Origin: Candidatus Saccharimonadota bacterium
GTDB lineage: Bacteria; Patescibacteriota; Saccharimonadia; Saccharimonadales; Saccharimonadaceae
NCBI GenBank assembly: GCA_017430725.1
Contig: JAFRMK010000006.1
Coordinates: 1-64,000 of the forward strand
DNA: 64,000 nucleotides
Direction: 5' to 3'
Numbering within the stretch: the first letter of the stretch is position 1; every line of letters begins with the position of its first letter. The notes under the pieces were generated by a model that saw only the letters and a list, made by a program, of their open reading frames with translations, did no database searches and was not told the origin of the DNA. Shown here in pieces: positions 1 to 64,000 of the stretch. Both the position numbers and the translations under genes were made by a program.

Positions 1-34
1 AAGCAAGCAAGCAAGCAAAAGCAAGCAAGCAAGC
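1..34. repeat. AAGC tetranucleotide tract
   Basis: Four AAGC units (1-16), a two-base AA interruption (17-18) and four more units (19-34); the tract may continue to the left of the window. None of its three frames on the plus strand contains a stop, so a gain or loss of one unit shifts the frame without ending translation. Tetranucleotide tracts like this are classical slippage sites in phase-variable methyltransferase genes. Here the tract lies inside the 3' end of a methyltransferase gene. Confidence 0.9.
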
Positions 35-81
35 AGATTACTCCGTACTTCAGAATCATCATCAGAAGGAAGAAAGTGTAA
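1..81 (+). CDS. EcoRI-type adenine methyltransferase, C-terminal end, frame 1 (partial)
   Basis: In frame 1 the AAGC tract reads into residues YFRIIIRRKKV and a TAA at 79-81. This resembles the usual basic end of EcoRI-family adenine methyltransferases and the ends of the two downstream copies (IYNRILIKRKM and IYKRLFIKRR). Most of this gene, including the catalytic part, lies left of the window. Which of the three frames joins the upstream gene cannot be told from this sequence. The product would be a DNA N6-adenine methylase, partner of the restriction genes that follow. Confidence 0.5.
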   Translation, partial: KQASKQKQASKQITPYFRIIIRRKKV

Positions 82-247
82 CGGCATCATGGGAGTCCCA
101 ATCACATTCATTGATAAATACAATCCGGAACAGTTCGAGATTATTGGCGTCGCAAATAGTGCAAGATGGATTGGCGGTTTCCCGTGCCTCACTATTATCG
201 AGGGAAGAAAAATCTATAACAGAATCCTCATCAAGAGAAAGATGTAA
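2..247 (+). CDS. Alternative methyltransferase C-terminal domain, copy 1 (frame 2)
   Basis: Frame 2 is open from the AAGC tract to TAA at 245-247. It encodes a linker rich in Ser and Glu, then a domain beginning CNGIMGVPITFIDKYNPEQF and ending IYNRILIKRKM. This matches the conserved C-terminal part of the EcoRI adenine-specific methyltransferase family, by recognition of the GVPITFLDKYNP-type motif. No start codon or ribosome-binding site belongs to it, so it should be made only as an extension of the upstream gene when the tract is in the right phase. It could also be a dead duplicate. The catalytic NPPY/F motif is not in the window. Confidence 0.55.
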   Translation, partial: SKQASKSKQASRLLRTSESSSEGRKCNGIMGVPITFIDKYNPEQFEIIGVANSARWIGGFPCLTIIEGRKIYNRILIKRKM

Positions 248-455
248 TGGAATTATGGGCGTACCAATCACGTTTTTAGATAAATATAATCCTAATCAGT
301 TTGAGCTCGTCGGGTGCTCTTATGATTATGGCAGACCCGACGGTTGGCCCAAATCTATCAATATGTCGCCAACTATAAAAGGAAAGAATATTTATAAAAG
401 ACTATTTATTAAAAGGAGAACCCATGAAAATCGAGCTTCAAAAAATCAAAGTTAA
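3..455 (+). CDS. Alternative methyltransferase C-terminal domain, copy 2 (frame 0)
   Basis: Frame 0 is open from the tract to TAA at 453-455. It crosses all of copy 1 out of frame, then enters a second domain at about 243 beginning CNGIMGVPITFLDKYNPNQF and ending near KNIYKRLFIKRR. The segment before the domain reads TESSSRER, matching SESSSEGRK before copy 1, so the duplicated unit includes the linker. The end overlaps the start of the DUF262 gene by 32 nt. A product would need either tract slippage or a local start; no good ribosome-binding site is visible. Confidence 0.5.
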   Translation, partial: ASKQAKASKQADYSVLQNHHQKEESVTASWESQSHSLINTIRNSSRLLASQIVQDGLAVSRASLLSREEKSITESSSRERCNGIMGVPITFLDKYNPNQFELVGCSYDYGRPDGWPKSINMSPTIKGKNIYKRLFIKRRTHENRASKNQS

Positions 456-1521
456 GGACGTTTATGATGGCTACAAGGACAGCAACGAAGAGGGCGTTGT
501 TGGCTATGGTGGCAAGTTGGACATTCGTCCAAAATTCCAACGCGAATTCGTCTACAAAGACGCCCAACGTAACGCCGTCATTGATACGATTCGCAAAGAG
601 TTTCCGCTTAATGTTATGTATTGGTCCGTCGTGAAAGACGATGACGGGAACATTGTCGGCTACGAAATCCTTGATGGGCAACAGCGCACGATTTCATTTT
701 GCCAATATCTGCAGGGTGATTTTTCGATCAACAATAAATACTTCCACAGCCTTACTAACGATGAGCGTGCCCAGATCGAAAACTATGATTTATATATTTA
801 TATATGCGATGGCACCGACAGCGAAAAACTTGAATGGTTTAGAACAATCAACATTGCCGGCGAAAAACTGACCGACCAGGAACTTCGCAATGCCGTCTAT
901 GCCGGGCCATGGTTGACGGACGCTAAGCGCCATTTCAGTAAAACTGGTTGCGCCGCATACGGCCTTGCAGAAAAATATATGAACGGTTCGCCCATCCGGC
1001 AGGACTATCTTCAATCCGCCCTCAAATGGATTTCGGATGGGAATATCGAGGAATACATGTCTCGTAACCAGTTTAACGAAAACGCTTCCGAGCTTTGGCA
1101 ATACTTCCAAACAGTCATTGCTTGGATTCAAACACTTTTCCCGAACTACCGCAAAGAAATGAAAGGCGTCGAGTGGGGCGAGCTATATAACAAGTACCAT
1201 AGCTACAAGTACGATGCCCAGAAAATGGAGGAAGCGATCGTCCGACTCATGCAAGACGAAGACGTCACTGCCAAAAAAGGCATCTATGCGTTCTTGCTTG
1301 GTGGCGACGAGCGGAACTTGAATATCCGTGCATTTACCGATAATATGAAGCGGGAAGCTTACGAGCGACAACGGGGCATTTGCTCAATCTGCAAGGAACA
1401 TTTTGAAATAGATGAAATGGAGGCCGACCATATTACGCCATGGAGCCAGGGTGGTAAAACCATTTCCGAAAACTGCCAAATGCTTTGCCAAAACTGCAAT
1501 CGCCAAAAAAGCGATAAATAA
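424..1521 (+). CDS. DUF262-HNH nuclease (GmrSD-like)
   Basis: A 365-residue protein. The N-terminal half is a DUF262 (ParB/DndB-like) domain with the motif ILDGQQRT near residue 80. The C-terminus (about 315-365) is an HNH nuclease with CSIC, EADHITPWSQGG and CQMLCQNCNRQK, giving two zinc-binding Cys pairs and the HNH histidines. Proteins of this build are defence nucleases related to the modification-dependent GmrSD system. The start is ATG at 424, after a good AAAAGGAG. It is followed 8 nt later by the Mrr-type gene and preceded by the methyltransferase end, so all three probably form one restriction-defence operon. Confidence 0.85.
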   Translation: MKIELQKIKVKDVYDGYKDSNEEGVVGYGGKLDIRPKFQREFVYKDAQRNAVIDTIRKEFPLNVMYWSVVKDDDGNIVGYEILDGQQRTISFCQYLQGDFSINNKYFHSLTNDERAQIENYDLYIYICDGTDSEKLEWFRTINIAGEKLTDQELRNAVYAGPWLTDAKRHFSKTGCAAYGLAEKYMNGSPIRQDYLQSALKWISDGNIEEYMSRNQFNENASELWQYFQTVIAWIQTLFPNYRKEMKGVEWGELYNKYHSYKYDAQKMEEAIVRLMQDEDVTAKKGIYAFLLGGDERNLNIRAFTDNMKREAYERQRGICSICKEHFEIDEMEADHITPWSQGGKTISENCQMLCQNCNRQKSDK

Positions 1522-1529
1522 GGAGGAAC

Positions 1530-2429
1530 ATGTCTTTTGAGGATTTGAAGACGCGTCAAAGGGAATCAATCATTATGAAATTAGAGTTGAAGACTCTGCA
1601 AGACATGGGCGGACAAGCCTCACGCTCTGATTTACGCGAACGTATTCTTGATACGAACGAGGAAATTGCCGACTTCGCGGAACAGTCGAAAGTTAGTAAA
1701 AAAACTGGCGCCGAGTGGTATCCGTTTAGATATAACTTCAATTTCGCACTGAAAAATCTTCAAATCGCCGGCTTTCTAACATACTCGCGCACTAATCCAG
1801 ACATTGTTCTCTCGGAAAAAGGGATTAATACGAATATTGAAACATTTGATGCTGAGCGAGATGTATATTCCGTATCGATGAAATACTGGAACGAAAGACG
1901 CAAAGATTCCGTCGAAAAACATGAAGGCGAAGAAGATGCTGAAGCCGACAAAGCGGACGACTATAATGAGGCATTCAAAACAAAGCTTCTCGGCTATATC
2001 GGAAAAATGACGCCAAGGAAATTTGAGACATTCTCTCGAGCTCTTCTCAATAAAATGGGAGTCGAGTTTACCGAAATTGGGACACAAATAAGCAACGATG
2101 GCGGAATTGACGGCTACGGCTACTGCCGTACAGACGATTTTCGCACTTCACGCGTTGTTATTCAATGCAAGCGATGGCAGGGAAACGTCGGCTCTTCCGA
2201 AATAAACCAATTCCTTGGCGCCATGAATAAATTCCAAGCCGACTATGGCATCTTCATTACGAATTCCCGCTATACAACCTCTGCTCGCGAAGCGGCCCGT
2301 GCAGGGACGCCCATCACACTCATCGATGGCGACGAACTCGTTCGTCTAGTTAAAAAGTACAATCTATATGTATACCCAATTACCGTCTATGAGTTTACGG
2401 AGTTCTACGACGCAGAAGAATCGGCATAA
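1530..2429 (+). CDS. Mrr-type restriction endonuclease
   Basis: A 299-residue protein. Residues about 15-110 resemble the Mrr N-terminal winged-helix domain. Residues about 160-285 are the Mrr catalytic domain of the PD-(D/E)XK fold, with NDGGIDGYG supplying the acidic residue and VVIQCKRW supplying the Q-x-K pair. The end, ITLIDGDELVRLVKKY, is typical. Such enzymes cut modified or unmodified DNA depending on subfamily. ATG at 1530 is preceded by AAGGAGG. Its place after a methyltransferase suggests it is the restriction partner, or a second nuclease of a mixed defence module. Confidence 0.88.
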   Translation: MSFEDLKTRQRESIIMKLELKTLQDMGGQASRSDLRERILDTNEEIADFAEQSKVSKKTGAEWYPFRYNFNFALKNLQIAGFLTYSRTNPDIVLSEKGINTNIETFDAERDVYSVSMKYWNERRKDSVEKHEGEEDAEADKADDYNEAFKTKLLGYIGKMTPRKFETFSRALLNKMGVEFTEIGTQISNDGGIDGYGYCRTDDFRTSRVVIQCKRWQGNVGSSEINQFLGAMNKFQADYGIFITNSRYTTSAREAARAGTPITLIDGDELVRLVKKYNLYVYPITVYEFTEFYDAEESA

Positions 2430-2523
2430 AAGAATAGCTGAGCCTTCTTTTTTTGTTCGGATTTATGAATTCCGTTCCTCGCGTCGAGCAAAACGGCTTA
2501 TCATTATTACGAAGCAAGGTTTA

Positions 2524-2608
2524 TTGAACTACGCAAAATAATTTGCTACCATAAATGCGAAGAGGGGCGACCTGCAGCCGTCGGGTAGCAGGCCAAGCCC
2601 ACTTTTTT
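2524..2608 (+). ncRNA. Promoter plus short structured RNA or attenuator
   Basis: A promoter-like TTGAAC (2524-2529), 17-nt spacer and TACCAT (2547-2552) is followed by a nested hairpin: GGGC 2565-2568 with GCCC 2597-2600, enclosing CCTGC 2571-2575 with GCAGG 2588-2592. Six T residues follow at 2603-2608. This could be a free small RNA of about 50 nt ending at an intrinsic terminator, or an attenuator in the leader of rubrerythrin 63 nt downstream. I do not recognise a known riboswitch class. The remaining 2430-2523 stretch shows nothing clear. Confidence 0.5.
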
Positions 2609-2670
2609 GTACTTACGCTTTTCGCGCCGAAATAACTTTGCTAAAATTAGGGGGAATCAAAGGAGGAAAA

Positions 2671-3213
2671 ATGGCCGATTTGAAGGGTACAAAAACCGAA
2701 CAAAACCTCAACACCGCGTTTGCGGGCGAGTCGCAGGCGCGCGTGAAATACCAATACTACGCCAGCAAGGCCAAGAAGGAGGGCTATGAACAAATCGCGG
2801 CCATTTTCCAGGAAACCAGCGACAATGAAAAAGAACATGCGAAAATCTGGTTCAAATTGCTACACGATGGAGGCGTTCCTGACACCGTCACGAATCTGAA
2901 GGATGCCGCCAAGGGCGAGAATTATGAATACACCGACATGTACGCCGGATTCGCCAAGGAGGCGCGCGAAGAAGGCTTCGAGGAAATCGCCACGCTGTTC
3001 GAGGAAGTGGGTAAAATCGAAAAAGAGCACGAGACCCGCTATCTGAAACTGCTGGACAACCTTGAAAAAGGTCTGACCTTCAAAAAAGATGGCGTCACGA
3101 TTTGGAAGTGTCGCAACTGTGGCTACATCCATTCGGGCGACACCGCGCCGGATGTCTGTCCTGTCTGCAACCACCCGCAGTCCTTCTTTGAGGTCCGCGC
3201 CGAAAACTACTAG
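2671..3213 (+). CDS. rbr: Rubrerythrin
   Basis: A 180-residue non-haem iron protein that reduces hydrogen peroxide in the cytoplasm. The N-terminal ferritin-like four-helix domain (about 10-140) carries the di-iron ExxH-type motifs (for example NEKEHAKIW and IEKEHETRY). A C-terminal rubredoxin-like domain has [12 protein letters not shown] and CPVCNH, giving the Cys4 iron site. The frame is open from a TTG at 2638, but ATG at 2671 is preceded by AAAGGAGG and begins at the family start, so it was chosen. Likely an oxidative-stress defence gene; the structured leader upstream may regulate it. Confidence 0.95.
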
Positions 3214-3224
3214 GAGCATAATTG

Positions 3225-3968
3225 GTGGCGAAAAAATCATCAGTCACACGTTGGCGTCGGGTTTTTGTTGCGGCAGTCATGGCGCTCGCCTTCAGCGCCT
3301 ATCTCTATTTCAATCCATCCGCCTATCAGGACGCGCAGCTCATTTCGCTCAATCCCTCCGAGATTGCGCTGAAGGAAACGCAAACCACCACAGATTCGCG
3401 CCTCGCCATTGAGGTGCTAGAGAATCTCGCCGTCAAGGAAAAAGACACCTCGGCACGCTATTATCGCAAACTTTTTTATGACAGCTGGAGCCTGACCGCC
3501 GATGGCTGCAATCTCCGTGAGGCCATTTTGAAGCGAGACCTGCAAAACGTCAAACTGAATGGCTGCAAGGTTCAGTCAGGACTGCTGCATGACCCGTACA
3601 CTGGTAAAGACATCAATTTTGTGCGCGGTCAGGACACTTCGGCCGCCGTTCAAATCGACCACGTCGTCGCACTTAGCAACGCCTGGGCGACCGGCGCCTT
3701 CGCATTTGACCAAGATACGCGTTACGCTATCAGCCAAGACCCGCTTAATCTTATCGCGGTCGACGGTCCGGCCAACCAGGACAAGCTCGACCAAGATGTC
3801 TCGACCTGGCTTCCGCCGAATCAGGCCTTTCGCTGCCAATATGTCGCGCGCCAGATTTCCATCAAATACAAATACCATCTCTGGGTAACACCCGCCGAAA
3901 AGGCGGTCATGCTTGAGGTCTTGTCGCTTTGTCCGAACGAGCCTACTCTAGGACTAGATAGTCAGTAA
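3225..3968 (+). CDS. Secreted HNH nuclease (DUF1524-like)
   Basis: About 247 residues with an N-terminal basic segment and one hydrophobic helix (about 13-32), suggesting export or membrane anchoring. The body matches the extracellular HNH family: IDHVVALSNAWATGA is the ββα-metal core, followed by DPLNLIAVDGPANQDKLDQD and a late LWVTPAEK. A role in cutting external DNA for nucleotide scavenging or uptake is inferred. GTG at 3225 follows GGAG at suitable distance; TTG at 3222 is an alternative. The 3' end overlaps the convergent RNase HII gene by 26 nt. Confidence 0.85.
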   Translation: MAKKSSVTRWRRVFVAAVMALAFSAYLYFNPSAYQDAQLISLNPSEIALKETQTTTDSRLAIEVLENLAVKEKDTSARYYRKLFYDSWSLTADGCNLREAILKRDLQNVKLNGCKVQSGLLHDPYTGKDINFVRGQDTSAAVQIDHVVALSNAWATGAFAFDQDTRYAISQDPLNLIAVDGPANQDKLDQDVSTWLPPNQAFRCQYVARQISIKYKYHLWVTPAEKAVMLEVLSLCPNEPTLGLDSQ

Positions 3969-4866
3969 TCCGATAATCACTGCCGCTCACGGCCACCACC
4001 GCCAAACGCAAATCATGCTCGTCGAGCCCTTGTTCTTTCGCGAACAGCTCGGCGCCAAGTCGCATCTTCTCCAACTTTTTTGCGGTAATCGCATCTAGGC
4101 CATCGGACTGCGTAGTCCGGCCGCGATATTTAACTTCCGTAAAATAGAAGACCCCGTTCTTTTGCGTAATAATATCGATTTCGCAATAGCGAGTCTGCCA
4201 GTTGCGCGCCACTACTACGTGCCCTTGCCGGACCAGCGCATCGACCGCCACATCCTCAGCCTTGTCCCCCTTCATTTTGCTGGTCACTTTGTCGCTGCTT
4301 TTTTCGGCAATTTCCGCAATCGGCCGAAAGCTACGCCGATGCTCTGGGCAGAGGCCATATTTCTCGATCGCTTGGCGGTGTTTTGCGGTGCCATAACCGA
4401 CGTGTTTTTCAAAGCCATACCACGGGTATTTTTCCGCCTGCTTTTTCATGTAGTTGTCGCGCGCCACCTTCGCCACAATCGAGGCGGCCGAAACTTCCGG
4501 CACCAACAAGTCAGCCTTTTTCAGGACCTGCACATATGGCGCCAGATGCGTTTCACTCAGGAAATTCACTGTGCCGTCAATAATAATCTCATGAAAGGGG
4601 CAGTGGATTTGCTTCACCGCCATCCGACACGCCTTGCGCAAGGCCTCGCTCAACCCAATCTTATCCAGCTCATCCGCAAACACCCAACCGAGGCCATATT
4701 CGCAGTTTTCGCAGATTTCCTTTGCCAACGCTTCGCGTTTTTTGGCGCTGAGTTTTTTACTGTCCGTCAGCCCCTCGAGCTCACGGCCATCCAGAACCAC
4801 CGCACCCACAACAAGAGGCCCCGCCCAGGGGCCTCTACCAACTTCGTCAATTCCGAGAATCGCCAA
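3943..4866 (-). CDS. rnhB: RNase HII fused to YraN (UPF0102)
   Basis: A 307-residue fusion. Residues 1-190 are RNase HII, which removes RNA primers and misinserted ribonucleotides: GIDEVGRG with D7 and E8, TDSKKLS, and IIIDGTVNF. Residues about 195-307 are a YraN/UPF0102 domain, a predicted PD-(D/E)XK nuclease, with GDKAEDVAVDAL, CEIDIITQ and FTEVKYR. The two are usually separate neighbours; here no stop or start lies between them. It starts 1 nt after the L19 stop, so it is co-transcribed with rplS, the common bacterial order. It is joined through a short Ser/Lys linker. Confidence 0.93.
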   Translation of the reverse strand: MAILGIDEVGRGPWAGPLVVGAVVLDGRELEGLTDSKKLSAKKREALAKEICENCEYGLGWVFADELDKIGLSEALRKACRMAVKQIHCPFHEIIIDGTVNFLSETHLAPYVQVLKKADLLVPEVSAASIVAKVARDNYMKKQAEKYPWYGFEKHVGYGTAKHRQAIEKYGLCPEHRRSFRPIAEIAEKSSDKVTSKMKGDKAEDVAVDALVRQGHVVVARNWQTRYCEIDIITQKNGVFYFTEVKYRGRTTQSDGLDAITAKKLEKMRLGAELFAKEQGLDEHDLRLAVVAVSGSDYRITDYLVLE

Positions 4867-4867
4867 T

Positions 4868-5383
4868 TTAGGCTTCCGCTTTCTCTTCGGTCTTTGCCGG
4901 TGCTGCTTCCTTTGGAGCTGGCGCCTCTTCTTTCGGCGTTTTCTCCTTCGGGGCTTCCTCCGCCGGAGCCTCTTCCTTCGGTGTCGTCTCTTCCGCCGGC
5001 TTCTCTGGCAATGTATTTACGGCCTTGCGGTCAAAATCTTTTTGCGCCAAACGTGCAGATTTACCGGAACGTTCACGCAGATAGCGCAAGTTGTTGCGGC
5101 GCACTTTGCCGCGGCGTACGATTTCGACCTTCTCGACCAACGGACTGTGCATCAAGAAGCTTTTTTCGACGCCCACGCCCGAGGTTACTTTGCGCACCAC
5201 GATACGTTCGGTGTGAGACTGTTTGCGGTCGACCCGGATTACGGTTCCTTCGAAGACCTGAATGCGAAACTTGCCACCTTCTTTAATCTTCTGCGAAACG
5301 CGCACGGTGTCACCAGAACGCACATCGACGACGGCATCTTTCTTTTGGGCATTTCCCACCATCTGTAACAATTCAAATGACAT
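4868..5383 (-). CDS. rplS: Ribosomal protein bL19 with long acidic/Pro tail
   Basis: A 171-residue large-subunit protein. Residues 1-115 are a normal L19 (FRIQVFEGTVIRVDRKQS, FLMHSPLVEKVEIVRRGKVR, LRYLRERSGKSARL). Residues about 120-171 are an added low-complexity tail of Pro, Glu, Ala and Lys, with repeats of the KEEAP/AEEAP type, that ordinary L19 (about 115 residues) lacks. ATG at 5381-5383 follows an AGGTAGGAT ribosome-binding site. rnhB-yraN follows directly. The tail may reach out from the subunit interface; its function is unknown. Confidence 0.95.
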   Translation of the reverse strand: MSFELLQMVGNAQKKDAVVDVRSGDTVRVSQKIKEGGKFRIQVFEGTVIRVDRKQSHTERIVVRKVTSGVGVEKSFLMHSPLVEKVEIVRRGKVRRNNLRYLRERSGKSARLAQKDFDRKAVNTLPEKPAEETTPKEEAPAEEAPKEKTPKEEAPAPKEAAPAKTEEKAEA

Positions 5384-5459
5384 ATCCTACCTTTTATCTT
5401 CTAATATTTGAAAAACTTTACCCATTTTAGCATATTTTTGCCACTTTGAAAAGGGGTAA

Positions 5460-7070
5460 TCAGATGACGCGTGAGATTTCGTCCAAAGTTGTGTCGCCCC
5501 GCAGTGCCGCCAGTACGCCTTTTTGTTCCAAAGTCAGCAGGCCTTCCTTGCGCGCCGCCTGTTCGATTGCTTTCGTATCGGTGTCCATGGCGTCTCCGCG
5601 CAGGAAGCGTTGAATCTCATCTGTCACCACCATCTGCTCCATGATAGCCGTGCGTCCATTAAACCCAAAGGGATGCTCGACGCTTGTCTTTTCTCTGTAG
5701 AGCGTAATGTCATCAAGATTATAGTCGTGTTGGACGCCTTCGAGAACGCCCTTTATGTATCTCTTCGTCGCCTCATCGGCTTTGTAGGGTTCCTTGTTGT
5801 CGTCCAGCTTTCGCACCAATCGCTGCGCAATCAACAGACGAATCGAAGAAGCAAATATCGGGTTGACGCCAATCATGTCAATCATGCGCGAAAATGCTGC
5901 CGAGGTTGAGTTGGCATGGAATGATGACAGCACCAAGTGACCAGTAATTGAAGCCTGGATTGCGGTTTTTGCCGTGTCGTTGTCGCGAATCTCGCCCACC
6001 ATCACCACGTCTGGGTCAAGCCGCAGCACGCTGCGCAGGCCTTCTGCGAACGAGCCGCCGCCGTTGGTTTGAATTGGAATCTGCGATATCCCGCCGATGC
6101 CGTATTCAATTGGATCTTCAAGCGTGATGATTTTTCGCTCGGTTGTGTTTAGGGCATTCAGAATCGAATAAAGCGTGGTCGACTTACCGGAACCGGTCGG
6201 CCCCACCATCAGCACCAGCCCGCGCGGGTGGGAAATCACTTCATTAATCTTCTCGCGCTCATCTGGCGTAATGCCCAGCAGATCCAGATTTAGTAGGCTT
6301 TCATCAAAGTTAAACAAGCGCAGCACCGCATCTTGGCCATACATTGTTGGCACCATCTCGACCCTAATATTCAACAGGTGTGTCGAGCCGTTCAGCGTAA
6401 TGTCTTTTTGCATGTGACCAGACTGTGGCTTCGTGCTGGCGGTAGAGATGTTCGCTCGGCTGCTCAACTCGCCCATGAAAATCCGGTAGCGGTCGCGGCT
6501 GATTTCAGCGACCGGATGCAAAATACCATCCACGCGCATTCGAATCCGAATCGCATTTCGCAGGTTTTCGATGTGAATGTCGCTCGCACCAAGCTTGTCG
6601 GCCTGGTCCAACAAATAGTCGAACACTTTCTCGGTCGAAACCTTGTCGAGCGTTTGCGACACTTCCTCGATTGTCTCGCTATCGCCCTCATCGGCAATCT
6701 TGATGTCGTCATAGTGTACTTCCTGCGGTGGGTCGTGCCGCAACATAAATACTTGATAGGCTGAATTGGACACCAGATAGAATTCCACGCGACGCCCATC
6801 GTCGATATAGCTTTGACGCAGGCTATCTATGGCGCTTTTCGGCGTCTGACTGGTCACCAAAAACTGAAACGGCACCGCATCGCCGCCCTTTTGCAGAGGA
6901 ATCATCATATCTCTGTGCATGTCTTCTTTGCTCAGTACGCCCTGTACGAGCGGCGCTGTCTGCTCGAAGTCGCGCGTGTCGAGATACGGCAGGCCCAAAA
7001 TGCCCGCCCTGCGATGCGTAGCTTCTTCTTCATTTTGCCTACGCTTGCGCTGGACTTCTTCTTCGTTCAT
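5460..7070 (-). CDS. pilB: Type IV pilus assembly ATPase (PilB/GspE family)
   Basis: A 536-residue hexameric motor ATPase that drives pilus extension at the inner face of the membrane. After an N-terminal part come the T2SSE core signatures: Walker A GPTGSGKST at 290-298, Asp box and Walker B around LDPDVVMVGEIRD, and the His box SFHANSTSAAFSRMIDM. The CxxC zinc motifs common in PilB are missing from the C-terminal part. The start ATG is 6 nt after a TACAAT -10 box (7077-7082), so the message is probably leaderless. No pilus genes adjoin it; pilins occur at 10.1 kb and 41.6-45.8 kb. Confidence 0.9.
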   Translation of the reverse strand: MNEEEVQRKRRQNEEEATHRRAGILGLPYLDTRDFEQTAPLVQGVLSKEDMHRDMMIPLQKGGDAVPFQFLVTSQTPKSAIDSLRQSYIDDGRRVEFYLVSNSAYQVFMLRHDPPQEVHYDDIKIADEGDSETIEEVSQTLDKVSTEKVFDYLLDQADKLGASDIHIENLRNAIRIRMRVDGILHPVAEISRDRYRIFMGELSSRANISTASTKPQSGHMQKDITLNGSTHLLNIRVEMVPTMYGQDAVLRLFNFDESLLNLDLLGITPDEREKINEVISHPRGLVLMVGPTGSGKSTTLYSILNALNTTERKIITLEDPIEYGIGGISQIPIQTNGGGSFAEGLRSVLRLDPDVVMVGEIRDNDTAKTAIQASITGHLVLSSFHANSTSAAFSRMIDMIGVNPIFASSIRLLIAQRLVRKLDDNKEPYKADEATKRYIKGVLEGVQHDYNLDDITLYREKTSVEHPFGFNGRTAIMEQMVVTDEIQRFLRGDAMDTDTKAIEQAARKEGLLTLEQKGVLAALRGDTTLDEISRVI

Positions 7071-7084
7071 AATCTCATTGTATC

Positions 7085-7606
7085 ATGAAAAAGCTTATCG
7101 TTATTCTGCATAATATCCGTTCGACCTACAATGTTGGCGCCATTTTGCGTAGTTGCGACGGCCTGGGCGTAGACGAAGTGGCGTTCGCCGGCTACACGCC
7201 TTTTCTGGACAAGGGACTTCCGCATGAGCGCGCCAAGCTCGCCAAACAGATTCATAAGACTGCGCTCGGTGCGGAACAGAGTGTGAACTGGCGTCGAATC
7301 GAAGATTTGCCGCGCTTTTTGCGTCAACTTCAGGCGCAGGGATATCGGGTCGCCGCACTCGAGCAGGCCGACGACTCGCGAAACCTAGCCGATGGCTATC
7401 AGCAAGATACCGATTTGGCTTTGATTTTGGGCGAAGAAGTCCACGGCATTCCGGCCGACATCCTCGGCTGCTGCGACGAAGTACTGGAAATACCGATGTG
7501 TGGCCAAAAAGAATCGTTCAATGTCTCGGTTGCGACCAGTATTGCACTTTGGGAAATTAGAAAACCCGTCCTGCACGAAATAGGAACACGTCCACATAGG
7601 ACATAA
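7085..7606 (+). CDS. SpoU-family RNA 2'-O-methyltransferase
   Basis: A 173-residue SAM-dependent methylase with the SPOUT trefoil knot. All three family motifs are visible: NIRSTYNVGAILRSCDGLG, LILGEEVHGI and LEIPMCGQKESFNVSVA. It is compact, lacking the extra N-terminal RNA-binding domain of TrmH/RlmB, and resembles TrmL-size enzymes. The exact rRNA or tRNA target cannot be told. It diverges from pilB across 14 nt, and its 3' end overlaps the convergent membrane-protein gene by 50 nt. Confidence 0.9.
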   Translation: MKKLIVILHNIRSTYNVGAILRSCDGLGVDEVAFAGYTPFLDKGLPHERAKLAKQIHKTALGAEQSVNWRRIEDLPRFLRQLQAQGYRVAALEQADDSRNLADGYQQDTDLALILGEEVHGIPADILGCCDEVLEIPMCGQKESFNVSVATSIALWEIRKPVLHEIGTRPHRT

Positions 7607-8015
7607 TTACGCCGATAACCATCAGATAGCCCCGAACTCCTTCCAGCCAGCCCGCCAATTCGACTGAAGTGTTGTCGAAGCTGAAATAGTCCACTAAAAT
7701 CGACGATGCCAAAATTGTCAGCATGCTGGCAAACACGACGTTCTCGACTATTCTAAGCACGCCAAACAGACCACTGCGGCCAGCCCGCAAATAGAGCAGC
7801 AGTGGCACCAAAATCACAAACAGTGCATACAGGCCCTGTTGTGCCAAGGAAACGTCTATCTGTGAAAACCAGTCATGTAGTGCTTCTGCAAAGCCCGCGC
7901 CGAAGTTCTCATAAACCGCCACCCCAGCAATCATTGCCAAGAACGGCAGTCCGACATTGTGGCGCATTATCAAAAACAACAAGAGAAGAGCCGCCAGTAC
8001 TACGACAAGAACCAT
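7557..8015 (-). CDS. Four-helix membrane protein, unknown
   Basis: A 152-residue protein, mostly hydrophobic, with about four predicted membrane helices (around 2-30, 60-80, 88-108 and 128-148). I recognise no family; CvpA-like proteins have a similar layout but no motif confirms it. The start ATG (8013-8015) lies exactly 6 nt after a TATAAT box (8022-8027), implying a leaderless transcript. It overlaps the spoU gene tail to tail, an arrangement common in this compact genome. Confidence 0.7.
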   Translation of the reverse strand: MVLVVVLAALLLLFLIMRHNVGLPFLAMIAGVAVYENFGAGFAEALHDWFSQIDVSLAQQGLYALFVILVPLLLYLRAGRSGLFGVLRIVENVVFASMLTILASSILVDYFSFDNTSVELAGWLEGVRGYLMVIGVIMSYVDVFLFRAGRVF

Positions 8016-8051
8016 AAGCGAATTATATCATGCTTTCATGAAAAGCAATAT

Positions 8052-8963
8052 TTAGGCGCCTACCCGGTCACGGTGAACCGTGCGCTTGGCATTGTGTTCG
8101 ACGTATTCAATGATTTTGCCGGCCACGTTTCGCCCCGTCACCTTTTCAATGCCAAAACCTGGCGAAGCATTCACTTCCAGCACTAACGGACCACGCTCGG
8201 AGCGCATGATGTCGACGCCCGCCACGCTCAGCCCCATCGCCTTCGCCGCACGCACCGCCATTTTCTCCTCGGTCGGCGTCAGTTTTATCGGCGTGCCACT
8301 GCCACCCTTGTGCAAATTTGACCGAAAATCGTCATCCAGGCTCTGGCGCTTCATACTTGCAATCACTTTGCTCCCCACTACGAAGGCCCGAATATCAGTC
8401 CCGGCCGATTCCTTCACGAATTCTTGCAACAGGATGTTCGTACCGCTCTCGTTTGTCAGATAAAATGCCTGCAGAGTCGACTTAGCGGCTTTTTTGGTCT
8501 CTGCCAACACCACACCGTTGCCGTGCGTGCTGCGCGCCAATTTAATAATCACCGGCGCACCGCCCAATTGGTCTAGCAACTGGTCGATATTAGCCGAGTC
8601 GCGCGATACCACCGTGCGAGGAATATTAATATTATTCTTTGCTAACAGCTGCATCGAGCGCAATTTGTCGCGTGCCCGCGTAATCGCCAACGAGCGCGAC
8701 AAGGTATATTCTCCTTGCATCTCAAGCTGGCGCACAATCATGCAGCCGTAATTTGTCATGTAGGTCGCAATTCGCGGAATAATAGCGTCAAAACGCTCCA
8801 GCGGCTCACCATTGTAATAGACTAGATTATTGTTCGGCTCAATCGAGACATAGCAGTCCTTATATTTGACGATACTGACTTCGTGGCCACGCTGCTCGGC
8901 CTCTTCCTTGAGCCGTTGCGTAGAGTAATTTGACGGCCCATTTGATAGAATCGCGATTTTCAT
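8052..8963 (-). CDS. rimK: RimK-family ATP-grasp ligase
   Basis: A 303-residue ATP-grasp enzyme of the RimK type, which adds glutamate or similar residues to a protein C-terminus or small acceptor. Visible features are the N-terminal pre-ATP-grasp domain beginning MKIAILSNGP, the ATP-binding region with VIIKLARSTHGNGV, and metal-binding VLEVNASPGFG near the end. Its start overlaps the stop of the upstream retropepsin-like gene by 4 nt (ATGA), so the two are translationally coupled. In other bacteria RimK modifies ribosomal protein S6; the substrate here is unproven. Confidence 0.9.
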   Translation of the reverse strand: MKIAILSNGPSNYSTQRLKEEAEQRGHEVSIVKYKDCYVSIEPNNNLVYYNGEPLERFDAIIPRIATYMTNYGCMIVRQLEMQGEYTLSRSLAITRARDKLRSMQLLAKNNINIPRTVVSRDSANIDQLLDQLGGAPVIIKLARSTHGNGVVLAETKKAAKSTLQAFYLTNESGTNILLQEFVKESAGTDIRAFVVGSKVIASMKRQSLDDDFRSNLHKGGSGTPIKLTPTEEKMAVRAAKAMGLSVAGVDIMRSERGPLVLEVNASPGFGIEKVTGRNVAGKIIEYVEHNAKRTVHRDRVGA

Positions 8964-9391
8964 ACGTCGTCTCCTTTCGTGGCATTAACTTCTTTGCTGA
9001 CATCGACAATGAACCGACCGTGCAGACTGCGCCGGCCGATCAATATCGGATAGTTCATTTTTGCTCGGTCGCTCAGGCCAAAATCGGTCTCAAATTCCTG
9101 GTCGCCCAACCGTACCCGAAAGATAACTTTATATTTTCGTACCAGATGCCCCGAAGCACTGCGCACCTCTACGGTGTTGTAATTTTTACAACGGATTATT
9201 TGGCCGGTATAAAGCGGCGAGTGGGGCGCAAAAAGCCGGAAGGCCAGTTGTCCATCTTCTTCAACATGAATGTCGCTAGCCCAAATCGCCGAACCGTCTG
9301 CGCCGGTGTCAATTTTTGCGGGGATATGCTCGGCAATTCCCACGATGTCCACAAAAGCATCGCGCCCAATTGTTTCCAATCCAGTCTCCAT
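8960..9391 (-). CDS. Retropepsin-like protease (RimB/PF05618-like)
   Basis: A 143-residue protein with the aspartic-protease signature KIDTGADGSAIWAS (catalytic Asp about residue 28). The second half has GRRSLHGRFIVDV, as in the family once called ATP-dependent zinc proteases and now linked to RimK as RimB. Such proteins are often encoded beside RimK and are thought to trim or remove poly-glutamate tails. Here the overlap with rimK supports that partnership. ATG at 9391 follows a GGAGA ribosome-binding site. Confidence 0.85.
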   Translation of the reverse strand: METGLETIGRDAFVDIVGIAEHIPAKIDTGADGSAIWASDIHVEEDGQLAFRLFAPHSPLYTGQIIRCKNYNTVEVRSASGHLVRKYKVIFRVRLGDQEFETDFGLSDRAKMNYPILIGRRSLHGRFIVDVSKEVNATKGDDV

Positions 9392-9421
9392 AGCTTTTTC
9401 TCCAATTTTATTATCTCATTT

Positions 9422-9449
9422 TTGACAAAATATGTCAATGTGTTAAAAT
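9422..9449 (+). promoter_or_regulatory. Sigma-70-type promoter for the PH-domain gene
   Basis: TTGACA at 9422-9427, 16-nt spacer and TAAAAT at 9444-9449. An AAAAGGGG ribosome-binding site follows at about 9454-9461 before ATG 9471. It is one of the cleanest consensus promoters in the window and drives a gene with a normal leader. Confidence 0.85.
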
Positions 9450-9470
9450 ATAGAAAAGGGGAGTTTTGCA

Positions 9471-10055
9471 ATGAAGAAAGAGCTGTCTCAAATTAAGCAC
9501 GCCCGCAGCGTGAAGGAATTCCCGAATGTGGATCTAGCGGACGATGAATATGTCGTGATGCACATCGAACGCTCCAGGCTCGGCATTATTATTATCTGGT
9601 TCTTGGTGGCCGTCCTGATTGTCGGCCTAACCTGCGCGCTCTTGATGCTGGTCAATTCAGACATCTCTACCAACAGCTATCTTTCGCTCAACTCGTCCGC
9701 CAAGGGCTATCTTGCGCTCGGCGCCTTTACCTTGTATTTTGCGCTGGTTTTCTGTGGTTTCGCCGGTCAATCCATCTATAATTCTAACCAAATGTACATC
9801 ACTAATCAGCGCGCCATCCAAAAAGTGCGCCGTTCGCTTTTCAACAACTCCACCAACATCATTGAACTTTCCAAAATCGAAGATGTTTCATATCGCCAGC
9901 ACAGTCTCTGGGACCACATCTTCCAGGTCGGCACATTGCGCATGTCCACTGTTGGCGACGAAACAACCTACACTTTTCCTTTCCTCGACACTCCCCACGA
10001 CGAAATTGACCGCATCTCGAAACTGGTGCAGGATAGCCGCCCCGACAAAAAATAG
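9471..10055 (+). CDS. Membrane protein with bacterial PH domain
   Basis: A 194-residue protein. A cytoplasmic N-terminus (about 1-38) is followed by two membrane helices (about 38-62 and 82-106), then a domain resembling bacterial PH (bPH, DUF304-like): NQMYITNQRAIQKVRRSLFNN with SKIEDVSYRQHSLWDHIFQVG and the following strand-rich part. bPH proteins sit at membranes and their function is mostly unknown. The gene stands alone behind a strong promoter and ends against the terminator shared with the convergent pilin gene. Confidence 0.8.
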   Translation: MKKELSQIKHARSVKEFPNVDLADDEYVVMHIERSRLGIIIIWFLVAVLIVGLTCALLMLVNSDISTNSYLSLNSSAKGYLALGAFTLYFALVFCGFAGQSIYNSNQMYITNQRAIQKVRRSLFNNSTNIIELSKIEDVSYRQHSLWDHIFQVGTLRMSTVGDETTYTFPFLDTPHDEIDRISKLVQDSRPDKK

Positions 10056-10072
10056 CCCCTAGTCGGGGCCAT
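10047..10072 (-). terminator. Terminator of the pilin gene
   Basis: GCCCC (10055-10059) pairs with GGGGC (10065-10069). Read on the minus strand the hairpin is followed by a run of T residues complementary to the A run 10047-10052. It overlaps the stop of the PH-domain gene; on the plus strand the T run is short. Confidence 0.75.
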
Positions 10073-10465
10073 TTAGCGTCGATTTGTTTTGACGTAATCG
10101 TCTTCTTTTTCCATCGTTGCGCGTAGGGTGTATTCTTTGCAACGACCATCTTTGCAATTGCTCGCCTCGTAGCTATAGTCGCCACCATTCGTCCAGATAT
10201 TCGCGCCATACGGGTCGGTAAATAAGTTCGGGTCAATCCACGGCAACACATCGGCGCTGTCAATTTTTTCCGGATAGTAGCCATTTTCGGCATAGTAGCC
10301 TTCTTCGAGCGCATAGTACATGGCGTTGATTGCGGTCTTGCGGTCGTCGTCTCTGTCCATCGCCTCGACGGTGTTTTTCTGAATGAAGAACAATGCCGTC
10401 AAAATCCCCACGAACGCAATGCAGAGCAGCAGCTCCAAAACCGTAAATGCCTTGCGTGATTTCAT
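10073..10465 (-). CDS. Type IV pilin-like protein
   Basis: A 130-residue prepilin. The N-terminus MKSRKAFTVLELLLCIAFVG has a basic leader, a processing site before FTVLE with the conserved Glu at +5, and one hydrophobic helix that would form the pilus core. The remainder is a small globular domain with two Cys (ASNCKDGRC) near the C-terminus, a likely disulfide loop. The reading frame is open further upstream, but this ATG is supported by the pilin leader and by a TATAAT box 6 nt before it (leaderless). It may be polymerised by the PilB at 5460. Confidence 0.88.
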   Translation of the reverse strand: MKSRKAFTVLELLLCIAFVGILTALFFIQKNTVEAMDRDDDRKTAINAMYYALEEGYYAENGYYPEKIDSADVLPWIDPNLFTDPYGANIWTNGGDYSYEASNCKDGRCKEYTLRATMEKEDDYVKTNRR

Positions 10466-10537
10466 TATTCCATTATAACATGTCGCATCTGCAGCGCGAA
10501 AACAACCCTCCATATATGCAAGATGGTATTTCTGTGT

Positions 10538-10543
10538 TATAAT
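10538..10543 (+). promoter_or_regulatory. -10 box upstream of tRNA-Met
   Basis: TATAAT at 10538-10543, 19 nt before the tRNA. The matching -35 is weak (TATGCA at 10515-10520, 17-nt spacing). Confidence 0.6.
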
Positions 10544-10562
10544 AACAGCCACAACGAAATTT

Positions 10563-10639
10563 GGCATCGTAGCTCAGTTGGTTAGAGCGTAGGACTCATA
10601 AGCCTAAGGTCGCTGGTTCGATCCCAGCCGATGCTACCA
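10563..10639 (+). tRNA. tRNA-Met (CAT), elongator type
   Basis: A 77-nt cloverleaf with D-loop AGCTCAGTTGGTTAGAGC, anticodon loop CTCATAA, T-arm GCTGG/CCAGC and an encoded CCA. The acceptor stem GGCATCG/CGATGCT has a G-U end pair, and the anticodon stem ends in an A-G mismatch. The 5' end (GGC..CGTAGCTCAGTTGG) resembles bacterial elongator tRNA-Met more than the initiator or tRNA-Ile2. Two other CAT tRNAs lie at 52546 and 53124. Confidence 0.92.
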
Positions 10640-10642
10640 CAT

Positions 10643-10664
10643 CACCCACTAGGGGTGTTTTTTT
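10643..10664 (+). terminator. Intrinsic terminator after tRNA-Met
   Basis: CACCC (10643-10647) pairs with GGGTG (10653-10657) around a 5-nt loop, followed by seven T residues. It separates the tRNA from the DGR operon. Confidence 0.85.
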
Positions 10665-10677
10665 GTTGCCGAATCTC

Positions 10678-10824
10678 TTGCCAAAACCAGCAGGTCTGCT
10701 ATAATAAACATAAGTGTGTTGCCCGAACGGGCAGTGGAAACAAACAAAAATGGCATTAACTGCGAGAACTGGTCAGAAACTCGCTTTTTAGATACGCGAG
10801 CTTAATAGAAAAGGATTAATCTTC
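10678..10824 (+). promoter_or_regulatory. Promoter and structured leader of the DGR target gene
   Basis: TTGCCA (10678-10683), 16-nt spacer and TATAAT (10700-10705) give a leader of about 115 nt. A TGCCC-GAAC-GGGCA hairpin comes first. GCGAG (10762-10766) can then pair with CTCGC (10780-10784) followed by five T residues, a terminator-like form. CTCGC can instead pair with GCGAG (10796-10800), a mutually exclusive anti-terminator form. A 13-codon open frame (ATG 10750 to TAG 10791) ends inside this switch. The ribosome-binding site AAAAGGA lies in the loop of a TTAAT/ATTAA hairpin. This looks like an attenuator; no known class is recognised. Confidence 0.6.
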
Positions 10825-12453
10825 ATGAAAACCACCACCAAACTGGCAAGCTACCTACTATCCACTGCCGTCATGGCCGTCAGTCCGTTTACGGCTTTCG
10901 CCACAGAATCTGCCGGCACCAACGGCATGACCTTCTACGACTACTTGGCCTCAAATGCAGATAAAGACACTGTGATAGATTTTAACCAAGCTCCGACCAC
11001 TGGTAACGAGGTGGACAGTTCCTCTGGCATGGATGTACCCATTTCAGACATCGGTGGCCTGTACATGCTGCAAGACACCAAAGACGACGAAAAGCCAATG
11101 TACTTCTACCGTGGGAACGTCACAGATAACAACGTCATCTTTAACGACTTCTGCTGGCTAATCGTCCGTACCACTGAAACCGGCGGCACCAAGCTCCTCT
11201 ACAACGGTACCCCGACTGATGACGGTCAATGTCTCGGCGACCCGGACTGGACCACGGAAGATACCATAAATGCCATGAATGCTATGTACTCAGCCGACCC
11301 GCCGGTTATGCAAAGCTGGCCAACCACCAATATCGGCGCTGTCCAGTTCAACACCCAGTACAACTCTCCCTCAGATTTCGGCTACATGTACGGCGAACGC
11401 TATGAATCGACCAGTAAGAGCTTCACCAGCACCACCGTCTTCGGCAATGATGTAAGCTACTCCAATGGCACCTACACTCTCCAGGACACCACCACTGGTT
11501 TTGCGAATACGTCGAACGCTCATCACTACACCTGCCTTACTACCTCCACCACCTGCTCTGAAGTATATTATGAAGTTTACCGTTGGAGCGCTTCCGGTTC
11601 GAACGGTTACTTCTTAACTTTCACTGACGGCGACACCCTCGACACGGCACTAGAGAAGATGGCGAAGAACGAACATGACTCCACCATCAAGACGGCCGTC
11701 GAGTCCTGGTACGAAGAAAATATGACGGGCGTCACAGACTATCTCGAAGACACCATCTTCTACGGCAGTAAAACCTTTGCCTCCGGCGCTCTCTCCACCA
11801 AAGATTCCAACTTTGGCTCTAACTTTGATGCGCATGGCTACTCCTACACTGACACCATGCTCGACATCTACTACCACGGCGCCAGCCGTGAAGCGGACAG
11901 CAATCTTCAAGAACCCACGATGAACGCCGTCAATTTCGACTACACGGACCCGAATGGCATCTACACGGTCGCTAACGGCAAGTTAAAGTATCCTGTCGGC
12001 CTCCTTACGAACTCTGAGATGATCCTGGCCGGTAACGGCTATCCCGCCATGGCCAAAAACACTTACATAGATGACAACTTCGTCTGGTGGGGTCTTTCGC
12101 CGTTTGCCTTCGACAACTCTCTCGCGGATGCGGGCAGTGTCCTTGGTCTCTATGGCCTTTCGTACCGCGACGATGTCGGCGATGGGCTTGGTGGTCGTCC
12201 CTCGGTTTCTTTGAAATCCACGCTTGGCGCGCTTGACGGCGATGGGTCCCGTGAAAATCCTTTCACGGGACTCACCGAGTCGTCCTCGAGCGACGACCCG
12301 GCTGATGACCAACCGACCGATGAACCTGATACACCTGAAAGTACCACCCCAGACAACCCGCAAACTGCAGATATGCTCGTCGCGACCGCGGTCTCGGCAA
12401 GCTTCCTGCTCGCGCTTGGCTACCTCGGTTTGCGCAAAACTGCCCGCCGATAG
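10825..12453 (+). CDS. DGR target: secreted, wall-sorted variable protein
   Basis: A 542-residue surface protein. Residues 1-26 are a signal peptide (MKTTTKLASYLLSTAVMAVS, cleavage after AFA). A conserved segment follows (GGLYMLQDTKDDEKPMYFYR, NNVIFNDFCWLIVRTTETGG), a domain seen in Gram-positive surface proteins. Near 415-465 lies a region ending GGRPSVSLKS, like the C-type-lectin-type cores of DGR targets; it contains the variable repeat. The C-terminus has a Pro/Asp/Thr linker, NPQTAD, a membrane helix and KTARR, a sortase-type sorting signal. Avd and the reverse transcriptase follow at once. It probably binds a host or environmental ligand; the ligand is unknown. Confidence 0.88.
   Translation: MKTTTKLASYLLSTAVMAVSPFTAFATESAGTNGMTFYDYLASNADKDTVIDFNQAPTTGNEVDSSSGMDVPISDIGGLYMLQDTKDDEKPMYFYRGNVTDNNVIFNDFCWLIVRTTETGGTKLLYNGTPTDDGQCLGDPDWTTEDTINAMNAMYSADPPVMQSWPTTNIGAVQFNTQYNSPSDFGYMYGERYESTSKSFTSTTVFGNDVSYSNGTYTLQDTTTGFANTSNAHHYTCLTTSTTCSEVYYEVYRWSASGSNGYFLTFTDGDTLDTALEKMAKNEHDSTIKTAVESWYEENMTGVTDYLEDTIFYGSKTFASGALSTKDSNFGSNFDAHGYSYTDTMLDIYYHGASREADSNLQEPTMNAVNFDYTDPNGIYTVANGKLKYPVGLLTNSEMILAGNGYPAMAKNTYIDDNFVWWGLSPFAFDNSLADAGSVLGLYGLSYRDDVGDGLGGRPSVSLKSTLGALDGDGSRENPFTGLTESSSSDDPADDQPTDEPDTPESTTPDNPQTADMLVATAVSASFLLALGYLGLRKTARR
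12082..12201 (+). repeat. DGR variable repeat (VR)
   Basis: These 120 nt (40 codons, GTC to CCC) align without gaps to the template repeat at 14238-14357. There are 27 differences. In 25 the template base is A and the VR base is G, C or T; the other two are T in the template and G in VR (codons 20 and 38). The variable codons are mostly template AAC/AAT, which give VR residues D, S, L, Y, R, G. The adenine-specific pattern is the signature of mutagenic retrohoming. The replaced region encodes the putative ligand-binding end of the protein. Confidence 0.95.
12247..12270 (+). promoter_or_regulatory. Hairpin/cruciform downstream of VR
   Basis: A perfect 10-bp inverted repeat (TCCCGTGAAA / TTTCACGGGA) with a 4-nt loop, 45 nt after the VR end and inside the coding sequence. 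In the phage BPP-1 DGR, a short hairpin with a 4-nt loop just downstream of the target repeat is needed for efficient retrohoming. Position and form fit that role here. Confidence 0.7.
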
Positions 12454-12471
12454 GGTATAATGGTCTGAGGA

Positions 12472-12939
12472 ATGACAAGAAAAACTCAGACTACCAAGGT
12501 TGACTCGGACGCTCGGAAGTCCAAACCTGAGCGTCCGGTTTTGCTGTTCAAAAAGAACGACCTTCTGTCCAACGCCAAATACGGCCAAAATTTTCGTCTT
12601 GAAAATATGATCTATGACCTCGACCGTTATTATCGCCTCTATGTCGCGAACAATATCCCCAGCACCCAGCGCGACCTCCGCATTCACATGTTCGAAGAAA
12701 TCTACCACCTGCACGAAGACGTGTTTTCCGCGACTTTCACGAAAGGCAACATCCGCCGAAAACACCTGTCAGAGATGAAGAAACACATGTCGCTCGTCGA
12801 CATGCTTCTCCGTCACCTCGGTGAACATAAATACGTCAAAGCGCAAAAAATTGAGCATTGCTCGGCATTGCTCTGTGAGATAAAAACTATAGTCTATGGT
12901 TGGGCCAAACGTGAAGAACTTGCCGGCAAAACCAAGTGA
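12472..12939 (+). CDS. avd: DGR accessory variability protein Avd
   Basis: A 155-residue basic protein. After a disordered Lys-rich N-terminus (1-30), residues about 35-150 are predicted almost wholly helical (MIYDLDRYYRLY, MFEEIYHLHEDVF, MKKHMSLVDMLLRHL), consistent with the four-helix Avd/S23 fold. Avd forms a pentameric barrel that binds the reverse transcriptase and template RNA. It begins 18 nt after the target stop and overlaps the RT gene by 44 nt. A TATAAT box lies 10 nt before the ATG, so it may have its own promoter as well. Confidence 0.85.
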   Translation: MTRKTQTTKVDSDARKSKPERPVLLFKKNDLLSNAKYGQNFRLENMIYDLDRYYRLYVANNIPSTQRDLRIHMFEEIYHLHEDVFSATFTKGNIRRKHLSEMKKHMSLVDMLLRHLGEHKYVKAQKIEHCSALLCEIKTIVYGWAKREELAGKTK

Positions 12940-14191
12940 TTTCCAGTCGACCCTGACTCTGGAAAACCTCCAAGACGCCTGGCATACGGTGCGCCGTACC
13001 TGCAACAACAAGCGCAATCTTTACGCCTTTGACCTAAACGACCACGCAAACCTCTATAAAATCCTCCAGGAGCTCCGCACCGGCACTTACCGCCCCGACC
13101 CATACTATCCGTTCATGATTTTCGAGCCGAAGCCCCGTCTCGTCATGAGTCAATCGATTCGAGATAAAGTCGTGAACCACTATTTCGCCAAGCAAATCCT
13201 CATGCCGACCCTCGAAGGCGAGCTCATCGACGCGAATTGCGCCACCCGTAAAAACATGGGCACTTCCTACGCTATCAAACTGGTCAAACACTACTTCGGC
13301 CAGCTCTCCCAGCGCGAACCATACCAAGAAATCTATGCCCTGAAGCTCGACATCAGCAAGTATTTTTACACCATCGACCACGCCGTCCTCCTGGAAAAGG
13401 TCCAAAAGCATCTCCACGACCCCGAAGCGCTCGAAATCCTTCGGCGCATCGTCTCTGAGACCGACCAGTCGTATATCAATCAGGCCGTCAAAGCCAACAA
13501 TGCCAGATACGGCACCGATATTCCTTATTACCAGCAGGGCAAAGGCTTGAGCATCGGAGCGATGACGAGCCAATTTCTCGCCATCTTTTACCTGTCCGAC
13601 CTCGACCACTTTATTACCGAGGCACTCGGTTGTCGCTATTTTGCCCGCTACATGGACGACTTCCTTATTCTTTCGACTGACAAGTCCGAGCTTCGTCGCA
13701 TCTGGCGTACGCTTGAGGCCAAGCTCGCTTCGGAATATCTACTGACCCTGAATCCCAAAACCGAAATTTTCTGTTGTCGCCGGGGCTTCAATTTCCTCGG
13801 TTTTCGTTTCCGGGTTACCGACAATCGGCTCCGGGTCTCAATGGCGCGCAAAACCCGCCAACGCGTCCGTCACCGCCTGGCCATAAGAGCAAAAACAGAT
13901 TATTTGGACTATCGCCACAGCTTATCCAGTTATTACGGATATTGGTTGGCAGTCGACCATCGTCGCGCCGTCGCCCAACGCCCAGATTTTCACATCTCAA
14001 CCGCCGACCTCCTGCGCCATTACCCAAATCGCCCGAGCGAGACCAACTTCGTTCTGGAGGGTGCTCGGCTTCACCCGCACGGCGATGTTTTCACCGGTTT
14101 CTCGGCCGATTTATTGCTGACAGAGCTGAGCCTTCCTGAATATGACTGCATTAATCTCGTGCGTCCAGTCAGTCGAACTAGCTTGTGCTAG
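12896..14191 (+). CDS. DGR reverse transcriptase
   Basis: A 431-residue RT. It carries the first catalytic Asp in YALKLDISKYF (about D152), the motif KGLSIGAMTSQFLA (217-229) in place of the fingers motif 4 of other RTs, the catalytic YMDD (252-255), and FLGFRF (299-304). It has no maturase, RNase H or integrase domain, as expected for DGR RTs. Together with Avd it would copy TR RNA with frequent errors at A and deliver the cDNA to VR. The ATG at 12896 lies within avd; the first residues could be trimmed by a later start. The TR follows 46 nt after the stop. Confidence 0.95.
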   Translation: MVGPNVKNLPAKPSDFQSTLTLENLQDAWHTVRRTCNNKRNLYAFDLNDHANLYKILQELRTGTYRPDPYYPFMIFEPKPRLVMSQSIRDKVVNHYFAKQILMPTLEGELIDANCATRKNMGTSYAIKLVKHYFGQLSQREPYQEIYALKLDISKYFYTIDHAVLLEKVQKHLHDPEALEILRRIVSETDQSYINQAVKANNARYGTDIPYYQQGKGLSIGAMTSQFLAIFYLSDLDHFITEALGCRYFARYMDDFLILSTDKSELRRIWRTLEAKLASEYLLTLNPKTEIFCCRRGFNFLGFRFRVTDNRLRVSMARKTRQRVRHRLAIRAKTDYLDYRHSLSSYYGYWLAVDHRRAVAQRPDFHISTADLLRHYPNRPSETNFVLEGARLHPHGDVFTGFSADLLLTELSLPEYDCINLVRPVSRTSLC

Positions 14192-14237
14192 GATGGTATT
14201 GGGGCATTTCCACACTAAAGGGTGTCCATTCGCCTTC

Positions 14238-14357
14238 ATCTGGTGAGGTCTTTCGCCGATTGACTTCAACAACAATAACGCGAATGCGGGCAATTTCAAT
14301 GGTCTCAATGGCAATTCGAACAACAACAATGTCAACAATGGGATTGGTGTTCGTCCC
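14238..14357 (+). repeat. DGR template repeat (TR)
   Basis: A 120-nt template, 93/120 identical to VR 12082-12201. Read in the VR frame it is dense in AAC and AAT codons (15 of 40) and holds a TGA that becomes TGG in VR. AAY codons let A-mutagenesis reach many amino acids without making stops, a usual DGR design. It is non-coding, on the same strand as RT and downstream of it. Homology stops at about the CCC codon, after which TR continues into a T-rich stretch. Confidence 0.95.
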
Positions 14358-14530
14358 TATTTTCTTTTTCGTTTTTCTTCGTCTCAAAGCTTAGGCTCAT
14401 GGCGTTGCCATGTCAGAGCCACGGCGAGTAACCATTGTACCTTAGAACGACAGAAAAACTGTAGTACAAGAAGAAACAGGAACTGTCCCTGTTGCCGTTT
14501 TTGGCAACAAAAACCGCGCCATAGTCTCAC
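14358..14530 (+). ncRNA. Structured spacer after TR
   Basis: Gene-free DNA between TR and glgB. It contains a T-rich stretch (14358-14382), a long hairpin GGCTC-ATGGC-GTT-GCCAT-GTCA-GAGCC (14394-14420), and GTTGCC/GGCAAC with a GTTTTT loop (14491-14508). In the studied BPP-1 element the RNA just downstream of TR is needed for cDNA priming and RT-Avd binding, so this is the natural candidate here. The last hairpin could also end glgB transcription, but no T run follows it on that strand. Confidence 0.5.
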
Positions 14531-14534
14531 CGGC

Positions 14535-16550
14535 TCACTGGCGCATTTTTTTGAACACCGCCACCGTCCGGCAGGGGAGATATATTTCAAAACCTTGGCC
14601 ACGCTTTTTGTCGTTCTTTGCCGCGTAGATGTAGTTTTTGTCGATGCGGTCTTGTCCGCCGAAGGCCGCATCGTCGCTTGAAAAAATCGCCCGGTATTTG
14701 CCTGCACCAGTCAATGCGGTCGGCAGGAAAAAGCGTTTTGCTGAGCGAGTGGCGTGAAAATTAAATACAAACAGCAGACCGCCTCGTTCAAAAGCCAGTA
14801 TTTTTGCTCGATTGTCCAGCCAAACGTTGCGCGCCCCCGGTTGTTCCAGCAATTTGAATCGTTTCGCCAGGCGCAGCATTGCCTTATCGAAATCTCCGAG
14901 CCACTGGTATTTCAGAAAGCCATTGTCGGCCAATGACCACTGGCGACGTGCGTACTTGAAGCTCCAGCCGTTGCCTTGCCGCGGGAAATCTATCCATTCG
15001 GGATGCCCAAACTCGTTCCCCATGAAATTCAGATAGGCCTCGCCTGCCAGACTCAGAGTCGCCAAACGCATCATTTTATGCAAATCAATCGCCCTATCGA
15101 TATTCGGCGAGTGATAAATCTTGTCCATCCCGTCATACATTTCCGCGTCTGCCATCCGAAAAATCAGGGTTTTGTCGCCCACCAGGGCTTGGTCGTGCGA
15201 TTCGGCGTAGCCCACGTTTTTTTCGCCAGCTCGGCGCGTCGTCAGCTCATGCCACATCGTGTGCAGATTCCGGTTTTCGTCTCGCTCGTTTTTTAGCGTC
15301 CGCACCCAATAGTCCGGCACACCCATCGCTAAGCGATAATCAAAACCGATTCCGCCATCTTTTATCGGCAAGCACATCCCCGGCATGCCACTCATATCCT
15401 CTGCAATCGTAATCGCCCGCGGATTTATCTCGTGTATCAATTCATTCGCCAACTGCAGATAGGCCAGCGCATCCGTGTCGACCGTCTCGTCAAAGTATTG
15501 CTCATAGCTTGCGAATGCAACGCCAAGCCCATGATGCTTGTATAACATACTGGTTACGCCGTCAAATCGAAACCCATCAAAATGATATTCTTCCATCCAG
15601 TACTTTAAATTTGACAGCAAAAAGTGCAACACTTCGTGCTTGCCATAATCAAACAGTTTTGTCCCCCACGCTGGATGGTTTCCCCTTCCGCCGGCATGGA
15701 AAAACTGCGTATGTGTCCCATCAAACATATTGATGCCCTCGGCCGTGTTTGCCGCGGCGTGTGAATGTACCACATCCAGAAACACCGCCAGGCCCAAGCG
15801 ATGCGCTTTGTTCACCAGGTATTTCAAATCTTCTGGTTCACCGTACCAGCTCGACGCTGCAAAAAAGTTCGTCACTTGGTAACCAAAAGACGCATAATAC
15901 GGATGCTCCTGAATCGCCATCAATTGTACTGCGGTATAACCATCCTCTACGATGCGCGGCAAAACCTTGTCGGCAAATTCACGATAGCTGCCGATCCCTT
16001 CTTTTTCTTGCGCCATCCCGACGTGCGCCTCGTATATTAACGGCGCTCGAATCTTTTTCCCTCGGAAACTTCCATCTGTCCATCGGAAGGCCTTCTCGGG
16101 TGCCCAAACTTGCCCGACAAAAGACCGTGTCGATACATCTTGCACGACATGATTCATGTAGAGTGGAATTCGATCGAATCTCCGCCCTCTCCGCCCCACC
16201 TGAACTTTGATTTTCTGCCCGTGTTTCAGAGCATTCTTCCCCCGCAGTTTGATTTCCCAGACACCATCCTCAGTCTGATGCAGGGGATGTGACCACCTGT
16301 CCCAATTATTGAAATCGCCAATCAAGCACAATTCGTCCGCCCCCGGCGCCCACTCTCGGTAAATCCACCCGTCCTTAGTCCGAGAAAAACCATAGTACAA
16401 ATAGCCGTTCGCGAAACTCGCTAAATCACCACCTTCTCCCACCAAATTCTCGCGCCGAGCCCGGTATTCTTGCAAGCGTAAGTTCAATGCTTTCGCATGC
16501 GGCTCAAGCCACGGGTCAAGCTCCAAAATCTTTAGCTTCGCTCGTCTCAT
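14535..16550 (-). CDS. glgB: 1,4-alpha-glucan branching enzyme, GH13_8 type
   Basis: A 671-residue enzyme that transfers α-1,4-glucan pieces to α-1,6 branch points in glycogen. It has an N-terminal CBM48 part (about 60-150, GDFNNWDRWSHPL), a GH13 barrel with nucleophile D330 in DGFRFDGVTSML, acid/base E384 in IAEDMSG and D453 in ESHDQ, and a C-terminal β domain. The motif set and the short N-terminus resemble the eukaryotic-type subfamily GH13_8 rather than the longer E. coli type. No other glycogen gene is in the window. ATG lies 7 nt after TAAAAT, so it may be leaderless. Confidence 0.93.
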   Translation of the reverse strand: MRRAKLKILELDPWLEPHAKALNLRLQEYRARRENLVGEGGDLASFANGYLYYGFSRTKDGWIYREWAPGADELCLIGDFNNWDRWSHPLHQTEDGVWEIKLRGKNALKHGQKIKVQVGRRGRRFDRIPLYMNHVVQDVSTRSFVGQVWAPEKAFRWTDGSFRGKKIRAPLIYEAHVGMAQEKEGIGSYREFADKVLPRIVEDGYTAVQLMAIQEHPYYASFGYQVTNFFAASSWYGEPEDLKYLVNKAHRLGLAVFLDVVHSHAAANTAEGINMFDGTHTQFFHAGGRGNHPAWGTKLFDYGKHEVLHFLLSNLKYWMEEYHFDGFRFDGVTSMLYKHHGLGVAFASYEQYFDETVDTDALAYLQLANELIHEINPRAITIAEDMSGMPGMCLPIKDGGIGFDYRLAMGVPDYWVRTLKNERDENRNLHTMWHELTTRRAGEKNVGYAESHDQALVGDKTLIFRMADAEMYDGMDKIYHSPNIDRAIDLHKMMRLATLSLAGEAYLNFMGNEFGHPEWIDFPRQGNGWSFKYARRQWSLADNGFLKYQWLGDFDKAMLRLAKRFKLLEQPGARNVWLDNRAKILAFERGGLLFVFNFHATRSAKRFFLPTALTGAGKYRAIFSSDDAAFGGQDRIDKNYIYAAKNDKKRGQGFEIYLPCRTVAVFKKMRQ

Positions 16551-16607
16551 CCCCTATATTTTACCGAAAAGCCAGCCTTGTCGCCACCTTTGGCAGGGAT
16601 TTTATCT

Positions 16608-18581
16608 CTATCGCCCGAGCACAGCTTTCTTCCGCACAAATGCCGCCGGCCCAAGCACCAACAACGCCCCAAACGCCACCACCAAGACAGTATCTGAAGT
16701 TTGCGGGTTGGCGGGAATATCTTCTGGCGTAGCATTAGATGTCTTGTCCCGGAATAGAAACTCTACCGCAAGTATCGATTCTTCTCTCTCTGTCAGCCCA
16801 ATTTTCATAGGAGTGAATAGGGCATACGCATCTAGATAATATCGCCTCATTTTATTGTTGTAGTCAATCGTTGCATATGGGGTAACAGTCATTTCAGATT
16901 CGGTTACATTGTCTATAACATATTTAGTCAATGCACTGTTTCGTTGCAAGAATTGTCCAGAACCATTGTCGGAAAAGCTTAGCGCAGTTGAAATAGAAAT
17001 ATCGTCGTATGAGCGAGTAATATCAAGAATAAAACCATCTTCATCTTCACACAGTGTCGCTGGTTTTTCTTGGTATTGTCCGACGTAACAGCCCAAAGAA
17101 TCGTCGTAGCTAAGCTCCAGATGATCCACTAATTCGGCGTCAACAATCGCACGCTCACCATCAAATACGACTTCTCCGTCAGTATACGATTCGTAGGTAC
17201 TCTGCGAGAGACGAAACGTTGCTACATATTTTCCTAGGCTATTATCAAAAACAAACTGCGTATCATGCGCATCACCGACATCATTGAGGAAATAGTCTCC
17301 TTGAACCTTTTTTACGCTAATCCCAGTTTCTCCTATACGATAATCCCCCATCGACTCGTTATATGTTAAAATCATGCTTCCGCCCCCGCCAAAACCTAAC
17401 AACTCAAAAAAGTCTTCATAAGGATATATCATCTTTCCATCATCAAGCCTAAGTATCTTTTCCGTAATATCTGTTTCCCTAGCACCACTAACAACCGGGG
17501 GTACTGACAGAGTTTTTCTACCTGTTTTGATGCTCGTTAGCCCCGTGGATATATCCTTTGTGATGCTTCGTCCGCCTGCTCCAATTTCCGTAACCGTATA
17601 ACTCCCAAAAGGCACCCCTGTCACGATAACTATGCCACTCTCGTTGGCGGTAAGCATTGTTTCGTCACCGTTCTCATCATATGAGTATCGCCCGTCGCCA
17701 TCAGCCTTCACTGCTAGCCCTTCAATGGTGAACCTGGCCCCCTTAACCGGCTCTCCGGCATTGTCGACTTGACGAATCACAATATTGCCATCAAGCATCG
17801 CTGTCGCTTGATATGCGCCTGGGTACATCAAATCCTGTTCTGTGGACCAATCTGTTTTCTCGGAGGTGCCGTCATTATAATGAACAGCATATGCGACTCT
17901 GCTGAAGACCTCGCTTGGCGCATCATCTTCTATTGTTGCGGAATAGACTATTTCAATATCTGAGTCTTCCGGATATATGAAGGACGAACCATCATGCCAG
18001 TTTATTATGATTAAAGTAAAGCTCGATAATCCAAACGCACCCTCTGAACTAACATCTTCCGCTTCATAGCTACTTGCAGGGATAACTTGTCCGCCAACTT
18101 TTACAGCAAGAAAGTCCTGTTTGTGTGCGATCCCTTCTGAATAGCCAATTGCTATCTCGATTTTTGTTATCGGCATCATTTCGTTGTCATCGTAATATCG
18201 CTCCATCTCATACTCTGCAGAGAAATTTATGACATCGCCACGGTTCGCAGTGCGTAGTTGAGGATCGCCATTCACCAATTGTTCCGTATCGGTGAATATG
18301 ATACCTTTTCCATCATGCCCGTAAAGCTTTGTTCCGTCAGTAATGCGATTAAACAAGAGTTCTGAAAAAGGACTCTCGTTGCAACTAATCGTGCTTTCTG
18401 GGCTTTCGCTCTCGCAACCACCATTCAGGGGATCTTGTATGTTCTCAAGCAGGTTTGACCTGTTGTTAAGTCGCTCAAGAATGGACAGTCCACTCTCCGC
18501 ACTTGCACTAGACGCAGATAGCAGAAAGCCAGCAAAAACACCGGCAATCGCCAAGAGGCTAAGTTTCAAAGATAATTTCAT
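16608..18581 (-). CDS. NPQT-motif surface protein with SpaA-like domain
   Basis: A 657-residue secreted protein: a signal peptide (MKLSLKLSLLAIAGVFAGFL, cleaved after ASA), then GHDGKGIIFTD and RTANRGDVI shared by the paralogues at 53.5-63 kb. A prealbumin-like CnaB/SpaA domain is near 270-350 (GARFTIEG, GSYTVTEIGAGG). Next come short repeats with two conserved Cys (LGCYVGQY..CEDEDGF). The C-terminus is NPQTSDT, a membrane helix and a basic end, a sorting signal. The frame extends to 18626, but ATG 18581 begins the signal peptide and matches the start of the paralogue at 53548. It is probably displayed on the cell wall; the partner is unknown. Confidence 0.85.
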   Translation of the reverse strand: MKLSLKLSLLAIAGVFAGFLLSASSASAESGLSILERLNNRSNLLENIQDPLNGGCESESPESTISCNESPFSELLFNRITDGTKLYGHDGKGIIFTDTEQLVNGDPQLRTANRGDVINFSAEYEMERYYDDNEMMPITKIEIAIGYSEGIAHKQDFLAVKVGGQVIPASSYEAEDVSSEGAFGLSSFTLIIINWHDGSSFIYPEDSDIEIVYSATIEDDAPSEVFSRVAYAVHYNDGTSEKTDWSTEQDLMYPGAYQATAMLDGNIVIRQVDNAGEPVKGARFTIEGLAVKADGDGRYSYDENGDETMLTANESGIVIVTGVPFGSYTVTEIGAGGRSITKDISTGLTSIKTGRKTLSVPPVVSGARETDITEKILRLDDGKMIYPYEDFFELLGFGGGGSMILTYNESMGDYRIGETGISVKKVQGDYFLNDVGDAHDTQFVFDNSLGKYVATFRLSQSTYESYTDGEVVFDGERAIVDAELVDHLELSYDDSLGCYVGQYQEKPATLCEDEDGFILDITRSYDDISISTALSFSDNGSGQFLQRNSALTKYVIDNVTESEMTVTPYATIDYNNKMRRYYLDAYALFTPMKIGLTEREESILAVEFLFRDKTSNATPEDIPANPQTSDTVLVVAFGALLVLGPAAFVRKKAVLGR

Positions 18582-18719
18582 GGAGTATTTGTATTTCTTT
18601 TGGCCAACAACCCCGTTCCGCATCACTCCCCGGAATCAAAACTCGTCAGCTCGTTTGATTAATTTGTATTTTTACTCCAACACTACCTTAATCATACAAC
18701 ATGTTTATGCTTTTTACAA
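18582..18719 (-). promoter_or_regulatory. Conserved promoter and leader of surface-protein gene (copy A)
   Basis: On the minus strand: TTGTAA (18714-18719), 17-nt spacer containing the palindrome AACATGTT, then TATGAT (18691-18696). The leader shares the block AGTGTTGGAGTAAAA and later short blocks (GCTGA, GGAGTGA, GGCC) with the leader at 53419-53547 upstream of a paralogous gene. The leader is about 110 nt and has no obvious strong ribosome-binding site. Co-regulation of the two genes is inferred. Confidence 0.7.
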
Positions 18720-18739
18720 ATAAACTTTTGCACAAAAAA

Positions 18740-18828
18740 TGGCGGAAGGAGTGAGATTCGAACTCACGGTGGCTATTAACCACGCCGGTTTTCAAGACCG
18801 GTACCATAAACCACTCGGTCATCCTTCC
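18740..18828 (-). tRNA. tRNA-Ser (TGA)
   Basis: An 89-nt type II tRNA with GGAAGG/CCTTCC acceptor stem, anticodon TGA, a long variable arm (GTGGTTAATAGCCAC) and encoded CCA. A T run begins right after the CCA on the minus strand and can serve as terminator. Confidence 0.95.
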
Positions 18829-18855
18829 AACCGTAGATATTATAACATATTTTCA

Positions 18856-19557
18856 CTAGTCAGCATTCGTGTGAACGGCTACTACGTCGTCCAAATCGTC
18901 AACCGCATCGAGCAGTTTCTCGAGCTTCGCGCCCACCTCGTCGTTGACGGGCACGTTGTTTGTCGCGACATATTGCAGTTCCGCCGAATCAATTTCCGTG
19001 CCAGCTTCAACCAAGGCGTTGCGCACTTTCATCAAATCTGTCGAGGCGGTGTAAATCGTCGTGCCGTCATCCTCTTCGGCCACATCTTCAGCGCCTGCAT
19101 CGAGCGCCGTCATCATCAATTCATCGCCCTTAGACTTGGTGAAGATAACACCTTTACGATTGAATTGGAACATCACTGACCCTGGTTCAGCCATCCGACC
19201 GCCATTCTTTTCAAGCGTATGGCGCACTTCCGGCATAGTCCGATTTTTATTGTCGGTCGCAACCTCAATAATAATACCAACACCACCAGGACCATAAGCC
19301 TCGTAGGTCTCTTCAATCAGTGCAGAGGCATTCTTGTCGGCCACCCGCGCGATGGCTCGCTCAATATTTGCTTTTGGCATGTTTGCCAGCCGCGCCTTTT
19401 CCAGTACCACTGCCAACGAAGGATTCATTGCCGGGTCGGTGCCAGCCCGTGCCGCAATTGCGATTTGATTTCCAATTTTGGTGAACAACGCTCCGCGCTT
19501 TGCATCAACTACAGCCTTCTGGCGCTTGGTTGTCGCCCATTTACTATGTCCGCTCAT
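18856..19557 (-). CDS. yebC: YebC/PmpR-TACO1 family protein
   Basis: A 233-residue protein beginning MSGHSKWATTKRQKAVVDAK, the hallmark of YebC. It continues with the standard three-domain sequence (NMPKANIERAIARV, YEAYGPGGVGIIIEVATDN, GSVMFQFNRKGVI). The family includes putative transcription regulators and factors that relieve ribosome stalling. It is convergent neither with nor overlapping its neighbours. A TAAAAC box 6 nt before ATG suggests a leaderless start, weaker than in other genes here. Confidence 0.96.
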   Translation of the reverse strand: MSGHSKWATTKRQKAVVDAKRGALFTKIGNQIAIAARAGTDPAMNPSLAVVLEKARLANMPKANIERAIARVADKNASALIEETYEAYGPGGVGIIIEVATDNKNRTMPEVRHTLEKNGGRMAEPGSVMFQFNRKGVIFTKSKGDELMMTALDAGAEDVAEEDDGTTIYTASTDLMKVRNALVEAGTEIDSAELQYVATNNVPVNDEVGAKLEKLLDAVDDLDDVVAVHTNAD

Positions 19558-19692
19558 ACCTATGTTTTAACATTTTTCTATCTGTTTGGCAATTTTCGCC
19601 CGAAATCATCGAACTCGTGCTTTTTTGATTCACCCCCGTTTGTTATTTTTGCACTAAATTAAATTAATTATTTTTAAACCGAAAGGAGTTAA

Positions 19693-20091
19693 ATGCTTCT
19701 CATAAAGAAACTGAAATTCACTAAACAGGAATTGGCCGAAATTGGCACGCAGCTTGATGGTTATATTTGGGCGACGATTGACGCAAAACGTGGCGTCATA
19801 TCAGCTGGCGACGAGTTCGTGCAGGATTTGCGTGATGCGCTCATGATACGGCGTTGTCATCCTGAAGATATTTTTGGCTTTGGTCTCGATTTGAAAACGG
19901 GCAGAATTGACTATTTGCCCGCCTGTAATCGGCGCAACCCCACGCTCAATTGTCGGGGCGAGATTCCAGAAGAGCGCAAGGAGCGCATTGAAACGCTCAT
20001 TCATTATTTCTTTAACGGACTGGCGGTCTATGCAAGCCAGCGCGACGAATATCCGCGCCTGCCCCGCAAGCCGTCCAGCCACAATGGCTAA
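19693..20091 (+). CDS. DUF5674-like hypothetical protein
   Basis: A 132-residue protein. ATIDAKRGVISAGDEFVQDL, EDIFGFGL and the pattern IDYLPACNRRNP resemble the small DUF5674 family (about 110 residues) that is common in CPR and cyanobacteria; I am not certain of the match. No membrane segment or catalytic motif is visible. ATG follows GAAAGGAG, a good site, 56 nt before the recA start. Function unknown. Confidence 0.65.
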   Translation: MLLIKKLKFTKQELAEIGTQLDGYIWATIDAKRGVISAGDEFVQDLRDALMIRRCHPEDIFGFGLDLKTGRIDYLPACNRRNPTLNCRGEIPEERKERIETLIHYFFNGLAVYASQRDEYPRLPRKPSSHNG

Positions 20092-20147
20092 GCTAGCATT
20101 TCAGATACAAATCATTTAAAATAACTACAAGAAACAAGGAGGTTAAC

Positions 20148-21173
20148 GTGGCAAAGAAGGCACAAGCAAAGGTGGAGGCAGAAGACAAAGGCAAGAAAGA
20201 AGCACTCAGCTTGGCATTGTCGCAAATTACAAAGCAATTCGGCACGGGTTCAATCATGAAGCTTGGCGAACAGTCAAAGATTGACGTTGAACTATTTTCA
20301 TCCGGTTCATTGGCGCTTGATTTGGCGCTTGGTGGTGGCTTCCCCAAGGGTCGCATCATCGAAATTTACGGCCCAGAATCGTCGGGTAAAACGACTTTGG
20401 CGCTTCACGCCATTTCAGAAATCCAGAAACAGGGCGGTCAAGCTGCATTCATCGATGCCGAACATGCTCTCGATCCGGCATATGCCCGCCGGATTGGCGT
20501 CGACACCGAGAACTTATTGATATCTCAGCCGGACAACGGCGAACAGGCGCTTGAAATATGTGAAACACTTGTGCGTTCGGGCGCCGTGGATTTGATTGTT
20601 GTTGACTCGGTTGCCGCGCTTGTTCCACAAGCTGAAATTGATGGCGATATGGGTGACGCCCAAATGGGCTTGCAGGCACGTTTGATGTCGCAAGCCATGC
20701 GCAAACTGACCGGTGTTATCAGCAAAACTAAGGCGACCGTCATCTTCATCAACCAGATTCGCATGAAGATTGGCGTGATGTTCGGCAACCCCGAAACCAC
20801 AACTGGCGGCAACGCGCTGAAGTTCTACGCATCCGTCCGCGTCGACATTCGCCGAATTGGCCAGATTAAAAATGGCGACACCGTTGCCGGCAACCGCACA
20901 AAAATCAAAGTCGTCAAAAACAAAATTGCCGCCCCGTTCAAAACTGCCGAGTTTGACATTATGTACAATGAGGGCATCAGCAAAGTTGGCGATATTCTCG
21001 ACCTGGGTGTACAGTACGGCATCATCGAAAAAGCTGGCGCATTCTTCAAGTACAACGGCGAAACGCTTGGCCAAGGACGTGAAGCAGTAAAGACCCTATT
21101 CAAAGAAAAACCTGCCCTTGCTAAAGAAATTGAAGAAAAAGTTCGCGCCAAAGCCGGCGAAAGCGACGTCTAA
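20148..21173 (+). CDS. recA: RecA recombinase
   Basis: A 341-residue ATPase that forms filaments on single-stranded DNA and drives homologous pairing. Walker A is GPESSGKT (75-82). Also present are the Walker B region [14 protein letters not shown], loop L1 around [20 protein letters not shown] and the L2 region [28 protein letters not shown] split by normal spacing. GTG at 20148 follows AAGGAGG. The C-terminal acidic tail is shorter than in E. coli. RecX follows with a TAATG overlap, so the inhibitor and RecA are coupled. Confidence 0.98.
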
Positions 21174-21868
21174 TGCCCACGCCCGCCACTCACCGAGTGA
21201 CTCAAATCAAGGACGCTGTACGCACTCCGAATCGCGTAAACATTTTTGTCGATGATTCTTTCTTTTGTTCACTTGATTTGTCGCAAGTTGTCGATTTTGG
21301 GCTGAAGGTCGGCGCTGAACTAAACGATACAGAACTTTCCGAATTGAAACGCGCCTCGGATTTTGGCAAGCTATATAGTCGTGCCCTCGAATACGTTTTT
21401 CTGCGTCCGCACTCCACAAAAGAAATTCGCGACTATCTGCAGCGCAAGACGCTCGACCGCAAAATGCGTCGCAAAAACCAACGCACCGGCACCTACGAGA
21501 CAAAAATCATCAAAGGATACGAAAAAAATCTCGTTCCGCTTGTCTTGGCACGGCTCGAACAGCGCGGCTATCTTGACGACCGCAAATTTGCACAGTTTTG
21601 GCTGGACAACCACCACGCCAAACAAGGTGCTAGTACCAAAAAACTGCGCCAAGAATTACTCAAAAAAGGTGTTTCGGCCGCTCTTATCGACGAATTATTA
21701 GCAGCCAGCGCACGCAATGATGCCGACGAGCTGCAAAAAATCATCACCAAAAAAGCCCACCGCTATCCGGACCGTCAAAAGTTTACGCAATACTTGCTTC
21801 GTCAGGGCTTCAATTATTCAGACGTGATTGACGCCCTGTCTTCGGTTTCGTTCTCGGCTGGCGAATAG
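21173..21868 (+). CDS. recX: RecX regulatory protein
   Basis: A 231-residue helical-repeat protein that modulates RecA filaments. It shows the RecX repeats: RALEYVFLRPHSTKEIRDYL, RLEQRGYLDDRKFAQFWLDN and KLRQELLKKGVSAALIDELL. The N-terminus has a long β-rich extension (about 1-65) and a Lys/Arg-rich insertion (KTLDRKMRRKNQRTGTYETK), making it longer than E. coli RecX (166). Its ATG overlaps the recA stop. The 3' end overlaps the convergent PRC-barrel gene by 55 nt. Confidence 0.93.
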   Translation: MPTPATHRVTQIKDAVRTPNRVNIFVDDSFFCSLDLSQVVDFGLKVGAELNDTELSELKRASDFGKLYSRALEYVFLRPHSTKEIRDYLQRKTLDRKMRRKNQRTGTYETKIIKGYEKNLVPLVLARLEQRGYLDDRKFAQFWLDNHHAKQGASTKKLRQELLKKGVSAALIDELLAASARNDADELQKIITKKAHRYPDRQKFTQYLLRQGFNYSDVIDALSSVSFSAGE

Positions 21869-22446
21869 TTTGGCTTACGGAACGGATTAGTGAAGTTCGG
21901 CACAAATTCCTCTTCAACTTCGTTCTTTTTGGGGACTTTGACTTTTTGTTTTTCGTGCCGAATAGTGATTTTATAGTCATCAACTTCGGTAATCTGTGAC
22001 CGATTTATGGTAAGCTGCGGGTCCATAAAAGACGACATCAAAGGTCGTTGAGCAATCAGTTGAAACACCGAGAAAGTGTTCTGGTCGACCGTAAAATCCA
22101 CGACCTTGCCGATTTTTTTCAGATGCTTTTCTTCTTTCGCCACGACACGCAAACCGACAAGATTAAAATTGAGCGCCAACACTTCCTTAAGGCGTACGAC
22201 ATCTTCCGCATCGACGAAAACGTCCGCCGAATCAATCACCAGTCCGTTCAAATCGGCATCCCGAACGTTGCTGGCCAATAAGTAGTTTCCGAATTCGGGA
22301 CTTTGCACGAGACTGCTGCTCAGTTCAAAAGCAATAATTGAGAGATTTTCGGGGTCAATAATGACGCGTTTGATTGCCGCCGTCGCTCCGCCAAGCTGCA
22401 GGCTTAGTACGGGCATGCCGATGAATTTTGACCCGACCATAAGCAT
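21814..22446 (-). CDS. PRC-barrel domain protein
   Basis: A 210-residue protein with two PRC-barrel-like β domains: residues about 1-75 (VGSKFIGMPVLSLQLGGATA, VIIDPENLSIIAFEL) and about 78-160 (NFNLVGLRVVAKEEKHLKKI, GKVVDFTVDQNTFSVFQLI). The last 50 residues are charged and likely disordered. PRC barrels occur in RimM and photosynthetic H subunits; the specific role here is unknown. AAGGAGAG precedes the ATG. It overlaps recX tail to tail. Confidence 0.85.
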   Translation of the reverse strand: MLMVGSKFIGMPVLSLQLGGATAAIKRVIIDPENLSIIAFELSSSLVQSPEFGNYLLASNVRDADLNGLVIDSADVFVDAEDVVRLKEVLALNFNLVGLRVVAKEEKHLKKIGKVVDFTVDQNTFSVFQLIAQRPLMSSFMDPQLTINRSQITEVDDYKITIRHEKQKVKVPKKNEVEEEFVPNFTNPFRKPNYSPAENETEDRASITSE

Positions 22447-22483
22447 TTTTCTTTTCTCTCCTTATATGGAATAATTGTAGCAC

Positions 22484-23320
22484 ATGAGTCGCTTTATATT
22501 GGCCGTTTCTGGTGGGGTGGATTCGGTTGTGTTGATGGAGATGTTTGATTGGCCGGAAGACACCATCGTTGCGCATTTTGACCACGGTATCCGCCCCAGT
22601 TCTTCGGACGACTGCGCCTTTGTGCGTCATCTGGCCGAACGCCATGGCTGGAGCTTTGTGTTTGAGCGAGCCGCACTTGGCGCGTCCTGTTCCGAAGAGT
22701 TAGCCCGCCGGCGGCGCTACGATTTTCTATTTCGGACTGCGAGCAAATATCGTGCCGAGCTTGTGACGGCGCATCACGCCGATGATTGCATTGAGACTAT
22801 CGCCATCAATCTGCTGCGTGGCACGGGGTGGCGCGGATTGTCCCCGCTCAGTAACCCTCGAGTTTTTCGACCGATGCTTCAGCTATTCAAGTCCGATATC
22901 TACCGTTTTGCCGCCGAAAAACAGCTCATTTTTCGGCTTGACCAGACCAACAACGATACGCAATATCTGCGTAATCGTTTACGCGAGCGCCTACGGAGTC
23001 TATCGACCGCCCAAAAACAACAACTGTTGGCGCTGTATCACGCCCAGCTTTCTCTCAAAACCGACATCGAACAGGCTTTGCAGGGCATAGTCGGCACTCG
23101 AAATTACCTGCCTCGCAGGCTCTTCAACGCCGAAATCGACGACGCTCGATGCGAGATTCTCCGCTTTTTCCTCGCAAGTCACGGCATTGCATTGACCAGA
23201 CCGCAAACCGAGCATTGTTTGGCTGAAATCGTCAAATTTACCCCTGGCAAAAAATACAGTCTCGACAAAACTCATTTCCTGCAGGCCGACCGCCAAAACT
23301 ACCGCATCGTTGAAAAATAA
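22484..23320 (+). CDS. tilS: tRNA(Ile)-lysidine synthase
   Basis: A 278-residue ATP-pyrophosphatase-fold enzyme that converts C34 of tRNA-Ile(CAT) to lysidine so that it reads AUA. The P-loop is SGGVDS (near the N-terminus), followed by AHFDHGIRPSSSDDCAFV and HHADDCIETIAINLLRGTGWRG, all typical. It is short, missing much of the C-terminal TilS domain of the E. coli enzyme (432 residues). The enzyme fits with the CAT tRNA at 52546-52621, a possible tRNA-Ile2 substrate. Confidence 0.93.
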   Translation: MSRFILAVSGGVDSVVLMEMFDWPEDTIVAHFDHGIRPSSSDDCAFVRHLAERHGWSFVFERAALGASCSEELARRRRYDFLFRTASKYRAELVTAHHADDCIETIAINLLRGTGWRGLSPLSNPRVFRPMLQLFKSDIYRFAAEKQLIFRLDQTNNDTQYLRNRLRERLRSLSTAQKQQLLALYHAQLSLKTDIEQALQGIVGTRNYLPRRLFNAEIDDARCEILRFFLASHGIALTRPQTEHCLAEIVKFTPGKKYSLDKTHFLQADRQNYRIVEK

Positions 23321-23346
23321 GCCTATCCGTGATAAGATAAGAAGGT

Positions 23347-24546
23347 ATGAGAATAACTAAAACGAGAGGCAATCTCCCGTTATTTATCCTCGGACTTGTG
23401 ATTGTGGCATTGTTTTTTGGAATATACGCAAAACAACAATCTCTCAGCGCAAGTGCCGTAATGAATTTTGCTTCTACAGATGACGCCGGCGATGCGCATT
23501 TTGTCACGATTTTTGATAATGGCGAAAAAACCGTCTTGCGCAGCTCCGCCGAAACGGTACGCGAGGTACTGGAGCGCGCCGACATTGCCTACGACTCAGA
23601 CGACAAAGTCGAACCAAGCCTTGATGAAAAAATCACTGAAGACAATTTTAATATCAACATCTACCGCGCACGTGAGCTGGTAGTGATTGACGGCACAAAA
23701 GAAATGTTTGTCCGGACGCCTTCCACGGACCTTGAAATGATTGCTACGGATGCGGGCGTCAAACTTTTGCCAGCCGACCGCGTCGAGCTTGTCGCATATG
23801 ATAAGTTTATGGAAACCGGTATGCGCAACGCCTATCGCGTGGTGCGTGCCAAGACCGTAAACCTCGACTTTAACGGCAAAGTCAGCGCCATTCGCACTCA
23901 GGCCAAGACAGTTTCTGAGTTCTTGGCGGAGCAGAACATCGACGCAAATCCAGCAATCAATTGGGTCTCGCTTTCGACCGATACGGCAATCACCGATAAT
24001 CTGGCTTTGGCCGTCTATCTCCAAGGTAAACATACTATCACGCTCGAAGAAGAAATCCCATTCGCCGAAACCGTTACGCAAGATTTCTCGCTTAATTATG
24101 GCACTCGCAATGTGACCAAAGCGGGCGTGCCGGGCAAGAAAAACGTCGTCTACGAAGTCGAAATGCATGACGGCGTGATTCTCTCCAAAGAATTCATCTC
24201 CGAGGTCATCGTCAGCGAGCCAATCGGACAAGAGGTTACTGTTGGCATGAAGCTGGATCTTCCGGCCGGTTCGCACGAAGACTGGATGGCGCAAGCCGGC
24301 ATCGCCGCTTCGGATTATGGCTATGTCAACTTTATCATCTCGCATGAATCGGGTTGGCGTACCACCGCCTCGAATGGCCGCTACTATGGCCTATACCAAA
24401 CCAGTCTTGGCCGCTTGCAAAGCGACTGTCCGAACTGGCAGAACGACCCGGTTTGTCAGCTTCGCAGCGCAACGGCATACGCCAATGGTCGCTACGGTGG
24501 TTGGGAAAATGCTTACCACAGATGGCAGGCGCAACACTGGTGGTAG
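23347..24546 (+). CDS. Rpf-like cell-wall hydrolase: DUF348, G5 and lysozyme-like domains
   Basis: A 399-residue exported protein. It has one N-terminal membrane helix or signal (10-30), two DUF348 units (about 45-125 and 170-235), a G5 domain (about 235-310, ITLEEEIPFAETVTQDFSLN) and a C-terminal transglycosylase-like domain (about 315-399) with probable catalytic Glu in ISHESGW and two Cys. The build is that of YabE or resuscitation-promoting factors that cut peptidoglycan glycan. It may act in self wall remodelling or on the host wall. ATG at 23347 follows AGAAGG. rsmA starts 3 nt after the stop. Confidence 0.9.
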   Translation: MRITKTRGNLPLFILGLVIVALFFGIYAKQQSLSASAVMNFASTDDAGDAHFVTIFDNGEKTVLRSSAETVREVLERADIAYDSDDKVEPSLDEKITEDNFNINIYRARELVVIDGTKEMFVRTPSTDLEMIATDAGVKLLPADRVELVAYDKFMETGMRNAYRVVRAKTVNLDFNGKVSAIRTQAKTVSEFLAEQNIDANPAINWVSLSTDTAITDNLALAVYLQGKHTITLEEEIPFAETVTQDFSLNYGTRNVTKAGVPGKKNVVYEVEMHDGVILSKEFISEVIVSEPIGQEVTVGMKLDLPAGSHEDWMAQAGIAASDYGYVNFIISHESGWRTTASNGRYYGLYQTSLGRLQSDCPNWQNDPVCQLRSATAYANGRYGGWENAYHRWQAQHWW

Positions 24547-24549
24547 GCC

Positions 24550-25320
24550 ATGAAAAATCGCAAATCTCTCGGACAGCATTGGCTGAAAGACCGTGACATT
24601 TTGCTCGATATTGCCGATTTAGCAAGCAGTGAATTGTCCGACACAGTGCTCGAAATCGGGCCAGGTCTCGGAACGTTGACCTCTGCCTTATTCCAGTTCT
24701 TCGAGCGAGTAGTGGCAGTTGAGCTAGACGACCACTTGGCGGCGAATTTACCAAAATCATTCCCCGGCAAACGACTGCAGGTCATCAACCAGGACATCCT
24801 TTCACTTGACCTAAGTACTATTGACATACCAAGAAAATATGTTGTAGCAGGAAATATCCCATATTACATTACGGCGCCAATTATCCAAAAATTTCTCCAG
24901 GCACCCCAGAAACCGGAGAAAATTGTCTTACTAATGCAAAAAGAAGTCGCCGAGCGCCTGACTGCTTCCCCCGGGAACTATTCTGTGCTGGGTCTTTCTG
25001 CCCAGATTTACGCCGACGTCAGTGCTGGCCCCGTCGTAAAACGCGAATTTTTCACGCCACCACCCAAAGTCGATAGCCAGGTCGTTGTCCTGAGGCCACT
25101 CGCCAAAGCTCGCGCCAACGAGTCGACGCTTGCACTCATCAAGCTGGGTTTTTCGTCACCGCGTAAAAAACTGATTTCAAACCTGTCTGCCGCCACACAT
25201 CTGCCAAAAACGCAACTTCTTGAGGCTTTCGAGCAGTGCGAGATTGACGCCAATGTGCGCCCGGCAAATCTTGGCATCTCAGACTGGTGCAAACTTGAAA
25301 AAACCATCAAAACTAGTTAA
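24550..25320 (+). CDS. rsmA: 16S rRNA dimethyladenosine transferase RsmA
   Basis: A 256-residue KsgA enzyme that dimethylates two adjacent adenines near the 3' end of 16S rRNA. Evidence: KSLGQHWLKDRDIL at the start, SAM site VLEIGPGLGTLT, AVELDDHLA, and the catalytic VAGNIPYYITAPIIQ. The C-terminal small domain (PRKKLISNLSA) is complete. In the usual motif FLxD the Phe is Trp here (HWLKD). It is 3 nt after the Rpf-like gene and likely in its operon. Confidence 0.96.
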   Translation: MKNRKSLGQHWLKDRDILLDIADLASSELSDTVLEIGPGLGTLTSALFQFFERVVAVELDDHLAANLPKSFPGKRLQVINQDILSLDLSTIDIPRKYVVAGNIPYYITAPIIQKFLQAPQKPEKIVLLMQKEVAERLTASPGNYSVLGLSAQIYADVSAGPVVKREFFTPPPKVDSQVVVLRPLAKARANESTLALIKLGFSSPRKKLISNLSAATHLPKTQLLEAFEQCEIDANVRPANLGISDWCKLEKTIKTS

Positions 25321-25364
25321 AATAAACATAACCGCTATTACATAAAAGCAATTGGAGATTATTT

Positions 25365-25952
25365 ATGGCGCCAAACGATACCAACCCAAACCTTGACAAT
25401 GCTGGGGCGACCCCAGAGCCAAAGGCCGAGCCGATTCTCGATGTCGACGCAATTAACGAAGCCGTCACCGCATCGGTCAATAACGAAATTAACCAACAGA
25501 CCCCTGCGGCCGAGCCGGAAGCCGAGAGCGTGACTATCGAGGCCAATCCAGAATCGGTCAATATTGATGCCACCCCTGTCGCAGACGAAGCTCCGGCTGA
25601 AACTCCGGCCGAAGAGCCGATTGGCGGCGCCATTGATTTCGATGCCAAGCCCGAAAATTTGGCCAGTGAAACGCCAAATCTTGAATCGAGTGCGCCAATC
25701 GCTCCAGAAACTCCGGAAACATCGAGCGAAAAGCCAGAGACTCCCGGCGCCGAACAGCCTAGCTTTGTCGATGGCGACCTTGCCGACAATGACGCCAAAC
25801 CCGCAGAGGCCGCAGAGCCACCAGTTGTTGCGGAGAACGTCGTGACTGCTCCTGGCGCCAAAAAGACCAACCGCAATCTCTTCATCGCTTTGGCCGGTGT
25901 TGCCGTCTTGGCCATTGTCATCATTGCCATCATCGTCATCATTTCGATGTAA
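25365..25952 (+). CDS. Pro/Glu/Ala-rich tail-anchored membrane protein
   Basis: A 195-residue low-complexity protein. Residues 1-165 are rich in Pro, Glu, Ala, Asp and Asn with no Cys, and likely disordered. Residues 170-194 form one hydrophobic helix (LFIALAGVAVLAIVIIAIIV) at the very C-terminus after KKTNRN. The orientation would leave the acidic part in the cytoplasm if inserted as a tail anchor. ATG follows a weak GGAGATT. I recognise no family. metG starts 30 nt on. Confidence 0.65.
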   Translation: MAPNDTNPNLDNAGATPEPKAEPILDVDAINEAVTASVNNEINQQTPAAEPEAESVTIEANPESVNIDATPVADEAPAETPAEEPIGGAIDFDAKPENLASETPNLESSAPIAPETPETSSEKPETPGAEQPSFVDGDLADNDAKPAEAAEPPVVAENVVTAPGAKKTNRNLFIALAGVAVLAIVIIAIIVIISM

Positions 25953-25982
25953 GTCTCCTCTTGAGGTGTTATAATATCTCCT

Positions 25983-27392
25983 ATGGACGAGATATATATC
26001 ACTACCGCTATTCCATATGTCAACGGAAAGCCGCATCTTGGCCATGCCATTGACTATCTTTTCGCCGACGTATTGCGACGTTATATGATTTTGACGGGCA
26101 AAAAAGTTCGCTTGCAAGTTGGCACAGACGAACACGGCAGCAAAATTTACAAAACCGCCCAAGCTCAAGGTCTTGCGACGCAGGAATTCGTCGATCAGAA
26201 CGCCAAAAAATTTGCCGATTTCATTCATTCGCTCGGTGTCGAGTATACGGATTTTATCCGCACCACAGACCCCGACCACGAGCGGCGTACCCAAGAAATC
26301 TGGCGTCGGCTCAGTGACTATATCTACAAGGCAAATTATGAAGGCTGGTATTGCGAGGGATGCGAAGGCTTTGTCTCGGAAAAAGAATATGCCGAGAACC
26401 ACGGCAACTGTCCCGACCACAAAAAACCCTACACCCGGCTAAGCGAAGAAAACTACTATCTGCGCATTTCGGCTTTCAAAGAACGCATTCGCGCGGCCAT
26501 TGAGGCCGATGAGCTAAAAATTACGCCAGCGTTCCGCAAAAAAGAATTCCTGAATTTGTTGGCCGACATGCCCGACGTCTCAATTTCTCGCCCCAAAGAG
26601 CAAGTTGCGTGGGGTACCACCGTTCCAGGAGACGATTCGCAGGTCATGTACGTTTGGATTGACGCGCTGTCAAACTATATCACCGTGCTCGGCTACCCAG
26701 ATAACGACATTTCTGACTACTGGCCGGCTCACACCCAAATTGTCGGTAAAGACATTCTGCGTTTTCATGCTGGTCTTTGGCCCGCCATCCTGTTGGGACT
26801 CGGATTGCCGCTCCCGAAGAATCTCTTAGCGCACGGCTTTATCACCGTTAATGGCGAGAAAATGTCAAAATCCGTCGGAAACGTTGTCGACCCCAATGAG
26901 ATTCTTACCAAACATGGGTTGATGGCATTCCGCTATTATTTCCTGCGCCACGCTTCGAGCACCGATGACTCCGATTTCAGTTGGGAAAAATACGAAGCCG
27001 CCTACAATGAGCTTGCCAATGATCTCGGCAATCTTGTTCAACGTTTGGCAACACTTTGCAAACGACAATCGCTTGGCCAAATTGATGTTCGTCCGGTACT
27101 CTTCCACGATTTTGACTCCAGTATGAAAAAATACGATTTCAGCGGTGCTTTCGACCAAATCTGGGCAGTCATTCAGTCGCTCAACAAGCGCATCGACGAA
27201 AAGAAGCCTTGGGCGCTCGCCAAAACGAACCCCGTCGCCGCGACCGAAGAGCTGAAATACTTGGCCGGCACGCTGCTTGGTCTGTGTCCACAGCTGAGCA
27301 TCTTTTTACCCGACACTGCTTCGGCTATCATGGGCATCTTCAGCGCCCCGAGCATTGAAGCTCCCGAGACCCCACTGTTTCCCAAAAACTAA
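25983..27392 (+). CDS. metG: Methionyl-tRNA synthetase
   Basis: A 469-residue class I synthetase. The HIGH motif is HLGH (in NGKPHLGHA) and KMSKS is present as EKMSKSVGN. The connective domain has a zinc knuckle CEGCEGF..C..H. The anticodon-binding helical domain ends at about residue 465, with no C-terminal EMAP-like tRNA-binding domain, making it short. A TATAAT box (25970-25975) lies 7 nt before ATG, so it is probably leaderless. Its 3' end overlaps the convergent LTA-synthase-like gene by 4 nt. Confidence 0.97.
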   Translation: MDEIYITTAIPYVNGKPHLGHAIDYLFADVLRRYMILTGKKVRLQVGTDEHGSKIYKTAQAQGLATQEFVDQNAKKFADFIHSLGVEYTDFIRTTDPDHERRTQEIWRRLSDYIYKANYEGWYCEGCEGFVSEKEYAENHGNCPDHKKPYTRLSEENYYLRISAFKERIRAAIEADELKITPAFRKKEFLNLLADMPDVSISRPKEQVAWGTTVPGDDSQVMYVWIDALSNYITVLGYPDNDISDYWPAHTQIVGKDILRFHAGLWPAILLGLGLPLPKNLLAHGFITVNGEKMSKSVGNVVDPNEILTKHGLMAFRYYFLRHASSTDDSDFSWEKYEAAYNELANDLGNLVQRLATLCKRQSLGQIDVRPVLFHDFDSSMKKYDFSGAFDQIWAVIQSLNKRIDEKKPWALAKTNPVAATEELKYLAGTLLGLCPQLSIFLPDTASAIMGIFSAPSIEAPETPLFPKN

Positions 27393-29248
27393 TCGTTCAT
27401 CCAGTATTTTTTGCCACTCAGCAAATCGTAAGTTGTCAGCTCGTAATATTTTAGTGTTTTGGTGGCGGGAGGCGCGCCGCCGTCCAAGTAGGTCTCCGCC
27501 AAAATTGGTGCCGTAGTGCAGACATCGTCTAATAGATAATAAAGTGGCGCTTTCTGGTAATTGAAGGTATTGAACAAAGTATTGACCATGCAGTTTGGCG
27601 TGGTGGTCGGCAGGCTGTTGCTCTCAAAACGATAATCGAAATTGGCATAGATAAGATACGGCGTAACACGCGACAAGTCGCGTACTTTTTTATCTTCATT
27701 GTGATTGGTCAAGTCAAACAAGCCGGCAGAGTGGTCGCCAAAGAAAAGCATCACGACTTTTTTATCAAGTTGGTCGAGCTGCTTGATGAAGTTCCCCAGC
27801 GCTATATCAGAAGTGTGCAGGCTTTGATAATACGTCGCAATTGACGCCTTGTGTTCATCGTCCACGGCATCGCTCGTGATTTCGAACTGAGTCTCTTCGT
27901 AAATATCAGGCGGGTAGGGCGTATGGTTTTGCATCGTAATCAGCGCCACTACCTGATTCTTCGGCGTACTCTCCAGCAAGTCGAACGCCTCGGCATAGGC
28001 CGATGCGTCGTTTATATACTCAGAGTTGCCGTCGTGCTCCTGGTGTTTCATCTCGATTTCGCTGATAAAGCCCTGAAAACCCTCATTTGCCAGTGCAATG
28101 TTGCGCTTGTACATACCGCTGTTGTATGGGTGGATAGCCGTGGTCGCATAGCCTTTCTCAGCAAAAGTTCTCGCAATTGACGGAATTTCGCCCGCTCGTG
28201 GGATCAAGGAAGTGTAGGGTACCGTGTTTACCCAATAATTTGTCATGCCGGTCAGTGTCTCAAACTCAATATTCGCCGTTCCACCCCCATAATCCAGGCT
28301 ATACATCAGCCCATGCGGATATTTTCGCTCCAAGTTGTGCAGGTTCGGCATAATATCGCCGCCGCTGTGAGGGTAGTACTCTTGGAATTTCAGGCCCTGA
28401 AACTCAACCGTTGGATCGAACAGCGATTCATTCAAGACAATCACGAAGCTCACATCCTCGTCTGCGGCCGAAACGCGCTCGCGATTTTCTGCATCCGCGA
28501 TTGCTGCATAGCGCGTCTTGGCCTCGCTAATCATCTCTTCGCTATAACCGGCCGGCTCCGTCAACTGTAGTTTTTGCAGGTTATACAAAAAACCCAAAAT
28601 GAAGCCATTATCGCTGTAATTGCGGTTTTGATTCCAAGCGGTGAAGTGTGTGCCAAGAAAGTTTGGCGTATAACGTTGACCGTCCGTGTGTCGGGCAAAA
28701 TCCGTACTGCATATCAGCAGTAGCGTCGCAATGACCAAAGTCACTGCACGTTCTGTCAGCAAGCGCCGACGGACCGTTTCGCGCCCAAACCACTTTTCGC
28801 TCTGGCGCTGCACGATGCGACCCAACAACAAGAACAAAATCCACGCCAGTGCAATTGCTAGCACCATACGAACCACCGAGCCCATATCAACGAATTTTGA
28901 GAGCGCCGAAGCCTGGCTCGCCAGCTGAAAATCTTCCGGTAAAATCGGCGTTCCGCGAGAATTGTATTTATTGATATGCACATAGGTCAGGATAGTCAGA
29001 AAAGTCCACATCAGTCCAACCGTTGCGGCCGGTCGGCGCACGCACGCCCAAATCACATACAGCGCCAGCATCATCAAATAGGCGTTGAACAAGAAGGCCA
29101 GCGGGCTACCAAACACGAAGCGCCAGGTATACTCCCATACATGGATATAGTAACGATACTCTAGAAAAATCGTCAGCAAAATGGCCGATATCGCAAAAAA
29201 TGCTAATCGCGCCAGGCGCCTGCGACTGGTTTTCTTGAGTTTTTTCAC
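27389..29248 (-). CDS. LTA-synthase/sulfatase-family membrane enzyme
   Basis: About 619 residues. Five N-terminal membrane helices (about 8-205) are followed by an extracellular alkaline-phosphatase-fold domain. YGGGTANIEFETLTG carries the probable catalytic Thr, AIHPYNSGMYKRN resembles the substrate-binding loop, and FFGDHSAG supplies metal ligands. LtaS transfers glycerol-phosphate onto lipoteichoic acid; related enzymes modify other wall polymers, so the product is uncertain. The frame opens at 29305, but GTG at 29248 sits 6 nt after TACAAT, supporting a leaderless start. Confidence 0.88.
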   Translation of the reverse strand: MKKLKKTSRRRLARLAFFAISAILLTIFLEYRYYIHVWEYTWRFVFGSPLAFLFNAYLMMLALYVIWACVRRPAATVGLMWTFLTILTYVHINKYNSRGTPILPEDFQLASQASALSKFVDMGSVVRMVLAIALAWILFLLLGRIVQRQSEKWFGRETVRRRLLTERAVTLVIATLLLICSTDFARHTDGQRYTPNFLGTHFTAWNQNRNYSDNGFILGFLYNLQKLQLTEPAGYSEEMISEAKTRYAAIADAENRERVSAADEDVSFVIVLNESLFDPTVEFQGLKFQEYYPHSGGDIMPNLHNLERKYPHGLMYSLDYGGGTANIEFETLTGMTNYWVNTVPYTSLIPRAGEIPSIARTFAEKGYATTAIHPYNSGMYKRNIALANEGFQGFISEIEMKHQEHDGNSEYINDASAYAEAFDLLESTPKNQVVALITMQNHTPYPPDIYEETQFEITSDAVDDEHKASIATYYQSLHTSDIALGNFIKQLDQLDKKVVMLFFGDHSAGLFDLTNHNEDKKVRDLSRVTPYLIYANFDYRFESNSLPTTTPNCMVNTLFNTFNYQKAPLYYLLDDVCTTAPILAETYLDGGAPPATKTLKYYELTTYDLLSGKKYWMND

Positions 29249-29417
29249 TCCTATATTGTAGCATGGCATCAAAAACATTAAGCTTATGCTTGGCCACGCC
29301 ACCACCGTCTTTCATAATAAGTTCATGTTCCGCCGCGTAAGTATTTCAGTCGTATCGGTATCGGCCGCCTGAGGCCTAGTTTTCGGCGCCATTTGCACCT
29401 GACTACTTCGGCTGGAC

Positions 29418-30785
29418 TTGACGGCCTTTTGGGTTCTTTGGGTGCTTTCGGCGGCATGTTTATTTTTGGCGCTACTGTTGCGCACGTTTTGTCGTGCCGT
29501 TTTGGCGTTTTCTGCTGGCGTTTTATGTAGTCTCGCACGCCTTTCGCCAATTATCGCAGAAGCAAATTTTGCAAATTCTTTGGTCGGACAAGAACTTCAA
29601 CTATCCGGCATTATCGCTACTGACCCGAAAGAGCTGGAAAAAGAGACCAGCCTAACCCTTGAGCAAGTTTCGCTCCGCGGCAAAACGCTTGGCGGCCAAC
29701 TCTATGTCAAGATTTCTGGACGCGGCCATCACTTGCAACGTTCCGACCAAATCACCGTACGTGGCAAAGCATTATCGGGTTTCGGGAATTATTATTTGTA
29801 TCTGTGGCATCCAACGGTCGTTTCCGTCAACAAGCCCGATCCGCCCGACCTGGCCTTGCAATTTCGGCAGTTTCTGTCGCGCAAGCTTAGTGCTGCCATC
29901 ACCTCCGAAGATGCCGCTTCGCTCGCAATGGGATTTTTGTTGGGCGAAAAAGTCACCATGTCGGATGAACTTACCGCCAACTTGCGTCAGGCTGGACTTG
30001 CGCACGTTGTTGTCGCTTCGGGCTTCGCATTGTCGGTTCTGGTAAATTTTGCCAAAAAATATGGCCTTCGCGTCTCGCGCGGCGTCGCCTTCTTCGCGTC
30101 AATTTGGCTAATTGCGGCGTTCGTCTCGCTCACTGGATTCAGTGCCAGCCTTTTACGCGCCGGAATTGCCGCGCTGGTCGCACTTTTGGCGTGGTTCGTG
30201 GGGCGAAGGTTTCATCCTGTTCGCCTATTAATTTATGTTGCGGCGCTCAGCGTTTGCATTTCGCCGCACAAGTTTTTCAGCTTGGCTTGGCAGCTATCCT
30301 TCGCCTCGTATGCCGGCATTCTTTTGCTTGAGCCGCTGCTTGCAAAATATCTCTATGGCGATGCGGTACCTTCAAATCTTTCGACCATCGTCCTTGTCTC
30401 CATTTCCGCCCAATTGGCCTGCCTGCCGCTCTCGCTATACTATTTTGGTAGTTTTGCCGTGCTTGGCTTGGCGGCTAACCTATTAGTCACGCCGGTGATT
30501 CCACTCGTAATGCTGCTGGCATTTTTGGTTGGCCTCGGTCTAAAAATACCTTTCGCGGTTTTTGTTTTGCAAAAAATCCTCACCGCGCAATTATGGGTAA
30601 TCAGAGAAATTGGCGAACTGCCCTGGGCGACATACCAAATCGCGCCAGGCCAAGCCGTGTGTCTGTGGCTCTATGTTCCAATTTTGATTTTGTTAGTGGC
30701 GCTCAAGGTCCGCACCAAGCACGCTTTTCGCCCCAGTTACTCGCTGGATAAAAGCCCAGATTATGGTAAAATATTTTCATGCTAG
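29418..30785 (+). CDS. comEC: ComEC-type DNA-uptake channel (short form)
   Basis: A 455-residue multi-spanning membrane protein with a small N-terminal OB-like part (about 50-135) and the competence core (about 150-430): GFLLGEKVTMSDEL, GLAHVVVASGFALSVLV and SLLRAGIAALVALLAWFVGR. It lacks the C-terminal metallo-β-lactamase-like nuclease domain of many ComEC proteins. The start is uncertain: an in-frame TGA lies just upstream and only TTG 29418 or later GTG 29442 are available. tsaE overlaps its 3' end by 7 nt. Confidence 0.88.
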   Translation: MTAFWVLWVLSAACLFLALLLRTFCRAVLAFSAGVLCSLARLSPIIAEANFANSLVGQELQLSGIIATDPKELEKETSLTLEQVSLRGKTLGGQLYVKISGRGHHLQRSDQITVRGKALSGFGNYYLYLWHPTVVSVNKPDPPDLALQFRQFLSRKLSAAITSEDAASLAMGFLLGEKVTMSDELTANLRQAGLAHVVVASGFALSVLVNFAKKYGLRVSRGVAFFASIWLIAAFVSLTGFSASLLRAGIAALVALLAWFVGRRFHPVRLLIYVAALSVCISPHKFFSLAWQLSFASYAGILLLEPLLAKYLYGDAVPSNLSTIVLVSISAQLACLPLSLYYFGSFAVLGLAANLLVTPVIPLVMLLAFLVGLGLKIPFAVFVLQKILTAQLWVIREIGELPWATYQIAPGQAVCLWLYVPILILLVALKVRTKHAFRPSYSLDKSPDYGKIFSC

Positions 30786-31183
30786 TTGATTCCGAACAGG
30801 CAATGCTGAAATTGGGGGCGGATTTTGCCAAGCAACTGCGCGCTCCGGCGCTAATTGAGCTGCTGGGCGACCTCGGCGCCGGCAAGACAACTTTCACGCG
30901 TGGATTGGCGCAAGGACTCGGCGTGACCGACGTTGTTAGCTCTCCCTCGTTTACAATTTCTCGCAACTACCAGGGCGAGAAATATCGCCTGGCGCACTAC
31001 GATTTCTATCGGCTTGCCGACCCCGGCATCATGGCCGAAGATTTACGCGAATCCATCAACGACACCGACACCATCACGGTAATCGAGTGGGGCGCAAGTG
31101 TTCAGGATTTTTTGCCAAAACACCACTACACCGTTTCAATTTCATATCAAGACGAAAAAACGCGCGAGGTGACGATAAGATGA
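30779..31183 (+). CDS. tsaE: tRNA t6A synthesis ATPase TsaE
   Basis: A 134-residue P-loop protein needed, with TsaB, TsaC and TsaD, to make t6A at position 37 of ANN-reading tRNAs. Walker A is GDLGAGKTTFTRGLA; SSPSFTISRNYQG and HYDFYRL are typical, and VIEWGA marks the Walker B region. TAAAAT (30767-30772) sits 6 nt before ATG, so a leaderless start within the 3' end of comEC is likely. Its TGA overlaps the tsaB ATG. Confidence 0.95.
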   Translation: MLVDSEQAMLKLGADFAKQLRAPALIELLGDLGAGKTTFTRGLAQGLGVTDVVSSPSFTISRNYQGEKYRLAHYDFYRLADPGIMAEDLRESINDTDTITVIEWGASVQDFLPKHHYTVSISYQDEKTREVTIR

Positions 31184-31512
31184 GGCTCTACCTCGACTGC
31201 TCAAGCGCAAAAACCATTCTGCGGCTCGACGACGAGCAATTCGAATGGGATTCGGGGCGCAACCTGGCGCGCGATTTGTTGCGATTTATTCACGAACGGC
31301 TTCAGGAAAAACAGGCCGATTGGCGAGATTTAACTGAACTGCATTATTTTGTCGGCCCCGGCAGTTTTACGGGCTTGCGCATTGGCGCTTGCGTCGTCAA
31401 CACTCTCGCCGACCAATTGCACATTCCGATTTTCAACCAACGGGGCGAAAAAATCGCCCTGGCAATTCCGGAATATGGACGTCCCGCAAACATCACGCCT
31501 CCCAAAAAATAA
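31180..31512 (+). CDS. tsaB: TsaB, short form
   Basis: A 110-residue protein. It keeps the N-terminal ASKHA lobe of TsaB: MRLYLDCSSAKTILRLDD and VGPGSFTGLRIG. TsaB is usually about 220-230 residues, so the second lobe is missing or severely reduced. TsaB pairs with TsaD and TsaE. ATG 31180 overlaps the tsaE stop (ATGA), which fixes the start although the frame opens earlier. Either the second lobe is dispensable here or TsaD makes up for it. Confidence 0.88.
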   Translation: MRLYLDCSSAKTILRLDDEQFEWDSGRNLARDLLRFIHERLQEKQADWRDLTELHYFVGPGSFTGLRIGACVVNTLADQLHIPIFNQRGEKIALAIPEYGRPANITPPKK

Positions 31513-31585
31513 GATATCTGTTATAATATAGCTACGGGGGATTTTGATTTATCACTGATTTTAATTACTTATAGAAAGAGGGAAA

Positions 31586-33103
31586 ATGGAGTTTATTCCA
31601 GCGGTTATCGCCCTAGTGCTTGGCGCCGGTGTTGGCGTTGGCGGTTTTCATATCTACAACAAACGCAATGAAAACGGCGGAAAAGACAAAGCAAACGAGC
31701 TGATTCGCAAGGCAAAGCACGAAGCTTCGGAGATTGTCTTGAATGCTAAAAAAGAGGCATCGGACATCAGCTCAAAAAGCCAAAAAGAGGAACACGACCG
31801 ACGCAAGGAGTGGAAGAAAAATGAAACGCGCCTGATTGAACGCGAAGAGGCGCTCGACAAAAAGCTTGACCAGCTCGACAAACGTTCAGAAAACCTGCGC
31901 AAGCAAGAATCCGAGCTGGAGGAGCTGAAAGACGAAGTGCGCGCGATTCGCGGCAAGGCACAGGCCAAGCTGGAAAAAATTGCCGGCTTATCACGCTCAG
32001 ATGCCAAAGCAAAGCTGATGCAAATGACCGAACGTGATATTCGCAACGACCTCAAGGAACTCATTGTCAAAGAGCAAAAAGCCTATAACGACCACATCGA
32101 TGACACGGCCGAGGCAATGTTGTTGACGGCCATGGAGCGCATGTCGTCAGAAGTAACGGCCGACCGTACCGTCACCAGCCTAAAACTTCCGGATGACGAT
32201 ATGAAGGGGCGCATCATCGGCAAAGAAGGGCGCAACATCCAGGCGTTGCAACACGCCACTGGCGTCGATGTTCTGGTGGACGACACGCCGGGCATGGTCG
32301 TATTGAGCAGTTTCGACCCGATTCGTCGCCAGGTTGCACGCTATGCGCTTGAACGCCTCATGAAAGACGGTCGCATCAACCCCTCAAGCATTGAAGATGC
32401 CGTCGCGAAAGCCGAACGTGAAATCGAGAAAGAAGTTGTCCGCGCCGGCGAAGATGCCGCGCGCGAAGTTGGCGTGGTCGGCATCCCGAGCGAAATTCTG
32501 CACCTGCTCGGTGAGCTGAAATTTCGTACGAGCTATGGCCAAAATGTCTTGTTACACTCAATTGAAATGGCCCACATCGCCGGCATGATCGCCGAAGAAA
32601 TTGGTGCCGATGTCCGTATCGCCAAGACTGCCACCCTGTTACACGACATGGGCAAGGCCGTGACGCACAAAATCGAAGGCAAGCACGCCGAAATTGGCGC
32701 GGAGCTTGCGAAGAAGTTTGGCATGGAAGACGAGGTCGTCCACGCGATTGCCGCGCATCACAACGACGTTGAGCCGACCACGCCAGAAGCCATCATCGTG
32801 AAAATTGTTGACGCCATCTCCGCCGCTCGTCCTGGCGCACGCAATGTCTCGGCCGAAAACTTTGCCGAGCGGATGCGCGCACACGAAAATGTCGCCACCA
32901 GTTTCCCCGGCATCGACAAGGCCTACGCTATCTCCGCCGGCCGCGAAATTCGCGTGATTGTTGAGCCGAAGCAAATTGACGATCTGTCCGCCTTGAAACT
33001 CGCCCGCGACATTGCCGACAAAATCGAAGCAACTATGCAATATCCTGGCGTCATCAAAGTGAATGTCATCCGCGAAACTCGCGCCATTGAATACGCAAAA
33101 TAA
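31586..33103 (+). CDS. rny: Ribonuclease Y
   Basis: A 505-residue membrane-anchored endoribonuclease that starts mRNA decay. It has an N-terminal helix (1-24), a long charged coiled coil (about 30-190), a KH domain (about 195-260; GRIIGKEGRNIQALQHATGV) and an HD domain (about 320-420; LLHDMGKA with HHNDVEP). ATG follows GAAAGAGG. The family length is about 510-520, so it is complete. With the HNH and RNase H genes it covers much RNA and DNA turnover in this small genome. Confidence 0.97.
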   Translation: MEFIPAVIALVLGAGVGVGGFHIYNKRNENGGKDKANELIRKAKHEASEIVLNAKKEASDISSKSQKEEHDRRKEWKKNETRLIEREEALDKKLDQLDKRSENLRKQESELEELKDEVRAIRGKAQAKLEKIAGLSRSDAKAKLMQMTERDIRNDLKELIVKEQKAYNDHIDDTAEAMLLTAMERMSSEVTADRTVTSLKLPDDDMKGRIIGKEGRNIQALQHATGVDVLVDDTPGMVVLSSFDPIRRQVARYALERLMKDGRINPSSIEDAVAKAEREIEKEVVRAGEDAAREVGVVGIPSEILHLLGELKFRTSYGQNVLLHSIEMAHIAGMIAEEIGADVRIAKTATLLHDMGKAVTHKIEGKHAEIGAELAKKFGMEDEVVHAIAAHHNDVEPTTPEAIIVKIVDAISAARPGARNVSAENFAERMRAHENVATSFPGIDKAYAISAGREIRVIVEPKQIDDLSALKLARDIADKIEATMQYPGVIKVNVIRETRAIEYAK

Positions 33104-33116
33104 CCCCACCAAGTTT

Positions 33117-33145
33117 TTGTCAAAACTAGCGACATTGTTTATAAT
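33117..33145 (+). promoter_or_regulatory. Promoter placing the start codon at +1
   Basis: TTGTCA (33117-33122), 17-nt spacer and TATAAT (33140-33145), then 7 nt to ATG 33153. It is the best-formed example of the leaderless arrangement that recurs in this window. Confidence 0.85.
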
Positions 33146-33152
33146 GTAAAGC

Positions 33153-33890
33153 ATGAGCGCAAATGCGGCTGATGTTTCGGGTGGCGAGCCGTCACGGGAG
33201 AAGCAAAACTCGAACTCCGAGCAAGTGGTTTTTGACTCCAAAAACATCGGCAAAAAACCCAAAGCAGAATATTTCGTCAAAGTCGAGGGCGCCGAGGCCC
33301 GCAAAAAAGCCGCGATTAAAGCTGCCGAGAAAAAGCGAGATGAAGCAAGGCGCAGCCAGAAGAAAGCCGCCTTCAAACAGAGAATCAAGGCAATTCCGAA
33401 GAAATATATTATCCTCGGCGCCGTCGTATTAGTCGTATTGGCAGCCATGGCGGTTGTTGCTGCCATAAGAATACCAGTATCAATTCAGAGAAGTAAGAAC
33501 ACCAAGACAAACGAACGCATAAACGAATCATCGATATCGATAAGAGAAGAGCTGAGTTCTCGTAAACTCGGGGAGGATGGCTCATACGAAAAGGCTTTTT
33601 CGTGGGGCGAAGAACAGATTGCGGCAACCGATGACCCCCATAAGAAATACGATTATTTGTTGAACCTCGCACAATTAGCCACCGAAGACGAAAACTACTA
33701 TAATAAGGCGATTGAATACGTTCTTGAAGCGGAGAAGTTTGCTCAAGATCCTCCAGAATTCTATGACGTCTACATGACGGCCGCCACAACTTATAATTTC
33801 ATGGGCGATTACGAGAAGTTTGAGCAGTATCGGGGAAAAGCAATGGAATACGAAGAAAGAAGCCAGGATAATAGTGAGGGGTGGCTGTGA
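33153..33890 (+). CDS. One-pass membrane protein with helical-repeat C-terminus, paralogue 1
   Basis: A 245-residue protein. A cytoplasmic N-terminus has the block FDSKNIGKKPKAEYFVKVEG, then a Lys/Arg-rich helix (45-85), one membrane helix (about 88-112) and an outer domain with TPR-like helical pairs (about 140-235; YDYLLNLAQLATEDENYYNK). The paralogue at 37061 has nearly the same 30-residue N-terminal block but a diverged outer part. The stop overlaps the following large secreted-protein gene (GTGA), so the two are coupled. Likely an anchor or assembly partner for it; I recognise no named family. Confidence 0.8.
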   Translation: MSANAADVSGGEPSREKQNSNSEQVVFDSKNIGKKPKAEYFVKVEGAEARKKAAIKAAEKKRDEARRSQKKAAFKQRIKAIPKKYIILGAVVLVVLAAMAVVAAIRIPVSIQRSKNTKTNERINESSISIREELSSRKLGEDGSYEKAFSWGEEQIAATDDPHKKYDYLLNLAQLATEDENYYNKAIEYVLEAEKFAQDPPEFYDVYMTAATTYNFMGDYEKFEQYRGKAMEYEERSQDNSEGWL

Positions 33891-36800
33891 GAATTGCGAG
33901 AAAGAACGTCGGGACGATTTTGCTGGGCGTCTTAATCATAGCAGTGTTCTTCTTTGGGCCAATTCCGCTGAGGCAGGTTAGTGCGACCCAGGTGGGTTCT
34001 CAGGATTCTAGCTCATGCAAAAACTACTATAGGGGGAAATGGAAAAGCATGGCGGAGCACTACAGTGATTATTTAAATTCTTGCACTGGAGCCGGAGTAT
34101 CATTTGCGTATTTTGTGTACGACGTTGAGAACCCGCCAGACATCAGCATGGGGCCAACGACGGAGCGAAGCGGCAAGAGAGTCAAAATCCCTGGATCGGC
34201 ATGCGGCTCGACGGGCGGCTTTCTCCATTTTGGGATAACAGACTATAAGTATGGCAAGTCGTGGACGGATGGAGCGACCACCGTATCCGTAAATGGACTC
34301 GGGAGTTTGGGTAACATCAAAATGGAGGATGGTGTTGGTCACCTGGACGAGATATTTGAACCGGCCGGCATAAAAGATATGCGGGACCACCCCCTCAACC
34401 AGATAATAACAGTGAAAGACATAGGGCTGGTCGCGCACCTCGATTCATACGTAGATTCCGACACGGCGCATGAACGTTATGAAGAATGGCTACAATACTC
34501 TGGCGATGAAGATATCTGGGGCAAAAATCTAAACTCGTTCTGCTGGGGCCCATCTATCGGTGACTACACAGCCACCTACACCGGCACCACCAGCTCCAGT
34601 GGCGACAGCGGAAACGTCACAAATAAAGACGGCAAGTTCAGTATAACCTTCGAGCATTTCATCGAACGAACCGATGACACTTCCTTCAACCCGCCCAACG
34701 GTAACAGCTGGAATACTTCAGTCAGCGGTGGCATCGGCAGCACAAAATACGGCACATTCAATGGCCGTGCACGCACAAGAGTCGCCTCAGACAAAGTCAC
34801 CGGCACTCTTCTCCCCGGCGAAAAACGCACCTTCTGCCAATCAATTACATACCAGAGCAGCATCTCCTCTGACGGTTCAAGCACCACAGCGACCTCTTCG
34901 CCGTCGTGCCGCACCGTCTGGCGTGACGAAGCAACCTGTTTTGGCCGCGAATACGGTGTCGATAACGGCAAAAACTATGGCAAAATCAGCCTCAATAAAA
35001 ACAACAGGAGCTGGATTGATGCCCAGCCGAACAACCCCGAAGGTTTCAGTGAATCCATGCGCGAAGCATCTGTTGAGGCGTGGACTCGCCCCAACGACGG
35101 CGTGAAGTTTAAAACTGAAATGTGTGAAGGCGCCGAACTCGCCAATCAATACCACAATATCAATAAAAACATCTTGTACGGCCTCACCGCTACTGACGTT
35201 CAATATCTTGGCGGGCTGTCGCCGCACGAGTGGAGCAACAACGGGCTCAAGAGCAGGAATAACGCCGGCACGGGCATTTTTGGTGGCTCGTACACCAACC
35301 AAACCCAGACGCCGCACAATGGCCAATTTTCTATCACCGAAAGCCATGTTGGTAAATCTTTTAATCAAACGCTTGCCTGGACCGACCTCTGGATGAGCGG
35401 AGGCGCTGTCGTTGACAGTCACAACCCAGGCGGAAAAACCTGGCAAAACGTCGCGATCGCCACTGTCCACACGCCCTACAACTACACGACCGGTGTCACA
35501 CTAAAGTCCAATAACCTTAAATACGGCCTCGCCGGCACCAACATATCGGGCTTCGAGCTTAGTCTGCGTCGCAATGCGCGCAAAAATCCGAAAGTCACCG
35601 AGGACAGCTCGTCTTATGTTACGAAGACCAAACCGACTAAGTTCCAGGTTTTCTCATTCAAAGTGGCAAGCGGCGTGCCCGAAGCGAGCGTCAAGCTTAA
35701 CGATGAATACGTCAGGGGTGACGGTAGCGGCATTGCTTGCGGTAACTACCTCAGTTCGGCCGGTGGCTGCGAAGTCATCAATCGAGCGAGTGGCGATAAG
35801 GTGTTGTCCGGTGACAGCACAATCCTTAACAACAGCACGGACAAGCAGATCAGCGTCTCAATCCCCGACAATGCTGAAATCGGTTCCAAGATTTGTCTCG
35901 TCGGTGCCATCTGGCCGGCCGACAGCCATGATTTGCCAACCAGCGTCCTTGACCGAAATTCTGACCAAGCACCCGCCCTGAAAGAGGACGGCGCCTACTG
36001 GCATCTCTCCGAGCCATCCTGTTTCACGGTTGCGAAAAAACCAACCCTCCAAGTCCGCAATTCAGGCGCCTACGCAGGTGGCAACATTGACACCGCCGTC
36101 TCCAGACGTGCCGGCAAAGCCTATGGTTCTTGGGCGGACTACGAGTTAATTGCTGGTAGCGGAATACGCGGCATGGCATCTGGTGCAATGTTCTGGGGTG
36201 CCGGAAGAGAAAGTGTTTCCACTCCGTCTTGTTACTATTCGCCTCTTTCAATCACGAACGTCAAATGTAGCTCTGCTGCTGACAGGAATGTCGTCGGTAA
36301 TGCGCCCGAAAGCAAGGGGGCGGCCAGCTATCCTGGCACCATTCTCAGCAATGTGAAATCGCGTTTTACGCGCAGCGATGCCAACAAGACGACAAGCTTG
36401 CAGGAGCCAGGCTTTTGTCAACTGAATATCGAGACTGGTGAGTATGAGGCGCTTGGTGGACGCACCGACTTCAACTGCCTGGACAATGGCACCAACTACA
36501 CCTACCTCGAAGGAGACGCTCATACGCCGAGCGGCGACTCGTGGCTCAAATCCGTGCGAGACTATCGCAGCACGACTTGGGTAACCTATGTCACGGGCAC
36601 GCTTTATATCGACCAGAACATGTTCTATGGCGACCCGATTGCTCGCGAAAATACCACCTATTCTGACATCACCGACATTGCCCAACGCATTCTCATCGCC
36701 AAAAATATCAAGATTTCGCCAAACGTCACCCATCTTGACGCTTGGCTCCTCGCCGAAGACAGCATCGATACCTGTGCGCCTGCCGATGGCAAGCTGGGAA

Positions 36801-37021
36801 CTACGCATTGTGACCAACAGCTCACCGTCACGGGCCCTGTCATCGCAAAGCGTCTCAGTCTGAACCGTAGTTTTGGTGGCAACGGTGGCGTTCAGAGCAA
36901 TTCGCAGGCCGCCGAAGTGTTCCGGCTTAGCCCCATGACCTATCTTTGGAGCTATGCTCAATCGACCCGCTCGCTTCAGGCGCCGACAACCTATCAACGC
37001 GAACTCCCCACACGCTACTAA
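33887..37021 (+). CDS. Giant secreted protein, paralogue 1
   Basis: About 1044 residues. An N-terminal hydrophobic segment (about 10-30) is a signal or anchor. The body is rich in Gly, Ser, Thr, Asn and has scattered Cys pairs; its units resemble β-sandwich repeats (LLPGEKRTFCQSITYQSSIS). The last 200 residues (ILIAKNIKISPNVTHLDAWL, LTVTGPVIAKRLSL, LSPMTYLWSY, ending YQRELPTRY) are conserved with the paralogue at 37830. GTG 33887 overlaps the upstream stop; GTG 33881 is possible. No family is recognised. The position before pseudopilins suggests a surface or pilus-tip adhesin. Confidence 0.8.
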   Translation: MRIARKNVGTILLGVLIIAVFFFGPIPLRQVSATQVGSQDSSSCKNYYRGKWKSMAEHYSDYLNSCTGAGVSFAYFVYDVENPPDISMGPTTERSGKRVKIPGSACGSTGGFLHFGITDYKYGKSWTDGATTVSVNGLGSLGNIKMEDGVGHLDEIFEPAGIKDMRDHPLNQIITVKDIGLVAHLDSYVDSDTAHERYEEWLQYSGDEDIWGKNLNSFCWGPSIGDYTATYTGTTSSSGDSGNVTNKDGKFSITFEHFIERTDDTSFNPPNGNSWNTSVSGGIGSTKYGTFNGRARTRVASDKVTGTLLPGEKRTFCQSITYQSSISSDGSSTTATSSPSCRTVWRDEATCFGREYGVDNGKNYGKISLNKNNRSWIDAQPNNPEGFSESMREASVEAWTRPNDGVKFKTEMCEGAELANQYHNINKNILYGLTATDVQYLGGLSPHEWSNNGLKSRNNAGTGIFGGSYTNQTQTPHNGQFSITESHVGKSFNQTLAWTDLWMSGGAVVDSHNPGGKTWQNVAIATVHTPYNYTTGVTLKSNNLKYGLAGTNISGFELSLRRNARKNPKVTEDSSSYVTKTKPTKFQVFSFKVASGVPEASVKLNDEYVRGDGSGIACGNYLSSAGGCEVINRASGDKVLSGDSTILNNSTDKQISVSIPDNAEIGSKICLVGAIWPADSHDLPTSVLDRNSDQAPALKEDGAYWHLSEPSCFTVAKKPTLQVRNSGAYAGGNIDTAVSRRAGKAYGSWADYELIAGSGIRGMASGAMFWGAGRESVSTPSCYYSPLSITNVKCSSAADRNVVGNAPESKGAASYPGTILSNVKSRFTRSDANKTTSLQEPGFCQLNIETGEYEALGGRTDFNCLDNGTNYTYLEGDAHTPSGDSWLKSVRDYRSTTWVTYVTGTLYIDQNMFYGDPIARENTTYSDITDIAQRILIAKNIKISPNVTHLDAWLLAEDSIDTCAPADGKLGTTHCDQQLTVTGPVIAKRLSLNRSFGGNGGVQSNSQAAEVFRLSPMTYLWSYAQSTRSLQAPTTYQRELPTRY

Positions 37022-37060
37022 AACTCGTCAAAAAACGCCGCTTATGCTAAAATAATCTCT

Positions 37061-37843
37061 ATGAGTGAGGGCAAAACTGTGGGGGCAGAAGGCGAATCTG
37101 CCGACAAAAAGGTCGTTTTTGATTCCAAAGACATCGGCAAGAAAGAAAAGACCGAATATTTCGTCAAGGTCGAGGGCGCCGAGGCGCGCAAAAAAGAGGC
37201 CATCAAGCGTATCAAGGCGCAAAAGGCCGACATCATCAAAGAAGAAAAGGCTAAAGTCGCCGCCGAGAAAAAAGAACAAAAACGCCAACGGCGCGAAGCC
37301 AACCGCGCTAAACGCCGCATCAAACGTCAGGCCTTCATTAAAAAATACAAAATCCTCCTAATTATCCTCGGACTATTATTCGCCGGTGCGATTGTGGCGG
37401 TGGCGGCCTACTTTATTATCTATCCGCCGCTTACTGAATCGGAAAAAAAGAACGTTGAGACGATACAGATTCAAGATGAGGTTGATACTATCTTTAAGAA
37501 AAAAGCCGCCGAGATACTAGACAGCGAAACTGGCTCATATGACGATGTTGTAGCCTGGGCGAAAAAAGAAATCGAAGAAACCGATGACAATAGTCGAAAG
37601 TTCCAATATTACTCGCAGCTTGTCCGTCTGGCGATGCAGAACTCGTACACCCTGGACGATTGTTTCGTTTTTCTAGGAGAAATGGAGCAGCTCGCATCAA
37701 GTGATGGGGAATTTGCCGCCCTCTACGCGCTCTATAGCATGTCCTATTATAAAAAAGGCAACATGGAGAAATATGAAGAGTATTTAAACAAGGGCAACGA
37801 ATATAGGGAAAAAGCAGAAAGGCTGTTAGATGGAGCGGTTTAA
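37061..37843 (+). CDS. One-pass membrane protein with helical-repeat C-terminus, paralogue 2
   Basis: A 260-residue protein laid out like the one at 33153: FDSKDIGKKEKTEYFVKVEG, a longer Lys/Arg-rich helix (about 50-95), a membrane helix (about 98-120) and TPR-like helices (AEILDSETGSYDDVVAWAKK, LYALYSMSYYKKGNMEKYEE). TAAAAT lies 7 nt before ATG 37061, with TCGTCA 17 nt further up. The 3' end overlaps the second giant gene by 14 nt. It probably works with that product as the first pair does. Confidence 0.8.
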   Translation: MSEGKTVGAEGESADKKVVFDSKDIGKKEKTEYFVKVEGAEARKKEAIKRIKAQKADIIKEEKAKVAAEKKEQKRQRREANRAKRRIKRQAFIKKYKILLIILGLLFAGAIVAVAAYFIIYPPLTESEKKNVETIQIQDEVDTIFKKKAAEILDSETGSYDDVVAWAKKEIEETDDNSRKFQYYSQLVRLAMQNSYTLDDCFVFLGEMEQLASSDGEFAALYALYSMSYYKKGNMEKYEEYLNKGNEYREKAERLLDGAV

Positions 37844-40800
37844 TAAGAGATTAAGATACGTAACTAAGATAATAACCTTGTCTATTTGTATTACTGCTTT
37901 TTCGTGGCTGGCCTGTTCGGCCGATTCTGGCGGTTCGCAGGGTTCAGGCGGTAGTGCCAGTAGCTGCGGAACCATTGGCGGCGTAACATTTACCAAGCGT
38001 GGCAGCTGGTATATGTATCCTTCGCCAACCTGTGAGGCAACTGGCGTGGGCTGGGCGTACTTCACCTATGCAAATGGCTGGAACAAAGATCTAGATTACG
38101 CCCCCGCTACGGCTGGCACAGGCGGCGCAAACACCATACCGAAAGAGTGTACCAAATGGGGTGGTTTTTATCATTTTGGGTACATGGATGAGAAGTACGG
38201 CACTTCACCTGACGGAGACCTGAAGAATGGCGGGTATACGGTCACGAATGGCCGCTCGAAAGCGGTAATGAACGGCTACGCAAGTATAGGAAATATTGCG
38301 CGCCTTAACGGCACAATAGTGAAGCCATCGTGGAAATCGCCTCACTGGCAGAAAGATAACACAGGGGCAGAGCTTCCGCCGTCAATAAGTCAGGAAATTG
38401 TGGTTAACGGCACCGTTGCGGCCGTCGGCGATCATTTCGAATACGATGGTTCCGTAAAACAGAAATACCTCAAATGGCTCGAAGTTGCACCCGCCGGAAC
38501 GTCGGATATTTGGGACGCAACCGGCGAAAACGGCATCTCGTATTTCTGCTATGGTTCGACAGTCGATAAGCCGAGAACGTCTTTCTCTGCCGTCACCAAA
38601 GGCTTTGTGAATGGCTCCCAAAAGAGTAATGGCTCGACGACTACCATAAATAACAACTCAGCTACAGTTAAATTTGAACACACGATTACTCGTTCTAATG
38701 ACGGTTCAAGCGGCTCTGTCCGTGAATGGTACCGCGTTCAGGGCGATTGGCCAACCGAGTGGCACAACTATACCTGGATTGGAAAAGGGCAATCGGCAAT
38801 GGTTCACATGCCCTCGGCTCGTTCGGTCAACATTCTGCCAGGTCAGACTTCCGAGTATCGACAAAGACTGGAGTACGACACCAAGGGCGAGGGCGATGTT
38901 TCTAATACCGTTTCCGGGCTTGCCGAATTTGTTCTGAAAATCTATCGCCCCGGTACCGGCGCCAACGCCATAACGGGTACGACCAGTGCCAAGGTTAACA
39001 ATACGAACAAGTCCAGCGGCAGCGTCACCGAGGTGTCGGGCGACGGCAAATATACTATTAGCTTCCAGCACACCCTGAAACGGGGCAATGACCAAGCTGG
39101 CGGCACGGTTGATTCAAGATGGTCGACCGCCGTTCGCAGCTATGACAGCGCCAATCGAACCGTTAACCCCGGTGGTACGGCCCGTAGTGACACCCAAACT
39201 CTTTCGCAGGGCCAGCAAGCCAACGTCGTTCCGTTTACGACCGAAACCTTCAGTGGCACACTTCTGCCAGACGAATCGCGCACCTTCTGCCAAACTCTTT
39301 CTTATGAAAGCGAAATCAATCAAGCAAGTGGCAACCGCACAAGCAAAACTAGCGAATTCTGCGTCACCGTTCATCGTCCCAAGCAGCAAATGGAAAATTG
39401 CCAAGGTAAGCAGTTGAGCGTGAAAACGGGGGAGAACATGGGGAGTATCGATGCGACCGTGTTCGACAATTCTGCCGGTCAGATGAAGACCAAGAGCACC
39501 GGCATCAAGAACACCAGCTCGAGCTTGGTTGAGCTCTGGGCACGCCCAGGCCACAACTTCGTCTTTGAGGAAGTAATGTGCGAAGGCGCCGAACTGCCAA
39601 ACCAGTACCATTCGCTTGGCAAGAATATCAACTATAAAATCGAGGCGAATCGCCCCGGCAACGAAATCATGAAGGGCAGCCTGGCCTATAGCACCCCAAC
39701 CTCGTGGAGCAACTCCGGCATCAACAATCAAAGCTTTGCCGGCGTAAAGGACATCTGGGGGCGGAGTGTCTATGAAAACTACAACCAGTCTCCGCGCAAC
39801 GACGGCTCTCATTCAGTAAGGAGCGATTATGTCGGCACGACGCTCGAGCAGAAACTGACCTGGTCGGATTTGTGGATAAACAACGGCGCAGTCAACGGCG
39901 CCCACAGCGGCAACAATTCTGCCACTGCTACCGCCCAGATTCACGTACCATACAACTACATCACCACGACCGACACGACGACGAACAACAACCCGCACGT
40001 CGTCCCCGGCACTAACACGCACACGATTACCACGACAATTACCGTCAACAAACGAAAAAACACTCCCGTAAACGGCAATACGCCGTATTCCACCCGCACG
40101 AAACCGACGAAAGTCCAGCTTGTCTCGTTCCACATTAGTAGCGACCGCTCGGAGGGCCAAGTCCAATCCGCGTCAACCTACAAGGCATCCGCTGGCGGCG
40201 ACGCCGAACTGTGGCGTGTTTGCGGCGCCTTCATTTCTGGCGGCCCCTATAATTGCGAGAGTCAGAATCTTGGCGATGACGTTGTCATCAGCGCCGACGG
40301 TTCAAAATCCTACAACACCACAATCAAAGTGCCCGAGAACACCCCGATTGGCACCAAAGTCTGCGCAGTCGTAGCCGTCTGGCCGGCTGACAGCCATAAC
40401 ATGCCCGGTGACATCACTCAAGAAGGCCAAGAATATGGCGCCATGGACGACACCGAGAACGAGGCCGACCGCTATTGGGGCATTTCCAGCATGAGCTGCT
40501 CAACGGTCTCAAAGAAGCCAAATATTCAGGTTCGCCAAAGCGGCGCTTTTGCGCAGAATTACATCGACACTGCCGTTTCCGACCGCTCATTGACCGGTGA
40601 CGGCGATAAACGCAGTTATGGCTCGTGGGCAGATTATGAGCTAATCTCCGGAAAGACCACACTGGGCATGGGCTCTGGCGCAATCTTCTGGAGCGGCATT
40701 AACTTCACCGCCGGCCAAAAGCGCGCCTGTATCTCTTCCGCGCTCTCTGTCAGCAACAAAAGGTGCAGCAACGGCAGCGGCACGGTTGGCAATGCGACCA

Positions 40801-41615
40801 GTTCGACCAACAAGAACCTCAGTAGCAACCCCGAAAATGTCTTCAACAAGCTGATTGCCCGCTACACAAAGAGCGTCACGCCTATCCAGGGCGGTCGCGG
40901 CGAATCGGATGCGACTGAATACAATTCCGTGGGCGCTTGTAGGTATAACGCCAGCAACCATAGCTATGAACCTTATCCCGCTTCGGCCCAGTTTACCTGC
41001 CTAGAAAATGGCGCCTACTACGCCGAAATCAACGGTTCGGCAAAAACTCCATCCAATATTACCTCACTTTGGCAATCTAGTGATGGCGCTGATTCCAGCA
41101 ACACCGAAGTCATACACGTCAAAGGCACCTTCTATATCGGGCAAGATTTCCACTATGGTATTGCCAATAATGGCAGAGTCGTAAATGCCGACCCGACATA
41201 TTACTCGCTCTCCGAAATCCCCCAGAAGATTATCATTGCTGATGATATAAAAATCTCGCCTTGGGTCACTCATCTGGACGCTTGGTTGGTGGCGCGAAAC
41301 AGTATCAATACATGCTATGTTTCCGGTAGCGGACCAGAGATTAAGCGCGTTAGCGTGGGCGGCGCAAATAGCTGCGACCGGCAGTTGACCGTCACCGGTC
41401 CGGTCATCGCCAAGAAGCTCTATCTGTATCGAACGCACGGCGGCGGTAAAACGACGGCCGGCGGAAACACGATGCAGTGGTGGCGAAACGAGGATTCGCA
41501 GGGCGCAGAAATATTCAAGGTCAGCCCCTTGACTTATCTCTGGAGCTACAGCCAGGCCGAACGCTATTCGCAGGCCACCACAACCTATCAACGGGAGCTG
41601 CCGACGAAGTACTAA
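37830..41615 (+). CDS. Giant secreted protein, paralogue 2
   Basis: A 1261-residue protein, longer than its paralogue by about 215 residues through extra β-sandwich units. It has an N-terminal signal (about 10-30, IITLSICITAFSWLACSADS; the LACS could be a lipobox), repeats such as TISFQHTLKRGNDQ and VKFEHTITRSND, two LLPDESRTFCQ-type units, and C-terminal blocks ILIADD-like, LTVTGPVIAKKLYLY, VSPLTYLWSY and a YQRELPTKY end. The frame overlaps its upstream partner, so ATG 37830 is translationally coupled. Four pilin-like genes follow. Role as adhesin or pilus tip is inferred. Confidence 0.8.
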   Translation: MERFNKRLRYVTKIITLSICITAFSWLACSADSGGSQGSGGSASSCGTIGGVTFTKRGSWYMYPSPTCEATGVGWAYFTYANGWNKDLDYAPATAGTGGANTIPKECTKWGGFYHFGYMDEKYGTSPDGDLKNGGYTVTNGRSKAVMNGYASIGNIARLNGTIVKPSWKSPHWQKDNTGAELPPSISQEIVVNGTVAAVGDHFEYDGSVKQKYLKWLEVAPAGTSDIWDATGENGISYFCYGSTVDKPRTSFSAVTKGFVNGSQKSNGSTTTINNNSATVKFEHTITRSNDGSSGSVREWYRVQGDWPTEWHNYTWIGKGQSAMVHMPSARSVNILPGQTSEYRQRLEYDTKGEGDVSNTVSGLAEFVLKIYRPGTGANAITGTTSAKVNNTNKSSGSVTEVSGDGKYTISFQHTLKRGNDQAGGTVDSRWSTAVRSYDSANRTVNPGGTARSDTQTLSQGQQANVVPFTTETFSGTLLPDESRTFCQTLSYESEINQASGNRTSKTSEFCVTVHRPKQQMENCQGKQLSVKTGENMGSIDATVFDNSAGQMKTKSTGIKNTSSSLVELWARPGHNFVFEEVMCEGAELPNQYHSLGKNINYKIEANRPGNEIMKGSLAYSTPTSWSNSGINNQSFAGVKDIWGRSVYENYNQSPRNDGSHSVRSDYVGTTLEQKLTWSDLWINNGAVNGAHSGNNSATATAQIHVPYNYITTTDTTTNNNPHVVPGTNTHTITTTITVNKRKNTPVNGNTPYSTRTKPTKVQLVSFHISSDRSEGQVQSASTYKASAGGDAELWRVCGAFISGGPYNCESQNLGDDVVISADGSKSYNTTIKVPENTPIGTKVCAVVAVWPADSHNMPGDITQEGQEYGAMDDTENEADRYWGISSMSCSTVSKKPNIQVRQSGAFAQNYIDTAVSDRSLTGDGDKRSYGSWADYELISGKTTLGMGSGAIFWSGINFTAGQKRACISSALSVSNKRCSNGSGTVGNATSSTNKNLSSNPENVFNKLIARYTKSVTPIQGGRGESDATEYNSVGACRYNASNHSYEPYPASAQFTCLENGAYYAEINGSAKTPSNITSLWQSSDGADSSNTEVIHVKGTFYIGQDFHYGIANNGRVVNADPTYYSLSEIPQKIIIADDIKISPWVTHLDAWLVARNSINTCYVSGSGPEIKRVSVGGANSCDRQLTVTGPVIAKKLYLYRTHGGGKTTAGGNTMQWWRNEDSQGAEIFKVSPLTYLWSYSQAERYSQATTTYQRELPTKY

Positions 41616-41644
41616 AAATGAACACGCTAATGTATAATAAGGAT

Positions 41645-42583
41645 ATGGGAAAAAGTGGTGGCGCAGCTGAGGCCTCTGGCTTCACGATTATTGAGGTGAT
41701 GTTGACACTTGCCATTAGCGGCATGGTGTTGGTCGGTGCGCTACTCGGCGTTAGTTCCACAATCTCACGCCAGCGTTATCGCGACACGGTCGAAGACATC
41801 GCATCGACCCTGCGCACCCAATACGATTTAGTCAGTCGTGTTCAAATCGAAAAACGCACCAGTGAAGACGAGAATGCCTGCAAGACGATTTCGGGAGACG
41901 TTTTCAATGACACGCCCGAAGCGAGCGGTCGAGGTCGCACGAATTGTAACGTCTATGGCGTCGCCGTCGCACTCGGCTTGCCTGGCGATGGCGGAGTGCT
42001 CGGCAAGCGCATCCAGGTCACCAACCTCATCGGTAAAGATTTGGGCGCATACCGTCGGGACCTCGAACAGGCCGGCAAGGATCCGGATACGGAGCTACGC
42101 GGAAAGGGCGAGCTTGCACTCCTGAAAGAGCTCAAAGTCACAAATCTCTACAGAGAAAATAACGGCCGATGCAAGACCACCAACATATTGACGAACGAAA
42201 CCTTCAAATGGGATGCGTCGCTCGAAACTGTCACGAAAAATCAGCCGGCCAAGGTGCTGCTGATGATTGTACGCTCTCCGCGCGATGGCACAATTCACAC
42301 CTATGTCTGGAATTATTCTGGAACCGACAACGAATCGATGGACTATGCGGGCGACTTATCCACTGCCTGCAATGGCGTCCAAAACGGCAAAAGTAAACCC
42401 ACTATCAGTAAGGGATTGGCTGGCGATAATTTTAAAATCGAAGACGTCAAACTCTGCATCAAGTCGGAAGATGCCATCGCAACTTACGGCAGGCGCCGGA
42501 TGCTGAAAATCGCCGCCGACGGTCACAATTCGTCCGCCGTGGCGCTCATGAATATGGATGACGGAGAGAACGAATGCAACTAA
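41645..42583 (+). CDS. Type IV pseudopilin 1
   Basis: A 312-residue prepilin-like protein. MGKSGGAAEASGFTIIEVML has a short leader, a G^F cleavage site and Glu at +5, followed by a hydrophobic helix. The outer part is large (about 270 residues) for a pilin and has Cys at several sites. The frame is open upstream to 41477 inside the preceding gene, but ATG 41645 lies 6 nt after TATAAT (41633-41638) and gives the proper leader. It overlaps the next gene by 10 nt, so the four pilin-like genes form one operon. Confidence 0.85.
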   Translation: MGKSGGAAEASGFTIIEVMLTLAISGMVLVGALLGVSSTISRQRYRDTVEDIASTLRTQYDLVSRVQIEKRTSEDENACKTISGDVFNDTPEASGRGRTNCNVYGVAVALGLPGDGGVLGKRIQVTNLIGKDLGAYRRDLEQAGKDPDTELRGKGELALLKELKVTNLYRENNGRCKTTNILTNETFKWDASLETVTKNQPAKVLLMIVRSPRDGTIHTYVWNYSGTDNESMDYAGDLSTACNGVQNGKSKPTISKGLAGDNFKIEDVKLCIKSEDAIATYGRRRMLKIAADGHNSSAVALMNMDDGENECN

Positions 42584-43434
42584 GGCGTAATCAGGTCAAA
42601 ATCACACACGGCGACACCTTGATTGAGGTCATCCTCGCCTTGTCGATTTTTGCGACGCTCGCCGTGATGGCTATCCATACCATGAATTCAGGCATGTATC
42701 AGGCCGAGCGCGCGGTCGAAATAACGATGGCGCGCAATGAAATTGACGCCCAAGCCGAAGCGATTCGTTTCATCCAGAACAACTATGTCGCCGAACGCGA
42801 ATATCCCGCCGCTAAACAGCAGTATTCAGCTCTGTGGCGCGAAATCACTGCAGGAAAATCAATTCCGGCTAGTGAATTCAAGAGCGAGCTCTATGACATT
42901 AATAACGAAAATGTTCACACTTGTGATGACGCCTATCGATTGCAGGTTCCTCGCAACGGCGCTGTAGCCAATAAAGTCTTTGCTGTCAACACGAGATTAC
43001 TTGAACCGAGCTCCGCCATTAGCGCGACCGTCGGTCAGTATACATACCAAAAGCTAGTTGACAGCGAAATACTCATTAGCGGCAACACGAAACATTCTGG
43101 CGAATACGTCTTGCGACCGGCTTCGCTTTATCCGCGTGGCATTTTCTCCGTGCTGAACTTTGGCGAAATCAGAGACAATGCACTCTCGGCCGGGGCGACC
43201 GGAACGGACACCGACTCGTCGCTTGTCGAAAACAAAATCTATCGTAGAGCGGACGCCATTGAGGGCATCTGGGTAATCGCCGTACAGGGCGACAGCAGCG
43301 GCATCACACGCGCCGACCACCACGCCGAGTTTTACGATTTCTATATCCGTTCTTGTTGGCAGGCGACCGGCTCAAGTGCGCCGTCTACGCTGACCACAAT
43401 CGTTCGTCTATATAATCCGGAGGTAATCGAGTAA
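42574..43434 (+). CDS. Type IV pseudopilin 2
   Basis: A 286-residue protein. Its N-terminus (KITHGDTLIEVILALSIFAT) is a prepilin-type site with cleavage after Gly and Glu at +5. The remaining domain is acidic and long for a pilin. It overlaps its neighbours at both ends (10 nt before; TAATG after). By analogy with minor pilins of other type IV systems it may start or cap the fibre. Which minor pilin it corresponds to is not clear. Confidence 0.85.
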   Translation: MQLRRNQVKITHGDTLIEVILALSIFATLAVMAIHTMNSGMYQAERAVEITMARNEIDAQAEAIRFIQNNYVAEREYPAAKQQYSALWREITAGKSIPASEFKSELYDINNENVHTCDDAYRLQVPRNGAVANKVFAVNTRLLEPSSAISATVGQYTYQKLVDSEILISGNTKHSGEYVLRPASLYPRGIFSVLNFGEIRDNALSAGATGTDTDSSLVENKIYRRADAIEGIWVIAVQGDSSGITRADHHAEFYDFYIRSCWQATGSSAPSTLTTIVRLYNPEVIE

Positions 43435-44288
43435 TGGCACGCACGCATCAAAAGGCCGGCTTCACAATCATAGAGACCTCGCTCGCGACGCTATTTTTGG
43501 GCATCATCGTGCTGGCAGTCGCAAATCTCATCGTCCAGATGACGCAAATCTATCAAAAAGGCCTCGCACTTCGCGCCATCAATGCCAGCGGCCAACAAAT
43601 CATCGAAGATATGCAGCGCCAGATTAATTCGGCGACCTACCTTTACGACATCGACACTGACGGCAACGGTCTCATCACTAATCAGGAAATCATCGACGGC
43701 AAGAAATTCTACTTCAGAGAGTGGAACGAAAAAAGCAATAGTCAGAAACAGGTCGCCGGCTCCTTCTGTATTGGCAGCTATAGCTATGTCTGGAATACGG
43801 CGCTTCCGTTGGCCGATGCTAGCGGCAGGTCTGGCGTCATCATTAAAACTCCCACCACCAGTAAAGTCTACAAGCTGGCTCGCGTCTATGACCCCAGTCA
43901 CCGCGCCTGCAATGATGCTTTCTGGAAACCGGCCAGTGGAGAGTTCGCCACCGGCAAAAATTTCACGCTCGACTATTCCGACATCTCTGACATGGAGGAG
44001 CCAGTCGAGCTCATCAATCGCGACGAAACCGACTTGGCTGTCTATGATTTTACCGCCCACCCAATCACTCAGAGCAGCGTCACAAAACAAAGCTTTGTTT
44101 CGGCATCCTTCATTTTGGCGACAATCCGTGGCGGAGTGAACATTATGAGCAGTGGCGACTACTGCCAAGGTGAAGCCGCAAAAACTGGCGACGCCAACGA
44201 TTACGACGATTATGATTTTGATTATTGCGCAGTGAATAAATTCAATTTTTCAATGCGTACTGGCGGTAACGCGGATAAAAACGGATAA
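43434..44288 (+). CDS. Type IV pseudopilin 3
   Basis: A 284-residue protein whose start MARTHQKAGFTIIETSLATL is a classical prepilin leader (G^FTIIE) and hydrophobic helix. An Asp-rich stretch near residue 75 (YDIDTDGNGLITNQEIIDGK) reads like an EF-hand or dockerin-type calcium loop. PilW-like proteins have a comparable size. The TAATG overlap couples it to pseudopilin 2. Confidence 0.85.
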   Translation: MARTHQKAGFTIIETSLATLFLGIIVLAVANLIVQMTQIYQKGLALRAINASGQQIIEDMQRQINSATYLYDIDTDGNGLITNQEIIDGKKFYFREWNEKSNSQKQVAGSFCIGSYSYVWNTALPLADASGRSGVIIKTPTTSKVYKLARVYDPSHRACNDAFWKPASGEFATGKNFTLDYSDISDMEEPVELINRDETDLAVYDFTAHPITQSSVTKQSFVSASFILATIRGGVNIMSSGDYCQGEAAKTGDANDYDDYDFDYCAVNKFNFSMRTGGNADKNG

Positions 44289-44312
44289 GGCAACCAAGGA
44301 AAGAGAGGTAAA

Positions 44313-45767
44313 ATGCAAAAGAAAGTCAAAGAAGGCGCAGCGGCAATCTACACGGTAGTATTCTTCTGCCTATTAATCGGTATTGTCACGTTGGGATTTG
44401 TCGGTATCATGCTCCAAGATATCCTGGGCTCCACGAATTACGACCTTTCGCAGTCGGCCTATGACTCTGCGTTGGCCGGCGTGGAAGACGCCAAGGTGCT
44501 ACTTTTGCAATATAACTCTTGCATCACCAACACAAACCGACTCGGGAACTGCGAAAGCATCAAGAGCAAGATTAACAAGGTTGGCTCAAGCGATGACTGT
44601 GACCTAGTGCGTGATGCGCTTGGTCGTGCCAGCGGAGAAGACGGCGACCACGAAACTCTGATTCAGAGCGACAACAAAAACACCGTCAACAACTCTTCAA
44701 AAGAATTGGATGACAGTATCGATATGGCCTATACCTGCGTAAAAATGTCTCTTGCGACCGAAGACTATCTTGGCACCATCACCGAATCGTCTGATTTAAA
44801 GGTTATCCCTCTCCGCACGGGTGGCAACGGCTACGGCGATGGCGGCGCCGCCGAATCCTTCAATCGCATCCGCATCGAATGGTTCAATAAGGAGGACAAC
44901 AATAAAGCAAACGGCGTCAGCAGCTACGTCACCTCGCTCCCGCAAGCCTCATTCACCAACGCCAAGACCCTCATGGGCGACTCCTCGAACGAAAAATGGC
45001 ACAATTTTGATACCAATTCGACCCTTCCTCCCACCCTGCGCGTTAGTCTAATTCAAGCCGACTCCAGTTTTAAGATGTCGGACTTTAATCAGCCAGTCAT
45101 CGCCGGCAATGGAGTCAGGACCAATCATGGCGCCGTTACCCTGAGACCAACCGGTGGCAGCAGTGGCGAAACCACCCACATCACAAGCAGTATTTCGGAC
45201 GGTTTGGGCGGCTCGGCGTTGTCTGATTTCGAGAACTACGACAACAGCAACTACGGCACGGATGGCTCGACCTACAAAACACTCAACTCGCCTCGCGACA
45301 TAAACTGTCTGAACGCCGAGAACTTCAGAGTCAGCACCGAAAAAGAGTACGCCTGTTCCGTCGAACTTGATGTGCCGCCCACGCACAACGGCGGGGTTGC
45401 CGATAACGGCGCGCGCTTCCTGATGCTCTCGACGCTCTACGCCAAACCGGAGACATCCTTCAAGATTCAGCTCCTGAACTGCAGTGGCGACAACAACTGT
45501 ACGACTGTTAAATTTGTTGGTGTGCAGACGAAGGTCGATTCCACCGGTCGCGCCAACGACCTGTTCCGTCGTGTCGAAGCGCGCGTCGAGCTCCAGGATG
45601 TCAACTTCCCCTTCGTCAAATACGGCCTCAGCTCATACGGCGACGGCGACGACGAGGGCAATATCTTCAAGAACTATTGGGCGACCTACAAATGCTGGTA
45701 TAAGGAAGCCGGCGTGGGCCACTCTTGTGACGACTTCGGTATAATCAGTAACCGCGGCAGCTTCTAG
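44313..45767 (+). CDS. PilX-like minor pilus protein
   Basis: A 484-residue protein. The N-terminus MQKKVKEGAAAIYTVVFFCL has a helix of about 25 residues without the FTxxE motif, like the PilX N-terminal class in which Gly/Ala replaces it. YDSALAGVEDAK is close to the conserved AxxGxExA of that class. The large outer domain contains several Cys and Asn-rich loops. It comes 24 nt after pseudopilin 3, with GAGAGG before ATG. It closes the pilin operon. Confidence 0.78.
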   Translation: MQKKVKEGAAAIYTVVFFCLLIGIVTLGFVGIMLQDILGSTNYDLSQSAYDSALAGVEDAKVLLLQYNSCITNTNRLGNCESIKSKINKVGSSDDCDLVRDALGRASGEDGDHETLIQSDNKNTVNNSSKELDDSIDMAYTCVKMSLATEDYLGTITESSDLKVIPLRTGGNGYGDGGAAESFNRIRIEWFNKEDNNKANGVSSYVTSLPQASFTNAKTLMGDSSNEKWHNFDTNSTLPPTLRVSLIQADSSFKMSDFNQPVIAGNGVRTNHGAVTLRPTGGSSGETTHITSSISDGLGGSALSDFENYDNSNYGTDGSTYKTLNSPRDINCLNAENFRVSTEKEYACSVELDVPPTHNGGVADNGARFLMLSTLYAKPETSFKIQLLNCSGDNNCTTVKFVGVQTKVDSTGRANDLFRRVEARVELQDVNFPFVKYGLSSYGDGDDEGNIFKNYWATYKCWYKEAGVGHSCDDFGIISNRGSF

Positions 45768-45779
45768 CTTCTGGCGACA

Positions 45780-45803
45780 CAAAAAATAACACCTTTCGGT
45801 GTT
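45780..45803 (-). terminator. Terminator of tRNA-Leu
   Basis: AACACC (45788-45793) and GGTGTT (45798-45803) with a TTTC loop. On the minus strand the hairpin follows the tRNA by 2 nt and runs into a T-rich stretch (complement of 45780-45787). Confidence 0.8.
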
Positions 45804-45805
45804 CT

Positions 45806-45891
45806 TGGTGCCCGCGGCTGGACTCGAACCAGTACGTACTAGGTACACTAGCACCTGAAGCTAGCGCGTCTACCAATTCCGCCACGCGGGC
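45806..45891 (-). tRNA. tRNA-Leu (CAG)
   Basis: An 86-nt type II tRNA with acceptor GCCCGCG/CGCGGGC, D-arm TGGCGGAATTGGTAGACGCG, anticodon loop containing CAG (as in TAGCTTCAGGTGCTA), a long variable arm and encoded CCA. The D-arm and anticodon arm are nearly those of E. coli tRNA-Leu(CAG). Confidence 0.95.
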
Positions 45892-45950
45892 ATGCCATCA
45901 TCTTAGCACATATCTGTTAATTTGTCATCGTGTGCTATACTAGGCGTATC

Positions 45951-46367
45951 ATGGCGATATATTATACAGACGGCAGCGCAAACCCGAATCCGGGCCCCGG
46001 CGGTTACGCCGTGATTCGTAATGGCGAACCGGTGGCACTCGGCCACGAATCGCCCTCGACCAACATTCGGATGGAGGCCATGGCCTTGATTGCCGCCTAT
46101 GCGCTCGCCGAGGCTGGCGACGAAATACTCACCGACAGCGAATTTTGGGTCAATGTCGTGACCAAATGGGCGCCCAGTTGGCAGAAGAACGGCTGGCGCA
46201 AAAAGACCGGCGAAATCAAAAACCTCGAACTCGTCAAAGATCTTTATGCCGCATTCTGCGCCAAGCCTGACGTCAAGTTGCGCTGGACGCGCGGCCATGT
46301 CGGCACGGAAGGCAACGAGCTGGCAGATATCTGGGCCAACAAGGCCCGCAAGGGAGCAAAGTTATGA
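45951..46367 (+). CDS. rnhA: Ribonuclease HI
   Basis: A 138-residue enzyme that cuts RNA in RNA:DNA hybrids. The catalytic set is present: YTDGSANPNPGPGG (Asp), RMEAMALIAA (Glu), TDSEF (Asp), and GHVGTEGNELAD (His, Asp). The start is ATG 45951 (MAIYYTDGS) rather than the open frame from 45930. TATACT lies 9 nt before it. Its stop overlaps the CYTH gene start. Confidence 0.94.
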   Translation: MAIYYTDGSANPNPGPGGYAVIRNGEPVALGHESPSTNIRMEAMALIAAYALAEAGDEILTDSEFWVNVVTKWAPSWQKNGWRKKTGEIKNLELVKDLYAAFCAKPDVKLRWTRGHVGTEGNELADIWANKARKGAKL

Positions 46368-46930
46368 AACGTTCAATCGTCAAAGTGAAGCTAAACAGTC
46401 GTATCGATTTCGTCACAACTTTAAGCGAGATAAATCTCAAGTTTGGCGAGCAGTTTTGGCAACACGACCGAATTTTTGTGCCCAAAAACTACAATCGCGA
46501 TAAGTCGCAACCGCGGTTATCGCTCCGCACCATCGTGAAAAATCCCGAAAAAGATGCCACCTATGCTCTGGTGCTGCGCCGCCATCACGGACGCGAGCAA
46601 TTCGACGTCGTGAATTCGACGGTCGTCAAAGACTACACCGAAACTGCACACATTTTATACCAATTGGGCTACGAACTGAAGTACGAGGTGGGCCGCCATC
46701 GCCAGGAACTCAACATGGGCGAGTCCGTCAAAATCAGCATCGACAAAATCGACAATCTGCCCGGCTATTACGCCAAAATCGAGTCCGAGCTCACCGATGC
46801 CGACGACCCCAAAGTCGTCTATAACGACCTTGTCGAAACTTTTCGGGTGCTGAAAGTAAAGAGCAAGCCAATCGACATGACATACGGCGAGCTGGTCGAG
46901 TCATCGAAGCACGACACACCCGCCAGCTAA
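46364..46930 (+). CDS. CYTH-domain protein
   Basis: A 188-residue protein similar to the CYTH (CyaB/thiamine triphosphatase) fold: YALVLRRHHGREQFDVVNST, DYTETAHILYQLGYELKYEV, GRHRQELNMGESVKISIDKI and YYAKIESEL. Alternating basic and acidic residues in the β-tunnel can be traced, but the usual EhE motif at the N-terminus is weak. Such proteins are triphosphatases or bind triphosphate; the substrate is unknown. ATGA overlap with rnhA. Confidence 0.78.
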   Translation: MKRSIVKVKLNSRIDFVTTLSEINLKFGEQFWQHDRIFVPKNYNRDKSQPRLSLRTIVKNPEKDATYALVLRRHHGREQFDVVNSTVVKDYTETAHILYQLGYELKYEVGRHRQELNMGESVKISIDKIDNLPGYYAKIESELTDADDPKVVYNDLVETFRVLKVKSKPIDMTYGELVESSKHDTPAS

Positions 46931-46931
46931 C

Positions 46932-46960
46932 AAAAAACTCCCGTTCATGGGAGTTTTTTT
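46932..46960. terminator. Bidirectional terminator
   Basis: AACTCCC (46936-46942) and GGGAGTT (46949-46955), with an A run before and a T run after. It ends the rnhA-CYTH operon on plus and rpsT on minus. Confidence 0.9.
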
Positions 46961-46970
46961 GATGCTTGAC

Positions 46971-47414
46971 TTATTTCTTCGTCGTCGTGGCCTTCTTGGC
47001 GGCCGGCGCTTTCTTGGCTGGCGCCTTCTTGGTAGCTGCCGGCTTTTTTGCGGCCGAAGCTTTCGTGGCTGTCGTCTTCTTCGCCGTCGTGGTCTTCTTG
47101 GCGACCGGCGTCTTCTTGGCGGTCGTTTTTGGCGCAGCGGCCTTTTTGGCGGCTTTCTTTGCTTCGAACTTCACGCCCGCTTCTTTGGCAATTTTTGCCA
47201 ACTTGGCTTTGCGGCGACTAGCCGTATTCTTCTTGATGAGGCCTTTTTTCATGGCTTTGTCGTATTCGCTTTGGACAATTGCCATCTTCTCGGCACTCGG
47301 ATTCTTGCGAAACTCCTTCAGGGCGTTGCGCATCGACTTCTTGATGGCCTCATTTTTGCTTCGGCGCTTCGTTGCCTGGCGCGCCGCTTTCTTCGCGGAT
47401 TTAATACTCGGCAT
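46971..47414 (-). CDS. rpsT: Ribosomal protein bS20 with histone-like Lys/Ala tail
   Basis: A 147-residue protein. Residues 1-85 are S20 (MPSIKSAKKAARQATKRRSK, SEYDKAMKKGLIKKNTASRR). Residues about 86-147 form an added tail made of AKK, TTAKK and APAKK units, like histone H1 tails. S20 is normally about 87 residues. The tail is strongly basic, in contrast to the acidic tail of L19 at 4868. It might bind rRNA or DNA; this is inference. Confidence 0.95.
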   Translation of the reverse strand: MPSIKSAKKAARQATKRRSKNEAIKKSMRNALKEFRKNPSAEKMAIVQSEYDKAMKKGLIKKNTASRRKAKLAKIAKEAGVKFEAKKAAKKAAAPKTTAKKTPVAKKTTTAKKTTATKASAAKKPAATKKAPAKKAPAAKKATTTKK

Positions 47415-47571
47415 GCTTTATCTCTGTTTCCTTAAACTTATTATTTCGATTGCTACACATTATACAGTAAAAACTACAAGATGTAAAGTGTTAACAGGGC
47501 AGAGCTTGCATTTTTAAACCACTTATGCTATCGTAGAACAAAATAAGGTCAAAAATAAACAGATAAAAAAC

Positions 47572-49452
47572 ATGGCAGAAGAGAAAAAGGATAAAGACAA
47601 AGAAAAACTGGCGCCCGATATTGTTTCGCAGGTCGCCGAGCGTGTCGATGCGAGCGACAACGTACTCGTAACGCTTTCGAAAGACCCGAGCGTCGATGAG
47701 CTTTCTGCCGCCCTTGGTTTGACCTTCATCCTGGACAAGCTGGGCAAGCACGCTACGGCCATTTTCTCTGGCGCAGTACCCAACGCCATTGAGTTTCTCG
47801 AGCCAGAAAAGACTTTCGAGACCAATACCAACAGTCTGCAAGATTTCATCATCGCCCTGAACAAAGACAAGGCCGACCACCTTCGCTACAAGATTGACGG
47901 TGATTTTGTCAAAGTTTTTATCACGCCATACAAGACTACCATCAATGAGAGTGACCTTGAATTCAGTCACGGTGACTATAACGTCGACCTGGTGATTGCG
48001 CTGAACGTGGAAAGCAGCGCCGACCTCGACAACGCTTTGACCGAGTATGGCCGCATCATGCACGATGCCAGTTCCGTTAACATTCACGCTGGCGAGCCAG
48101 GCGGTTTCGCCGACCTGGAATGGGGCGACACCAAGGCTTCGTCGGTTTCTGAGATGATTTGCAATCTCGTCGACCATTTATCTATCCCCAAAGACAAACC
48201 GATTTATGACAAATCTGTCGCTACGGCATTGTTGGCGGGCATTGTGTCGGCGACGAACCGTTTCTCGAACGAGCATACCAGCGCCGAAACAATGGCGATT
48301 GCCGGCCGGTTGATGGCTGCCGGTGCCGACCAGCAACTGATTTCGTCCAGTATCCCAGTCGATATTCTCACTGGCGACGTGGTCGATGCCAACGCCGAGG
48401 CCGGAACGTCGGACGCTACGCCTGCACCCGCCGAAGTGCCTACGCCAGAAGACCCATCGACGCTCAATATCCAGCACGGCGCCGTCGATTTTCAACCAGA
48501 AACCACCGCTCCGACAACCGCGCCTGCGCCCGCCGAAGCCCCCACGCCAGAAGTTCCGGTCGATGCCGCCAATGCGCCATTGCCTCCTGAAGCCGAGTCG
48601 CAACTTAATGAAATTGTTGCTCAGCCTGCCCCTGGCGATGCTGCTGGTCCGCTGATGTCCGAATTGCAGAATGCTGTACTGAATGAAGGCAAAAAGAACC
48701 TCGTTCCACCTAGCGAATCTGGCATTGTTGACGAGCCGCCCAAAGATTACGCCTCGATGATGAGTGCTGAATTGGCCGGCATCTCGCCCGATGCGCCGCC
48801 AGCGCCCGAGACTCCCGCTCTTGTCATGTCGGCACCAAGCGTTCCCGCGCCAGAAACGCCTACGCCAGAAGTGTCTGCTCCGGAAGCGCCTGTGCCGGAT
48901 GTCTTCGCTCCTGTCGAAACGCCCGTACCAGATGTCGCTGCGTCCGTTGCGCCAGATGTACCACAAAATCCCATGGCGCCGCCAGTGCCGGAAATGCCTG
49001 CAGCCCCAGAGTTTGCCGTTACCGAGGCGCCTGTGCCCGAAGCCGCCCCGACGCCCGAGTCAATGCTGGCAACGGCCGAATTGGCCGACAATCCACTTCC
49101 GATGCCCGATGCCAATACCGTGCTGCCGCCACCGCCAGTGCCATTCGAGGCTGGCGAAACTGCGCCGGCTACGGCCTATGACACGCCAGTCAGTTCTGTT
49201 CCGCCCACAAATTCTTCATCATATGTAATTGAGCCGCAGGGCGTACAAGCTTATCCGGCCGCCGAAGCACCGACACCCGCCGCACCAGTCATGCCACCGG
49301 TCGATGCCAGCCTTGCAACTCCCGCCATCACTCCAGCCGGCGATGCCGCCGCGGCGGCCGCCGATGCGAATTCGACCTATCTTGGCACGAATCCGGCCAT
49401 GCCTGACCAGCTCTATCCCGACCCCAATGCCTATCACATTCCTGGCACCTAG
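47572..49452 (+). CDS. Degenerate DHH-family protein with long Pro/Ala/Glu tail
   Basis: A 626-residue protein. Residues about 15-275 resemble DHH/DHHA1 phosphoesterases of the NrnA type (NVLVTLSKDPSVDELSAALG, ATALLAGIVSATNRFSNEHT), but the metal-binding DHH and DxD residues appear to be missing (PSVDELS where DxDAIG is expected). Residues 280-626 are almost pure Pro/Ala/Glu/Val repeats of the PAPETP/APVPE type. It lacks a signal peptide or clear membrane helix. It is probably not a nuclease and may act as a binding or scaffold protein. The ribosome-binding site is poor. Confidence 0.7.
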   Translation: MAEEKKDKDKEKLAPDIVSQVAERVDASDNVLVTLSKDPSVDELSAALGLTFILDKLGKHATAIFSGAVPNAIEFLEPEKTFETNTNSLQDFIIALNKDKADHLRYKIDGDFVKVFITPYKTTINESDLEFSHGDYNVDLVIALNVESSADLDNALTEYGRIMHDASSVNIHAGEPGGFADLEWGDTKASSVSEMICNLVDHLSIPKDKPIYDKSVATALLAGIVSATNRFSNEHTSAETMAIAGRLMAAGADQQLISSSIPVDILTGDVVDANAEAGTSDATPAPAEVPTPEDPSTLNIQHGAVDFQPETTAPTTAPAPAEAPTPEVPVDAANAPLPPEAESQLNEIVAQPAPGDAAGPLMSELQNAVLNEGKKNLVPPSESGIVDEPPKDYASMMSAELAGISPDAPPAPETPALVMSAPSVPAPETPTPEVSAPEAPVPDVFAPVETPVPDVAASVAPDVPQNPMAPPVPEMPAAPEFAVTEAPVPEAAPTPESMLATAELADNPLPMPDANTVLPPPPVPFEAGETAPATAYDTPVSSVPPTNSSSYVIEPQGVQAYPAAEAPTPAAPVMPPVDASLATPAITPAGDAAAAAADANSTYLGTNPAMPDQLYPDPNAYHIPGT

Positions 49453-49483
49453 GCCGCCCATAGCAAAAGCACTAAAAACGTGG

Positions 49484-49489
49484 TATAAT
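49484..49489 (+). promoter_or_regulatory. -10 box of tRNA-Pro
   Basis: TATAAT 11 nt before the tRNA start; no clear -35. Confidence 0.65.
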
Positions 49490-49500
49490 AAGCCAGAATT

Positions 49501-49576
49501 CGGGGTTTGGCGCAGTTGGTAGCGCGCGCGCTTTGGGAGCGCGAGGTCAGCAGTTCGAGTCTGCTAACCCCGACCA
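49501..49576 (+). tRNA. tRNA-Pro (TGG)
   Basis: A 76-nt cloverleaf, CGGGGTT/AACCCCG acceptor, anticodon TGG in CTTTGGGAG, T-loop TTCGAGT, encoded CCA. The C1-G72 end is as in other bacterial tRNA-Pro. Confidence 0.95.
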
Positions 49577-49595
49577 TTTTAACCTGACTAACCAA

Positions 49596-49625
49596 CAAAA
49601 AACTGCCTTTCTCGGCAGTCTTTTT
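49596..49625. terminator. Bidirectional terminator
   Basis: ACTGCC (49602-49607) and GGCAGT (49614-49619) with A and T runs on the two sides. It ends tRNA-Pro and the small minus-strand gene. Confidence 0.9.
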
Positions 49626-49719
49626 AACGACCGTCTTCGTGACGCGCGTGTTGGCGCTTTGCGCTGTGTTTGTGATTGTTGTTCCGATTCAGGAGTGCAA
49701 CTTTCTTTTTCTTTGCCAT
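49624..49719 (-). CDS. Small basic protein, 31 residues
   Basis: A short gene: ATG at 49717-49719, start MAKKKKVALLNRN, end ARHEDGR, stop TAA at 49624-49626. About half the residues are Lys, Arg, His or Asn. GAAGGAG stands 7 nt before the ATG. A promoter-like TTGCAT, 18 nt, TAAGAT lies further upstream on the minus strand, and an intrinsic terminator overlaps its stop. Composition and length suggest a ribosome-associated or RNA-binding protein; I do not recognise the family. Confidence 0.75.
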   Translation of the reverse strand: MAKKKKVALLNRNNNHKHSAKRQHARHEDGR

Positions 49720-49850
49720 CTCAAGCTCCTTCAATTATCAAAAAACTCCCGCTATCTTACCATTTTTTCTAACCAAAATGCAAACCGTAAAACCCTTTGC
49801 ACGGAAACCATAAGTACTATATAATACAGACAGAAAATAGGAGATTCTCC

Positions 49851-52169
49851 ATGCGACAAAGGTTTAACAGTTTTTCGCGAAAGAAGATTATCACGCTGGT
49901 CAGTGCAGTGTTATTGGTCTTCGGTATCGCGGGGGTAGCAATAGCAAACGGCCTCAGTTCCGCCAGTGAGGGTAATTCCGAGATTATCTTTGACGGCGCC
50001 ACGTCCATCGCTCCGGCTGGCGATGGTGGCTATGATATCAACTATGAAATTGACGGCGACGCCTTTTCAATCGGCATCGGTGGCTTCTATGGAGATATCG
50101 ACACGCAGGCCAAGACCTTGAGTTACGACCGCAACAGCGTTCAATTGATTGGAAACTTTGAATTCTACTACAACGGCGATTTTGCCTCAAAATACAGCGC
50201 TCGCGTCCAGTCTCAAGACGGCTTCCAGCAAGCTCTCGTCTGTAATTTCACACAGAACGAAAACACCGCACCCGAAGGCGTCTCCAACTGTGTTTTGCCA
50301 GAGGGCGATTACGGCCTCCCCGACAGCGTCTCGCTCATTATCGCGTCTGCTGAACCGGAAAATCCCTATGATGATATTCAAAATCCTTTCCAAATCTTTT
50401 ATGACGGCGTAAACAGCGATTTTACGAGCACCACGATTGGCTTCAACATGGGTGGCGACGAACTAAGTAACGTTACGCTCACTTTGCACGGCATGACCTT
50501 TGAGAACGGCAAATCCGTCGTTGAGCGCAACGACCTTTTTGCCAACAACTCCGAAATCTATTATGAAGTAAGCGACCTCTTCGACCCAGAAACCATGCAA
50601 ATCGTAATTCGGGGCGAGAGCCAATACCAAACCGTACTCGAGGTTGTTGACGGCCGAGTCAGCTTTGTCGGTTTAAACGTCCCTGGTGACTACGTGAACT
50701 TAACCATGGAAAGCAAGCGCGACGACGGCGACAATCCTGAGCCACGCCCTGATCACCCTGGCGAAGAGACTAGCGCCCAGATCACCATTACGAGTACGTC
50801 AGCATATGCGAAAAGCTACGCTAACGCCCGCATCGACCTGAACGCCCGCACCATTAATACTTCTGACTGCGACCCAGACACCGAGTGCGACACGCCAGAT
50901 TCACTCACAATCAACGATTTCCGCTACAACTATGACGCCGAAAACGACAACGGCATGGTCACCTTTGACTTTGCGACGCTGTTTATTGAAAAATACGTCA
51001 ATAAAATCACAATCAACAATGTCGACTACGACATTCCAATCGACTACAGCGACGAGCTGAGCTGTCTTCAGGCCTACGATCATCAGCTCCTGGGCTTCTC
51101 GCTCCAGGTACCGAAGGCCGACGCTTATAATATCGTTGTCGATGTGACCCAGAATGAGGGGCGAGACGTCTGTATTAGCAACTTCCTCTGGACCAGCAAT
51201 CCCGAACTTGCTGGCGAGGATATCTATATCGCACATTCGCGCCTCGAACTTGTCCGTCTCGAATGGATGCCACCAAACACCCCAGAAGAGGATGAAGATG
51301 AAGCCAGAGTCGTGCTCGAAGGCGAAGATTTGAACAATCTGCCAGAGTGGGCAAAGGAGCGGGGCATGGTGCTCGAATTTGACGACGGAAGCCGTAGAGA
51401 GGACAAAGTCGGCGAGCTAGTCGTTCCAGCCTTCACGCTTGCGACGATGCGCATCGTGCCAGAGTATGGTTACCAAGTCACCTCCTTTGGCATTAATGGC
51501 CAGAACGTCTTCACTGGCGACGCTATTTCCGAGTTCACCTTCAACGTTCACAAGGGCAACTTCCACCTTGGCGCTGAAGTTACGGCAGTCAAAGATGCCG
51601 TGAAGAGCGAAACCGCCAAAGTCACTTCTGGCTCCATTCAGCTCGGGGGCCTCGAAATCGATTCCGGCACAGCTGTTTTGACTGTTAGCGACGCAAATGT
51701 CAACAACACGCAAATTGCCAACTTCCAGAACGCTGCACCCGGTTATGAAGTTTCGACCTTCCTCGACGTTAACCTCGGCCAAGTCTTCTATAAGGGTGAC
51801 GGCGACTCAGACAACTACTGGGACGGCGTTGAAATGAAGAACCTAGTCCACGACGCGACGGTTACCCTGCGTCTTACTGACGGCGTAGACGGCAACTCTG
51901 TTGTAATCATCCACGAAAAACACGACGGCACCTACGAAGTAATCCCGACAACTTACAACCCCGCCAATCATACCATCACCTTCAAGACCTCAAGCTTTTC
52001 AAACTACGCCATCGCTTCCACCACGACCGAGAATGTATCTGATGGCTCCACGCCAAACACCAGCGACAGGATTCTGCCATTCGCGTTAATCTTCCTCGCT
52101 AGCGTATGCGGTGTGGTTTTCGCCATTCATCACGTCCGCCAATCGCGCAACCGTGGCTCAAAGAACTAG
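49851..52169 (+). CDS. Large surface protein with C-terminal anchor
   Basis: A 772-residue exported protein: a signal peptide (about 10-33; IITLVSAVLLVFGIAGVAIA), Asn/Asp-rich β repeats, a segment like InlB/flagellin-type repeats near 530-580 (VPEYGYQVTSFGINGQNVFT), and a domain ending TFKTSSFSNYAIA common in Gram-positive surface proteins. The end is TPNTSD, a membrane helix and SRNRGSKN, a variant of the NPQTSD sorting signal of other proteins here. ATG 49851 follows ATAGGAGA; the frame is open from 49797. It is acidic. The ligand is unknown. Confidence 0.85.
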   Translation: MRQRFNSFSRKKIITLVSAVLLVFGIAGVAIANGLSSASEGNSEIIFDGATSIAPAGDGGYDINYEIDGDAFSIGIGGFYGDIDTQAKTLSYDRNSVQLIGNFEFYYNGDFASKYSARVQSQDGFQQALVCNFTQNENTAPEGVSNCVLPEGDYGLPDSVSLIIASAEPENPYDDIQNPFQIFYDGVNSDFTSTTIGFNMGGDELSNVTLTLHGMTFENGKSVVERNDLFANNSEIYYEVSDLFDPETMQIVIRGESQYQTVLEVVDGRVSFVGLNVPGDYVNLTMESKRDDGDNPEPRPDHPGEETSAQITITSTSAYAKSYANARIDLNARTINTSDCDPDTECDTPDSLTINDFRYNYDAENDNGMVTFDFATLFIEKYVNKITINNVDYDIPIDYSDELSCLQAYDHQLLGFSLQVPKADAYNIVVDVTQNEGRDVCISNFLWTSNPELAGEDIYIAHSRLELVRLEWMPPNTPEEDEDEARVVLEGEDLNNLPEWAKERGMVLEFDDGSRREDKVGELVVPAFTLATMRIVPEYGYQVTSFGINGQNVFTGDAISEFTFNVHKGNFHLGAEVTAVKDAVKSETAKVTSGSIQLGGLEIDSGTAVLTVSDANVNNTQIANFQNAAPGYEVSTFLDVNLGQVFYKGDGDSDNYWDGVEMKNLVHDATVTLRLTDGVDGNSVVIIHEKHDGTYEVIPTTYNPANHTITFKTSSFSNYAIASTTTENVSDGSTPNTSDRILPFALIFLASVCGVVFAIHHVRQSRNRGSKN

Positions 52170-52181
52170 CCACTCATCTTG

Positions 52182-52545
52182 TCTGAGCCTCTTTACAAAA
52201 AACTACTAGACATGAGCCTTAGAGGACTAATACAAGACGACGTATTTGAAGAAAAAGACCGCCAACTACGAGAAAGAATAGGAAAAATAAAAAAAAAGTA
52301 AATAAAGACGCGCAGGAACGCAATAAAAACTGGTACGAAAAAATAGGCAAGACACTAGAAACCATTAGAAGCCCTAAAGAAAAGATGGAGGCAGCCGAAA
52401 ACTCAGGCGAACGAAGAGCAATACTACAAGCCATTGGACCCGTAGCGAAGCCTGCAGAACGAAAAATTGGCACAAACCAAAATGAAAGGGCTTTAACAGC
52501 CATTTACAGAAGAAAAATGCCGAAAAATCGGCTTTATATTCCTTT
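52182..52545 (+). pseudogene. Serine recombinase C-terminal remnant
   Basis: The frame right after the surface-protein stop reads PLYKKLLDMSLRGLIQDDVF then EEKDRQLRERIGKIKKK and stops at a run of nine A (52289-52298). One more A would restore NWYEKIGKTLETIRSPKEKM and GERRAILQAIGP. Both halves match the C-terminal coiled-coil part of large serine recombinases (WxELTEKTFxFA..KREILxALGS pattern). The catalytic N-terminal domain is absent. The piece lies against the CAT tRNA at 52546. It is best read as a decayed integrase left by a mobile element. Confidence 0.65.
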
Positions 52546-52621
52546 TGGTGGGGGCAGCTGGGTTCGAACCAGCGACCAATCGGTTATGAGCCGACTGCTC
52601 TAACCACTGAGCTATGCCCCC
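52546..52621 (-). tRNA. tRNA with CAT anticodon (Ile2 or Met)
   Basis: A 76-nt tRNA with GGGGGCA/TGCCCCC acceptor, anticodon CAT, encoded CCA. Because an elongator-like tRNA-Met lies at 10563 and the initiator at 53124, this third CAT tRNA may be tRNA-Ile2, whose C34 is changed to lysidine by TilS (gene at 22484). Sequence alone does not settle it. Confidence 0.9.
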
Positions 52622-52663
52622 ACATCTTCCAAGTATAGCAAAAACAGATGATATAATAAAATT

Positions 52664-53080
52664 GTGCAGAAACTAAAAACCAAACTTCGTCAGTTGCGCT
52701 ATATGTTGAAAAATGAGGTGCTGACCTTGTCGCACCTGAGCCTGATTGGCATTTTGGTACTTTTTGTGTGGTGGACGGCAAGCGCCGTAAACTCGATGAG
52801 TCTGAACTGGACCCTGCAACAGCGCCTTGCCGAGCGTCGGGTTCAGAAGTCCAAGCTCGAAATTGAGGTCGAAACGTTGCGCCTGGAGCAAGAATACCTC
52901 AAGTCCGCCGAATATCAAGAATATATGGCACGCGCCAAGCAGAATCGCATGGCGCCGGGAGAGACCATGGTCATTTTGCCGCAGAACAGCGAGGCGGCCA
53001 AAAACAAGTACAAAACCCCGGACGAGACCAACAAGCTTCGCAGCAATCTCGAACAGTGGCTGAACTTCCTGTTCGGCTAG
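52664..53080 (+). CDS. DivIC/FtsB-like cell-division protein
   Basis: A 138-residue one-pass membrane protein: a basic cytoplasmic N-terminus, one membrane helix (about 24-45), a coiled coil (about 50-90; RLAERRVQKSKLEIEVETLR) and a short outer part with MAPGETMVILP, close to the DivIC/FtsB end. Such proteins form the FtsQLB/DivIB-FtsL-DivIC complex at the septum. GTG 52664 lies 6 nt after TATAAT (52652-52657), so it is leaderless. Confidence 0.83.
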   Translation: MQKLKTKLRQLRYMLKNEVLTLSHLSLIGILVLFVWWTASAVNSMSLNWTLQQRLAERRVQKSKLEIEVETLRLEQEYLKSAEYQEYMARAKQNRMAPGETMVILPQNSEAAKNKYKTPDETNKLRSNLEQWLNFLFG

Positions 53081-53083
53081 TTC

Positions 53084-53112
53084 TTGACTTTACGCGAATT
53101 TTGGGGTACAAT
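53084..53112 (+). promoter_or_regulatory. Promoter of initiator tRNA
   Basis: TTGACT (53084-53089), 17-nt spacer, TACAAT (53107-53112), then 11 nt to the tRNA. Confidence 0.85.
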
Positions 53113-53123
53113 TATAAGCACGT

Positions 53124-53200
53124 CGCGGGGTAGAGCAGTCTGGTAGCTCGTCTGGCCCATAACCAGAAGGTCGTTGGTTCAAATCCAACCCCCGCCACCA
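53124..53200 (+). tRNA. Initiator tRNA-fMet (CAT)
   Basis: A 77-nt tRNA beginning CGCGGGG with the initiator's unpaired 1-72 end, AGAGCAGTCTGGTAGCTCGTC D-arm and anticodon CAT, with encoded CCA. It closely matches the bacterial initiator. The third G-C pair of the anticodon stem is kept only in part (TCTGG/CCAGA). Confidence 0.95.
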
Positions 53201-53234
53201 TATTTAGACTACATGTTGAACATGCACAATAATA

Positions 53235-53257
53235 ATCCCCGTAACAGGGGTATTTTT
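53235..53257 (+). terminator. Terminator after tRNA-fMet
   Basis: CCCC (53237-53240) and GGGG (53247-53250) with a 6-nt loop, then TATTTTT. Confidence 0.75.
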
Positions 53258-53298
53258 GTTGCTTTTGTCTAATTTTTGAGTTGTTTTTAGTCCGCTAA

Positions 53299-53339
53299 CC
53301 ATAAACGAAATGGGTCATAAAATACCCAAGCCGTTACAA
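53299..53339. repeat. 41-bp inverted repeat, left copy
   Basis: The 41 bp match the reverse complement of 59011-59051 at 39 positions; the differences are T/C twice. The repeat begins CCATAAACGAAA, contains the small hairpin TGGGT/ACCCA and ends GCCGTTACAA. The two copies bracket 5.7 kb with three genes. It may be an end of a mobile or invertible unit. Between here and 53418 are further copies of AGCCGTTACA and a doubled ACGATACAAAA. Confidence 0.85.
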
Positions 53340-53418
53340 TTTGTTTCGCTAGTGTTTAAAGCCGTTACAGGGCGATACAAAAACGATACAAAAACGATCC
53401 GTTAATACTTTTGAACTA

Positions 53419-53547
53419 TTGCCAAAACCATAAACATGTTGTATATTACGGACAGTGTTGGAGTAAAATAAAAACTTAATTAATAACGGCTGAGCCCTGG
53501 AGTGAAGCAGCGGATTGCCGTCGGCCGTTTGAGGATATCTATACCCC
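53419..53547 (+). promoter_or_regulatory. Conserved promoter and leader of surface-protein gene (copy B)
   Basis: TTGCCA (53419-53424), 17-nt spacer with AACATGTT, TATATT (53442-53447). The leader has AGTGTTGGAGTAAAA and the blocks GGAGTGA and GGCC, like copy A at 18582-18719. The -35 side (TTGCCAAAACCA) also equals that of the DGR target promoter at 10678. GAGG about 14 nt before ATG is a weak ribosome-binding site. Confidence 0.7.
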
Positions 53548-55668
53548 ATGAAATCATTATTGAAGCCAATCCTCTTGGCGGTTGCCGGGATTTTTATCGG
53601 AAGCCTCCTATCTCCGTCCAGTGCTAGTGCATCAGATGGCTTTATGATACCTGGCTTTAATGGCATTCCTCTGACGTTTTCGGATAATATAAGGGATAAA
53701 CTTCCAACTCTCTCGCAAAACAATGGCTGTGGCACCGCCGACGCGAGCTCTTCCGTAAATTGCAATCTCGAGTCTGAAGATAGGGGCACTATTCTACCAA
53801 ATGAAACGCCAAAAACGATGAATAACTGGGGCCATGACGGTAAAGGGATAATATTTGCGGATAGTAACACTTATCTTAAAGATAAAAGTGGCCAGACCGA
53901 TCCTCAAGCTCGAACTGCACATAGCGGAGACCTTATTGGCTATTCGGTCAAAGTTGAGGCCACTAACTGGTATAACGGGGGAGAGGAAACGTTACCCTTC
54001 TACAGATACCAAGTGAAGGTGGGGCTAGAAGAGGGGATGACGGTCGATCCGTCCACTATTGTCGCATCGGTCGGCGGGGATAGATTAAATACATCTGAAT
54101 ATGAATACGAAATTAGCGATTCAAGCGGTGGATACTATACCGGTTTTTATTCGGATAATGTGCAGGTTCTTACGATTACGATCCCTTGGGCAACATACAC
54201 GCGAACTGCTCAAATGTATGGCCCTAATACGATTGACGGCTTTATCTACTCATTGGACGAATTTATTTATGAGGATAACTCAACAATCGAGGTTACTTTT
54301 TCTGCAAAAGTCGACAAAGATACCGGCTCACTCTCAGCAAAAGCCGCTTTTCGGGGCGGATTAATAACAAACAAAGTGACGATGGAGCTAGGCAGTGACA
54401 ACATAGAGAGCCTTTCAATCGATTCTGAAAACGGAACTATTCCTACTGCAACAGCATGGCTAGACGGAGGCCTACTAATAAAGCGCATAGGCGTCGACGG
54501 CCAGCCGGTGGAGGGCGCAAAATATGTTATTAATGACGTCAAAGCGAGCCTTAGCGACAGAGGCGAATACGAATATGATCCTTTGGGCGACATAACGGAA
54601 TTTGTAACAAACGAAAAAGGCGAAGCGATAATAAAAAACGTCCCCATTGGGACATATTCCGTGACGGAAGTTAGCTCTCCAGACGGAAGTGTAGCTCAAA
54701 CACATACGATAGCTCATAATCTCGAAAAAGATCTTTTGCCCACGCAGTATGGCGAGAGGAACTATAGTTTCAATCTGTTCAATGAAAAAGGAACGGATGT
54801 GACAGACTGTATTGAAAAATTTTCTGATGGAACAAAGGCTCTAAACTATTTATGTGTCTATAGGATAGCCGCCGGATACGATATGGGAGACGGCATGGCA
54901 TATTATGACGAAGAAAAACAATCCTACGCATCTCTTCTTGGAGATGTGGTCAAGGAGGGGGAGGAGTATATTATAGGCGGTGCGGACGGAGCTCACATGG
55001 AATACAGTCCAGAACTCGGACGCTATAGATTTGCAATGTCGCTAAGCGACACCCTTGGAGAAATGTCTTCGGGTAGCGATTCTGGCCTCTCGACAAAGCT
55101 TAACGTTGAGAAAAATGCTGACGGAACTGCATCATTTTCGATGTTCGGTATCATTTTTAATGACCTACCTTTCGATGAAAAAACGAACTGCTATAGCGGA
55201 ACTACTGAACAAAACGGGTCGTCGCACGAGTTTTCTTTCTGCGAAGACGGTGACGGTTATTTAGTTAGGAGTGGAAACGAATCTTCATATCTTTTGGCAA
55301 AAAAGGTCAATGATAATGAATACGATCTGAACTATGACGTTTTATATTATGACATCGAGGAAATTGACGACAGTACCATAAAAATAGGAATGTACCTGCC
55401 AATGCTATGGAGCAAGTATCTAGATACCTATCTCGTTTCACCAGCAGGAAGCGATATAGAACTTGTAGCAATGGATTTTTCATATCGTGAAATCATGGCG
55501 ACCAGCTACCTATTTGTTGGCATCCCGTTAAACGATGAAACTACACCCGAAGAAATTCCATCTAACCCTCAAACCACCGACCCCATCCTCCTCCCCCTGA
55601 TAACCCTCACCGCACTTGGCCTAACGATTCTTGCTTCAAAACAACTAGCCTTAAAGGGGAGGAAATAG
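53548..55668 (+). CDS. NPQT-motif surface protein, paralogue of 16608
   Basis: A 706-residue secreted protein: a signal peptide (MKSLLKPILLAVAGIFIGSL, cleaved after SASA), NNWGHDGKGIIFADSN and RTAHSGDLIGYSVK, a CnaB/SpaA-like domain (about 310-395; GAKYVINDVKASLSD, GTYSVTEVSSPDG), and two Cys repeats (TNCYSGTTEQ..CEDGDGYL). The end is NPQTTD, a membrane helix and LKGRK. Layout and start agree with the gene at 16608-18581. It lies inside the inverted-repeat segment, in DNA with lower GC and different codon choice than the core genes. Confidence 0.85.
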   Translation: MKSLLKPILLAVAGIFIGSLLSPSSASASDGFMIPGFNGIPLTFSDNIRDKLPTLSQNNGCGTADASSSVNCNLESEDRGTILPNETPKTMNNWGHDGKGIIFADSNTYLKDKSGQTDPQARTAHSGDLIGYSVKVEATNWYNGGEETLPFYRYQVKVGLEEGMTVDPSTIVASVGGDRLNTSEYEYEISDSSGGYYTGFYSDNVQVLTITIPWATYTRTAQMYGPNTIDGFIYSLDEFIYEDNSTIEVTFSAKVDKDTGSLSAKAAFRGGLITNKVTMELGSDNIESLSIDSENGTIPTATAWLDGGLLIKRIGVDGQPVEGAKYVINDVKASLSDRGEYEYDPLGDITEFVTNEKGEAIIKNVPIGTYSVTEVSSPDGSVAQTHTIAHNLEKDLLPTQYGERNYSFNLFNEKGTDVTDCIEKFSDGTKALNYLCVYRIAAGYDMGDGMAYYDEEKQSYASLLGDVVKEGEEYIIGGADGAHMEYSPELGRYRFAMSLSDTLGEMSSGSDSGLSTKLNVEKNADGTASFSMFGIIFNDLPFDEKTNCYSGTTEQNGSSHEFSFCEDGDGYLVRSGNESSYLLAKKVNDNEYDLNYDVLYYDIEEIDDSTIKIGMYLPMLWSKYLDTYLVSPAGSDIELVAMDFSYREIMATSYLFVGIPLNDETTPEEIPSNPQTTDPILLPLITLTALGLTILASKQLALKGRK

Positions 55669-55678
55669 GGGAGAGACT

Positions 55679-57375
55679 ATGAGAACTACTAAACTGGCAA
55701 GCTACCTACTAGCCACTGCCGTCATGGCCGTCAGCCCGTTTACGGCTTTCGCCACCGAAGGCTCCGGCACGGCACCAACGGTCTCTCCTTTTACGATTAC
55801 CTCGCCTCCAAAGCGGACAAGGATACCGTGATAGATTTCAATGAAGCGCCGGCGACGGGGAATGAAGTCAACAACGATTTTGGCACGACCATACCGGTGA
55901 GTGATATCGGTGGCCTCTACATGCTTCAATCCACTAAAGACGACGAGAAGCCAGTCTATTTCTACCGTGGGAATGTGAAAGACAACAACGTCATCCTGAA
56001 CGACTTCTGCTGGCTGATGGTTCGGACGACCGAAACTGGGGGCACGAAACTCATCTATAACGGCACGCCAACTGAAGACGGGCAGTGCTTGGGCGATCCG
56101 GATTGGACAATCGAGAGCCTCGAAAGTGCATATACCTCTTCTGGCCTTACTTCCGTGCCTAAAACAAATATCGGCATCTCAAAGTTTAATAACAAAATGA
56201 ACTCCCCGGCAGATCTTTACTATATGTACGGTGAACGGTTTGAGTCCCAGAAAATAACTTTCAGCTCAGGAACGTATTTCGGCAATGACGTCGAATATGT
56301 AAACAGAGCCTATACGCTGAAGGATACGGTGACGGTCAGTAACTATAACGAGTCTCTCGTTGCCTCAAATGGCCACCATTATTCTTGCACAACAACCAGC
56401 ACTACGTGTTCGACCGTCCATTATGCAACTTATCCGATTAACTCAAGTTATGGTTATTTTATTACGCTTTCTAATGGCGATACTTACGAGACCGCCTTGG
56501 AAAAAATGATGACCAACGAAAATGAATCAACCGCAAAACGGACAATTGAACGGTGGTTTTCTTCGAATATGGTGGATGCCATTGATTTACTGGAAGATAC
56601 GACGTGGAATAGCCAAAAGGCATTCGAATCTGGTACGCTTAGATCAAAAAATGTCAATACTAAGAGCGAATATGACGAATATAATATTTCAAAGGAGATA
56701 ATCGATGCCTATTATTACGGGATTGAGCGGGATGATAGAAACGCTTTGCCCCTAATGCATGAACTCCTTCCAGAAGATGACGATAACAGCGAAGGGCAAA
56801 ACTCCTCGATAGACTACAATATCGAATACCTTGGTTATAATTCTCACGTGTCGCTTGGTTGTCCTGTAAAAAAAGATTGCTATACAGTTGATTCTACGGA
56901 CGGAAATGGAGCACTCTCGTATCCCGTTGGGATGTTGACTACCTCTGAAATGCTACTGGCGGGCAATGGCTATCCTAGCATGGTTGAGGGAACGTATCTT
57001 GACGACGATTCGATATGGTGGCTACTGACTCCGTTCATGTTTGTGGGCAGTTCGGGAGGCGTAGGAGACTTTTTCGGGCCTTATGGGCAGGCAATGTGCG
57101 CCAATCCAGACAAGAGCTATGGGCTTCGCCCCGCAGTATCTTTGAATAATATGGTTGTTGCGCTTGAAGGAGACGGGAGCCCGTCATCTCCGTTTGCGAA
57201 TTTGATGGTTGTTTCTGACGAAGAAGAGACGCCTAGTTCTGAAACTAAGGAGGATGAGGAAGAGGCTACGCCCATAAACCCCCAAACCTCCGACACTCTC
57301 ATCAAAGCCGCCTGCATCATCCTCGCCACGACAACTTCCGCATATATTATCGGGCGTAAACTCTCTCGCAGATAG
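55679..57375 (+). pseudogene. Frameshifted paralogue of the DGR target
   Basis: ATG 55679 after GGGGAG opens a frame with a signal peptide (MRTTKLASYLLATAVMAVSP), but a doubled GGCAC (55766-55775) shifts it and it ends at 55829-55831. The other frame continues the homology (DYLASKADKDTVIDFNEAPA) to 57375, with GGLYMLQSTKDDEKPVYFYR, GLRPAVSLNN and NPQTSD plus membrane helix. From GTG 55828 it would give 515 residues with no signal. Removing 5 bp gives a full gene of about 563 residues. It could be dead or switchable by slippage. The lectin-like end does not match TR. Confidence 0.8.
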
Positions 57376-57625
57376 ATTGAATCCGTTCCTGTATAGACAT
57401 TAATCTCGGGACATTTTGATGGGGGCGTAACGGCTTGTAGCGGCTTGGGGCCATTCCTGCACTTTCTACGATTTGGGCTCTATAGAGAAGACGCCATTTA
57501 CATTAGGCCTCGCTTTTTGCGGAAAAAGTGTACATAAGCACATTAAATCCGCCGAATTAGTGCGTTTTTCTACACTTTTTCCTAGAAAATAGTATAATCA
57601 GGGCGTAATCAATGAAGGAATTAAT
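57376..57625 (+). promoter_or_regulatory. Repeat block and inverted-repeat operator before the ATPase gene
   Basis: The stretch holds GTAACGGCTTG-type repeats (57426-57450), then a perfect 12-bp inverted repeat GGAAAAAGTGTA (57521-57532) / TACACTTTTTCC (57571-57582) with inner GCAC/GTGC pairing. A TATAAT box follows at 57593-57598. It could be a regulator's operator or an RNA hairpin. A start codon for the ATPase lies at 57626 after GAAGGA. Confidence 0.6.
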
Positions 57626-58954
57626 ATGTATCGGAGCAAAATTGAATCACTCGTTGCGTGGAAGAACTCGACAAGGCGGAAACCCCTCATCTTAAACGGA
57701 GCAAGGCAGGTTGGGAAGACCTGGCTGTTGAGAGAGTTTGGTGAGCGATACTACGATTCGGTGGCATATATTAATTTAGACAATAATGAAACAGCCAAGC
57801 GGTTGTTCGATCTGGACTTCGATATTGAGCGCATCATCAATGGGCTCGAGCTGCTCTCTGGTATCAAAATCATGCCGGGCAATACCATTATCGTCTTGGA
57901 TGAAATACAGGAGTGCCCCAAGGCACTGGCTTCGTTGAAATACTTCTATGAAACAGCACCAGATTACCATGTTGCGGTAGCGGGCAGTCTACTTGGCGTC
58001 GCAAAACATGCGGGAACATCATATCCGGTGGGGAAAGTCCAAACCATTGACCTCCACCCTCTGACGTTTTCAGAGTTTGTTCGTGCGAGCGCCAGTTCCT
58101 CGCTCGCCGATGCTCTGGACAGAGCCGACCTGACTTCACTTGAGCCTTTCCACGCAAAGCTGATTGATCTGCTGAAACACTATCTCGTCATTGGCGGAAT
58201 GCCTGAAGTGGTCCAATCGTACGTTGACGAGGGAAATGTTCTAGCCGTGCGCAAGATTCAAAAACAAATCCTCCGGGATTATGAAGGGGATTTTTCTAAG
58301 CACGCCCCATACAATCTTACGCCGAGGCTACTCGAGATTTTCAATATTATTCCGGCAGAATTGGCGAAAGAGAACAAAAAATTCATCTTTAAAATGATTC
58401 GAACGGGCGCAAGGGCCGCCGAGTATGAAAGCGCACTTTTGTGGCTTGAGGACGCAGGGGTTGTTCGGCGCGTACATCGGGTAAGTGCGGCTAAAATGCC
58501 CCTTAAGGCGTACGCAGAACGTGAAGCGTTCAAGCTCTACCTGTCCGATGTTGGTCTGCTCGGCGCGCAGGCAGACTTAGCACCTGAAGTCATTCTTGAG
58601 GGTGACCGCTTGTTTACTGAGTTTAAGGGCGCCATGGCGGAACAATTCGCCCTTCAGGAGTTGGTCGCCACCGGCTATAAACCCCTCTACTACAAAAAAG
58701 ATAAACCAAGTCGTGAGGTAGATTACATTCTGGATCTAGGACACCAATTGTTGCCATTGGAAATCAAATCTGGAAAAGGCTCTTCGGGCAAGTCTCTCGC
58801 CGAGTTCGTAGAAGAAAACTCGATTTCTCGAGCGTTCAAACTCACTACTCAGACCCTCCACATCCGCAGAACAAGTGCTATAGACTACGTGCCACTCTAC
58901 CTGTGCTCAAAGGTAAAAGAAATATCCGAATTAACCAAACGGGAAGCTGGTTAG
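57626..58954 (+). CDS. AAA ATPase with DUF4143
   Basis: A 442-residue protein of the AAA_14-DUF4143 type. Walker A is NGARQVGKTWLL, Walker B is IIVLDEIQEC, and AVAGSLLGV is the sensor-like motif. The C-terminal DUF4143 part carries EVDYIL..LLPLEIKSG, a PD-(D/E)XK nuclease-like core. These proteins are common in bacteria with mobile-looking spread; their role is not established, though defence or toxin-like roles have been suggested. It lies inside the inverted-repeat segment between surface-protein genes and has its own operator-like upstream region. Confidence 0.9.
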   Translation: MYRSKIESLVAWKNSTRRKPLILNGARQVGKTWLLREFGERYYDSVAYINLDNNETAKRLFDLDFDIERIINGLELLSGIKIMPGNTIIVLDEIQECPKALASLKYFYETAPDYHVAVAGSLLGVAKHAGTSYPVGKVQTIDLHPLTFSEFVRASASSSLADALDRADLTSLEPFHAKLIDLLKHYLVIGGMPEVVQSYVDEGNVLAVRKIQKQILRDYEGDFSKHAPYNLTPRLLEIFNIIPAELAKENKKFIFKMIRTGARAAEYESALLWLEDAGVVRRVHRVSAAKMPLKAYAEREAFKLYLSDVGLLGAQADLAPEVILEGDRLFTEFKGAMAEQFALQELVATGYKPLYYKKDKPSREVDYILDLGHQLLPLEIKSGKGSSGKSLAEFVEENSISRAFKLTTQTLHIRRTSAIDYVPLYLCSKVKEISELTKREAG

Positions 58955-58974
58955 GAGATTCAAAATAAAAGTAA

Positions 58975-59051
58975 CAGGGGAGTGTAACGGCTTGTAACGG
59001 CATGTACGGCTTGTAACGGCTTGGGTATTTTATGGCCCGTTTCGTTTATGG
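58975..59051. repeat. GTAACGGCTTG repeats and right inverted repeat
   Basis: Four tandem GTAACGGC-type units (58984-59022) run into the right-hand copy of the 41-bp inverted repeat (59011-59051, mate at 53299-53339). The units are also found at 57426-57450 and in inverse form at 53331-53365. The region lies between the convergent 3' ends of the ATPase and surface-protein genes. Confidence 0.8.
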
Positions 59052-59065
59052 TTTTGGCTTGGTGT

Positions 59066-61282
59066 CTAGCGGCGCGATAAAGCGTGTCTGGCAAGTGCGA
59101 TGGGGGCAACACATGCGACGGCCGCAATGATTAGTTTGACGACGGCGTCGGAGGTTTGGGGGTTGGCGGGGAGAAATTCTGGCTGAATATCGTCGCTAGC
59201 AGTATCGCGCACATCCATTAATATCACCTCATTCGACAATATCGTGTCTGGCGCATAGCTACGCTCCATAGTAATCGCAAAGATGAATAGCAAATACATC
59301 GCATATTTGTTGTCGTGTAGGTGCACTAAAGGCTGTATTTGTCTATATTTGACGCTGCCGTCACTGAGGGCGCGAATTGTCTCTGCGCCAACATCAGGGA
59401 GAAATTTATAATTCCCACTCTCATCGTCGTAGTCGAATCTGTATTCTCCAATGCCGGGTATTGCCAAGACAAAGTGATCGCCATATTTGGTCACTGGGTT
59501 CGGAGCTCCCTCAATTTCGCCAACATAGCACCGTTGTTCTTCGTCGTATACGAGCACTGTGTCGTCAGCGTCTTTGCCCAGACGAACCGTAAGCGATTTG
59601 TCGTCGTTTTCGATAATTTCCCAACCAACATCGATATCGGTTTCGACATTATGCACATACATATCATTAACCTTGTCATATTCAAAAACTTTTTCTTCGC
59701 CATTTTCATTAAGAATGTAATAATTTGCACCCTTAAGGAATGAGACATTATCATTATCATCTTCAGTGCCAGGGAGAGCCAGGTCCGTGTCACCCGTAGT
59801 GGTTAACAGCAAATCTTGGCCAGACTTCTTTAACGCAACATCGTTTGGCATCAGACGGTCGCCCAAAGACCCGACATAGCTATCCGAAACGGCGTCATAC
59901 TCGAAAGTGATAATGTTACCAGAGATATTCGCGACTAATCCGTCGTCGCTCGGTACGATGTAAGCTGTGCTATCATATGATGGCTCGTATCGCTGAGTCT
60001 CATTATTCCAAGTCATTAACACGACTGCATCGTTTGGCGTGATGACCAGGCGACCATCGACCAAGTATTCTATCGCCTGCGCATAATCAACCGTCTTGTC
60101 CGGTTCGTTAGGATTTTCAATTAAAAACTGTTCTCGATAATAGCCGTGCTCGGTCTGAGAGGAGACATCAACCAATCTCTTTACTGGCGAGGCGAGCTCG
60201 CGCCCGTCTGGTGCCTTGATTTCTCGCACGGTATATTCGCCGAAAGCTAATCCCTTAATAAGCACTTCACCATATTCGTTTGTACGAAAACTTGCATGCG
60301 GGCCATCATTGTCAGCATAGTAGACGCCACCGATATTCTTTGCGCTAACGCCATCAACCTCAATAACTGACCCTTCGAGGGGGTTCCCGGCCTCATCGAC
60401 CCTGCGGATTAATAGGTTCCCCCAGCCAGAAAACGTAGCGCGCTGGGATGTATCAGGCATTGTCTCTATCCTGGCAGCTTCGGTCGATGGCTCGTCGACC
60501 GCCTGCGCGAGCTCGTCATCCATTACATAAACCATTTCGGCGGTCTGCTCATCGTAGTACGAATAAAAATACTTTACGGTAAGTGAAGTGTCATGCTCGA
60601 CTGCATATTGCTTGAGCCGCTCATTCATTGTGAATTCTATAGACGCCTCTATTTCGGCATCATCGCGTATGGACTCTACGTTTTTGATAGTTCCATCAGT
60701 TTCCCAGATTTCACTTGGGCCACAGTCGCCGCTGCCGCTGAACAAAATCTCGCTTTCTCCATTTTCTGGTCGGATATTTGATGTTAACAGTTTACAAATA
60801 CCGTTCATCTCTACATCCGCCCAAGGCACACCAAGTACGTACCATTGGCCGGCCTTTGTGGAGTGAAGGTCATTATCGAGGCTTATTTCTACACCGTTCA
60901 CCGTTACCGCAAAGCTGCGCCCATTATCGCCGAGAATCTCATACCACTCATTAGCCATAATGCCAAAACCATAACTCGTAGCCGTGTGCCCGTCGATATA
61001 TTTCTTGGCATTGAGCTTAATTGAATAGCCTATAGTATCGCCAACTTCTGCAGCCGCGAGTTGTTTTGACATGTTCCCGCTCTCGTCCGTAACGTAATTA
61101 TCCGTAAAGATAACGCCAAGGCCATCGTTACCCCAGCCAGGCATGTCATCGACGGCGGCGAAACTACTGGAGTTTTGGGCGAAATTGAACGCAGCGACTG
61201 ACAGAAGGGTAGCGACGAGATAGGCGAGGACAATTTTGCGGCGCGTGTTTTGGCGATGAGTTCTGCGGGTTAGAGCGTGCAT
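59066..61282 (-). CDS. NPQT-motif surface protein 3
   Basis: A 738-residue secreted protein: a signal peptide (about 17-42; VLAYLVATLLSVAAFNFAQN), PGWGNDGLGVIFTDN, a CnaB/SpaA-like domain (about 295-375; EGSVIEVDGVSAKNIGGVYY, GEYTVREIKAPDG), a series of YDEE..CYVGEI repeats, and NPQTSD, helix and ALSRR. It ends a three-gene operon; AGGAGG precedes its ATG in the 4-nt gap after the upstream gene. Only one of the two Cys of the repeat is kept. Confidence 0.85.
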   Translation of the reverse strand: MHALTRRTHRQNTRRKIVLAYLVATLLSVAAFNFAQNSSSFAAVDDMPGWGNDGLGVIFTDNYVTDESGNMSKQLAAAEVGDTIGYSIKLNAKKYIDGHTATSYGFGIMANEWYEILGDNGRSFAVTVNGVEISLDNDLHSTKAGQWYVLGVPWADVEMNGICKLLTSNIRPENGESEILFSGSGDCGPSEIWETDGTIKNVESIRDDAEIEASIEFTMNERLKQYAVEHDTSLTVKYFYSYYDEQTAEMVYVMDDELAQAVDEPSTEAARIETMPDTSQRATFSGWGNLLIRRVDEAGNPLEGSVIEVDGVSAKNIGGVYYADNDGPHASFRTNEYGEVLIKGLAFGEYTVREIKAPDGRELASPVKRLVDVSSQTEHGYYREQFLIENPNEPDKTVDYAQAIEYLVDGRLVITPNDAVVLMTWNNETQRYEPSYDSTAYIVPSDDGLVANISGNIITFEYDAVSDSYVGSLGDRLMPNDVALKKSGQDLLLTTTGDTDLALPGTEDDNDNVSFLKGANYYILNENGEEKVFEYDKVNDMYVHNVETDIDVGWEIIENDDKSLTVRLGKDADDTVLVYDEEQRCYVGEIEGAPNPVTKYGDHFVLAIPGIGEYRFDYDDESGNYKFLPDVGAETIRALSDGSVKYRQIQPLVHLHDNKYAMYLLFIFAITMERSYAPDTILSNEVILMDVRDTASDDIQPEFLPANPQTSDAVVKLIIAAVACVAPIALARHALSRR

Positions 61283-61286
61283 GGTT

Positions 61287-63371
61287 TTAACGCGACCTCC
61301 TGATTAGTTGTTTGCGAAGGACGAAGCTTGGGACGATACCGAGAAGCGTGATGACGAGGATTTTAAGTATGGCGTCGGAGGTTTGGGGGTTGGAGATTGA
61401 GTCGGGGACTACGACATCGTCGCCCTCTGTGCGAATGGGTTCTTCTATTGGATCAGGGTCAAGGCTTTCGTCTCTTGCGTTGTTATCAAACAGATACAGG
61501 GCCGCTAGAGTTTTGGCTGGTCCGTATTTGACCGGGAACTGGGCTGCGCCCTCCGCCCCAGCCATAAAATACTTATCGAATGAACTTGAGTACCGGAGGA
61601 GCGTACCCATGACGGCATTAATAGCCGTAGGCTGCACATCATCAATAATGATACTGATTGCGTGATCATCCTTGGGAGCATAGCGGTTATTTGCACTATC
61701 AAACGCAAGCGTAATTCCAATACCGCCCCAAGTTTCTTGGTAACCATCGTCTTCTGGGCAAAGCTTCAGCGACTGACTACTATATGTCCCCGCGTAGCAT
61801 CCGGTACTCTCGTCAAGCGTGAGCGTAGCGCTAAGATTATTTGCGCCATGGAGAGAACCGGTTTGGCCGTTTGGTATGAAATAATGCTGAGTCGCAGCCT
61901 CGGGGTCCATCTCCGCTACCGAATAATCAACATAATACTTACCCAAGGCTTCATCGTATTGAGCAGCCCTTGTAACGGTTCTGGGCATTTGCGTTGTGCC
62001 CATTTTAGCAGTCACATCGTAACCATTTTCTGTTTTAACAATTTTTGATCCATCTGAGGCAGTATATTCTCCGGTCGACTCATCATAACTAAAAACATAC
62101 TCTTGGTCAGAGCCGCCAAACATAAGCCCATAGAGCCTATTCGCGTCTACAACCATTCTGCCATCAGCACGATACATCACAAGATCGGTAATATCCGTTT
62201 CTTTAATACCAGTGTTTGGCACCCGCTCTACTGCATAACTGGTGCCGTAGTCAAGTTTTTGCAACTGCACAGAAAGGTCTCTAGTCAAGGTTAAGTTTTT
62301 TGCCTCAATACCCGATGGGACGCTAGTTTCTGTAGCGCTATATCGCCCGAAAGGCACTTTCGAAATAACGATTGTGCCGGTTTCGTCAGTTGCAAATTCC
62401 TCAACATTGCCGTTAGCTGAATATTGATAGAAGCCATCCTTAATTTTTGTCGCCTTGACGCCATCTACGACGTAAGTTGCACCATGAACTGGTTGGTCGT
62501 TTTCATTCAACCGCCGAATCATAATATTGCCGCTGAGGAGGACTTTGGCTTTGTATGCATCGGGCGCCGTATTTCCTTCATCAAAATAAAGCTCTTTTAC
62601 GCTACCGTTGTCCAGATAGCTAGTATCACTAATAGCTTTAACGCCCAATGTGTCACTGGCATCTTCTGAGATATTCACAGAAAATAGAACTTCGAATGGA
62701 TTGCCATCAGCATAATTGAACGAACGAAAAGTATTATTACTAGATTTAGCCCATTCAAGCCGCACGACAAAGGCTTCGCTAACGCCATCAATTTCAAGGT
62801 CTGAAGCGCTAGCAGTGACAAGCTGATAGTTCGAGCTAGGAATAATTTGGTCGCCAACTTTTACGACAATCGACGATTTGTCGAGTGACATATAATCTGG
62901 TATATATGCGCCAATTGCGTATGATAGAACTGGCTTTGTGTTATCTACGTCAAAGTATCTCTCGCCTGCCATCTTAAGAGAGATGTCAATTTTATCCCCT
63001 GGTTTTGCAGTGCGATATTGCCAATTTTTGCTACCATCACTTTCGGTAATTAAATATGTCTCGTCCGTAAAGGCGATACCCTCACCGTCATGGCCCCACA
63101 TGGTTTTTTCTTCGGAAGCGTCATTAAAGAGGACGCTGGGTGATGCGCTCTGGTTACAACTTAGGCTACTATCGGGATTTGACGGCAGACACTCATCGTC
63201 AGAAAACGGGTGCAACAATCGAAAAATACTGACAGATTGATGGTCCACTTCTCCTGTCTGTCGCAAAATGCTTGATGCGTTGGCGCCATGGACTATTATC
63301 ATGGAGGAAGCCAGAATTGCGCCGGAGCATATCGCTAGTCTTATTAATTTATGGTTGTTTTTCACGCGCAT
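61287..63371 (-). CDS. NPQT-motif surface protein 4
   Basis: A 694-residue secreted protein: a signal peptide (about 8-31; LIRLAICSGAILASSMIIVH), TMWGHDGEGIAFTDETYL and RTAKPGDKIDI, a CnaB/SpaA-like domain (about 290-370; GATYVVDGVKATKI, GRYSATETSVPSG), Cys repeats (TGCYAGTY..LCPEDDGYQ), NPQTSD, helix and KQLIRRSR. It starts 1 nt after the stop of the upstream partial gene. Confidence 0.85.
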   Translation of the reverse strand: MRVKNNHKLIRLAICSGAILASSMIIVHGANASSILRQTGEVDHQSVSIFRLLHPFSDDECLPSNPDSSLSCNQSASPSVLFNDASEEKTMWGHDGEGIAFTDETYLITESDGSKNWQYRTAKPGDKIDISLKMAGERYFDVDNTKPVLSYAIGAYIPDYMSLDKSSIVVKVGDQIIPSSNYQLVTASASDLEIDGVSEAFVVRLEWAKSSNNTFRSFNYADGNPFEVLFSVNISEDASDTLGVKAISDTSYLDNGSVKELYFDEGNTAPDAYKAKVLLSGNIMIRRLNENDQPVHGATYVVDGVKATKIKDGFYQYSANGNVEEFATDETGTIVISKVPFGRYSATETSVPSGIEAKNLTLTRDLSVQLQKLDYGTSYAVERVPNTGIKETDITDLVMYRADGRMVVDANRLYGLMFGGSDQEYVFSYDESTGEYTASDGSKIVKTENGYDVTAKMGTTQMPRTVTRAAQYDEALGKYYVDYSVAEMDPEAATQHYFIPNGQTGSLHGANNLSATLTLDESTGCYAGTYSSQSLKLCPEDDGYQETWGGIGITLAFDSANNRYAPKDDHAISIIIDDVQPTAINAVMGTLLRYSSSFDKYFMAGAEGAAQFPVKYGPAKTLAALYLFDNNARDESLDPDPIEEPIRTEGDDVVVPDSISNPQTSDAILKILVITLLGIVPSFVLRKQLIRRSR

Positions 63372-63372
63372 C

Positions 63373-63999
63373 TTAGTTTACTCTCCTAGTTAGCCGTTTA
63401 CGAACAATGTAAAGTGGAAGTGTACCGATAGCTGCAATGGTGATAGATTTTAAGAAAGCATCGCCGGTCTGTGGGTTGACGATGTCTTCTGGCATTGTTC
63501 CCGAACCAGAAGTTTTCTCCCGGAACAAGAATTCGGTTCCGAGAACGGTCTGCGGAGCAGTGTTAAGCAGCCATAATGTCTCGTCCATGAACATGTAGTG
63601 GGCTCCTATTTGCGGGATCACGACTATGGGATAATTGCCCAATAAGCGAAGCTCTGAATCGGACTCTTCTTCTATTGAGATAATCGCCGAAGATGATTCG
63701 ACATATCCGTCGACGCCTTCGTCATAAACACAATGTACGCCAATATTATAGGAGCCGGAACTCAAGGCCATTTCTTCGATGAAATAATAACCAGATTCTC
63801 CATCGGAACACATGGTTATAGTTGCGTTCTCCTCCTGCAAAACACCTTCATAGCAGCCAGTTTCATTATTTAGGAAAAGCGCGTTGGGTTGGTCCCCCGT
63901 AACAAAAGTAGCCTGATCGCCATTAATAGTTAACTGGAGATTGTTATTTCTCGTATTATTTATTCGAGCCAAATACTTATTGAGCGTCGAATCATACAC
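63373..63999 (-). CDS. NPQT-motif surface protein 5 (5' end outside the window)
   Basis: The last 208 residues of another family member: TGCYEGVLQEENATITMCSD and GESGYYF form the two-Cys repeat, followed by the C-terminal NPQTGD, helix and RKRLTRRVN. The N-terminal half lies beyond 63999. It is the first visible gene of the three-gene operon, and its promoter is not in view. Confidence 0.8.
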   Translation of the reverse strand: MYDSTLNKYLARINNTRNNNLQLTINGDQATFVTGDQPNALFLNNETGCYEGVLQEENATITMCSDGESGYYFIEEMALSSGSYNIGVHCVYDEGVDGYVESSSAIISIEEESDSELRLLGNYPIVVIPQIGAHYMFMDETLWLLNTAPQTVLGTEFLFREKTSGSGTMPEDIVNPQTGDAFLKSITIAAIGTLPLYIVRKRLTRRVN

Positions 64000-64000
64000 G

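Follow-up and report, generated by a model that had tools for sequence, protein, structure and literature searches.

The 64,000-nt stretch of DNA analysed here (the window) carries, beyond reasonable doubt, a diversity-generating retroelement (DGR). Taken as a whole, the evidence is very probably best explained by a complete and probably functional chromosomal DGR that diversifies an anchored surface protein. Its parts and the features around them are as follows.

10563-10639, plus strand: tRNA-Met (CAT), bordering the cassette insertion
10678-10705, plus strand: putative sigma-70-like promoter, TTGCCA-16-TATAAT, preceding the target (11/12 consensus matches; TG before the -10)
10825-12453, plus strand: target gene, 542 aa, with signal peptide, C-terminal DUF6273-type VR domain, acidic/proline linker and NPQTAD
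12082-12201, plus strand: variable repeat (VR), from the direct-repeat search and alignment with TR, to which its identity extends over 12079-12202
12194-12209, plus strand: IMH-like VR 3' end, GTCGTCCCTCGGTTTC, from junction comparison
12246-12271, plus strand: DNA hairpin/cruciform GTCCCGTGAAA-ATCC-TTTCACGGGAC, 11-bp stem, 44 nt past VR
12355-12372, plus strand: sortase-type motif NPQTAD, then a hydrophobic stretch and RR
12472-12939, plus strand: Avd (accessory variability determinant), 155 aa, from profile matches; overlaps the RT start
12896-14191, plus strand: DGR reverse transcriptase (RT), 431 aa, with YMDD and a SIGAMTSQ motif, from domain and homology searches
14238-14357, plus strand: template repeat (TR), 35 A, AAY-rich, with one in-frame TGA (14244-14246)
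14358-14534, plus strand: TR 3' spacer, the proposed template-RNA structure and priming region

A sequence-only reading of this DNA had described a complete DGR in one strand order, and this is borne out: the target with its VR, Avd, the YMDD-bearing RT and TR are all co-oriented, and both RT and Avd have profile matches. The RT matches RVT_1 (2.6e-18) and the PHROG family 'Reverse transcriptase' (phrog_1423, 1.1e-83), and its best PDB match by sequence is 8ub7 (6e-35), which we take to be the BPP-1 enzyme. The nearest RT homologues adjoin TR/VR pairs of their own. Avd matches bAvd (4.2e-7), DivGenRetAVD (4.8e-7) and phrog_3206 ('Avd protein of DGR', 3.3e-7), with scores for the first two that fall under the curated Pfam and NCBIfam cut-offs. 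Both genes are open reading frames and the catalytic residues of the RT are present. The TR begins 47 nt past the RT stop on the same strand, in agreement with the earlier placement of TR downstream of RT; the order is identical in G022, a sister species of the same genus, and the arrangement is already known (DiGReF group 2). The promoter-like site at 10678 stands behind a terminator-like site that follows the tRNA-Met.

The strongest direct repeat of the region is 125 nt long (12078-12202 and 14234-14358, 78% identity), and an A-specific repeat scan recovers this pair as well as comparable TR/VR pairs at many RT homologues. VR and TR differ at 27 positions, 25 of which are template adenines, exactly as the first reading had counted; with adenine making up 35 of the 120 TR bases, the bias has a p value of about 1e-15 (hypergeometric). 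The changes at TR adenines are A>G in 11 cases, A>T in 7 and A>C in 7, and the two other differences are both T>G (12139 and 12194). As the G022 TR has T at each of these two sites, both arose in the VR. In G022 itself 25 of 25 VR/TR differences lie at adenines. Changes at non-adenine positions, far from being as common as those at adenines, thus number only 2 of 27 in the window and none of 25 in G022. A search of the genome for further VR targets of the window TR found none besides its own VR, the third match being the TR of a second DGR.

Altogether 25 of the 35 TR adenines are altered in the VR. Both adenines are changed in 6 of the 14 altered AAY codons (43%) and in 6 of the 21 differing codons overall (29%), so that the proportion of "nearly half" given earlier for differing codons holds for altered AAY codons and fails for all differing ones; these double changes are about as frequent as independent change of each adenine gives at 25/35. 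The G022 TR has A at 19 of the 25 differing window positions, making a VR-side change clear for those, while at the remaining six (the TGA included) it has G or T. Of the 28 adenine positions common to the two TRs, the two VRs agree at 7, the quarter that independent randomisation would give. The divergence of VR from TR is that of a saturated repeat and, judged from the alignment, shows past diversification and tells nothing of current activity. One strongly mutagenic event and many rounds look alike, so saturation cannot separate them; of the "active or repeated diversification" proposed before, past diversification stands and current activity does not follow.

The two repeats part company at the 3' end of the VR, which reads TCGGTTTC where the TR reads TATTTTC, and the CGTCCC junction is common to both DGRs of the genome. 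The hairpin beyond it is part of the reading frame (within GSRENPFTG) and has counterparts in G022, in the second DGR (contig C7) and in two gut Bacilli loci (L006 and L009), at distances from VR of +44 in the window, +45 in G022, +111 in C7, +114 in L006 and +96 in L009. All five have the same apex, GAAA-(AYCC or TCCT)-TTTC, with outer stems that differ in sequence yet are complementary. In nine paralogues without a DGR the corresponding stretch forms no stem longer than 7 bp, and of 3000 segments of 170 nt drawn at random from the window, 13 reach 11 bp. Elsewhere in the near clade, L007 has a hairpin of a different type (8 bp, loop GAA), L008 just A+T-rich stems further away and L011 at most 7 bp. 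The hairpin is in frame in the window and G022, where it encodes part of GSRENPFT because the protein continues to a wall anchor, and lies past the stop codon in C7, L006 and L009. A transcription terminator is ruled out by its position inside the reading frame and by the lack of a T-run. Hairpins of phage DGRs have the consensus loop GRNA and lie 4-34 bp from VR (Guo 2011). Since the loop here is unlike GRNA and the distances of 44-114 nt exceed those of phages, the GAAA-AYCC-TTTC hairpins look like a loop class of their own.

The spacer 3' of the TR has a conserved organisation as well. In the window, 14361-14369 (TTTCTTTTT) can pair with 14468-14476 (AAGAAGAAA), after which comes CAGG. Each of the nine TRs of the near clade (window, G022, C7, L005-L009 and L011) is followed by a GAAAC/GAAAT element, usually GTGAAACAG, which can base-pair through its 5' side with the TTTC... 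beginning at the TR junction (IMH*). Across 13 loci this pairing is kept despite sequence change: on average 6.5 of the 7 pairs form, compared with 4.8 when partners are swapped; 0 of 100,000 permutations reached the 13-locus value and the near clade gave p 0.0016, which is good evidence yet not independent evidence, as the anchors were picked once the pattern had been seen and the loci share ancestry. When the longest spacer helix was sought without anchors and compared with shuffled sequences, the signal was weak for single loci and gave a Wilcoxon p of 0.015 across the clade. In BPP-1 an adenine of the TR spacer primes the cDNA at IMH* (PMC12875486), a scheme that the GAAAC pairing would fit. 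The conserved element suggests that the downstream TR came along with its own spacer.

On these grounds, the TR and its 3' spacer would be transcribed to give a template RNA, with Avd and RT binding the spacer. The cDNA would start at the TR 3' junction (IMH*), be randomised opposite template adenines and then replace the target VR, guided by the shared CGTCCC junction and the DNA hairpin 44 nt past the VR. The conserved hairpin and the spacer pairing offer concrete elements for probing retrohoming outside the phage model.

The TGA codon of the TR (14244-14246) bears on whether such a device would still run. The matching VR codon is TGG, as the first reading had noted, whereas the TGA, which it took as altered in the VR, is better read as a change on the TR side: G022 has TGG in both TR and VR, and as the sister TR and both VRs agree, the simplest history is that G became A in the TR of the window. 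If copied faithfully, the TGA would stop the target in the variable domain before the anchor, so each homing would need its A changed, in which case the codon would encode W or C. It may be a mild cost, have an on/off effect or mark the onset of decay. A DGR that has only recently fallen idle, with a drifting TR and a VR that has become a fixed surface-protein sequence, would account for this TGA, for the G or T of the sister TR at six window adenine differences and for the two T>G changes in the VR. We consider it rather unlikely, because the RT and Avd frames are open with catalytic residues present, hairpin, junction and spacer pairing are all intact, and the TR retains 35 adenines, mostly within AAY codons and 28 of them at positions common to G022.

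The target has the features of a surface protein. The sequence-only reading had recognised a sortase-type signal on it, which is upheld by NPQTAD with the following hydrophobic stretch and RR, by seven exact NPQTxD-type sites in the window, where chance would give 0.21 even if one mismatch were tolerated, and by sortase genes in the genome (three above the cut-off and one weaker). This supports a secreted and diversified surface protein, which would be anchored by sortase. An open-access literature search for DGRs combined with sortase found none, which says nothing beyond that literature. The region in common with Bacilli DGR targets is conserved; DUF6273 is matched by 6 of 16 alignment members, and the window target is linked to DUF6273 only through these relatives. 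Two structure predictions gave low confidence (pLDDT 39 and 48) and a PDB fold search had no match. As the DUF6273 domain of gut phage DGR targets has been modelled as C-lectin-like, we infer by analogy that the VR domain may be C-lectin-like too. No target relatives were found in viral contigs.

The outcome of diversification would be a stream of variants in which the DUF6273 (C-lectin-like) domain presents a variable face, most likely to bind surface ligands, whether those of partner cells or those found in the gut environment; recognition of a partner cell or host is plausible. The target could instead be diversified for escape from phages or predators for which it is the receptor. Cellular DGR targets may act as virus receptors (Roux et al. 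2021), and the anatomy alone fits binding and escape equally and cannot separate them. We nonetheless think escape improbable, given that the DUF6273/C-lectin domains in known DGR targets count as binding modules and that sister genomes carry an expanded set of the related non-DGR family, in the manner of adhesin families. Some genus members without this DGR (G018, G029 and G040; loci L080-L094) have at least 14 scored matches to the target family per genome and the two DGR carriers one or two genes, a suggestive contrast in counts that fragmented matches inflate and in which many same-genus genomes have no match at all. For the partner-binding role that we prefer, the secretion signal and wall anchor make both the surface location and the binding directly testable.

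The window also holds a paralogue of the target (55682-57375, plus strand, 60% identical) that has no TR-like VR. Close to 55770 a tandem CGGCACGGCAC interrupts its frame, leaving the signal-peptide part and the body in different frames, which would make it a pseudogene, a phase switch or an assembly error. Both strands of 53548-63999 encode a succession of large surface proteins with SpaA domains and NPQTxD endings, amid which there is an AAA_14/DUF4143 ATPase gene (57626-58954).

The genome that carries the DGR is 0.69 Mb in 10 contigs and of the gut-type Saccharibacteria. Compared along its full length, a PilB/PulE-type window protein shares 72-73% identity with two named Saccharibacteria (L007 and L011); two genomes of Bacilli and one of Cloacimonadota give at most 38% or no match, so that by this marker the genome groups with named Saccharibacteria. 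The label "epibiont" given to it earlier is thus good for taxonomy and goes no further.

Nine relatives (L115-L123) keep the gene order rplS, PilB-like, trmL, rimK-like, bPH, pilin, tRNA-Met and glgB, and none of the nine, G022 among them, has DGR genes between tRNA-Met and glgB. In the window, 3.9 kb with every DGR part sits between these two genes, and the tRNA-Met beside it is on the strand opposite to its place in the relatives. G022 has the same cassette at a different chromosomal place, with the same gene order, a target 69% identical and an RT 58% identical; substitution sites between the two RTs are saturated and dN/dS has no value. In the search for a reciprocal empty site, the flanking genes of the G022 cassette were not found in the window genome. 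This comparison with relatives shows that DGR and target moved jointly in a single cassette, and on that basis the target, Avd, RT and TR with spacer can be taken to travel as a 3.9-kb unit. No integrase was seen around the window DGR, and its neighbours are tRNA-Met, a pilin-like gene, a bPH protein and glgB; a phage-borne DGR was rejected, there being no phage structural or integrase genes among these neighbours. Only the window genome and G022 have a DGR of this type among 45 genomes of the genus. One other genome of the genus has an RT-like remnant with TGA and TAA stops (L074, G028:C5, 10735-10953), possibly a decayed RT.

A second DGR lies on contig C7 of the same genome (L045, G000:C7, 1-2217), in the commoner order VR-TR-Avd-RT; one organism with two DGR architectures has already been reported (PMC3521204). 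Its parts are as follows.

Contig start: VR (partial) and target end
321-444: TR
645-1061: Avd
1015-2217: RT, 51% identical to the window RT

The contig begins inside the VR, perhaps because the population is heterogeneous there or just because of the repeat. Downstream of the RT the contig encodes a tip-pilin-like VWA protein, a further surface protein and a sortase-like product, in a pilus-like cluster at 5878-9990. At this locus 21 of 22 VR/TR differences lie at adenines. Ordinary duplication or gene conversion between two repeats, without mutagenic reverse transcription, would give two similar repeats in the same orientation and is refuted, as near to certainty as such data allow, by the base specificity at adenines (25/27 in the window, 25/25 in G022 and 21/22 in C7) next to adjacent RT and Avd genes.

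The RT tree groups the window with G022, C7, L007 and L011 (98/98) within a gut-Bacilli clade (100/99), a topology that leaves the direction of transfer unsettled and some near-clade forks open. The remaining Saccharibacteria RTs fall elsewhere, several with their own TR/VR. Among the distant ones, L050, L053, L056, L062 and L064 have A-specific TR/VR pairs, some with YGDD in the active site, and are separate DGR lineages in the order. One Cloacimonadota locus (L030) has one TR and two VRs several kilobases apart (9063-9176, 3943-4056 and 7459-7548).

These observations can be joined in a tentative history, to which we give somewhat less than even credence. A gut Bacilli/Saccharibacteria DGR lineage, with its own hairpin class (GAAA-AYCC-TTTC) and a TR-plus-spacer RNA moving as a unit, may have become in one Saccharibacteria genus a site-changing cassette of target, Avd, RT and TR, without a mobility gene, that diversifies a sortase-anchored adhesin; some cassette-less sisters carry many fixed adhesin copies. 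The device itself is of a known kind; what is new is that it was inserted as a self-contained cassette, that its target bears a sortase-type anchor and that it is kin to gut-Bacilli elements. It has been argued that DGRs aid the host attachment of ultra-small episymbionts, while the described CPR targets are usually without recognisable anchors (Roux 2021).

Among known systems, the BPP-1 DGR (mtd/avd/brt) shares with the window VR, TR, Avd, RT and adenine mutagenesis, a hairpin downstream of VR (Guo 2011) and a TR 3' spacer, an internal adenine of which primes the cDNA at IMH* in BPP-1 (PMC12875486). It differs in that the window TR is downstream of the RT, the target is a bacterial wall-anchored protein with the VR internal to the gene, and the hairpin lies in a coding frame with the loop AYCC rather than the phage consensus GRNA. 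A TR downstream of the RT is shared with DiGReF structural group 2, whose published members are mostly cyanobacterial (PMC3521204), whereas the window RT belongs to a gut Bacilli/Saccharibacteria clade. The DUF6273 targets of gut phages (tentaclins, Faecalibacterium prophages) likewise have the VR in a DUF6273-type domain, but are phage proteins without a wall anchor. Patescibacteria (CPR) DGR clade 2 (Roux 2021) shares the host superphylum; targets of clade 2 are typically without recognisable membrane or conserved domains (Roux 2021), whereas the window target has a signal peptide and a sortase signal. The gut Bacilli MAG DGRs (L005, L006, L008 and L009) have the nearest RTs outside Saccharibacteria, a homologous target domain, the spacer motif GTGAAAC and, in L006 and L009, the same hairpin apex. 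They differ from the window in a TR upstream of the RT, a target that ends shortly after the VR without a wall-anchor tail, a hairpin past the target stop codon and loci of 27-33% GC.
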